Virus record (IMG/VR): IMGVR_UViG_3300028025_006151
Span: 1-28,452 of that record
Strand: one strand, 5' to 3'
Origin: a virus
Length of the DNA stretch: 28,452 nucleotides
Below, piece after piece: positions 1 to 28,452 of the stretch (position 1 is the stretch's first letter; each line of letters begins with the position of its first letter). The notes beneath the pieces are model-generated. The model was not told the origin of the DNA, made no database searches, and worked only from the letters and a program-made list of their open reading frames with translations. A program made the position numbers and the translations under genes.

Positions 1-186
1 GATGAACCATCTGCTTTAGCAAATTCTAAATATAGAAACGAATTTTCACCCGAAGAAACAAGACAAAGACTTTTAGAAGAAATTCAAAGAATTCAAAACT
101 CAGGAGCAACAGGAAGAAAAATAGGAACTGCTTTACAAGATGTTCAAAATAAGTTAAAAGATTTAGACAATCAAATAACTTATTAA
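1..186 (+). CDS. C-terminal end of an unknown protein (5' truncated by window)
   Basis: Frame 1 is open from the first base to a TAA at 184-186 and gives the last 61 residues of a protein. The piece is hydrophilic and rich in Glu, Gln, Lys and Asn, with the pattern of one or two long helices (for example EETRQRLLEEIQRIQN and LQDVQNKLKDLDNQ), so a coiled-coil tail is plausible. There is no motif I recognise. It reads in the same direction as everything else in the window. The stop is followed by a short terminator-like stretch, which suggests the end of a transcription unit. The missing N-terminal part prevents any functional call. Confidence 0.75.
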   Translation, partial: DEPSALANSKYRNEFSPEETRQRLLEEIQRIQNSGATGRKIGTALQDVQNKLKDLDNQITY

Positions 187-190
187 AAAA

Positions 191-217
191 GACTAGGCTC
201 CCTAAAAAATTTTTTTT
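191..217 (+). terminator. Degenerate terminator-like stretch
   Basis: The sequence GACTAGGCTCCC followed by A6/T8 resembles the left arm and tail of the terminator at 2271, which begins ACTAGGCCCC. The matching right arm (GGGAGCC) is missing. Only a weak A/T stem (203-218) remains, followed by a T run. It may be a decayed terminator or chance. Confidence 0.3.
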
Positions 218-240
218 ATATTTACCTCAAAATAAAGGTT

Positions 241-753
241 ATGTTATACAATACATCTGATCCAAAATTAGTTTTAAAGGAAATAAAAAAACTACAACCC
301 CTCAATTACAATCAATTTAAATGGTGGAGACGTTTTGATTCAAAAACAAAACCATTACCTAAAGGGGCTACATTTTTACAACGTATCCAAAATAGTGAAT
401 ATGAATTTTCACATTATTTTTGGCAATGGAAATTAACTGAAATTGAAATTAATGAACTATATACCTTATATAGAGGTGATATACAAAAATTACTCGAAAA
501 AAATTCAGTTGATTTAGCTCGTAGAAAAAGATTAATTGAGGATTTTGAAAAAGACGAAGTTGACCGTTTAAAAGCATTAAAAAATGGTTTTTTACGTGAA
601 TTTGAAATGACCAAAGAAGAATATGAACAACATATAGGAGAATTTGGAGGCACAATAGAGGAATTTTATTTTTATTGTCTCAAAACATTTGATAGATCAG
701 GTAAACAACCTGAAAAACGTGGAAGACCTAAAAAACAAATATATGACAATTAA
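241..753 (+). CDS. Unknown phage protein with a C-terminal AT-hook-like motif
   Basis: The gene encodes 170 residues and starts at ATG 241 after the leader AAAGGTT, the same GTT-ATG context seen before several other genes here. The N-terminal half is rich in aromatics (FKWWRRF, FSHYFWQWKL). Residues roughly 75-130 are charged and helical. The last residues contain KRGRPKK, the GRP core of an AT-hook flanked by basic residues, which in other proteins binds the minor groove of AT-rich DNA. A DNA-binding role is therefore possible but inferred only from that short motif. The next gene starts inside its last codons (743), which suggests co-transcription. I do not recognise the family. Confidence 0.85.
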   Translation: MLYNTSDPKLVLKEIKKLQPLNYNQFKWWRRFDSKTKPLPKGATFLQRIQNSEYEFSHYFWQWKLTEIEINELYTLYRGDIQKLLEKNSVDLARRKRLIEDFEKDEVDRLKALKNGFLREFEMTKEEYEQHIGEFGGTIEEFYFYCLKTFDRSGKQPEKRGRPKKQIYDN

Positions 754-967
754 AGAACTAATCGAAAAATTAAATGAACTAGACCCAGAATTACATGTTT
801 TTATACCTGGGTATGAGGGTGGATATCATTTTGCAGACATTTCAAAACCAGATTCATTTTGCTTAAACGTAAACAAAGAATGGTATTACGGGCCACATGA
901 ATCTATATCACACATACATGAAGAAGAAAGACCAGATTATAAAATAGTAAAAGGAATTGTATTATGA
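743..967 (+). CDS. Small conserved-type phage protein, unknown function
   Basis: The gene encodes 74 residues beginning MTIKELIEKLNELDPEL. ATG 743 is preferred over an in-frame TTG at 689 because it gives the short overlap with the upstream stop (751-753) typical of this window. The pattern of a short helix followed by a beta-rich part containing a GYEGGY motif resembles small phage proteins often found in T4-like genomes, none with a known role that I can name. It ends in TGA overlapping the ATG of the next gene (964), so translation of the two is probably coupled. Confidence 0.8.
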   Translation: MTIKELIEKLNELDPELHVFIPGYEGGYHFADISKPDSFCLNVNKEWYYGPHESISHIHEEERPDYKIVKGIVL

Positions 968-1299
968 AAAAGAAATTTATGTTATGGTTGTGCAAAATAC
1001 TTAAAGTTAATTTAGTAGAACCTATCAAACAAGAGGTACATATAAGATACGTTCATGAAAAAGTCCCATACACTCAAATATTCCATCGAGCCCAAATTAA
1101 CAAATTTGGAATTAGACCAGAGGATGAACTTTCTTTGATTACTGAACATAAAAAATCTATAGTTCAAAAAATAACCCAACATTTAGTAGAAGAAGATATT
1201 TTAACATGGGATGAATACGATGATGTTTTCACACAAACACACAACATCCAATGTTCCTTTTTTGCAGCAAAAAAACCAACCCAATTAAATCAAATATGA
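964..1299 (+). CDS. Unknown protein, 111 residues
   Basis: ATG 964 overlaps the upstream stop as ATGA. The first 15 residues are basic then hydrophobic (KKKFMLWLCKILKV). This could be a short membrane-associating helix but is too short for a confident membrane call. The rest is a mixed soluble sequence with an acidic stretch near residues 80-95 (EEDILTWDEYDD). There is no recognised motif. Its stop overlaps the start of a micro-gene at 1296, continuing the chain of coupled small genes that begins at 241. Confidence 0.75.
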   Translation: MKKKFMLWLCKILKVNLVEPIKQEVHIRYVHEKVPYTQIFHRAQINKFGIRPEDELSLITEHKKSIVQKITQHLVEEDILTWDEYDDVFTQTHNIQCSFFAAKKPTQLNQI

Positions 1300-1379
1300 A
1301 ACGATTTTTTAAATTTTTAGCTTGGTTAGAGCAAGAGCGAATTAAAGCAATGATTTTTACTGGAAAAGGTTGGAGTTAA
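1296..1379 (+). CDS. Micro-gene, 27-residue basic peptide
   Basis: ATG 1296 overlaps the previous stop (ATGA) and the frame runs to TAA 1377-1379. The peptide begins MKRFFKFLAWLEQERIKAM and ends in FTGKGWS. It is amphipathic, with an aromatic-rich front and a basic Gly-Trp end. The coupled start and the position at the end of an operon support it being translated. The short length limits confidence, and no function can be assigned. Confidence 0.5.
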   Translation: MKRFFKFLAWLEQERIKAMIFTGKGWS

Positions 1380-1390
1380 AATTTCTCTAA

Positions 1391-1400
1391 TATTTATTAT
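1391..1400 (+). promoter_or_regulatory. Promoter-like TATTTATTAT upstream of fibre gene
   Basis: TATTTATTAT lies 24 bases before the ATG at 1424, in the only intergenic gap before the fibre-like gene. It matches the TAT-N-TATAAT type motif that recurs before other genes here, and is close in character to T4-family late promoters (TATAAATA). The role is inferred. Confidence 0.4.
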
Positions 1401-1423
1401 AGTAGAAATCAAATTAATTTTAA

Positions 1424-2245
1424 ATGGCAAATTTTACCGGGCAACCAATAAGCGAATCATATCAAAGAGTACTTCAAATAGATGGAGGTGTAATCCAAGA
1501 TGGTTTAGGAAATACAGTAGATGCTACTATCAATAGCTTAACTGGATCACTTAATGGTTCTTTCAATGGATCAGCCAATATTTCAAGTTCACTAACAGTA
1601 ACAGGATCAACTAGTTTATACAATCCTGGGTCTACTGTTTTATCTGTAAATGGAACCCAAGGAGAAATATTCAATATAACAGATGATACCTCAGGTGATT
1701 TACTTGTTATACAAAGTGGATCAACAGATTTATTTGTTGTATCTTCAAGTGGTGAAGTAATAATTTCAGGTTCAATTAGTTTTGGAGACGGTAGTCAAAT
1801 CCAATCCCTCTCAGCTAGTTCAGGTGATGGTTATGGATATACAACATTACAATTAAAACCAGATACTAGTTTATTCACAGATCAATACTTAATATTAGAC
1901 CCAACATCACCAAATCATATCCATCTTAGAGCTGGTGGTGCAATAGATTCATCAAGTGCTTATTTATATTTAGGTGGTGAAAAATCAAATGTAGTTGTAC
2001 GAAATTTAGATAATTCATTTAATGAAAAACATTGGGTTCAAATCAATTCTCAAACAGGTTCAACTCAAAATACATGGACATTTGATGCAGATGGAACCTT
2101 AACCATCTCAGATCTTCTCCAACTCCCAGTAAGAACTACTGACCCAGGAACACCAGTTGAAGGTATGATTATGGCTTCAGGTTCTGTAGGTTCAAGTAAA
2201 TTATATTACTATAATGGAACTACTTGGGTTGATTTAACAGCTTAA
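1424..2245 (+). CDS. Tail-fibre-like structural protein
   Basis: The gene encodes 273 residues, rich in Ser, Gly, Thr and Asn, with alternating hydrophobic beta-strand patterns throughout. Repeated short units such as LTGSLNGSFNGSANISSSLTV and VVSSSGEVIISGSISFGDGS are typical of phage fibre or adhesin beta-helices. The C-terminus (LPVRTTDPGTPVEGM, then LYYYNGTTWVDLTA) is a type of ending common in phage tail-fibre and structural proteins. I infer a distal fibre or decoration protein. It stands alone between a promoter-like motif and a terminator at 2271, so it looks like a monocistronic late gene. There is no enzymatic motif. Confidence 0.75.
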   Translation: MANFTGQPISESYQRVLQIDGGVIQDGLGNTVDATINSLTGSLNGSFNGSANISSSLTVTGSTSLYNPGSTVLSVNGTQGEIFNITDDTSGDLLVIQSGSTDLFVVSSSGEVIISGSISFGDGSQIQSLSASSGDGYGYTTLQLKPDTSLFTDQYLILDPTSPNHIHLRAGGAIDSSSAYLYLGGEKSNVVVRNLDNSFNEKHWVQINSQTGSTQNTWTFDADGTLTISDLLQLPVRTTDPGTPVEGMIMASGSVGSSKLYYYNGTTWVDLTA

Positions 2246-2270
2246 ATTTAACATTTTATTTAAAAAAACT

Positions 2271-2291
2271 AGGCCCCCCAAAGGGGCCTTT
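2271..2291 (+). terminator. Intrinsic terminator, GGCCCC/GGGGCC stem
   Basis: GGCCCC (2272-2277) pairs with GGGGCC (2283-2288) across a CCAAA loop, with A-T closing the stem and TTT after it; a run of A precedes it. This ends the fibre gene unit. The stem is nearly the same as the one at 16427, which also follows a structural gene. Confidence 0.75.
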
Positions 2292-2318
2292 GTATATTCT
2301 AGTATTAAAATAAAAGTT

Positions 2319-2570
2319 ATGACATTAAAAAGAAAAATTAAATTTAAATTTTTACGTGTTTTAAGAAACATGGGTTTTATCTGCCAAAAAGAATACAAAC
2401 CTATAAAAGGCATTCGAGTATCTAAATCAATCCACCCTGATGGAACAGAAACATTTTACTCTTCCCCGTTAAAGGAAATTCCAAAAAACCAAAATGATTT
2501 AGAATCTGCAATTCATATTTACAAAGAAATTAAAAATCAAAATAAAAATAATGAAGGTAATTTGCATTAA
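2319..2570 (+). CDS. Unknown small basic protein
   Basis: The gene encodes 83 residues and starts at ATG 2319 in the recurrent AAAGTT-ATG context just after the terminator. It is therefore probably the first gene of the long unit that carries the deazaguanine genes. The N-terminus is strongly basic (LKRKIKFKFLRVLRNM), followed by a short stretch SIHPDGTETFYSS and a polar tail. Nothing identifies a family. Its last 20 bases overlap the next gene in another frame. Confidence 0.65.
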   Translation: MTLKRKIKFKFLRVLRNMGFICQKEYKPIKGIRVSKSIHPDGTETFYSSPLKEIPKNQNDLESAIHIYKEIKNQNKNNEGNLH

Positions 2571-2796
2571 TGATAAAAAACTACCTGAAGGAGGGGAACT
2601 CATTGAAGGTAGGGAATATGAAGTTGAAAGAGAATTTATTAACAACTTTGATCAAAAAGTATTTGTTATAGCTGGAGTTAACAACTATGGTATGACTAAA
2701 ATGGGATTACGTTGGTATGGTTATAGCGCAGATCGTTTTGCAAGTGCTGATGGTGTATATGAAGAAGCAACAGAATATAATTACGCATTAAATTAA
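2551..2796 (+). CDS. Small conserved-type protein, possible SH3-like beta fold
   Basis: The gene encodes 81 residues beginning MKVICINDKKLPEGGEL. It has regular beta-strand alternation (YEVEREFI, KVFVIAGVNNYG) and a WYGYSADRFA end. Sequences of this general type (MKV.CIND....EG..Y.V) are frequent in Bacteroidota phages and hosts as small uncharacterised proteins. That impression comes from memory and not from a search. The gene sits directly before the DpdA-like gene with one base between stop and start. An accessory role in the modification pathway cannot be excluded or shown. Confidence 0.75.
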   Translation: MKVICINDKKLPEGGELIEGREYEVEREFINNFDQKVFVIAGVNNYGMTKMGLRWYGYSADRFASADGVYEEATEYNYALN

Positions 2797-2797
2797 T

Positions 2798-3592
2798 ATG
2801 AAAAAAATAAAAATATCACACGAAGTACCGTTTTGCCTACTTGAGCAAAATTTAAATTGGTCAGATTACCAATACTGTTTACCCCACTTAATGGAGGAAG
2901 ACGAAACATATCGCAATTTTTTCATGCAATGTAAAGAAAACGGTGTAGAAATTTATCTCGATAATAGCTTACATGAACTTGGTGCTAGCGTAGGAGATGA
3001 ATTGCTTATCAAATGGCTCAACATTTTAGAACCATCTACATTTTTTATCCCAGATGTATGGGAAGATATGACAGGCTCAGTTGTAAATGCTAGAAGGTGG
3101 TCAACCATTAAAGTATCCAAAAAGACAACAAAATGTGCAGTAGTTCAAGCAAAGGACTTACATGAAGCTACATTATGTACTAGAACATACAAAGATTTAG
3201 GATACAAGAAAATAGCATATTCATATGGAGCATCTTACTACAATGACTTGTGCCCACACCCAGATAAGGATTTTGGAAAAGCTGTAGGTAGATTTATGGC
3301 TATTTCAACTTTATATAAAAATAAAACATTAACTGATTTTGATCGTGTACATTTACTTGGGACTTCAAACCCAATTGAATTTGGAATGTATGGTAATTTT
3401 AAATTTATAGAATCAATTGACACTTCAAACCCAGTAATGGCTGGAATAGAAAAACGAGTATATCATCAATTGGGTATATCTCCTAAACCAGTAGCCAACA
3501 TGAACAAATATCAAGATGTAAGTGAAGACTTTATTGAAACTGAACTTATAGAATATAATATTAAAAAATTTAGAGAAATAAATAACTTATAA
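2798..3592 (+). CDS. dpdA: DpdA-like DNA guanine transglycosylase (TGT fold), candidate
   Basis: The predicted role is exchange of guanine in DNA for preQ0. The 264 residues contain signs of the tRNA-guanine transglycosylase barrel: YLDNSLHELG at 53-62, in the place of the TGT DSGGFQ segment (D55 as candidate acid/base); IPDVWED at 84-90; HLLGTSNP at 185-192, like the HLLG strand; and SIDTSNP at 206-212, where D208 fits the catalytic nucleophile position of DSS-type motifs. The Cys-rich zinc site near the C-terminus of tRNA enzymes is absent and the protein is shorter than a usual TGT (about 370 residues or more). Both fit phage DpdA proteins rather than tRNA enzymes. The strongest support is the context: queC, queD and queE follow on the same strand. 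Alternative: an unusual TGT paralogue acting on RNA. Confidence 0.75.
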   Translation: MKKIKISHEVPFCLLEQNLNWSDYQYCLPHLMEEDETYRNFFMQCKENGVEIYLDNSLHELGASVGDELLIKWLNILEPSTFFIPDVWEDMTGSVVNARRWSTIKVSKKTTKCAVVQAKDLHEATLCTRTYKDLGYKKIAYSYGASYYNDLCPHPDKDFGKAVGRFMAISTLYKNKTLTDFDRVHLLGTSNPIEFGMYGNFKFIESIDTSNPVMAGIEKRVYHQLGISPKPVANMNKYQDVSEDFIETELIEYNIKKFREINNL

Positions 3593-3593
3593 T

Positions 3594-3848
3594 ATGGAAT
3601 ACTTATCACTTTATGATTACCTAAGAAAACCAGCAGGTGAACAATTAGGAAAAGAAGTAGCTGTAACCGCTATTCAAAACAAAATCCCAATCCAAACAAG
3701 AAAAGTTTCAAATCCAAAATATACAGGCACAGTAAATTTGTACCCTAAGGATTTCTTGGATTTCTATTTTAGAGAACCCGAATCTATCCATATGGAAGAT
3801 CTACCAGGGCAAATCAATTACGATATTGATGACGATTTACCTTTTTAA
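3594..3848 (+). CDS. Small protein ending in an SSB-like DDDLPF tip
   Basis: The gene encodes 84 residues and starts one base after the dpdA stop. The body (LYDYLRKPAGEQLGKEVAV ... YPKDFLDFYF) looks like a small alpha/beta domain with no known motif. The last eight residues, DIDDDLPF, match the acidic hydrophobic tip of bacterial SSB proteins (DDDIPF or DDDLPF), which recruits many DNA-maintenance enzymes. There is no room for an OB fold of normal SSB length, so it is not an SSB. It may bind the same host or phage partners as SSB does. The function is inferred only from this tail. Confidence 0.75.
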   Translation: MEYLSLYDYLRKPAGEQLGKEVAVTAIQNKIPIQTRKVSNPKYTGTVNLYPKDFLDFYFREPESIHMEDLPGQINYDIDDDLPF

Positions 3849-3850
3849 TT

Positions 3851-4024
3851 ATGGATACAAAAACATTTGAAGGGTACCGTGAAGTTTGGAAAGCAGAATG
3901 GTATAATCATTGGAGACTTTTGGACATTGATTTTGAAACTTACATGTTGATGGGGGGAATGACCAAAGAAGAATTTGATGAATTAAATAAAGAAAAACAT
4001 GGCAAAGAACTATCCGAAAAATAG
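3851..4024 (+). CDS. Unknown 57-residue protein
   Basis: ATG 3851 lies two bases after the preceding stop and the frame is open to TAG 4022-4024. The peptide is rich in Trp, Glu and Lys (YREVWKAEWYNHWRLLDID) and ends in a charged helix (MTKEEFDELNKEKHGKELSEK). Its last 26 bases overlap the next gene. It belongs to the string of small genes between dpdA and queC. No function is suggested by the sequence. Confidence 0.6.
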   Translation: MDTKTFEGYREVWKAEWYNHWRLLDIDFETYMLMGGMTKEEFDELNKEKHGKELSEK

Positions 4025-4142
4025 TAGTGCTTTAGATAAAGGATGGCATGACTTGATTTTAAAATTATTAAAACCAATATCTCGCTTACGTTTATCTAAT
4101 GAAGACGAAGAAACAATAAGAAAAATAATAAACAAATTATGA
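3999..4142 (+). CDS. Unknown 47-residue protein
   Basis: ATG 3999 lies inside the end of the 57-residue gene and the frame ends in TGA 4140-4142, which overlaps the ATG of queC (ATGA). That coupling supports real translation. The peptide contains a short hydrophobic helix (WHDLILKLLKPISRLRL) followed by an acidic stretch and a basic end. There is no family match that I can name. Confidence 0.55.
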   Translation: MAKNYPKNSSALDKGWHDLILKLLKPISRLRLSNEDEETIRKIINKL

Positions 4143-4846
4143 AACAAGGAAAAGCAATCGTAGTATTCTCAGGTGGACAAGATTCCACTACATGCCTGTA
4201 TTGGGCTCTAAATAGATATGAACAAGTAGAAGCCATAACATTCCAGTATGGTCAAAAACATGACATTGAAATAGAACAATCTAAAAAAATCCTTGAAAAA
4301 ACAGGTGTTAAACAGATTGTAGTTAACCTAGACCAATCACTTGGGTTTTTAGCTGAAAGTGCTTTAACATCAAATGGAGATGTATCTCAAATCAACAAAT
4401 ATGGATTACCTTCCTCATTTGTACCTGGTAGAAATGGTATTTTTCTTTACAATGCATACGTTTATGCTTTAAAAGTTGGAGCAGATGCTTTGGTAACAGG
4501 GGTTTGCCAAACGGATTATAGCGGTTATCCTGACTGTAGACGTGATTTTATCGATCAACTTTTAAAAACCATGGAAATGGGTGTATTTGGAGAGAACACA
4601 AGTGGTTTAACGATAGAAACACCTTTAATGTATCTAGACAAAGCTGATACATTTAAATTAGCGGTGGATGAAGGTTGTTTAGAAGATGTAATTCAACTTT
4701 CCCACACTTGTTATAATGGGCAACGTTTATACCAATTTGAATGGGGGTGGAGCTCAGAACAGGGAACAGAAGAAGACCCATTCTGCCCAGCATGCCAATT
4801 GAGAGCTAATGGATGGGAAGAATATAAAACAAGATACAATGGCTGA
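4139..4846 (+). CDS. queC: QueC, 7-cyano-7-deazaguanine (preQ0) synthase
   Basis: This enzyme turns 7-carboxy-7-deazaguanine into preQ0 with ATP and ammonia. The 235 residues (normal length) start at ATG 4139 overlapping the upstream stop. SGGQDSTT near residue 11 is the PP-loop that binds ATP. GQKHDIE, VPGRNGIF and VCQTDYSGYPDCR are typical QueC segments, and SHTCYNG and CQLRANG mark the C-terminal metal site. Usual QueC has one Cys in TCYNG plus CxxCxxC. Here Cys191, Cys216 and Cys219 remain, but the first Cys of the triplet is Asp213, with about 15 extra residues between TCYNG and that site. It belongs to the preQ0 pathway with queD and queE downstream and folE at 16474. Confidence 0.95.
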   Translation: MKQGKAIVVFSGGQDSTTCLYWALNRYEQVEAITFQYGQKHDIEIEQSKKILEKTGVKQIVVNLDQSLGFLAESALTSNGDVSQINKYGLPSSFVPGRNGIFLYNAYVYALKVGADALVTGVCQTDYSGYPDCRRDFIDQLLKTMEMGVFGENTSGLTIETPLMYLDKADTFKLAVDEGCLEDVIQLSHTCYNGQRLYQFEWGWSSEQGTEEDPFCPACQLRANGWEEYKTRYNG

Positions 4847-5108
4847 TTGGGATAAATTAAACGAAAAATTAGATTCTACTTTAAATTCAATGACACCAGA
4901 AGATTGGATAGAATGGATAAATAAAACTCAGGATAGTTGTATTATAGATTGGGAATTACATCAAAAAGTTATGGCAAAGAAAAACAAAAACACCATAAAA
5001 GTATGTACTGGAGTAGGACTAAATATGTTCTTCCCAGAATATATTACAGTTGAAATAGAAAAACCAATAGAAAAAGAATATAAAAATAAAAAAGATGGCA
5101 AAATTTAA
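4839..5108 (+). CDS. Unknown 89-residue protein between queC and queD
   Basis: An ATG also occurs at 4809, but 4839 gives a short 8-base overlap with queC instead of 38 bases, so MADWDKLNEKL is the preferred start. The N-terminal half is an acidic, Trp-rich helical segment (MTPEDWIEWINKTQDSCIIDW). The C-terminal half has a beta-like part and a Lys/Glu-rich tail. It overlaps queD by 14 bases. Its tight placement between two pathway genes suggests co-expression with them, but nothing in the sequence shows a role in modification. Confidence 0.65.
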   Translation: MADWDKLNEKLDSTLNSMTPEDWIEWINKTQDSCIIDWELHQKVMAKKNKNTIKVCTGVGLNMFFPEYITVEIEKPIEKEYKNKKDGKI

Positions 5109-5559
5109 CTCAACAAAACTATTTGATGGATACTCAACATGCTTTCGTCAATGGAAAGCAGACGGAACTCATTGTAGATTTTTACACGGATACGCAGTAT
5201 CATTTAGAGTATGGTTTGAGGGTGAATTAGATCATAGAAATTGGGTATGGGATTTTGGTGGTATGAAACGTGCAAAAACCCAAATTGCAGGTATGTCTCC
5301 AAAAGATTATTTTACATATCTGTTAGACCACACAACAATTATAGCTGAAGATGATCCATATTTAGAAAACTTCATACAAATGGCGCAAGATGGTATTATT
5401 CAACTTAGAATTTTAGAAGCTACTGGATGTGAAAGATTTGCTGAGTATTTGTATAATACAATCAATGCATTCTTAAAGGAAGAAACAGAAGGACGAGTAA
5501 AAGCAATCAAAGTAGAAGTTTATGAACACGAAAGAAACTCAGCTAGTTATGGGGAATAA
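5095..5559 (+). CDS. queD: QueD-like 6-carboxytetrahydropterin synthase
   Basis: This enzyme converts dihydroneopterin triphosphate, the product of FolE, to 6-carboxytetrahydropterin. The 154 residues have the T-fold pattern: THCRFLHG at 25-32 with the catalytic Cys27, a WVWDFGGMK strand (50-58), LLDHTT at 76-81 (Asp78-His79), and EATGCERFA at 108-116 with the substrate-anchoring Glu113. Two zinc ligands differ from the textbook enzyme. The first His falls on Cys16 (YSTCF) and the HGH motif is HGY (Tyr33), leaving His31 unchanged. The protein is larger than E. coli QueD (about 120 residues), with an insert around 60-95. The family call is strong; the exact metal site is uncertain. Confidence 0.9.
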   Translation: MAKFNSTKLFDGYSTCFRQWKADGTHCRFLHGYAVSFRVWFEGELDHRNWVWDFGGMKRAKTQIAGMSPKDYFTYLLDHTTIIAEDDPYLENFIQMAQDGIIQLRILEATGCERFAEYLYNTINAFLKEETEGRVKAIKVEVYEHERNSASYGE

Positions 5560-5680
5560 AAAGTCTAAACAACTTAAACCTGTTCCCCCAATTACAATAG
5601 GACCATTTAGTCCTAGAGTAGCAAAAATACTTTTAGAAGTAGATAAAGAATACCAAAAAAATAGAAAAAATGAAAAATAG
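5549..5680 (+). CDS. Unknown 43-residue basic protein
   Basis: ATG 5549 overlaps the end of queD by 11 bases and the frame runs to TAG 5678-5680. The peptide is Lys-rich with a Pro-rich middle (KPVPPITIGPFSPRVAK) and a charged helical end. Its end overlaps the next micro-gene. The short length and the absence of a known family leave the function open. Confidence 0.5.
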   Translation: MGNKKSKQLKPVPPITIGPFSPRVAKILLEVDKEYQKNRKNEK

Positions 5681-5741
5681 TTATTACACAACAACCACCA
5701 CTTTTGGTGATGTCAAATTTCAATATATTTTAACAAAATGA
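5670..5741 (+). CDS. Micro-gene, 23-residue peptide
   Basis: ATG 5670 lies in the last codons of the preceding gene and TGA 5739-5741 overlaps the thioredoxin start as ATGA. The peptide begins MKNSYYTTTTTFGDVKF. It fills an otherwise empty 57-base gap and may exist mainly to carry ribosomes to the thioredoxin start. Supported only by its coupled position. Confidence 0.35.
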   Translation: MKNSYYTTTTTFGDVKFQYILTK

Positions 5742-5986
5742 AAAAAATCTTATACTTTTCAAGTACGTGGTGTCAACCGTGCAAGAATTTCAAACCAGTA
5801 ATGGAGCAAGTAAGCCGCGAACTACCTGTACAATTTATTGATGTAGATGCGAGTCCTCAATTAGTTGCAGAATATGGTGTAAGAAGCGTACCTACAGTTA
5901 TAATAATAAATAATGGGCAAGTTTCAAGTAGACAAGCCGGAGTTTTAACAGAATCACAGATAAAGAATCTGTGGAACCAAAATTAA
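5738..5986 (+). CDS. Thioredoxin-like protein
   Basis: The gene encodes 82 residues with the active-site motif WCQPC (Cys12 and Cys15), a conserved Asp-rich strand (FIDVDAS), and the cis-proline segment VRSVPTVII (Pro52). It is a compact thioredoxin, shorter than the usual 105 residues, similar in size to phage NrdC-type redoxins. It reduces disulfides using electrons from a reductase. T4-like phages usually use such a protein with ribonucleotide reductase. Here it lies between queD and queE, so it might instead keep pathway cysteines reduced; that is speculative. Confidence 0.92.
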   Translation: MKKILYFSSTWCQPCKNFKPVMEQVSRELPVQFIDVDASPQLVAEYGVRSVPTVIIINNGQVSSRQAGVLTESQIKNLWNQN

Positions 5987-5990
5987 ATTT

Positions 5991-6842
5991 ATGTCAAAAA
6001 TAGAAAAAACCCAACTACTAATATCCAGTGACTTTTATAGTGTACAAGGAGAAGGATTCTCTACAGGTGTGCCTTCGTACTTTGTACGTTTAGGAAACTG
6101 TAATTTAACTTGTGGAATGTCCCGTTTGTTTACAAACAAGTTAATGAAAGAAAAATCACTGGAAAATGGTGAAATATTTGAGGGGGATTTACATGTTGAA
6201 GGAAAAGCAACCTGGACGTGTGATTCAACATCTCAATGGTTATTTAGAGGTGAAAACAAAGACTTCCAATATTTAATTGACCGTTGGAAAGAAGAAGGAA
6301 TATATGAAGATATTAAATCTGGATTAGTTCATATCATTTGGACAGGGGGTGAACCTACAATTAAAGGTCATCAAGAAGCCATTACAAATTTTCTGGGGTA
6401 TTGGTACTCTCAAGAAACACAAGATCATGATAGTAGGCACTTACTTACCCCATACCACGAAATTGAAACAAACGGAACAATTTATATTGAAGAACCCCTA
6501 TTTAAATGTTTAAACCAAATTAACTGCTCACCTAAATTATCCAATTCAGGTATGACAGAAAAACAACGGATTGTACCTGCTGCTATTGAACGTATTATGG
6601 AACATTCAAATTACCAATTTAAATTTGTTGTTTCAAACGAGGAAGACATTCAAGAAATGTTTAAAGATTTTATTGAACCATTTAATATTCCACTTCAAAG
6701 AGTATGTTGTATGCCTGGAATGGATACCCAAGAACAATTCCATGAAAGAACCCAATGGGTACTTGAAATGGCTAAAAAATACAAATTTGTGGGTTTAACC
6801 CGATTACATATCTCAGCTTGGGATAAAACATTAGATGTATAA
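5991..6842 (+). CDS. queE: QueE, 7-carboxy-7-deazaguanine synthase (radical SAM)
   Basis: This enzyme rearranges 6-carboxytetrahydropterin to 7-carboxy-7-deazaguanine. FYSVQGEG (15-22) and FVRLGNCNLTC (31-41) are typical of QueE. TGGEP at 118-122 binds the methionyl end of S-adenosylmethionine. HEIETNGT (157-164) and NCSPKLS (178-184) are further family segments. The three cluster cysteines are Cys37, Cys41 and Cys77 (WTCDS), with 35 residues between the second and third where the classic motif is CxxxCxxC. This loop insertion explains most of the extra length (283 residues against about 220). The insert still leaves all three cysteines, so activity is expected. It follows thioredoxin closely and precedes a phosphoribosyltransferase by two bases. 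Confidence 0.95.
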   Translation: MSKIEKTQLLISSDFYSVQGEGFSTGVPSYFVRLGNCNLTCGMSRLFTNKLMKEKSLENGEIFEGDLHVEGKATWTCDSTSQWLFRGENKDFQYLIDRWKEEGIYEDIKSGLVHIIWTGGEPTIKGHQEAITNFLGYWYSQETQDHDSRHLLTPYHEIETNGTIYIEEPLFKCLNQINCSPKLSNSGMTEKQRIVPAAIERIMEHSNYQFKFVVSNEEDIQEMFKDFIEPFNIPLQRVCCMPGMDTQEQFHERTQWVLEMAKKYKFVGLTRLHISAWDKTLDV

Positions 6843-6844
6843 TA

Positions 6845-7249
6845 ATGGAAAAATTATATTATAATTGGGAAGAAGTAGAAGAACTAGTTGATCTTCTAAC
6901 CCAACAAATAACCAAATCAGGTTATCAAATTGAATATATATTTGGTTTACAGCGGGGAGGACTTATACCTGCTGTTTTACTATCTCATAAGTTAGATATT
7001 CCAATGACACAAGATCCAACTAGACAAAATATTTTAATAGTAGATGATATTTGTGATAGTGGAGAAACATTTAAAGAATTTTTCCTTGAATATCCCCATT
7101 CTATATTTGCTTGTCTTCATTTTAAACCTCATACATCTTGCTTCAACCCAGATTTTTCAGCCAATAAATTTTTTTCAGATGCTTGGATAGTATATCCTTG
7201 GGAAAGAGTAGATTCAAAAGCTATTGCAGATTATAAAATCTTATCTTAA
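6845..7249 (+). CDS. Type I phosphoribosyltransferase
   Basis: The gene encodes 134 residues. ILIVDDICDSGET at 63-75 is the PRPP-binding motif of type I phosphoribosyltransferases, and LQRGGL (35-40) is the pyrophosphate loop. The end (DAWIVYPWE) is like that of xanthine/guanine phosphoribosyltransferases. It is shorter than most of that family. The likely reaction is joining a purine-type base to PRPP. The substrate is unknown; guanine is a reasonable guess, and a deazaguanine is possible given that the gene follows queE. It is the last gene before the fibre cassette. Confidence 0.85.
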   Translation: MEKLYYNWEEVEELVDLLTQQITKSGYQIEYIFGLQRGGLIPAVLLSHKLDIPMTQDPTRQNILIVDDICDSGETFKEFFLEYPHSIFACLHFKPHTSCFNPDFSANKFFSDAWIVYPWERVDSKAIADYKILS

Positions 7250-7251
7250 GG

Positions 7252-7271
7252 TTATAATATGTATGATAAAA
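7252..7271 (+). promoter_or_regulatory. Promoter-like motif before beta-helix gene
   Basis: TTATAAT (7252-7258) overlaps TATGTATGATAAAA (7258-7271), which ends four bases before ATG 7276. It matches the recurrent motif seen at 22263 and 23659. It sits in the gap between the modification genes and the structural cassette, where a switch to late transcription would be expected. The role is inferred. Confidence 0.4.
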
Positions 7272-7275
7272 TAAT

Positions 7276-8238
7276 ATGTCACAATACACTTTTACCACTA
7301 GGGAAATAGGCCCTAATGCAAAAGGAGAGACTTTAACATATATAGAACTAGATTCTTCCCTGTTATTTCTCTCAGAATCAATTGAAACCTTATTTACAAA
7401 CCCACTATCAGGATCAAATTATTCTTTTGTAGAAGCAAGTGGCACACCATCTGAAAATGGTTTATCTTTATCTGCTTCATACGCTTTAGCTAAAACATAT
7501 CCTGTATCTTCAACTAATAGATTTTCCATTTTAGCAGGCCCTGGTAAATACCAGTTTGGTTCTACTTTTACTTTAGATACTCAATATATTGATATTGTAT
7601 CCCTTACAGGTGAAAGAGATATATTAGTAACAGGAAGTAACACAGTTAGTATTACTGCAAATGATGTTTACGTAAGGGGAATTGATGTAGATAATAAAAA
7701 CTTTACTATTGCTGATGATTTACCTTTACTTAAAGTAAATAATTGTAAAGGTGGTGATTTAAGTTTTGGCGGTACTGCTGATCCTGCACCTGGTGATCCA
7801 CCATTAACTCAAATTTTAGTAAATGGAACATTTATTAATTGTGAAGGTGGTGATTTAAGTTTTGCAGGTAATGGAATTGCAAGTGGTATATTTGAAAATT
7901 GCACAGGAGGTGAATCTTCTTTTGGATACGATATAATTGGAGGTACTTTTATTAATTGTGAAGGTGGTGATTTTAGTTTTGGTGGAGCAGAAGGAGATAT
8001 TGATGGGTATTTTGAAAATTGTACTGGTGGTGAAGGAAGTTTTACTATAACTGGAACAATTTTAGACGGTACTGCCTTAAAAGAATGTACAGGAGATTTA
8101 TATAGTTTTGCTAGTAATGGATTTATTGAAGGAAGTTTATATAACTGTAGATTAACCTCAGGTTCATTTAATACCTCTAGTATACAAGGAAATGGTGCTA
8201 TAGTTTTAGGTATTAATGGTGATAATTCAACAATATAA
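7276..8238 (+). CDS. Repeat beta-helix fibre/spike-like protein
   Basis: The gene encodes 320 residues. The N-terminal 100 residues probably form an attachment domain. From about residue 100 on, a parallel beta-helix is likely, with short solenoid units of the form G-x-F-x-N-C-x-G-G-x-x-S-F-G repeated about seven times between residues 155 and 305 (for example GTFINCEGGDLSFAG and GIFENCTGGESSFGY). Regularly spaced Asn-Cys pairs would stack as ladders along one face. No catalytic residue for polysaccharide cleavage is evident. It is the first of four structural-type genes in a row and probably a host-recognition or tail-spike component. A cell-wall lyase of beta-helix type cannot be excluded. 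Confidence 0.75.
   Translation: MSQYTFTTREIGPNAKGETLTYIELDSSLLFLSESIETLFTNPLSGSNYSFVEASGTPSENGLSLSASYALAKTYPVSSTNRFSILAGPGKYQFGSTFTLDTQYIDIVSLTGERDILVTGSNTVSITANDVYVRGIDVDNKNFTIADDLPLLKVNNCKGGDLSFGGTADPAPGDPPLTQILVNGTFINCEGGDLSFAGNGIASGIFENCTGGESSFGYDIIGGTFINCEGGDFSFGGAEGDIDGYFENCTGGEGSFTITGTILDGTALKECTGDLYSFASNGFIEGSLYNCRLTSGSFNTSSIQGNGAIVLGINGDNSTI
7738..8172 (+). repeat. Coding repeats of the beta-helix gene
   Basis: About seven imperfect units encode x-N-C-x-G-G-x-x-S-F. The copies beginning at 7834 and 7951 are nearly identical at the DNA level over more than 30 bases and lie 117 bases (39 codons) apart. Recombination between them would remove or add in-frame units, so the fibre length may vary between related phages. 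Confidence 0.8.
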
Positions 8239-8242
8239 TAAG

Positions 8243-11200
8243 ATGACAACATATTCATTTATAAAATACGATGTTCTAAAGGATATAATGTACTTTAAAA
8301 GTACACCAACCCCTGACTTTAAACAACAAGTTAAAACAGGAGGTATTTCTACTGAACAAGACAGAGAGGTAATTGAGGGGATTCAAGCTACTTATAATAA
8401 TTTAATCCCACAAGATGCTTTTGATTATATAAAATCTTATTTAGAGGCTATACCTGAATTAGATTTAAACAATTCTAAAAATATTACTTTAAAAGTTGAA
8501 ATTGATGAAGATACTAATGAAGTAGGGACAGTATTAATTGTATCTCAAAATACAAATAGAACACTTACTACAATAAATGTACCTACTAATGATTGGCCCA
8601 CTCCAATAGCATCTAAAATAAAACTCCCGGTTAAATACCCTACATTAGCTAAATGTGGAAATTGTTTAAAATTTACTTTTGGAATAAATAATGAATTTAA
8701 TTTTGTAGGTAATTTAGGAGGACAATGGGATGGTTCATTTAGAAATGGGCAAAAAGTTTACCAATTTAATCTCCCAGATTATTCTAACCCAAACACTTAT
8801 GGTAACACTACAGATTATCGAATATTTTGGAAACCAAATATTACAGGAACATTCTCAATTTATGGAGGTGGAACATTAAATATAAACAATGAAGCTAAAT
8901 GGATTGCAGTTCCATCTTCCTCTATTGGAACAGTTAATGAATTAAGCAATACAACATTTTTCCACGCTCTATCAAACACATCTGCGTCTTGCCCTTTTAC
9001 CCCTAACCCTACAAACTCAGGATGGAACTTTAGAGGTGATCAAGGATTTTTCCTTTTAGAGCTATCTCAAACCGGAGTTACAGAACTTGGAGCTACCAAA
9101 TGCCCTCAATTTATCCCTACACCTGGAGATGTAGATTGGGGTTATAACTGTGGCCCTAATGGATGTGTTGAAGCACTTTCAGGATCAGTAGGAACTTATG
9201 CTACATTAACTCAATGTCAAGCAAGTTGTAGTATTGAAACTACTCAATCATTTGAATACAGATGTACCTTTGACGGATGCCAACCTATCCCTTCAGGTTC
9301 GGGTGGATTTGCTACATTAGCAGAATGTGAAGCTAATTGTGTTATTTTCCCACCAGAACCACCATTTGAATATGTATGTAATATAGAAGGAGTTTGTGTT
9401 GAAGCTCCATCAGGTTCAGGTGGATATCTTACAATAGCAGAATGTGAAGCAAGTTGTAGTGCCCCTCCACCCCCACCAGTTTATGAATATAATTGTACTC
9501 CAAATGGATGTGTACAAGTTCCTTCTGGCTCTGGTAGTTATGCTACATTAGCAGAATGTGAAGCTACATGTAATATTCCTGTTATTACAGAATGTAACTG
9601 TTCAGGAAATTTAGTTTCTATAACTAATTCTAATTTTTCATCAGGGTTTGATTCTTGGACTTATTCTCCAAACCCAACATTACCTGGAGTAGGTGGGTGG
9701 AGTTTCATACCTAATAAAGTAAGAGCATCAGTACAAGAAAACTTTAACTCTGTTAACGTTTCAAATATATATTTAAGTCAATTAAATGTTCTTACTGTTT
9801 CTTGTTCATATGAAATTTGTTTTCAAGCTTGGTCAGCAACGCCAGAAATGACTTCATCTTTTGTATCTGTTGATACTGGAAATTATACTACTAATTTACC
9901 TCCAATTACTCCTTCACTAACAACAATTCCAACGGCATATACTTTTATAATATCAAATATCCAAACTTCAAATTTAACATTTTTTGTAGCAAGTCCTGGA
10001 GATAAAATTTTTATAGATAACATATGTGTTAAACAAACATATTGCCCACCTCCTCCACCTCCAGACCCAACACCAACAGAACCAACAGGATCTGAACCGT
10101 GTATTATTACTGGTTCAACTTATTGCTATGAAGATATTGATTATGGTTGTAATTGTCCTGCAGGGTATACATCTGATGGAAGTGGGAGCTGTATAGCTGA
10201 TTCCCCAATACTAGTAAATAAACAACTTACTTCAAATGGAGGATTAATCCCTACATATCTTAATGTTGACAATAATTATTTCTTTGTTAGAGGAGATGGT
10301 TCATGGGGTCGATATAATGCAGTACTTTATTACAATTACAACCCTGTTACTGGATTACCAACATCTTCAATAGGTACTGGAAGTGTTTCTTCCCCTGAAA
10401 ATCCATCCCCTTATTTTGGGGACAATAGAGTATTTAATAGTGCATTTACTTTTGATTGGTTAAAACAACCTTTTTGGAGAAATACTGTACCTACCCCAGG
10501 AACCTCTGAAACTCCATGGAATGCATCCCTTTCAGGATTTGCAGCTCAATTAATGAAAGTTGCTGAACCTATTCCAGCTGGTTGGTATGGTGGAGGGTCA
10601 TTTTTAAATGTAACCTCTTCAAAAACATATTATGTTGGTTTAATGGCAGACGATTTATTTAGATTTACAATTTCAGGATCATCTGGTATTCAAGTAATAT
10701 CCCCTACCAATACAGGATTTAATGGCCTAAACAATTCAGTATACCCTCAAAGGAATTATGGTACTAACCCATATCTCCCATGGAATGGAAGTTCTTATAA
10801 CTCATCAGTTACCCCAGGAGCCCAATCAGGTGGTAATATGAGTTATGGATGCTTACATATATACCCAATCCAATTAGATGCAGGATGTTACTATGTAAAA
10901 TTAGAAGCAGATGACACAAATTCAGTAGTGTCAGGACTTGGGGGTGTTATATTTGATATGACTGGTGAAGAAATATTAAATGCTTCTAGTTCTGCTAATT
11001 TAAATATAATATGGGATTCAAGAACAGATCTATTATATAGCTTTTCTAACGGAATTACAGCTTCTTGCCCCCCTGGGTCTACTCCTTTAGGATCAGATGA
11101 TTGTGATTTATGTGAAAAATTAACTGAAGCCCCATGTGGAAATTGTATAGAATGTTTTCATGGACTATTATATAATAGCTATATAGTAGATGCAAGTTAT

Positions 11201-12232
11201 CCATACCTTAAAGGTAGAGGTAATGGAGGGATAGTATGTACTGCTCCTTTATTTAATCCAATAAACACATGGGTTGTTCCCGACCAAAATGATTGGAATA
11301 CCCTTATTACCTACCTTAACGGATCTACTCCTTCAAATCTAACCCCTTCAGGAAGCTATGGGGTAACATCTGGGGGAAAAATGAAAGATTATACTAGAGA
11401 TACTATAGCATCTTGTTGGAACCTCCCAAATGTTGGAGCTCAAACTGAAGAAGACAATAGTGGATGGGCTGGAGCAGCTAGTGGAAGGCGTTTACCTACA
11501 ACTACAACTGGATTATTTGAAGGGTTAGGGTTTGATGGGTATTGGTGGGTATCTAACTCAACAAACTTTCAAACAAATCCATCAACAATGGCCGTAATAA
11601 ACTTAAAACATTGGTCAAATGATGTTTATAGATATGAAGTATTAAAAAATCATGGATGTTCAATACGTTTAGTTAGACCTGCTGAACCTGGAGAAGTTAA
11701 TGGAACTATTATACTTGATGCATATATAGGAACTGATAATAAATTATATGATGGGATAGTCATTGGAACCCAAGTATGGTTAACCAAAAACCTATCCGAA
11801 ACACTATTTAATAATGGTTTTCTAATTAGTACTACTGTTTCTGGATGGACTACTTCATTATCAACTGCTGCTAAACGTGCATGTTATTATAATGATAATT
11901 CTTCTAATAATTCAATTTTAAAAGGTAATATAGACCCTTCAACAGGATTATGTTATGAATACCCTACTTGGTATGTTTATAGAAAATGCGGAAATACAGA
12001 CCTATTAATCCAAACCGAACCAGGAGCAACAACAACCCCAGGAGAAGTACAAAAAGCAGATGATTTATCATGTTGGGAATTTGTTGAAGAAACTCAAAGT
12101 AACAGTGGAATTACATATCAATTATATATTACAGGAAATTATTTTGAAAATAATCCAACAGTATATAAGGACTGTGAAGAATGCACAGCAGTCCATACAA
12201 TATATATGACTTTTGGAAGTAAAAATTGTTAA
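8243..12232 (+). CDS. Large cysteine-rich fibre protein with FISUMP-type domain
   Basis: The gene encodes 1329 residues. ATG 8243 (MTTYSFIKYD) is chosen over 8216 because it follows the upstream stop. The first 120 residues are a helical/mixed attachment region. Four cysteine modules (about residues 301-443) are joined by Pro-rich linkers (PPEPP, APPPPP). An EGF-like piece (YGCNCPAGYTSDGSGSC) follows, then beta-sandwich-like stretches. Near residues 970-1150 there is a segment with the marks of the Fib_succ_major (FISUMP, TIGR02145) domain: GLLYNSY, a WVVPDQNDWNTLITYL block, GRRLPT, GYWWVSNS and GCSIRLVRP. A second FISUMP-like start (VIGTQVWLTKNL, ACYYND) follows. These domains have a lectin-like role in Bacteroidota surface proteins. 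I infer a long receptor-binding fibre. Confidence 0.8.
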   Translation: MTTYSFIKYDVLKDIMYFKSTPTPDFKQQVKTGGISTEQDREVIEGIQATYNNLIPQDAFDYIKSYLEAIPELDLNNSKNITLKVEIDEDTNEVGTVLIVSQNTNRTLTTINVPTNDWPTPIASKIKLPVKYPTLAKCGNCLKFTFGINNEFNFVGNLGGQWDGSFRNGQKVYQFNLPDYSNPNTYGNTTDYRIFWKPNITGTFSIYGGGTLNINNEAKWIAVPSSSIGTVNELSNTTFFHALSNTSASCPFTPNPTNSGWNFRGDQGFFLLELSQTGVTELGATKCPQFIPTPGDVDWGYNCGPNGCVEALSGSVGTYATLTQCQASCSIETTQSFEYRCTFDGCQPIPSGSGGFATLAECEANCVIFPPEPPFEYVCNIEGVCVEAPSGSGGYLTIAECEASCSAPPPPPVYEYNCTPNGCVQVPSGSGSYATLAECEATCNIPVITECNCSGNLVSITNSNFSSGFDSWTYSPNPTLPGVGGWSFIPNKVRASVQENFNSVNVSNIYLSQLNVLTVSCSYEICFQAWSATPEMTSSFVSVDTGNYTTNLPPITPSLTTIPTAYTFIISNIQTSNLTFFVASPGDKIFIDNICVKQTYCPPPPPPDPTPTEPTGSEPCIITGSTYCYEDIDYGCNCPAGYTSDGSGSCIADSPILVNKQLTSNGGLIPTYLNVDNNYFFVRGDGSWGRYNAVLYYNYNPVTGLPTSSIGTGSVSSPENPSPYFGDNRVFNSAFTFDWLKQPFWRNTVPTPGTSETPWNASLSGFAAQLMKVAEPIPAGWYGGGSFLNVTSSKTYYVGLMADDLFRFTISGSSGIQVISPTNTGFNGLNNSVYPQRNYGTNPYLPWNGSSYNSSVTPGAQSGGNMSYGCLHIYPIQLDAGCYYVKLEADDTNSVVSGLGGVIFDMTGEEILNASSSANLNIIWDSRTDLLYSFSNGITASCPPGSTPLGSDDCDLCEKLTEAPCGNCIECFHGLLYNSYIVDASYPYLKGRGNGGIVCTAPLFNPINTWVVPDQNDWNTLITYLNGSTPSNLTPSGSYGVTSGGKMKDYTRDTIASCWNLPNVGAQTEEDNSGWAGAASGRRLPTTTTGLFEGLGFDGYWWVSNSTNFQTNPSTMAVINLKHWSNDVYRYEVLKNHGCSIRLVRPAEPGEVNGTIILDAYIGTDNKLYDGIVIGTQVWLTKNLSETLFNNGFLISTTVSGWTTSLSTAAKRACYYNDNSSNNSILKGNIDPSTGLCYEYPTWYVYRKCGNTDLLIQTEPGATTTPGEVQKADDLSCWEFVEETQSNSGITYQLYITGNYFENNPTVYKDCEECTAVHTIYMTFGSKNC
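9143..9571 (+). repeat. Four tandem cysteine-rich modules (coding)
   Basis: Each module encodes about 29 residues of the form Y-x-C-x3-G-C-x3-PSGSGGYATLAECEA-x-C. The four copies start near 9143, 9258, 9371 and 9488. Copies 2 and 4 are the most regular, copy 1 has TQCQASC, and copy 3 has one extra residue before its second Cys. Each module has four cysteines, enough for two disulfides. Confidence 0.85.
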
Positions 12233-12235
12233 AAA

Positions 12236-12260
12236 TAAAATAAAATAAAATAAAATAAAA
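12236..12260 (+). repeat. TAAAA pentanucleotide repeat, five copies, in leader
   Basis: Five perfect TAAAA units lie between the 1329-residue gene stop and the ATG at 12260. The next leader (13814-13831) is likewise A-rich. An A-rich leader is the usual translation signal in Bacteroidota. A five-copy repeat could also change length by slippage and tune expression. Confidence 0.9.
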
Positions 12261-13813
12261 TGGCATTTGATTACAATAATGAAATGAAAACAGTCATCCT
12301 ATCAATGTCTCTTGATCCTCTTTTACCATCAGGATCAAGTGCAGGGTATGGATTTCAAATGGAATATTCTGGATCAGAAACAGGATCTCTACCTGGAGCT
12401 ATAACAATATATGATGATTATATTTTATCCACAGGAACAGCTTCATTGCAAATTTTCATCCCTTACTCTGAATATCTAACTAGAAAAGATTATTCTGCTT
12501 CATTAGCTCAATTAGTAAACTACTACACAGGCCCTAATTTAGGTTTAACAGGTGACAATAAGGGTATTCAAACTCAAATAATTTATGCTCCTGGGGAAGT
12601 TTCAACAAACGTTTGTAGTAATACATGTTATCAAGGAGAACTTCAATGGGCAACTGCTATTGGTAACCCTATATTCTCTGCAGGAAATTATTCAAATCTA
12701 GCAAATAGACAAACTCAACGACCATTAAAGGGAGGAATTTCAATTACTTCAACATCTCACTCAACCCCATTTTCAAATGCCGGGAGTGTTGGAACAATGG
12801 GACTTATTTGCCAAGATGTTTTTTCGGATGCTTTAGTTGGATTAACAAATAACCACGTAGTAATTAGAGATGCTTTTTATACTAACCAAAGAACTTTTAC
12901 AAATCCACAAAATGAATTTGATTTAACTGATTCAAGTGCTACTATTCAAGGTGATTTTGTTTACCAAACAGGTGAATCTCAACCTGTAATCCCTGGGGGA
13001 GCAAATGAAATAGGTAGAGTATTAAGATATGTTCCTATATACACATCTGCTTCAACTGCTGCTAATATTAATTTAGTAAATAGAGTAGATGGAGCTATAT
13101 TTTCTCTATATTGTACTTCAAGTACAGGGCAAACAATTATAGATTTTACATCTTCATTCCAACAATTAGGATTAAGTTATACTTCATCAATGCCTTTTGC
13201 TTCAACAGTTGAAATTGATAATTTACTATCCACTAACCCTGAACTTTATTGTTCAGGAAGAACGACAGGCCCAAAAGGTTCCCCTGGTACATTATGTCCT
13301 ATAAGAGTTTTTAGTTTTTCTTCTTTTCCTATACAATATCCTTTACAAGGAACTCTTACTACTTCTTATTTTACAAATATAATTTCTTTTGTTAAACCAG
13401 CTGATAGTTCTTCTTATTTACCTTCAGGATCAGGAGCAGTTAATGTATGTCCTTACCCAGTATGGGGTGGAGATTCAGGATCTACTTTAATTGCTAACAT
13501 AGGAGGAGTTTGGAAAATTGTAGGTTTAGTATTTGCAGGAAATGGGATTAGTTATAACCCACAAACAAATTACCCAATTACTTCCATAGGTCAACCTTAC
13601 CAAGTAGCTTCTTCAATAGGACATGCTTGTCGTATAGATCAAGTAGCATCTCAATTAAAAATTAAAGCTTGGACTGGAAGTATAGCACCAGTTGTAGATC
13701 ACGATACTATAGAATATAAAACTGTATCTGGAAGTAATAATACTCCTGCTTTAACATGTAGTGGATCAGAATATTTTCAAGTTGGCCTTACAAGAAAACA
13801 TAATATTTGTTAA
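12260..13813 (+). CDS. Trypsin-like serine protease in fibre cassette
   Basis: The gene encodes 517 residues. The C-terminal two thirds has the chymotrypsin-fold signature with an intact triad: His199 in LTNNHVV, Asp277 in NRVDGAIF, and Ser406 in WGGDSGST. SGRTTGPKGS near 332-341 is a segment seen in bacterial trypsin-like proteases. The first 150 residues are a separate beta-rich domain (MAFDYNNEMKTVILSMSLD), probably for attachment to the particle. There is no signal peptide, which fits a protein assembled inside the cell on a virion. It may cut a host surface protein during adsorption, mature neighbouring fibres, or be a catalytically used binding scaffold. The gene is flanked on both sides by large fibre-like genes. 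Confidence 0.85.
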   Translation: MAFDYNNEMKTVILSMSLDPLLPSGSSAGYGFQMEYSGSETGSLPGAITIYDDYILSTGTASLQIFIPYSEYLTRKDYSASLAQLVNYYTGPNLGLTGDNKGIQTQIIYAPGEVSTNVCSNTCYQGELQWATAIGNPIFSAGNYSNLANRQTQRPLKGGISITSTSHSTPFSNAGSVGTMGLICQDVFSDALVGLTNNHVVIRDAFYTNQRTFTNPQNEFDLTDSSATIQGDFVYQTGESQPVIPGGANEIGRVLRYVPIYTSASTAANINLVNRVDGAIFSLYCTSSTGQTIIDFTSSFQQLGLSYTSSMPFASTVEIDNLLSTNPELYCSGRTTGPKGSPGTLCPIRVFSFSSFPIQYPLQGTLTTSYFTNIISFVKPADSSSYLPSGSGAVNVCPYPVWGGDSGSTLIANIGGVWKIVGLVFAGNGISYNPQTNYPITSIGQPYQVASSIGHACRIDQVASQLKIKAWTGSIAPVVDHDTIEYKTVSGSNNTPALTCSGSEYFQVGLTRKHNIC

Positions 13814-13831
13814 TAAATAAAAAATAAAAAA

Positions 13832-16393
13832 ATGACTTTTACATTTTGCTTAGATTCTTATTCAATAAATTTTGACCCGAATAACCTTTCAGGGAATGGG
13901 TTTAGTATTTATACAGATGCGGATAATTTTACTTCCCCAATAGCAGTAAATATTCCTGCATCTTCAATATTTTCCCCACCTTTAGGAAACTGCTCTATTA
14001 CTTTAACTAACATTCCAAACAATGCTAATCAAATACTAGTAGTAGATCAATGTGATGGATTACCTCCATCAACTCCGGGAGCCCCTGACGCTCCATCATA
14101 CACTTGTTGTTATGCCCTAATAAATTTACCTGAAGGATGTGTTCCTTGGTGTGAAGAATGTAGTATAACTTTTGATACATTTCAAACTAGCAGCATAGGT
14201 AAACTTGTAGCAGGTAACCTACAAAGTTCTTGTGGTACCGTAACAGACTATGTTATTGGATGGTATTTAAATGGAGATTATTCTTCACCTGCCCTTACTA
14301 CTGGATTCGGTTCAGCAGCGGGATCATACCAGTTTGGTCCACACCCATTAACAGGAAATGGAGCCATTCCAGTAGTTGGAGGATCTTGGGAAGGTGTAAT
14401 TCATGATATAGTAATAAACGGAACTTTATACAGTAATGTTGCAAGTGGCTCAAAAGGTGGAACTCCAATACCATTTGAAAGTTGTTTTGGAGCTATCATA
14501 GTAGACCCTCTTACTTGTGATAATGGTACAGCTTCAGGTAAATATTCTCATCAATATAATTTTAACAGCCAAGCCGTAGGTACTACACCTGTTCCTACAT
14601 CTATAACTTATACTTTAGACTCAACAACAAAATATTTTGCTTATGTTTTTTTAGGACTTAGTGTTTGGGATGAATTAGAAATCAAATGGATTTCAGGAGA
14701 CCCAAATGCAACATCTGACCCTAGTTTATACTCTCAACCTATTTATTTAGAAAAACTAAAAATTGGAAACAATGTTCAAGATGGTATCCCTTTTTCCATA
14801 TATGAATCTACTTATAGCCTACCAGGATCATATAGTTCAAATAATTTTGATGGACAATATAGTAGTGTAAATAATATTTGGCCTAAATCTACTCAAAATG
14901 GGGGATTTTTTCAACGAGTATTAACTTTAACTACTTTAGAAACAAGTAGCAACCCTGCATCTCCTGATTTTATCGAAATTACTATTTCACCTAACCCATC
15001 AAATAATAATACTCAATGGTATGCTGGGTTTCAATGTTTAAATACTTTTGATTGTACTGATTGTTATTTTGATAATTGGCCTGATAGTTTACTTAAAATT
15101 TGGAAAATTGAATTAGATAAACAATACGGATGTGATGCTCAAAGATTAATCATGTACCGAACATCATCATGCACTGCTAATACTACTTCAGATTGGATGG
15201 GTAGGAATATAGGAGTTTTTGGTTTACCTGGTATCTCTCAACCATCTATTAATTTAATAGGTTCAGACCCACGATTATTTTATAATGGGGGTTTCGGTGC
15301 AGTGTATGCCCCATTTAACCAATCTTATCTCCCATTAAAAGGTAATACTGTATGTTCTGAAAACACCCAAACTCCAGGTACTAATTGTGGTCCATCATCT
15401 ACAGGAACTATTACTTTTAATAAAACACCAGGCCAAATCCAACTAACTTTTAATTTAGAAAGTGATTATATACATTATAAAAATGCTTTACTATCCCAAG
15501 GAGGAAATTTAACCACACCAACCCCATGCCCAGCAGGAAGTACTTCAGTAGATTATTATAGGTATTTTATCATAAAGGTACCTATTCAAGGAGCAAATGC
15601 TAATTGTGGAGATAATACTGGTCAATTTGAAACAGTTTTTCATATAAATGATTATCTTAATATTCAATATGTAGAAAATCCTTTATCAAATTTTTGGTCT
15701 ATAACAATTCCCCAAACAGCTATGGTTAATTGTTATCCACAAAACCAACCTTGTGATAGTTGTTATAATAAAATCCAACAATTTGTTAATGCTTATAATC
15801 CTAATCTACTTACTGCCTTTTCTTTTACTACTAATGTTGGTGCTAAATATCAATTTCCAATTGGTAATAAATTTTTATCAAAAAATGTAACAGGGGGGAC
15901 TAGTGGTTCTTATTGTAGTAATGCTCCTAACAATACTATATATCAAGCAATAAGTAATGGGGAAGCACAATTTTACCCATGGTATGGTACCCACACTATT
16001 CCATTTATATCATCCTCAAATGGATGGGTTAATTTACCTTCATTAGGAGCTTTTATACCATGTAGTGATAAAACCGGCTCTTACCCTACATCATATTCCC
16101 ATTCCCACTTAGGTCTTTGCTATGCAGGAACTATACAAGGACTTTCAGTTCGTTTTCTTAATTTAACAAGTAGTGGATTTAATTATTCACTTTCAACAAA
16201 TGACTTTGAAATATACGCTGAATCTGGATATGGGTCTACAGGATCTTTGTATGCTACACAAAATACAACCGTAATTCCATGTCCTGATCCTTCAAGTTCT
16301 TTGATTTATTCATATATTGGAGGAGTAGCAACAGTCTATACTTCATCTCATTTTTGGCAAGGGAATAATCCGATATTAGTAATCGATCCTTGA
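13832..16393 (+). CDS. Large cysteine-rich structural-type protein
   Basis: The gene encodes 853 residues rich in Ser, Thr, Asn, Gly, Tyr and Cys with dominant beta patterns, like its neighbours. Cysteine pairs are spread along it (CCYALI, CVPWCEEC, DCTDCYFDNW, PCDSCYN), suggesting several disulfide-linked or metal-binding domains. The start MTFTFCLDSYSINF follows an A-rich leader. No enzymatic motif or known fibre domain is clear. I infer a receptor-binding or tail accessory protein from its composition and its place as the last gene of the fibre cassette, before the terminator at 16427. Confidence 0.7.
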   Translation: MTFTFCLDSYSINFDPNNLSGNGFSIYTDADNFTSPIAVNIPASSIFSPPLGNCSITLTNIPNNANQILVVDQCDGLPPSTPGAPDAPSYTCCYALINLPEGCVPWCEECSITFDTFQTSSIGKLVAGNLQSSCGTVTDYVIGWYLNGDYSSPALTTGFGSAAGSYQFGPHPLTGNGAIPVVGGSWEGVIHDIVINGTLYSNVASGSKGGTPIPFESCFGAIIVDPLTCDNGTASGKYSHQYNFNSQAVGTTPVPTSITYTLDSTTKYFAYVFLGLSVWDELEIKWISGDPNATSDPSLYSQPIYLEKLKIGNNVQDGIPFSIYESTYSLPGSYSSNNFDGQYSSVNNIWPKSTQNGGFFQRVLTLTTLETSSNPASPDFIEITISPNPSNNNTQWYAGFQCLNTFDCTDCYFDNWPDSLLKIWKIELDKQYGCDAQRLIMYRTSSCTANTTSDWMGRNIGVFGLPGISQPSINLIGSDPRLFYNGGFGAVYAPFNQSYLPLKGNTVCSENTQTPGTNCGPSSTGTITFNKTPGQIQLTFNLESDYIHYKNALLSQGGNLTTPTPCPAGSTSVDYYRYFIIKVPIQGANANCGDNTGQFETVFHINDYLNIQYVENPLSNFWSITIPQTAMVNCYPQNQPCDSCYNKIQQFVNAYNPNLLTAFSFTTNVGAKYQFPIGNKFLSKNVTGGTSGSYCSNAPNNTIYQAISNGEAQFYPWYGTHTIPFISSSNGWVNLPSLGAFIPCSDKTGSYPTSYSHSHLGLCYAGTIQGLSVRFLNLTSSGFNYSLSTNDFEIYAESGYGSTGSLYATQNTTVIPCPDPSSSLIYSYIGGVATVYTSSHFWQGNNPILVIDP

Positions 16394-16426
16394 TAAAAAA
16401 ACAAACACAAAATTTAAAAATAGTTT

Positions 16427-16447
16427 GGCCCCTTAAAGGGGCCTTCT
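16427..16447 (+). terminator. Intrinsic terminator after structural cassette
   Basis: GGCCCC (16427-16432) and GGGGCC (16438-16443) form the stem around TTAAA, and TT-C-TT follows. It is nearly the same stem as at 2271. Between it and folE lies an A/T-rich stretch (TTACATTTATGTAAAATAA) that may hold the next promoter. Confidence 0.7.
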
Positions 16448-16473
16448 TACATTTATGTAAAATAACAAGTTAT

Positions 16474-17172
16474 ATGACAGAAAACAAACGTAGAAAAAAC
16501 CACACCGATCTAGAGTGTGTTAAAACAGGTTTCGCGAATGGAGTTGCTCCTGGATTCCCCCTTACCGATAAAGAAAAATGGGACATGGTTGATAAAGCAG
16601 AAGTTGCTTATGGACAATTTTTAGATGCTTTAGGTGTTGATTGGAGAAACGACCCAAATTCAGAAGATACTCCCCGACGTGTAGCTAAAGCATACGTGTT
16701 TGATTTATTTGCAGGTAGATACAATGCAATGTCAGATATTACTTCATTTCCATCGGATGGATACGATGGTATAGTAATTGAAAGAAACATTCCATTAACT
16801 TCAATGTGTTCACATCACCACCAAACAATTGGAGGAGTAGTTCATATTGGTTATGTTGTTGGAGAAGGTGGTCGAGTAATTGGTTTATCTAAATTGAATC
16901 GTATAGTTGAGCATTTTGGCCGTAGAGGTGCAATCCAAGAACAATTAACCTCAGCTATCCATCAAGCAGTATCTAAAGTATGTGAAGGAAATCGTGGCGT
17001 AATCGTTACTACAGTAGCAACACATAATTGTGTATCTTGTAGAGGTGTTAAACACCAAGGCGCTTCAATGGTTACAACTAAAGCATCAGGTGTGTTTATA
17101 GAAAATGGAAACGAAGCACGTAAAGAATTCTTTGATTCACTAAAAATCAATAATGGAGGACACCAGATCTAA
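16474..17172 (+). CDS. folE: FolE, GTP cyclohydrolase I
   Basis: This is the first step of the preQ0 pathway, GTP to dihydroneopterin triphosphate. The 232 residues start at ATG 16474 (MTENKRRKNH); a longer frame would run through the terminator. SEDTPRRVAKAY (63-74) and SMCSHHHQTIGGVVHIGYV (110-128) are type I signatures. Zinc ligands are Cys112, His115 and Cys186 (HNCVSCRGV), with an extra Cys189. VIGLSKLNRIVEHF (135-148) is the usual pterin-site segment. All key residues are present. The gene is more than 9 kb away from queE, on the far side of the fibre cassette, but on the same strand. It could also feed host folate synthesis. Confidence 0.96.
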   Translation: MTENKRRKNHTDLECVKTGFANGVAPGFPLTDKEKWDMVDKAEVAYGQFLDALGVDWRNDPNSEDTPRRVAKAYVFDLFAGRYNAMSDITSFPSDGYDGIVIERNIPLTSMCSHHHQTIGGVVHIGYVVGEGGRVIGLSKLNRIVEHFGRRGAIQEQLTSAIHQAVSKVCEGNRGVIVTTVATHNCVSCRGVKHQGASMVTTKASGVFIENGNEARKEFFDSLKINNGGHQI

Positions 17173-17329
17173 AGAAGAAATTTTAGCATTAATAGATGCT
17201 GAATTAGAGGGCAATTTGATGATTTTGATTGACCCAAAACAAAAAGACAGTTTTTCCCAATCTAGAATTACAGTTTGGAAAAACACAGTAAAAGAAAGAA
17301 TATATTACCATTTAATAGAAAACAAATGA
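17153..17329 (+). CDS. Unknown 58-residue protein
   Basis: ATG 17153 overlaps the end of folE by 20 bases, and TGA 17327-17329 overlaps the next ATG as ATGA. The sequence begins MEDTRSKEEILALIDAELEG and ends in a basic helix (VWKNTVKERIYYHLIENK). Coupled overlaps at both ends support translation. There is no recognised family. Confidence 0.65.
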   Translation: MEDTRSKEEILALIDAELEGNLMILIDPKQKDSFSQSRITVWKNTVKERIYYHLIENK

Positions 17330-17952
17330 CCCAATTAGAACAAAAACAAGACGAGTTAATTAATTTATTGCGAAACCAAGTTGTAGATTTATCAGTAATG
17401 TCTAAAATTGAACTTGGAGATGACGTAATTCAAGAATGGACTCGATTAAAAGAAGAAATTGAAGAAGCAAAATCCCAATCTAATTACGTTCCTTTTGTAT
17501 CTGAAGTAGAAGAATTCAATGCAGTAATGGGAAAACCAAATAATTATAACCCGGTCATTCCCAACGAGAAGGAGTGGATGTTTGTCTATAATTTTATTTT
17601 GGAAGAACTTGAAGAATACAAACACGCTTGCGAAACCGGGAACATTGTTGAAGTTCTTGATGCTCTGTGTGACATCACGTATGTTTCCTTGGGGAACGGT
17701 GCTATGTTACATGGTCTTAAGGATAAAGTATGGCCCGCGTATCAAGAAGTACAAGCGTCAAATCTTAGCAAGGCTTGTACAAGTGAAGAAGAGGCACAAG
17801 AAACCGTTAGAGTACGTTCCCAAGAGCAAAAGGAACCATGTCACTATGAAAAGGTTGGAGACTATTATATCGTCTATAGAAGCTCTGATCGTAAAGTAAT
17901 GAAAAATATAAATTATTTTAGACCTGATTTAAGTAAATTTTTTAACAAATAA
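17326..17952 (+). CDS. MazG/PRA-PH-like NTP pyrophosphatase
   Basis: The gene encodes 208 residues. ATG 17326 is chosen because it gives an ATGA overlap with the upstream gene; a TTG at 17275 would add 17 residues. The core (about 56-150) fits the all-alpha NTP pyrophosphatase fold: EELEEY (93-98) and E109-x-x-D112-x-x-x-D116 would bind magnesium, and EVQASNLSKA (141-150) matches the conserved SN.SK end. The N-terminal 50 residues are a charged coiled-coil-like extension, and about 50 extra residues follow the core. Such enzymes hydrolyse nucleoside triphosphates. Phage versions may adjust nucleotide pools or alarmones. The substrate is unknown. The central part is richer in GC than its ends and neighbours. 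Confidence 0.85.
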   Translation: MTQLEQKQDELINLLRNQVVDLSVMSKIELGDDVIQEWTRLKEEIEEAKSQSNYVPFVSEVEEFNAVMGKPNNYNPVIPNEKEWMFVYNFILEELEEYKHACETGNIVEVLDALCDITYVSLGNGAMLHGLKDKVWPAYQEVQASNLSKACTSEEEAQETVRVRSQEQKEPCHYEKVGDYYIVYRSSDRKVMKNINYFRPDLSKFFNK

Positions 17953-17955
17953 TAT

Positions 17956-18210
17956 ATGAGAACACCATTAGAAATTGCAATCCAATTAGATAAACTTCTA
18001 AAAAGATCAAAACCATTCCGTAACTTCAATGAAGTATTTAACCTAACATCAGAGTTAATTTCAACTTTATCCCCTACAGAAGAAGTAATTATAGAAGAAC
18101 CAATAGTTGAGGAACCAGTTATAGAAGAAGTAATCGAAGAAACAATCGTTGAAGAAACCCCTGTAATAGAAGAGCCAGTTGTAGCTAAAAAAACAACAAA
18201 GAAAAAATAA
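17956..18210 (+). CDS. Small protein with Glu-Glu-Pro-Val repeats and Lys tail
   Basis: The gene encodes 84 residues. Residues 1-39 look like a short helical domain (LEIAIQLDKLLKRSKPF). Residues 42-75 are a low-complexity acidic run of I/V-x-E-E-P-V/I units. The end is strongly basic (AKKTTKKK). The acid/base block layout suggests an extended tether, perhaps contacting DNA or a basic partner. No family is recognised. The gene lies 21 bases before the polymerase gene and may share its leader. Confidence 0.7.
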   Translation: MRTPLEIAIQLDKLLKRSKPFRNFNEVFNLTSELISTLSPTEEVIIEEPIVEEPVIEEVIEETIVEETPVIEEPVVAKKTTKKK

Positions 18211-18231
18211 AACAACACCTAAATAAAAGTT

Positions 18232-20109
18232 ATGTATCAAGCGGTTTTCTACAATAGATTACCTGGGGATGACCAATGGAGTTATTACCTAAGGGATGAT
18301 AAAAAAGGAATACACAAATTCCAATATTGGCCTACCGTATATAAACTTGATGAAGATGGAGAACATGAAACACTATTTGGTGATAGATGTTCTCCCCTTC
18401 AAGGTAAATACGATAGGAAAGACCCTACTATATTAGAAAAAGATATTGATCGTGAACTTGTATTGTTAAGAGATCTATACTATGAAACAGATAGTATGCC
18501 TTCATATCACAATACAGTTTATTTAGATATTGAGATTGAAATTTTAGGTGCACTTACACCACAAACAATTAAAGAGGCAAATGCTGAAATTACAGCTATT
18601 GCTTTGATTGATACTACAACCAAGGAAAAAATATGTTTTATTTTAGATAAAGCAGGTAAAATTGAGGAATTAAATCAAGATGGTAAAGTAATTGTACCTT
18701 GCCCTGACGAAAATACTCTGTTACGTAAATTCTTATTAAAGTGGGAACAAATGGATCCTACAATTGTAGTAGGATATAACAGTGATTTCTTTGATATCCC
18801 GTATTTGTATTATAGAATTAAAAGACGTTTGGGGGATGAAGTATATCGTTTATCTCCTGTAGGTAAAGTTGAAGAAATACCATCCCAACCAAATTCTCCA
18901 ATTCGTATTGGTTTAGTTAACAGTTTAGATTATATGCACTTGCTTCGCAAGTATATGATGAAAGAAGAACCATCATATAAATTAGGAGACATAGGAACAA
19001 AGTATGCTAAACTAGGAAAAATAGAATACAATGGTAATTTAGATACTTTATTTAGAGAAGATCCAAATAAATTTATAGATTATAACATTCGAGATGTTGA
19101 AATTATAGAGGCGCTAGAGGAAAAACAGAAATTCATTGAGTTAACTGTTTTGATTTCCCATTTATGTCATACGCCTTATGAATCAATTTACTATAACACC
19201 ATATTGAATGAAGGTGCTATTTTAACGTATTTAAAGCGCAGGAATATAATTGCTCCAAATAAACCTACCACTACAAACCCAACTATTAGAGAGTTAGAGT
19301 TAGGAGATCATGTTGTAAACCAACGAGGTACCCCTACAGTTGAGGGTATGGTGTACAGCTTTGAAGATAAACAAATTATAATCAAAACACTCTCAGGTAA
19401 ATATATTGCTCGTAACCCAAAAACAGTAAAGAAAAAAGATTCATATGCTGGAGGTTATCTACTTGACCCTATACCTGGCTTATATTCAGATGTAAGTGAC
19501 CTTGACTTTACCTCACTATACCCATCAATTATTAAATCACTTAATTTAGGTGTAGAAACATTAGTTGGTAGAATAGTCACAAAAAATAATTACGAACAGT
19601 ACAATTCACTTGAGCAACTAAAGCAACGTGACCCAGAGGAAAAAGTACATATACAAAAACTCAATAAACATTCATATCAACTTAAAGATGCAACCATATC
19701 TATAGGTGCTTTAATTAGATTGATAGAAGATAATAAATGGACTATTTCTGCTAGTGGAGCGTTTTATCGTACAGATAAAAAGAGTATTGCTTGTACAGTA
19801 CTAGAGGACTGGTTTGATCAAAGGGAACATTATAGAGCACTTAAGAAAACAGCAGGTAAAGCAGAAGATTGGGCAAACTATAAACTGTATGACTTGTACC
19901 AGTTAGCATTTAAAATCTTACAAAACGCTTTATATGGTACATACGCAATTAACTCTTGGCGCTTTACAGATGGGTTTAAAATATGTTCTGCCGCTATTAC
20001 AAATAGTGGACAGAGATTGGTTAAAGCTAGTATTGATGGTATAAACGATATGATAGACGAATATTTGGAAATGGATATAGAAGAACTTAAAAAAGTTTTT
20101 GATCTTTGA
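18232..20109 (+). CDS. 43A: Family B DNA polymerase, N-terminal piece (gp43A-like)
   Basis: This copies the phage genome, with 3'-5' proofreading. The 625 residues cover the exonuclease and most of the palm/fingers: Exo I YLDIEIE (Asp99, Glu101), Exo II GYNSDFFDIPYL (Asp188), Exo III YNIRDVEI (Tyr284, Asp288), motif A DFTSLYPSI (Asp425), and motif B K561-x3-N565-x2-YG. Motif C is missing and is found in the separate frame starting at 20975. The protein ends LKKVFDL just where motif C should follow, with a TGA at 20107-20109. Together the two pieces (about 918 residues) match the length of T4 gp43. The start GTT-ATG at 18232 has the same context as other genes here. Activity needs the other piece. 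Confidence 0.95.
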   Translation: MYQAVFYNRLPGDDQWSYYLRDDKKGIHKFQYWPTVYKLDEDGEHETLFGDRCSPLQGKYDRKDPTILEKDIDRELVLLRDLYYETDSMPSYHNTVYLDIEIEILGALTPQTIKEANAEITAIALIDTTTKEKICFILDKAGKIEELNQDGKVIVPCPDENTLLRKFLLKWEQMDPTIVVGYNSDFFDIPYLYYRIKRRLGDEVYRLSPVGKVEEIPSQPNSPIRIGLVNSLDYMHLLRKYMMKEEPSYKLGDIGTKYAKLGKIEYNGNLDTLFREDPNKFIDYNIRDVEIIEALEEKQKFIELTVLISHLCHTPYESIYYNTILNEGAILTYLKRRNIIAPNKPTTTNPTIRELELGDHVVNQRGTPTVEGMVYSFEDKQIIIKTLSGKYIARNPKTVKKKDSYAGGYLLDPIPGLYSDVSDLDFTSLYPSIIKSLNLGVETLVGRIVTKNNYEQYNSLEQLKQRDPEEKVHIQKLNKHSYQLKDATISIGALIRLIEDNKWTISASGAFYRTDKKSIACTVLEDWFDQREHYRALKKTAGKAEDWANYKLYDLYQLAFKILQNALYGTYAINSWRFTDGFKICSAAITNSGQRLVKASIDGINDMIDEYLEMDIEELKKVFDL

Positions 20110-20131
20110 TAAAAGAGACTGATTTTGTGTA

Positions 20132-20145
20132 TATTTATAATAAAA
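20132..20145 (+). promoter_or_regulatory. TATTTATAATAAAA motif before the HNH gene
   Basis: The motif lies in the only non-coding part of the polymerase insertion and ends nine bases before ATG 20154. It matches the motifs at 22263 and 23659. It suggests the inserted endonuclease brings its own expression signal. The role is inferred. Confidence 0.4.
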
Positions 20146-20153
20146 CGATAGAT

Positions 20154-20978
20154 ATGGGCAAGACACAAAATAGAAAAGTATATAAACATAATATAGATCT
20201 TATAAAATATTCTGAAGATGGGGAAAGGAAAAGGTGTATATTATGTGCTGAAGAGAAAGAACCACACGAAATATCTTCAAAAACCTCATATTGTAAACCA
20301 TGTTGGGCAGATTATATGAGATGTAAAAGAAACGGTACATTGGATATGTTAAAAGAACAATATGCACCTAAGTGGGAAGTATTACGAAAAAAATATAAAG
20401 ATGTAAAAAAATGCAATACATGTTTGGAAATTAAACCCAAAACAGGATTTTACCCTGATAAAAAATCACCCCATGGTTACCAAAACAAATGCATTCCCTG
20501 TGTAAAAGAATATAACCGAACCTCAGACAAATACTCAAACCCCTTAAACAAACAAAAACACAAAGAATACCAGGAAAAACATAAAGAAAGATGGAAACAA
20601 TTAAAGAAAGAAACATACGCCAATAATATCCAATATAGAATAACCCAAACTTTAAGAAATAGATTTTATATGGCTCTTAAAAAAGGGATGAAAAAATTAT
20701 CTATAGTTGATATTATAGATTGTTCTATAAAAGATTTCCAAGCATATTTGGAAAAACAATTCTTACCTGAAATGAATTGGGAAAACCATGGGGAAATATG
20801 GGAAATAGATCATATTATAGGATGTGTTAATTTTAATATGGAATGTCTAGAAGAACAAAAGAAATGCTTCCATTATACAAACATGCAACCTCTTTTTAAA
20901 ACCAGTGATATAGCAAGATCCTTTGGGTATATTGATCAAATAGGAAATAGAAACAAACCAAAAACATTTAATATATGA
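20154..20978 (+). CDS. HNH homing endonuclease splitting the polymerase gene
   Basis: The gene encodes 274 residues. ATG 20154 is preferred over TTG 20106. The N-terminal half has four CxxC pairs (28/31, 47/50, 87/90, 113/116), as in two zinc ribbons. A Lys-rich linker follows. The HNH part holds WEIDHIIG, then CFHYTNMQPLF, the pattern of HNH nucleases; the last ligand position is Ser/Asp rather than the usual His/Asn. It probably nicks uninterrupted polymerase genes near the motif C codons and so spreads by recombination. Its stop TGA overlaps the start of the C-terminal polymerase piece (ATGA). The insert has almost no room for intron RNA, so this is a split gene rather than a spliced one. 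Confidence 0.88.
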   Translation: MGKTQNRKVYKHNIDLIKYSEDGERKRCILCAEEKEPHEISSKTSYCKPCWADYMRCKRNGTLDMLKEQYAPKWEVLRKKYKDVKKCNTCLEIKPKTGFYPDKKSPHGYQNKCIPCVKEYNRTSDKYSNPLNKQKHKEYQEKHKERWKQLKKETYANNIQYRITQTLRNRFYMALKKGMKKLSIVDIIDCSIKDFQAYLEKQFLPEMNWENHGEIWEIDHIIGCVNFNMECLEEQKKCFHYTNMQPLFKTSDIARSFGYIDQIGNRNKPKTFNI

Positions 20979-21856
20979 GACATGTCTTGGCATCAGACAC
21001 GGATAGCGCATATTTTACGCTTACCAAACTACTCCAAAAACTATACCCAGATTCAAACTCTTGGCCTAGAGAAAAACGTATAGAAGCTTTACTTAAAATT
21101 ACAGACAAAATCCAAGAAAGAGCTAACACCAACCTTAACCAAATTTCCCAACAATTCTTTAACATCCAGTCAAAACATCACTTTGTATTAAAACAAGAGG
21201 TAATAGCCGAAAAAGCATATTGGTCGGGTAAACGTCGTTACGCAATGTATATTGTAAACAAAGAGGGTGTTGAAATTGAGGAGCTAGAAATGAAAGGACT
21301 AGATATTATGAAATCTAACTTCCCAGATTATTTTAGAAATTTTGGAGAAAATTTAATCAAAAACATCCTATTCTCTAAACCAAAAGAAGAAATAGACAAG
21401 GATGTAATGGATTTTAAAAATTCAATTCAAACTGTAGAGTGGAAAAAACTATTAAAACCCACTGGACTTAAAAAAATAGGTGAATATATTGAACGTAGAC
21501 CTGCCCCTGGTGAATTGTTTTCCAAATTAAAGTTAAAATGTCCTGTTAATACAAAAGCAGCTATCATAACAAATGATATGTTACGTTTTAAAGGTTTAAC
21601 TAAAAAATACCCCGAATTTACAATTGGAGATAAAATGTATATAGCCATTTTAAAACCAAACCCATATCAAATTGAGGTAATTGGATTAAACGGATATAAT
21701 GATGCCCCTGAAATACTAGAAATAGTAAATAAATACATTGACCGTGATGGGTTATTTGATAGTGTAATCAGAAACAAGCTAGAAGGTGTATACAATGATA
21801 TTGGATGGGTGTTGAATTTGAACCCATTCAAAGCAAAATTTTTTAACTTTTCATAA
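20975..21856 (+). CDS. 43B: Family B DNA polymerase, C-terminal piece (gp43B-like)
   Basis: The gene encodes 293 residues beginning MRHVLASDTDSAYF. DTDS at 8-11 is polymerase motif C, whose two Asp residues bind the catalytic metals with Asp425 of the N-terminal piece. KQEVIAEKAYWSGKRRYAM fits the conserved K-x-Y/KKRY thumb-side motif, and the remainder matches the thumb. A C-terminal end like NPFKAKFFNFS may carry the clamp-binding peptide (FFNF), as T4 gp43 does at its end. The start is an ATG overlapping the HNH stop, so its translation is probably coupled to the endonuclease. The two halves presumably assemble into one enzyme. Confidence 0.95.
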   Translation: MRHVLASDTDSAYFTLTKLLQKLYPDSNSWPREKRIEALLKITDKIQERANTNLNQISQQFFNIQSKHHFVLKQEVIAEKAYWSGKRRYAMYIVNKEGVEIEELEMKGLDIMKSNFPDYFRNFGENLIKNILFSKPKEEIDKDVMDFKNSIQTVEWKKLLKPTGLKKIGEYIERRPAPGELFSKLKLKCPVNTKAAIITNDMLRFKGLTKKYPEFTIGDKMYIAILKPNPYQIEVIGLNGYNDAPEILEIVNKYIDRDGLFDSVIRNKLEGVYNDIGWVLNLNPFKAKFFNFS

Positions 21857-21867
21857 TATGTATAAAT

Positions 21868-22182
21868 ATGAATAAAGAAATTTTACGCATGCAAATGTTG
21901 GCTGGTATAATTACAGAAGGGCAATACAAAGCTAAATTAAATGAAATTGATAATTCCGAGTATAATAAATTTATGAAAGTTTTTCAATTTATCAAATCTA
22001 ACGGTACCTCTACTCAAAATGATGGGTGGGAACTTAATGGTACAACTGCATTTTTAACTGACGGTGGTATGATAAGAGTAATAAAGAATTCTAACCTTTC
22101 TGTTGAAATGTTATATGATAATTCTTTAAAGTACCATAAAGGTGATTCTACAGATTTAGATGATATTTTAGATCAAATTTAA
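21868..22182 (+). CDS. Small protein with a possible capsid-targeting N-terminus
   Basis: The gene encodes 104 residues. The first 25 (MNKEILRMQMLAGIITEGQ...) form an amphipathic helix ending in ITE-G. This fits the (L/I)-x-E cut site of T4-type prohead protease and the position of capsid-targeting peptides. LRMQ.LAGIITE sequences are familiar to me from small proteins of uncultured aquatic phages. The rest is a small alpha/beta domain (GTSTQNDGWELNGTTAFLTDGGMIRVI). TATAAATA directly overlaps the start region. A terminator follows at 22198, so it looks like a single-gene unit inside the replication region. An internal virion protein is inferred. Confidence 0.75.
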   Translation: MNKEILRMQMLAGIITEGQYKAKLNEIDNSEYNKFMKVFQFIKSNGTSTQNDGWELNGTTAFLTDGGMIRVIKNSNLSVEMLYDNSLKYHKGDSTDLDDILDQI

Positions 22183-22197
22183 ATTTCTATAATAGAA

Positions 22198-22224
22198 AAG
22201 CTTGTCTTTCGACAGGCTTTTTCT
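22198..22224 (+). terminator. Intrinsic terminator, AAGCTTGTC/GACAGGCTT
   Basis: A nine-pair stem with one G-U pair, loop TTTC, then TTTTC. The arms are identical to those at 27311-27331. Confidence 0.88.
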
Positions 22225-22262
22225 TATCTTTAACATATGGTAAACAAATTAACAGTTGCTCA

Positions 22263-22276
22263 TATGTATAATAAAA
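22263..22276 (+). promoter_or_regulatory. TATGTATAATAAAA motif before GIY-YIG gene
   Basis: It contains a perfect TATAAT and ends three bases before ATG 22280, so transcription from it would give an almost leaderless message. An identical 14-base motif occurs at 23659. The region also repeats CATATG (22260-22266 and 22277-22282). Confidence 0.45.
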
Positions 22277-22279
22277 CAT

Positions 22280-22894
22280 ATGATAGGAATATACAAAATA
22301 ACAAACCCAAATGGTAAAGTCTATATTGGTCAAAGTGTTAGATTACAATATAGAAAAAACCAATATAAAAATTTAAATACACTCCAACAACCTAGAATAT
22401 ATAACTCAATAAAAAAATATGGTTGGGAAAACCATTTATTTGAAATTATAGAAGAATGTCCTAAAGAATATTTAGATGAAAAGGAAATATATTGGAAGCA
22501 ATATTATCTTGATCAAGTAAATGGGGATTGGAAATATGTTTTGTTTTGTGGGATGTATGATAATGGTAATGGTCCTCTTTCTGAAGAAACTAAAAGGAAA
22601 ATAAGCGATGCCCTTAAAGGAAGACAAGCACCTTGGTCAACTCCCCAAGCTACCGCAATGGGGAAAGCAAATAAAGGAAAAACAAGAACAGAAACCTTTA
22701 AAAATAATGTAAGACTTAACAATAGTAAACCTGTTTTACAATATGATAAACAAGGAAACTTCATTAAAGAATGGGAATGTGGTTATGATGCCGCAAGATA
22801 TTTAAACAAACCAAATGGAGCTATAAGTGAATGTTGTTGTGGTACAGGAGGAAGAAAAAGTGCTTATGGGTATGTTTGGAAATTTAAAAAATAA
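22280..22894 (+). CDS. GIY-YIG homing endonuclease with NUMOD modules
   Basis: The gene encodes 204 residues. ATG 22280 gives MIGIYKITNPNGKVYIGQS, the GIY...YIG catalytic pair; R26 or R30 and E62 or nearby would be the catalytic Arg and Glu. PLSEETKRKISDALKGR and AMGKANKGKTRTETF are NUMOD3-type DNA-binding repeats. The end (KPVLQYDKQGNFIKEWECGYDAARYL ... GYVWKFKK) is a NUMOD1-type module. It is free-standing, like the T4 Seg proteins, and lies between the terminator at 22198 and the clamp gene. Its target is probably near its present site in related phages lacking it. Confidence 0.93.
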   Translation: MIGIYKITNPNGKVYIGQSVRLQYRKNQYKNLNTLQQPRIYNSIKKYGWENHLFEIIEECPKEYLDEKEIYWKQYYLDQVNGDWKYVLFCGMYDNGNGPLSEETKRKISDALKGRQAPWSTPQATAMGKANKGKTRTETFKNNVRLNNSKPVLQYDKQGNFIKEWECGYDAARYLNKPNGAISECCCGTGGRKSAYGYVWKFKK

Positions 22895-22923
22895 TTTTTA
22901 TATTACATTAAAAAATAAATAAA

Positions 22924-23658
22924 GTGGTTAATAAATTAGTACTTCAGTCAGTTATAAACAAATACTACTTGGGCGAAAACGAATCCGTCAAGTGGAAAAT
23001 CAACAACAAAACACTCACTATAGACTTTATGTCTATAAACAAAGAGGTAATAGGTAAAATAGTACATGAAGGGTTTGATATAGAGGACAGTGAATTAGCT
23101 ATCTTTGATACCAAAAAATTCCTTAACCTACTTTCTATTACATCAAATGACTTAATATTTAATTTAGAAAAAGGTAGAAGTGTTTATACTAAAATGCACT
23201 TTGCAGACAATTCATTCAACTTAACCTATGCACTTGCAGACCCTCTATTAATTGGAAAAGTAGCTTCCGTTACAGAACCGGAATGGGATGCATGTTTGGC
23301 TTTAGAAAAAGAACACGTTGACAATTTAGTTAAAGCCAAAAACGCTTTAACGGGTATTGGTTCAATGACTATTTCTGTTGATATGGATTTAAATGGAGAT
23401 GATATGTGTTTATTTACATTTGGAGACGAGCAAGGTCACAACAACAAAATCACTTACCAACTTTATGGTAAAATCAAACCAGAAAAAGTTGAAATCCCAT
23501 TTAACTCAGATATGTTTAGAAACATATTAAAAGAAAATAAAGATTTAGAGGAAGGATATATTTGGTTAAGTTACCAAGGTTTAATGAAACTCGAATTCAA
23601 ATCAGAAAATACAACCAGTACATATTATATGGTACGTAAAGAAGAATCAAGTTTTTAA
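22924..23658 (+). CDS. 45: Sliding clamp, gp45-like
   Basis: The gene encodes 244 residues and starts with GTG 22924, the only non-ATG start I support here, after an A-rich leader (AAAAAATAAATAAA). The sequence follows T4-type clamps: an N-terminal domain (LVLQSVINKYYLG, then GFDIEDSELAIFDTKKFLNLLS), a central ALADPLLIGKV segment, and a C-terminal strand pattern ending YMVRKEESSF. The length is close to T4 gp45 (228). It forms a ring that tethers polymerase to DNA and is loaded by the gp44-type ATPase at 27350. In T4 it also activates late transcription, which would matter for the TATAAT-like motifs in this window. Confidence 0.92.
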   Translation: MVNKLVLQSVINKYYLGENESVKWKINNKTLTIDFMSINKEVIGKIVHEGFDIEDSELAIFDTKKFLNLLSITSNDLIFNLEKGRSVYTKMHFADNSFNLTYALADPLLIGKVASVTEPEWDACLALEKEHVDNLVKAKNALTGIGSMTISVDMDLNGDDMCLFTFGDEQGHNNKITYQLYGKIKPEKVEIPFNSDMFRNILKENKDLEEGYIWLSYQGLMKLEFKSENTTSTYYMVRKEESSF

Positions 23659-23672
23659 TATGTATAATAAAA
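23659..23672 (+). promoter_or_regulatory. TATGTATAATAAAA motif after clamp gene
   Basis: It is identical to the motif at 22263 and begins directly after the clamp stop. A second A/T-rich element (CGTATATTATAGTTATAAAT) lies nearer the ATG at 23727. Together they may drive the 118-residue gene and groES-groEL. The role is inferred. Confidence 0.45.
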
Positions 23673-23726
23673 TTTGGATAACCAAATTAGTTTTCGTATA
23701 TTATAGTTATAAATTTAAATTTAGTT

Positions 23727-24083
23727 ATGGAAGAAACCAAACGACGCGGCCGTCCCGTTAGAGACGAGAATGACACACAATCAAACTTATGCACAATTAA
23801 AGATCCAACTATGGAACCCTTTTATATTGTAAAAGATTCAACTAATTTTACAGTTGTAGAAAGATCTATTGCTACAAGAGGATTTGGAGGTAAAAAAGCA
23901 TCCGGTAAAGAAGTTGAAAAAGTAGTAGGTTACTACAGTAACTTCAGAAATGCTTTAAATCGTATTGCAAAAGAAAAATTTTATCAAAATCAATCAGAAT
24001 ACAATTCAATCCAAGAATATATTAGCACTTGGAATGCAGTTAAAGATGGTTTAGAAACAATGTTAAACAAAGTAGAGTTATGA
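23727..24083 (+). CDS. Unknown protein with N-terminal AT-hook-like motif
   Basis: The gene encodes 118 residues, starting at ATG 23727. RRGRPVRDE near the N-terminus has the GRP core with basic neighbours, as in AT-hooks. The central part has beta strands (PFYIVKDSTNFTVVERS) and the end is a helical segment (YYSNFRNALNRIAKEKFY ... AVKDGLETMLNKVEL). No family is recognised. It ends in ATGA shared with groES, so the two are co-translated. A DNA-binding role is only suggested by the AT-hook. Confidence 0.75.
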   Translation: MEETKRRGRPVRDENDTQSNLCTIKDPTMEPFYIVKDSTNFTVVERSIATRGFGGKKASGKEVEKVVGYYSNFRNALNRIAKEKFYQNQSEYNSIQEYISTWNAVKDGLETMLNKVEL

Positions 24084-24376
24084 GTAAATTAGAAGCACTT
24101 TTTGATGCGGTTATAGTTAAACCGCTTGAGTTAGAAGAAACAATGTATGGTTCAATTTTTGTACCTGATGCAGGTAAAGACAGAAATGAACAAGGTAAAG
24201 TAGTAGCTGTTGGTCCTGGAAAACCTACTGTTACAGGAACATTTATCCCCACTGAAGTTAAAATAGGAGATGTAGTAATACTACCTACTATGGGATTCAC
24301 CAAACTACAATTTGACGGTGAAGAGTATTATATAGGGCCAGAAACTCAAATCCTTGGAAAAATAGTTGGAGATTAA
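24080..24376 (+). CDS. groES: GroES-like co-chaperonin
   Basis: The gene encodes 98 residues, the usual length. FDAVIVKPLELEE (8-20), a mobile loop (MYGSIFVPDAGKDRN, about 22-36), and EQGKVVAVGPGKP (37-49) followed by VKIGDVVILP are standard GroES elements. The loop tip that grips GroEL reads SIFV where host proteins usually have GIVL, a change that may tune binding to the phage GroEL. It precedes groEL by 32 bases. Phages are known that carry either a GroES-like cap (T4 gp31, which differs greatly) or GroEL. This one has a conventional GroES. Confidence 0.95.
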   Translation: MSKLEALFDAVIVKPLELEETMYGSIFVPDAGKDRNEQGKVVAVGPGKPTVTGTFIPTEVKIGDVVILPTMGFTKLQFDGEEYYIGPETQILGKIVGD

Positions 24377-24402
24377 AGAAAATCAAATCTTAGAAAAAAT
24401 AA

Positions 24403-26042
<1,640 letters not shown>

Positions 26043-26043
<1 letters not shown>

Positions 26044-26309
26044 TGCAAGTAGAAATAGAAGAATATAACGAGTTAATTGCAACCAGAGTAAAAGGACAAG
26101 GTGACACTTGGGTTTTAGTAGAAGACAAAAACAAAGTAGTCCATAAATCCCTTACAGATGCTCTAGAGGCATGGTTTGAGGTAAATCAAGAAAACGTAGA
26201 ATTTCGTTTAGCTCCCTTAGATAGTAAACTTTATGTTATACGAAGCGAGGAAAAAGAAATTCAACCCGAACCAGCTAAACGCTATAATATTTATGGAGAC
26301 CCAATGTAA
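26043..26309 (+). CDS. Unknown 88-residue protein after groEL
   Basis: ATG 26043 overlaps the groEL stop (TAATG), suggesting coupled translation. The sequence is acidic with a helix-strand pattern (VLVEDKNKVVHKSLTDALEAWFEVNQE) and ends KRYNIYGDPM. No motif is recognised. The stop codon lies in the loop of the terminator at 26296, so the gene end and transcription end coincide. A link to chaperonin work is possible from position only. Confidence 0.75.
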
Positions 26310-26324
26310 CGGGTCTCTTTTTTT
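26296..26324 (+). terminator. Intrinsic terminator after groES-groEL unit
   Basis: GAGACCC (26296-26302) pairs with GGGTCTC (26311-26317), followed by seven T. The loop (26303-26310) contains nearly all of the stop codon of the preceding gene. Confidence 0.92.
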
Positions 26325-26327
26325 ACA

Positions 26328-26337
26328 TATTTATAAT
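26328..26337 (+). promoter_or_regulatory. TATTTATAAT motif before 26339 gene
   Basis: It directly follows the T run of the terminator and ends one base before ATG 26339. It shares TATNTATAAT with the other start-proximal motifs. The very short spacing would give a leaderless message if it is a promoter. Confidence 0.4.
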
Positions 26338-26338
26338 T

Positions 26339-27298
26339 ATGAAATTAACTGATATACTACGTGAAATTGAAGGAGAAGAAGATGGAATGAACCAATTAAA
26401 GGTTCGTTACGATCTTGCCGTTCAACCCACAAATTTAGATGCTGCGTTGCAAGCAATGGATGACGTTAAAAACTACGGTATTTACGCACAAAACATGCGA
26501 AATCCTGAAGCTATTAAAAAAGCATTTGGACCTTCAATTCCTGCACAAAAAGCCGGAGCTGCTTGGAAAGATTGGGACTCCCGTTCAGATGACGAAAAAG
26601 CATTTAAAATAATTGATATCAAAAACAGAGTACCAGATGCATGGGCTGCTACTGAAAAAGAAGCTCAAGATGGATATGAAAAATGGCAAGCTGAAGGAAA
26701 CGATGGTAGCTTAAATGATTATTTATTTACATTATCTGGTAAATCACTTCCAAAAAGTTTAGTTGGTACATATGGTAAAAACTATTATCCAATGAAAACA
26801 CCTGACAATTTGAAAAAATATGGTGGTAAATTAGAACAAGATATTCACTATATAGTAAAAGATGGAAAAATTGTTTTTCCTTACACTCTAGAAAACCCAT
26901 ACAAAACAAAACCATATTTGTCTAAAGTATTAAAAACAATCATGGACAATGCTGGAGTTGAATATCAATTAGTGGATGTAGAACAAGATGGAGGTGAAGC
27001 ACCTAAAACTGTAGAAAAACCAAAAGCAGAAGAAGTACCACCTTTAACTGTAACAGCTGATACAAAAGACAAAGCAGACAAATTCAGAGATTTGCTACGT
27101 AAAGAAATTGGAGATGTTCCAACAGCCAAATATGAAGTTGAACCAGTTGAAGTAAACGGTGAAAGAAAATATAAAGTAACTGTAACAGGTATTTCAAAAG
27201 ACCAAAGACAAAAACTTTTAGTTAAAAAATCAACATTAAAAGAAGAAGTTGATTTTGATTATGGGATGTATAGATTAAGAAAAATAGCAGGATTATAA
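26339..27298 (+). CDS. Unknown 319-residue protein with possible capsid-targeting N-terminus
   Basis: The first residues, MKLTDILREIEGEEDG, form a short helix with LRE and acidic residues, similar to targeting peptides cut by T4-type prohead protease. The middle (about 20-200) is a mixed domain with AAWKDWDSRSDDEKAF and a YPMKTPDNLKKYGG segment. A Pro/Glu/Lys-rich linker near 220-235 leads to a small domain (ADKFRDLLRKEIGDVPTAKYEVEPVEV). The end is LKEEVDFDYGMYRLRKIAGL, of a type I associate with phage virion-related proteins. The gene is a single-gene unit between two terminators. An internal or injected virion protein is inferred; no enzymatic motif is visible. Confidence 0.75.
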   Translation: MKLTDILREIEGEEDGMNQLKVRYDLAVQPTNLDAALQAMDDVKNYGIYAQNMRNPEAIKKAFGPSIPAQKAGAAWKDWDSRSDDEKAFKIIDIKNRVPDAWAATEKEAQDGYEKWQAEGNDGSLNDYLFTLSGKSLPKSLVGTYGKNYYPMKTPDNLKKYGGKLEQDIHYIVKDGKIVFPYTLENPYKTKPYLSKVLKTIMDNAGVEYQLVDVEQDGGEAPKTVEKPKAEEVPPLTVTADTKDKADKFRDLLRKEIGDVPTAKYEVEPVEVNGERKYKVTVTGISKDQRQKLLVKKSTLKEEVDFDYGMYRLRKIAGL

Positions 27299-27310
27299 TA
27301 TTTAAAAGAA

Positions 27311-27336
27311 AAGCTTGTCTCTGACAGGCTTTTTTT
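27311..27336 (+). terminator. Intrinsic terminator, AAGCTTGTC/GACAGGCTT (second copy)
   Basis: Arms 27311-27319 and 27323-27331 are identical to the terminator at 22198, with loop TCT, then a T run. Confidence 0.92.
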
Positions 27337-27349
27337 GTATAATATGGTT

Positions 27350-28258
27350 ATGAAAGAAAATACGTTATATGTAGAACGTTTTCGCCCTACCGAACTGAAA
27401 TACTATGTTGGTAACGAAAACATCAAAGACACAATTCAAAAATACCTTGATCAAGGTGATATTCAAAATTTTATATTTTATGGACCTGCAGGTACAGGTA
27501 AAACAACATTAGCTAAAATCATAGTTAAAAATCTAGATTGCGATTACCTTTATATAAACGCATCCGACGAAAATGGAATCGACACTATTAGAGAGAAAGT
27601 AAAGGGGTTTGCTAGTGCTGCATCTTGGAAAGGTATCAAAGTAGTAATTTTAGATGAAGCCGATTTTATCACAGTTCAAGGACAAGCCGCATTACGTAAT
27701 GTAATCGAAACATTTTCCCGCTCAACACGTTTTATTTTAACTTGTAACTTTATAGAGCGAATCATTGATCCTTTACAATCCAGATGTCATACCCTTAAAA
27801 TTGTACCTCCAACCAAAATGGATGTGTATAATCATTTGACTTGGATTTTAACAGATCAACTTAGTATATCTTACCAACCAGAAGATATTAAATCATTAAT
27901 TGTAAAATACTATCCCGACATGCGTAAAATGCTAAATGTTTTACAAATGTCTGTAAAAGATGATGCTATTGTACTTGATGAAACCGTTTTAACCTCAAAC
28001 AATTATATTAAAGAGGTATTAAAGGAACTAGCAGGTAAGAAAAAATGGCTTACAATTAGGCAAATTATAGCGGATTCAAATGTTAAAGACTTTGAAGAAC
28101 TATATCGTAATTTATTTGAACATGCCCCAAAATATGCTCCGGGTAAAGAGGGAATGGTTACAATTATATTAAATGAGCATTTATATCAAGCTAATTTTAG
28201 AATAGATAAAGAAATTAACGTAATGTCTGCAATTGCAAAGATTATAGATGTGTTGTAA
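27350..28258 (+). CDS. 44: Clamp loader large subunit, gp44-like AAA+ ATPase
   Basis: This opens and loads the sliding clamp using ATP. The 302 residues start at ATG 27350 (MKENTLYVERFRP); ATG 27344 is also possible, but 27350 has the usual GTT-ATG context. Walker A is GPAGTGKTT (45-53), Walker B is VVILDEAD (98-105), sensor 1 lies at TCNF (131-134), and SRC (144-146) is the arginine finger typical of clamp loaders. RFRPTEL near the N-terminus is a family hallmark. The length is near T4 gp44 (319). A gp62-type partner is not in the window and may lie further on. A TATAAT (27338-27343) lies just before the start. Confidence 0.95.
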   Translation: MKENTLYVERFRPTELKYYVGNENIKDTIQKYLDQGDIQNFIFYGPAGTGKTTLAKIIVKNLDCDYLYINASDENGIDTIREKVKGFASAASWKGIKVVILDEADFITVQGQAALRNVIETFSRSTRFILTCNFIERIIDPLQSRCHTLKIVPPTKMDVYNHLTWILTDQLSISYQPEDIKSLIVKYYPDMRKMLNVLQMSVKDDAIVLDETVLTSNNYIKEVLKELAGKKKWLTIRQIIADSNVKDFEELYRNLFEHAPKYAPGKEGMVTIILNEHLYQANFRIDKEINVMSAIAKIIDVL

Positions 28259-28273
28259 AAATATTTATTAAAA

Positions 28274-28452
28274 ATGATAACATTAAATTTAAGAGCGTTA
28301 CTGAATGAAGTAATCTTAGAGGTTGGGGACATGGAACAGATTTCTCCTTACAAATACTCAAAAACTTCAAACACTAATTATAATTTTACCACAGAACAAG
28401 GTGATAGGGTTAATGTAGAATTTCCAACATATCCATTAAATTATATTAAAAG
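28274..28452 (+). CDS. N-terminal part of unknown protein, possible capsid-targeting peptide (3' truncated)
   Basis: ATG 28274 follows TATTTATTAAAA directly and the frame is open to the window end (59 residues). MITLNLRALLNEVILEVGD is a short amphipathic helix with LNE and ILE sites, like the starts of the 21868 and 26339 genes. After it comes a beta-like segment (NYNFTTEQGDRVNVEFPTY). The rest of the protein is beyond the window. The gene directly follows the clamp loader without a terminator. Confidence 0.65.
   Translation, partial: MITLNLRALLNEVILEVGDMEQISPYKYSKTSNTNYNFTTEQGDRVNVEFPTYPLNYIK

Follow-up and report, generated by a model that had tools for sequence, protein, structure and literature searches.

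A NAL1-like trypsin-fold protease gene follows a C-terminally tagged fibre-like gene in uncultivated phages

The fibre locus in the window

The stretch of DNA analysed here, referred to as the window, is the virus record IMGVR_UViG_3300028025_006151 at its full length (28,452 bases, positions 1 to 28,452). It carries a gene for a predicted trypsin-like serine protease, which is preceded by genes for a repeat protein and a long fibre-like protein and followed by a second long gene (Table 1). The upstream fibre-like ORF starts at 8216 in the ORF list; the start at 8243 was chosen by comparison with relatives.

Table 1. Features of the fibre locus in the window, with the basis of each assignment
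Feature	Positions	Strand	Basis or remark
Repeat protein, 320 aa	7276..8238	+	Weak pentapeptide-repeat match; same order in L002, L003, L005, L018-L020
Upstream fibre-like gene with FISUMP domain, tag carrier	8243..12232	+	Pfam Fib_succ_major, E 2.6e-14; start from relatives
C-terminal tag of upstream fibre, AVHTIYMTFGSKNC	12188..12229	+	Ends 65/72 unique genes directly before a protease; absent from 438 other ORFs
NAL1-like trypsin-fold serine protease (predicted), 517 aa	12260..13813	+	ATG start; triad conservation, AlphaFold model, structure and profile matches
N-terminal domain, residues 1-150, NAL1_N type, larger in window clade	12260..12709	+	VIA alignment, profile
Chymotrypsin-fold catalytic domain (predicted), residues 154-473	12719..13678	+	Alpha-lytic protease match
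Catalytic His199 codon	12854..12856	+	83/83 phage relatives
Catalytic Asp277 codon	13088..13090	+	83/83 phage relatives
Catalytic Ser406 codon (GDSGS)	13475..13477	+	83/83 phage relatives
Phage-branch C-terminal hairpin, residues 475-517, ends Y-[WF]-Q-V-G...C	13682..13810	+	Alignments
Downstream gene, 853 aa, seen in window clade	13832..16393	+	Fibre-like by place and composition alone

The preliminary description placed the protease between two fibre genes. Its position is right and the upstream gene is fibre-like by virtue of its FISUMP domain, but the downstream gene has no family match. The order seen in the window, namely a repeat protein of 320-360 aa, a FISUMP-type fibre of 1,200-1,500 aa, the protease and a protein of 820-850 aa, recurs in the related contigs L002, L003, L005 and L018-L020, and L004, whose locus lies at the contig edge, has the fibre, the protease and the 820-850-aa protein. 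FISUMP domains were confirmed with Pfam in the window, L018 and L031. Placement in the fibre locus is common to all closely related phages, and in distant relatives the protease lies behind a long protein that is often Thr/Pro- or Thr-rich. One further contig, L197, is mostly syntenic with the protease-bearing L044 and has no protease at the corresponding locus, which points to the protease gene as an accessory element at a conserved fibre site.

The window has several other features. A T4-type DNA polymerase gene (18232-21856) is split just before its DTDS motif by an HNH/endoVII-like ORF (20106-20978); a different insert occupies the same polymerase site in L004 (9471-12787), the gene is also split in L020 (13806-16763), and it is intact in L002 and L003. 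The arrangement recalls gp43 genes that are split and accompanied by a homing endonuclease of the free-standing kind. Genes resembling queC, queD and queE, together with one for GTP cyclohydrolase (4139-6842 and 16390-17172), suggest 7-deazaguanine DNA modification. The window also encodes adjacent phage GroES-like and GroEL proteins (24080-26043) and a GIY-YIG-like endonuclease (22256-22894), a protein similar to the last being found in L018 (589-1167).

A phage branch of the NAL1-like trypsins

The protein begins MAFDYNNEMKTVILSMSLDPLLP. The triad proposed in the preliminary description is present exactly where it had been placed, with His199 in GLTNNHVV, Asp277 in RVDGAIF and Ser406 in GGDSGS, and the reported lack of a signal peptide agrees with a reading of residues 1-32, in which no hydrophobic signal-like stretch is apparent.

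Searched by itself, the window protease had no matches in Pfam, NCBIfam, PHROGs or PADLOC. An AlphaFold (AF2) model built from a 63-sequence alignment reached a pLDDT of 84.7 and a pTM of 0.91, superseding a model from 11 sequences only (pLDDT 60). When this model was compared with the PDB by Foldseek, ranks 1-34 were all chains of rice NAL1, followed by bacterial S1 proteases. VIA-align superimposed model residues 1 to 474-480, nearly the whole chain, on rice NAL1 (Z 22.6), and residues 154-473 on alpha-lytic protease (Z 16.9, rmsd 2.3 Å over 189 residues), in support of the chymotrypsin fold that had been suggested for the protein. The extra N-terminal domain, which the preliminary description had noted and proposed to place by structure prediction, matches rice NAL1 from residue 1.

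Profile comparisons point to the same family. The 63-sequence phage profile found rice NARROW LEAF 1 as its best match in the PDB (E 4e-4; the match spans the N-domain and the His region), and it also retrieved Rhizobium plasmid proteins and a 'putative serine protease' of Aeropyrum coil-shaped virus. Aligned by hhalign with these Rhizobium and viral relatives (n=3), it gave a probability of 99.8% and an E of 5e-29 over window residues 17-469, with the motifs NNHV, VDGAI, GRTTG and GDSGS all in register. Members intermediate in sequence share the N-terminal pattern ...T..D.VGVGYG.K...G..T.E..I.F.V..KKP...LP......TDV.E.G and match PHROG 20754 'protease' (up to 3.6e-20), which the window protease does not, and one of these members, that of L072, scores 29.5 bits against Pfam NAL1_N, above the curated cut-off of 27. 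Pfam Nal1_C was reached by 1 of 11 members at E 0.22, which is below the cut-off, as are the Rhizobium relatives. From the NAL1 structure match, the profile match and the L072 score, the extra domain is of NAL1_N type. Judged by sequence and model together, the window protease belongs to a phage branch of the family of NAL1-like trypsins and has an intact triad, and serine protease activity is predicted for it. The best viral structure match, the uncharacterised protein A0A7S9XDX3 of Virus NIOZ-UU157 (31% identity, TM 0.80, 449-aa target), is probably a further member. Two other protease families were considered and rejected: HtrA/Deg proteases, because Pfam detects no PDZ domain and Deg structures align chiefly over the protease domain at a lower Z (12-14), and the phage prohead proteases (T4 gp21, S77), because no such PHROG or Pfam match was obtained and the fold is of chymotrypsin type.

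Two scans of IMG/VR confirmed 157 and 178 stretches encoding relatives, of which the best 80 from each were retained; their identity to the window protease ranges from 29 to 79%. In the 83 phage proteins left once identical sequences had been removed, His199, Asp277 and Ser406 are invariant, as are G404, D405, G407 and an R-I-D motif at 458-460, a degree of conservation that takes the triad beyond chance. The triad also falls among the 20 invariant columns of the 63-sequence alignment, in which identity to the window protease drops to 29%. The His residue was slightly favoured by sampling, since NNHV formed part of some search patterns; the Asp and Ser motifs were in no productive wide-scan pattern. 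The phage branch is Cys-rich, with extra cysteines, and the C-terminal hairpin (residues 475-517) is confined to it, being absent from the Rhizobium relatives. Some members carry C-terminal extensions, either PKD/DUF285 domains or Thr/Pro repeats, and divergent paralogues occur within one phage, with two tandem proteases each in L028 and L032 and three in L151.

The distribution of the family qualifies the earlier statement that such proteases are rarely described in phages. It holds for annotated phages, as tblastn of 50,697 records with the window, L017 and L072 proteases returned no match and with that of L010 a sole match, to Aeropyrum coil-shaped virus at E 0.01; among uncultivated viruses the protease is common. 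Genome contigs of GTDB, scanned twice, yielded no confirmed relatives, and the bacterial relatives that were found lie on plasmids (Rhizobium). In L175 (1303-4852) and L177 (280-3861), such Rhizobium plasmid NAL1-like proteins adjoin radical-SAM and HEXXH 'putative peptide modification' proteins, and here they possibly act as the leader peptidase of a modified-peptide cluster.

A NAL1-like protease might conceivably serve inside the infected cell, as an effector or counter-defence enzyme that has come to lie among fibre genes by chance. The lack of a signal peptide would suit such a role, as would the example of plant NAL1, an active protease that works as an intracellular regulator by degrading TOPLESS-like corepressors (PMC12915138); that activity supports activity of the fold generally and is silent on the substrate of the phage protein. 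Fibre-like neighbours in many divergent loci, the lack of a PADLOC match and the resemblance of the Cys-rich branch and its PKD/DUF285 or Thr/Pro-rich C-terminal fusions to surface proteins make an intracellular role very improbable.

A C-terminal tag on the gene upstream of the protease

Immediately 5' of the protease lies a gene that typically ends in a short tag of the form [NSH]-T-[IVL]-[YFW]-x-x-[FYLWI], roughly N-T-[IVL]-[YFW]-x-x-F, followed by 1-9 residues before the stop. From Thr to stop it spans 7-15 residues and has no helix; its hydrophobic residues at alternating positions would suit a beta-strand. The tag ends 65 of the 72 unique genes directly upstream of a protease. It ends none of the 438 further ORFs of these loci, a figure that leaves out two tagged ORFs of an initial 440, both of them upstream genes counted a second time in reversed loci. 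Shuffling of the tails gave an expectation of 1.4 matches per 72, and a Fisher value of 9e-75 overstates independence, as the loci are related. Tags are spread across the whole protease tree, and five protease loci have no recognisable upstream tag. Each genome examined has one tag carrier: across the whole of the 173.8-kb G003 contig the only other match to the tag expression is the tail of a GIY-YIG-like protein, and in G006, of whose 126.8 kb a total of 120 kb was read, the single match looks like a chance one.

Codons of the tag vary synonymously and its distance to the stop is kept, but its spacing from the start of the protease gene varies between -41 and +34 bases. These properties indicate selection of the tag as protein, and they rule out an origin at the RNA level as a ribosome site, for which position would be fixed relative to the downstream start. 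Carriers fall into 14 groups by BLAST with low complexity masked, a grouping that was used because unmasked single-linkage clustering fused 52 carriers through their low-complexity linkers, and tags occur on unrelated carriers. Variants of the tag, often preceded by a Thr/Pro linker, differ by protease clade, and tag similarity tracks protease similarity for unrelated carriers as well (rho 0.30, 0/999 permutations). In L028 (882-6529), L024, L077 and L079, glycosyltransferase-like genes lie directly 5' of the tagged Thr/Pro-rich proteins, and O-glycosylation of the linker is possible.

Some loci carry more than one tag. Two stand in tandem in L072 and in L075. Protein A of L028 has the C-terminus NTIYIKYNTKSC and is followed by protease 1, whose own tail consists of a Thr/Pro linker and FTSFVTFESYNC and lies ahead of protease 2. 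The carrier of L077, the N-terminus of which is that of L028 protein A (87%), ends FTAFVSFDSYNC directly before a relative of protease 2 (73%). Because a simple deletion could yield this difference, the pair does not prove that tag and protease change together and is taken as supportive only.

Searches of IMG/VR with tag DNA, made independently of the protease, approached the association from the other side. The protease adjoins the tag in 24 of 28 contigs: in 4/4 for the tag of the window clade, in 13/13 for NTIWIKFDP, and in 7/11 for NTIYTHF, for which a match counted as real only where it lay at the C-terminus of a long ORF that has a Thr-rich linker. In the remaining four (L194, L197, L204 and L198) a collar-like fibre gene follows in place of the protease, and no protease was found anywhere in these records, all of which are possibly fragments. 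In L197 the tag NTIYTHFDAL is carried by the ORF at 8932-10185, and an apparent homologue of this record's tagged protein in L044 (3611-4876) has no tag. A protease is thus nearly always accompanied by a tag, and a tag usually, but not always, by a protease; the four tag-only contigs imply that the tag may have a different partner.

These four contigs bear on the idea that the tag is a general element of fibre tips or trimerisation, unrelated to the protease, and that the two merely travel in a shared recombining cassette, leaving the protease to act by itself, either in the virion or in the infected cell. Tagged genes without a protease exist, linked genes are co-inherited, so that covariation of tag and protease is partly expected, and the tag difference between L077 and L028 could reflect a deletion that brought the tail of protease 1 onto carrier A. 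A general tip element is nevertheless hard to reconcile with the absence of the tag from the 438 other ORFs, many of them fibre-like and from the same clusters, with the tag-first results, and with its sharing by unrelated carriers, and we consider it improbable.

A proposed two-part fibre device and its parallels

The association suggests that the protease and the upstream fibre form a dedicated matched pair. On balance we think it probable that many uncultivated large phages possess a two-part fibre device, composed of a fibre that ends in a linker and C-terminal strand and of a dedicated NAL1-like protease that would recognise this strand, and that this device brings proteolysis into entry or fibre maturation. 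A more specific version, for and against which we see about equal weight, is that the upstream fibre would display the strand-like tag at its extreme C-terminus, that the putative protease would recognise this end and be docked onto it, and that the particle would thereby carry an enzyme able to cut a host-surface protein during adsorption. Three features favour docking over removal of the tag: the Thr/Pro linker, the occurrence of tags in tandem, and the A-P1-P2 chain in L028. The absence of the protease from L197 at an otherwise L044-like locus supports an accessory role in entry.

Another possibility is that the protease matures the fibre by cutting its neighbour's tag or a nearby site, the tag then being a processing signal and the enzyme leaving or staying afterwards. 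Each genome examined has a single tagged gene, adjoining the protease, and proteases paired with C-terminal signals are known from bacterial sorting systems. The protease also diverges less than the fibres: when the window is compared with L002, it shows 79% identity and a dN/dS of 0.19, against 46% and 56% identity and a dN/dS of 0.39 for the flanking fibre-like genes. A typical host-range determinant would not behave so, and the difference would fit a viral substrate that is itself conserved; the peptide-modification genes beside the Rhizobium relatives hint at processing of a neighbour's peptide; together, they keep processing under consideration. Against it, the tag is retained in the four contigs without an adjoining protease, tandem tags and the A-P1-P2 chain resemble assembly more than removal, and no conserved cleavage-site residues were observed between linker and tag. 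Maturation by cleavage is, in our view, rather unlikely, and docking of the protease on the tag is the reading we prefer.

Enzymes of phage particles known so far mostly target sugars or peptidoglycan, and a widespread fibre-locus protease, if borne out, would mean that protein is cut as well, during entry or in the maturation of fibres. The word 'trypsin' is absent from the main text of a review of 224 jumbo phages (PMC7824862), a NAL1-like protease had already been annotated in one archaeal virus (PMC7416610), and no description of the fibre-locus NAL1 branch or its pairing with a tag was found in the open-access full-text literature. By these findings, a plant protease that matters in agriculture has relatives in bacteria, archaeal viruses and phages. 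The tag, for its part, provides a partner that lends itself to direct testing and might also serve as a portable docking peptide.

The proposed pair has parallels in several known systems. In GlyGly-CTERM/rhombosortase sorting, a protease is likewise paired with a short C-terminal signal on its partner, the tags there having a membrane helix and a basic end and occurring on several substrates. Sorting of this type was ruled out for the phage tag, which is short, soluble, free of helix and present on one carrier per genome examined. In T4-type phages, the gene for gp38 directly follows that for the fibre gp37, and gp38 sits at the fibre tip, attached to the gp37 C-terminus; the phage pair has a similar gene order, and its tag and gene order suggest similar binding, but gp38, unlike the predicted enzyme of the window, is not a protease. 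The putative trypsin-like serine protease ORF25-326 of Aeropyrum coil-shaped virus is a viral NAL1-like protein whose N-domain and catalytic motifs can be aligned with those of the phage branch (PMC7416610), but it is a 326-aa product of an archaeal ssDNA virus, annotated without an apparent fibre locus or tagged upstream gene. Close in architecture are rice and maize NARROW LEAF 1 and the bacterial NAL1-like trypsins (PF25608, PF25819), which have the fold over nearly the whole chain, the N-domain and the order of the triad in common with the phage protein, and the bacterial relatives in addition the motifs GT.G, NNHV, VD.AI, GRTTG, GDSGS and GL.FAG. Identity to rice NAL1 is only 11-16%, and to the shared architecture the phage protease adds a C-terminal hairpin, its cysteines, a place in the fibre locus and a tag on the gene upstream.
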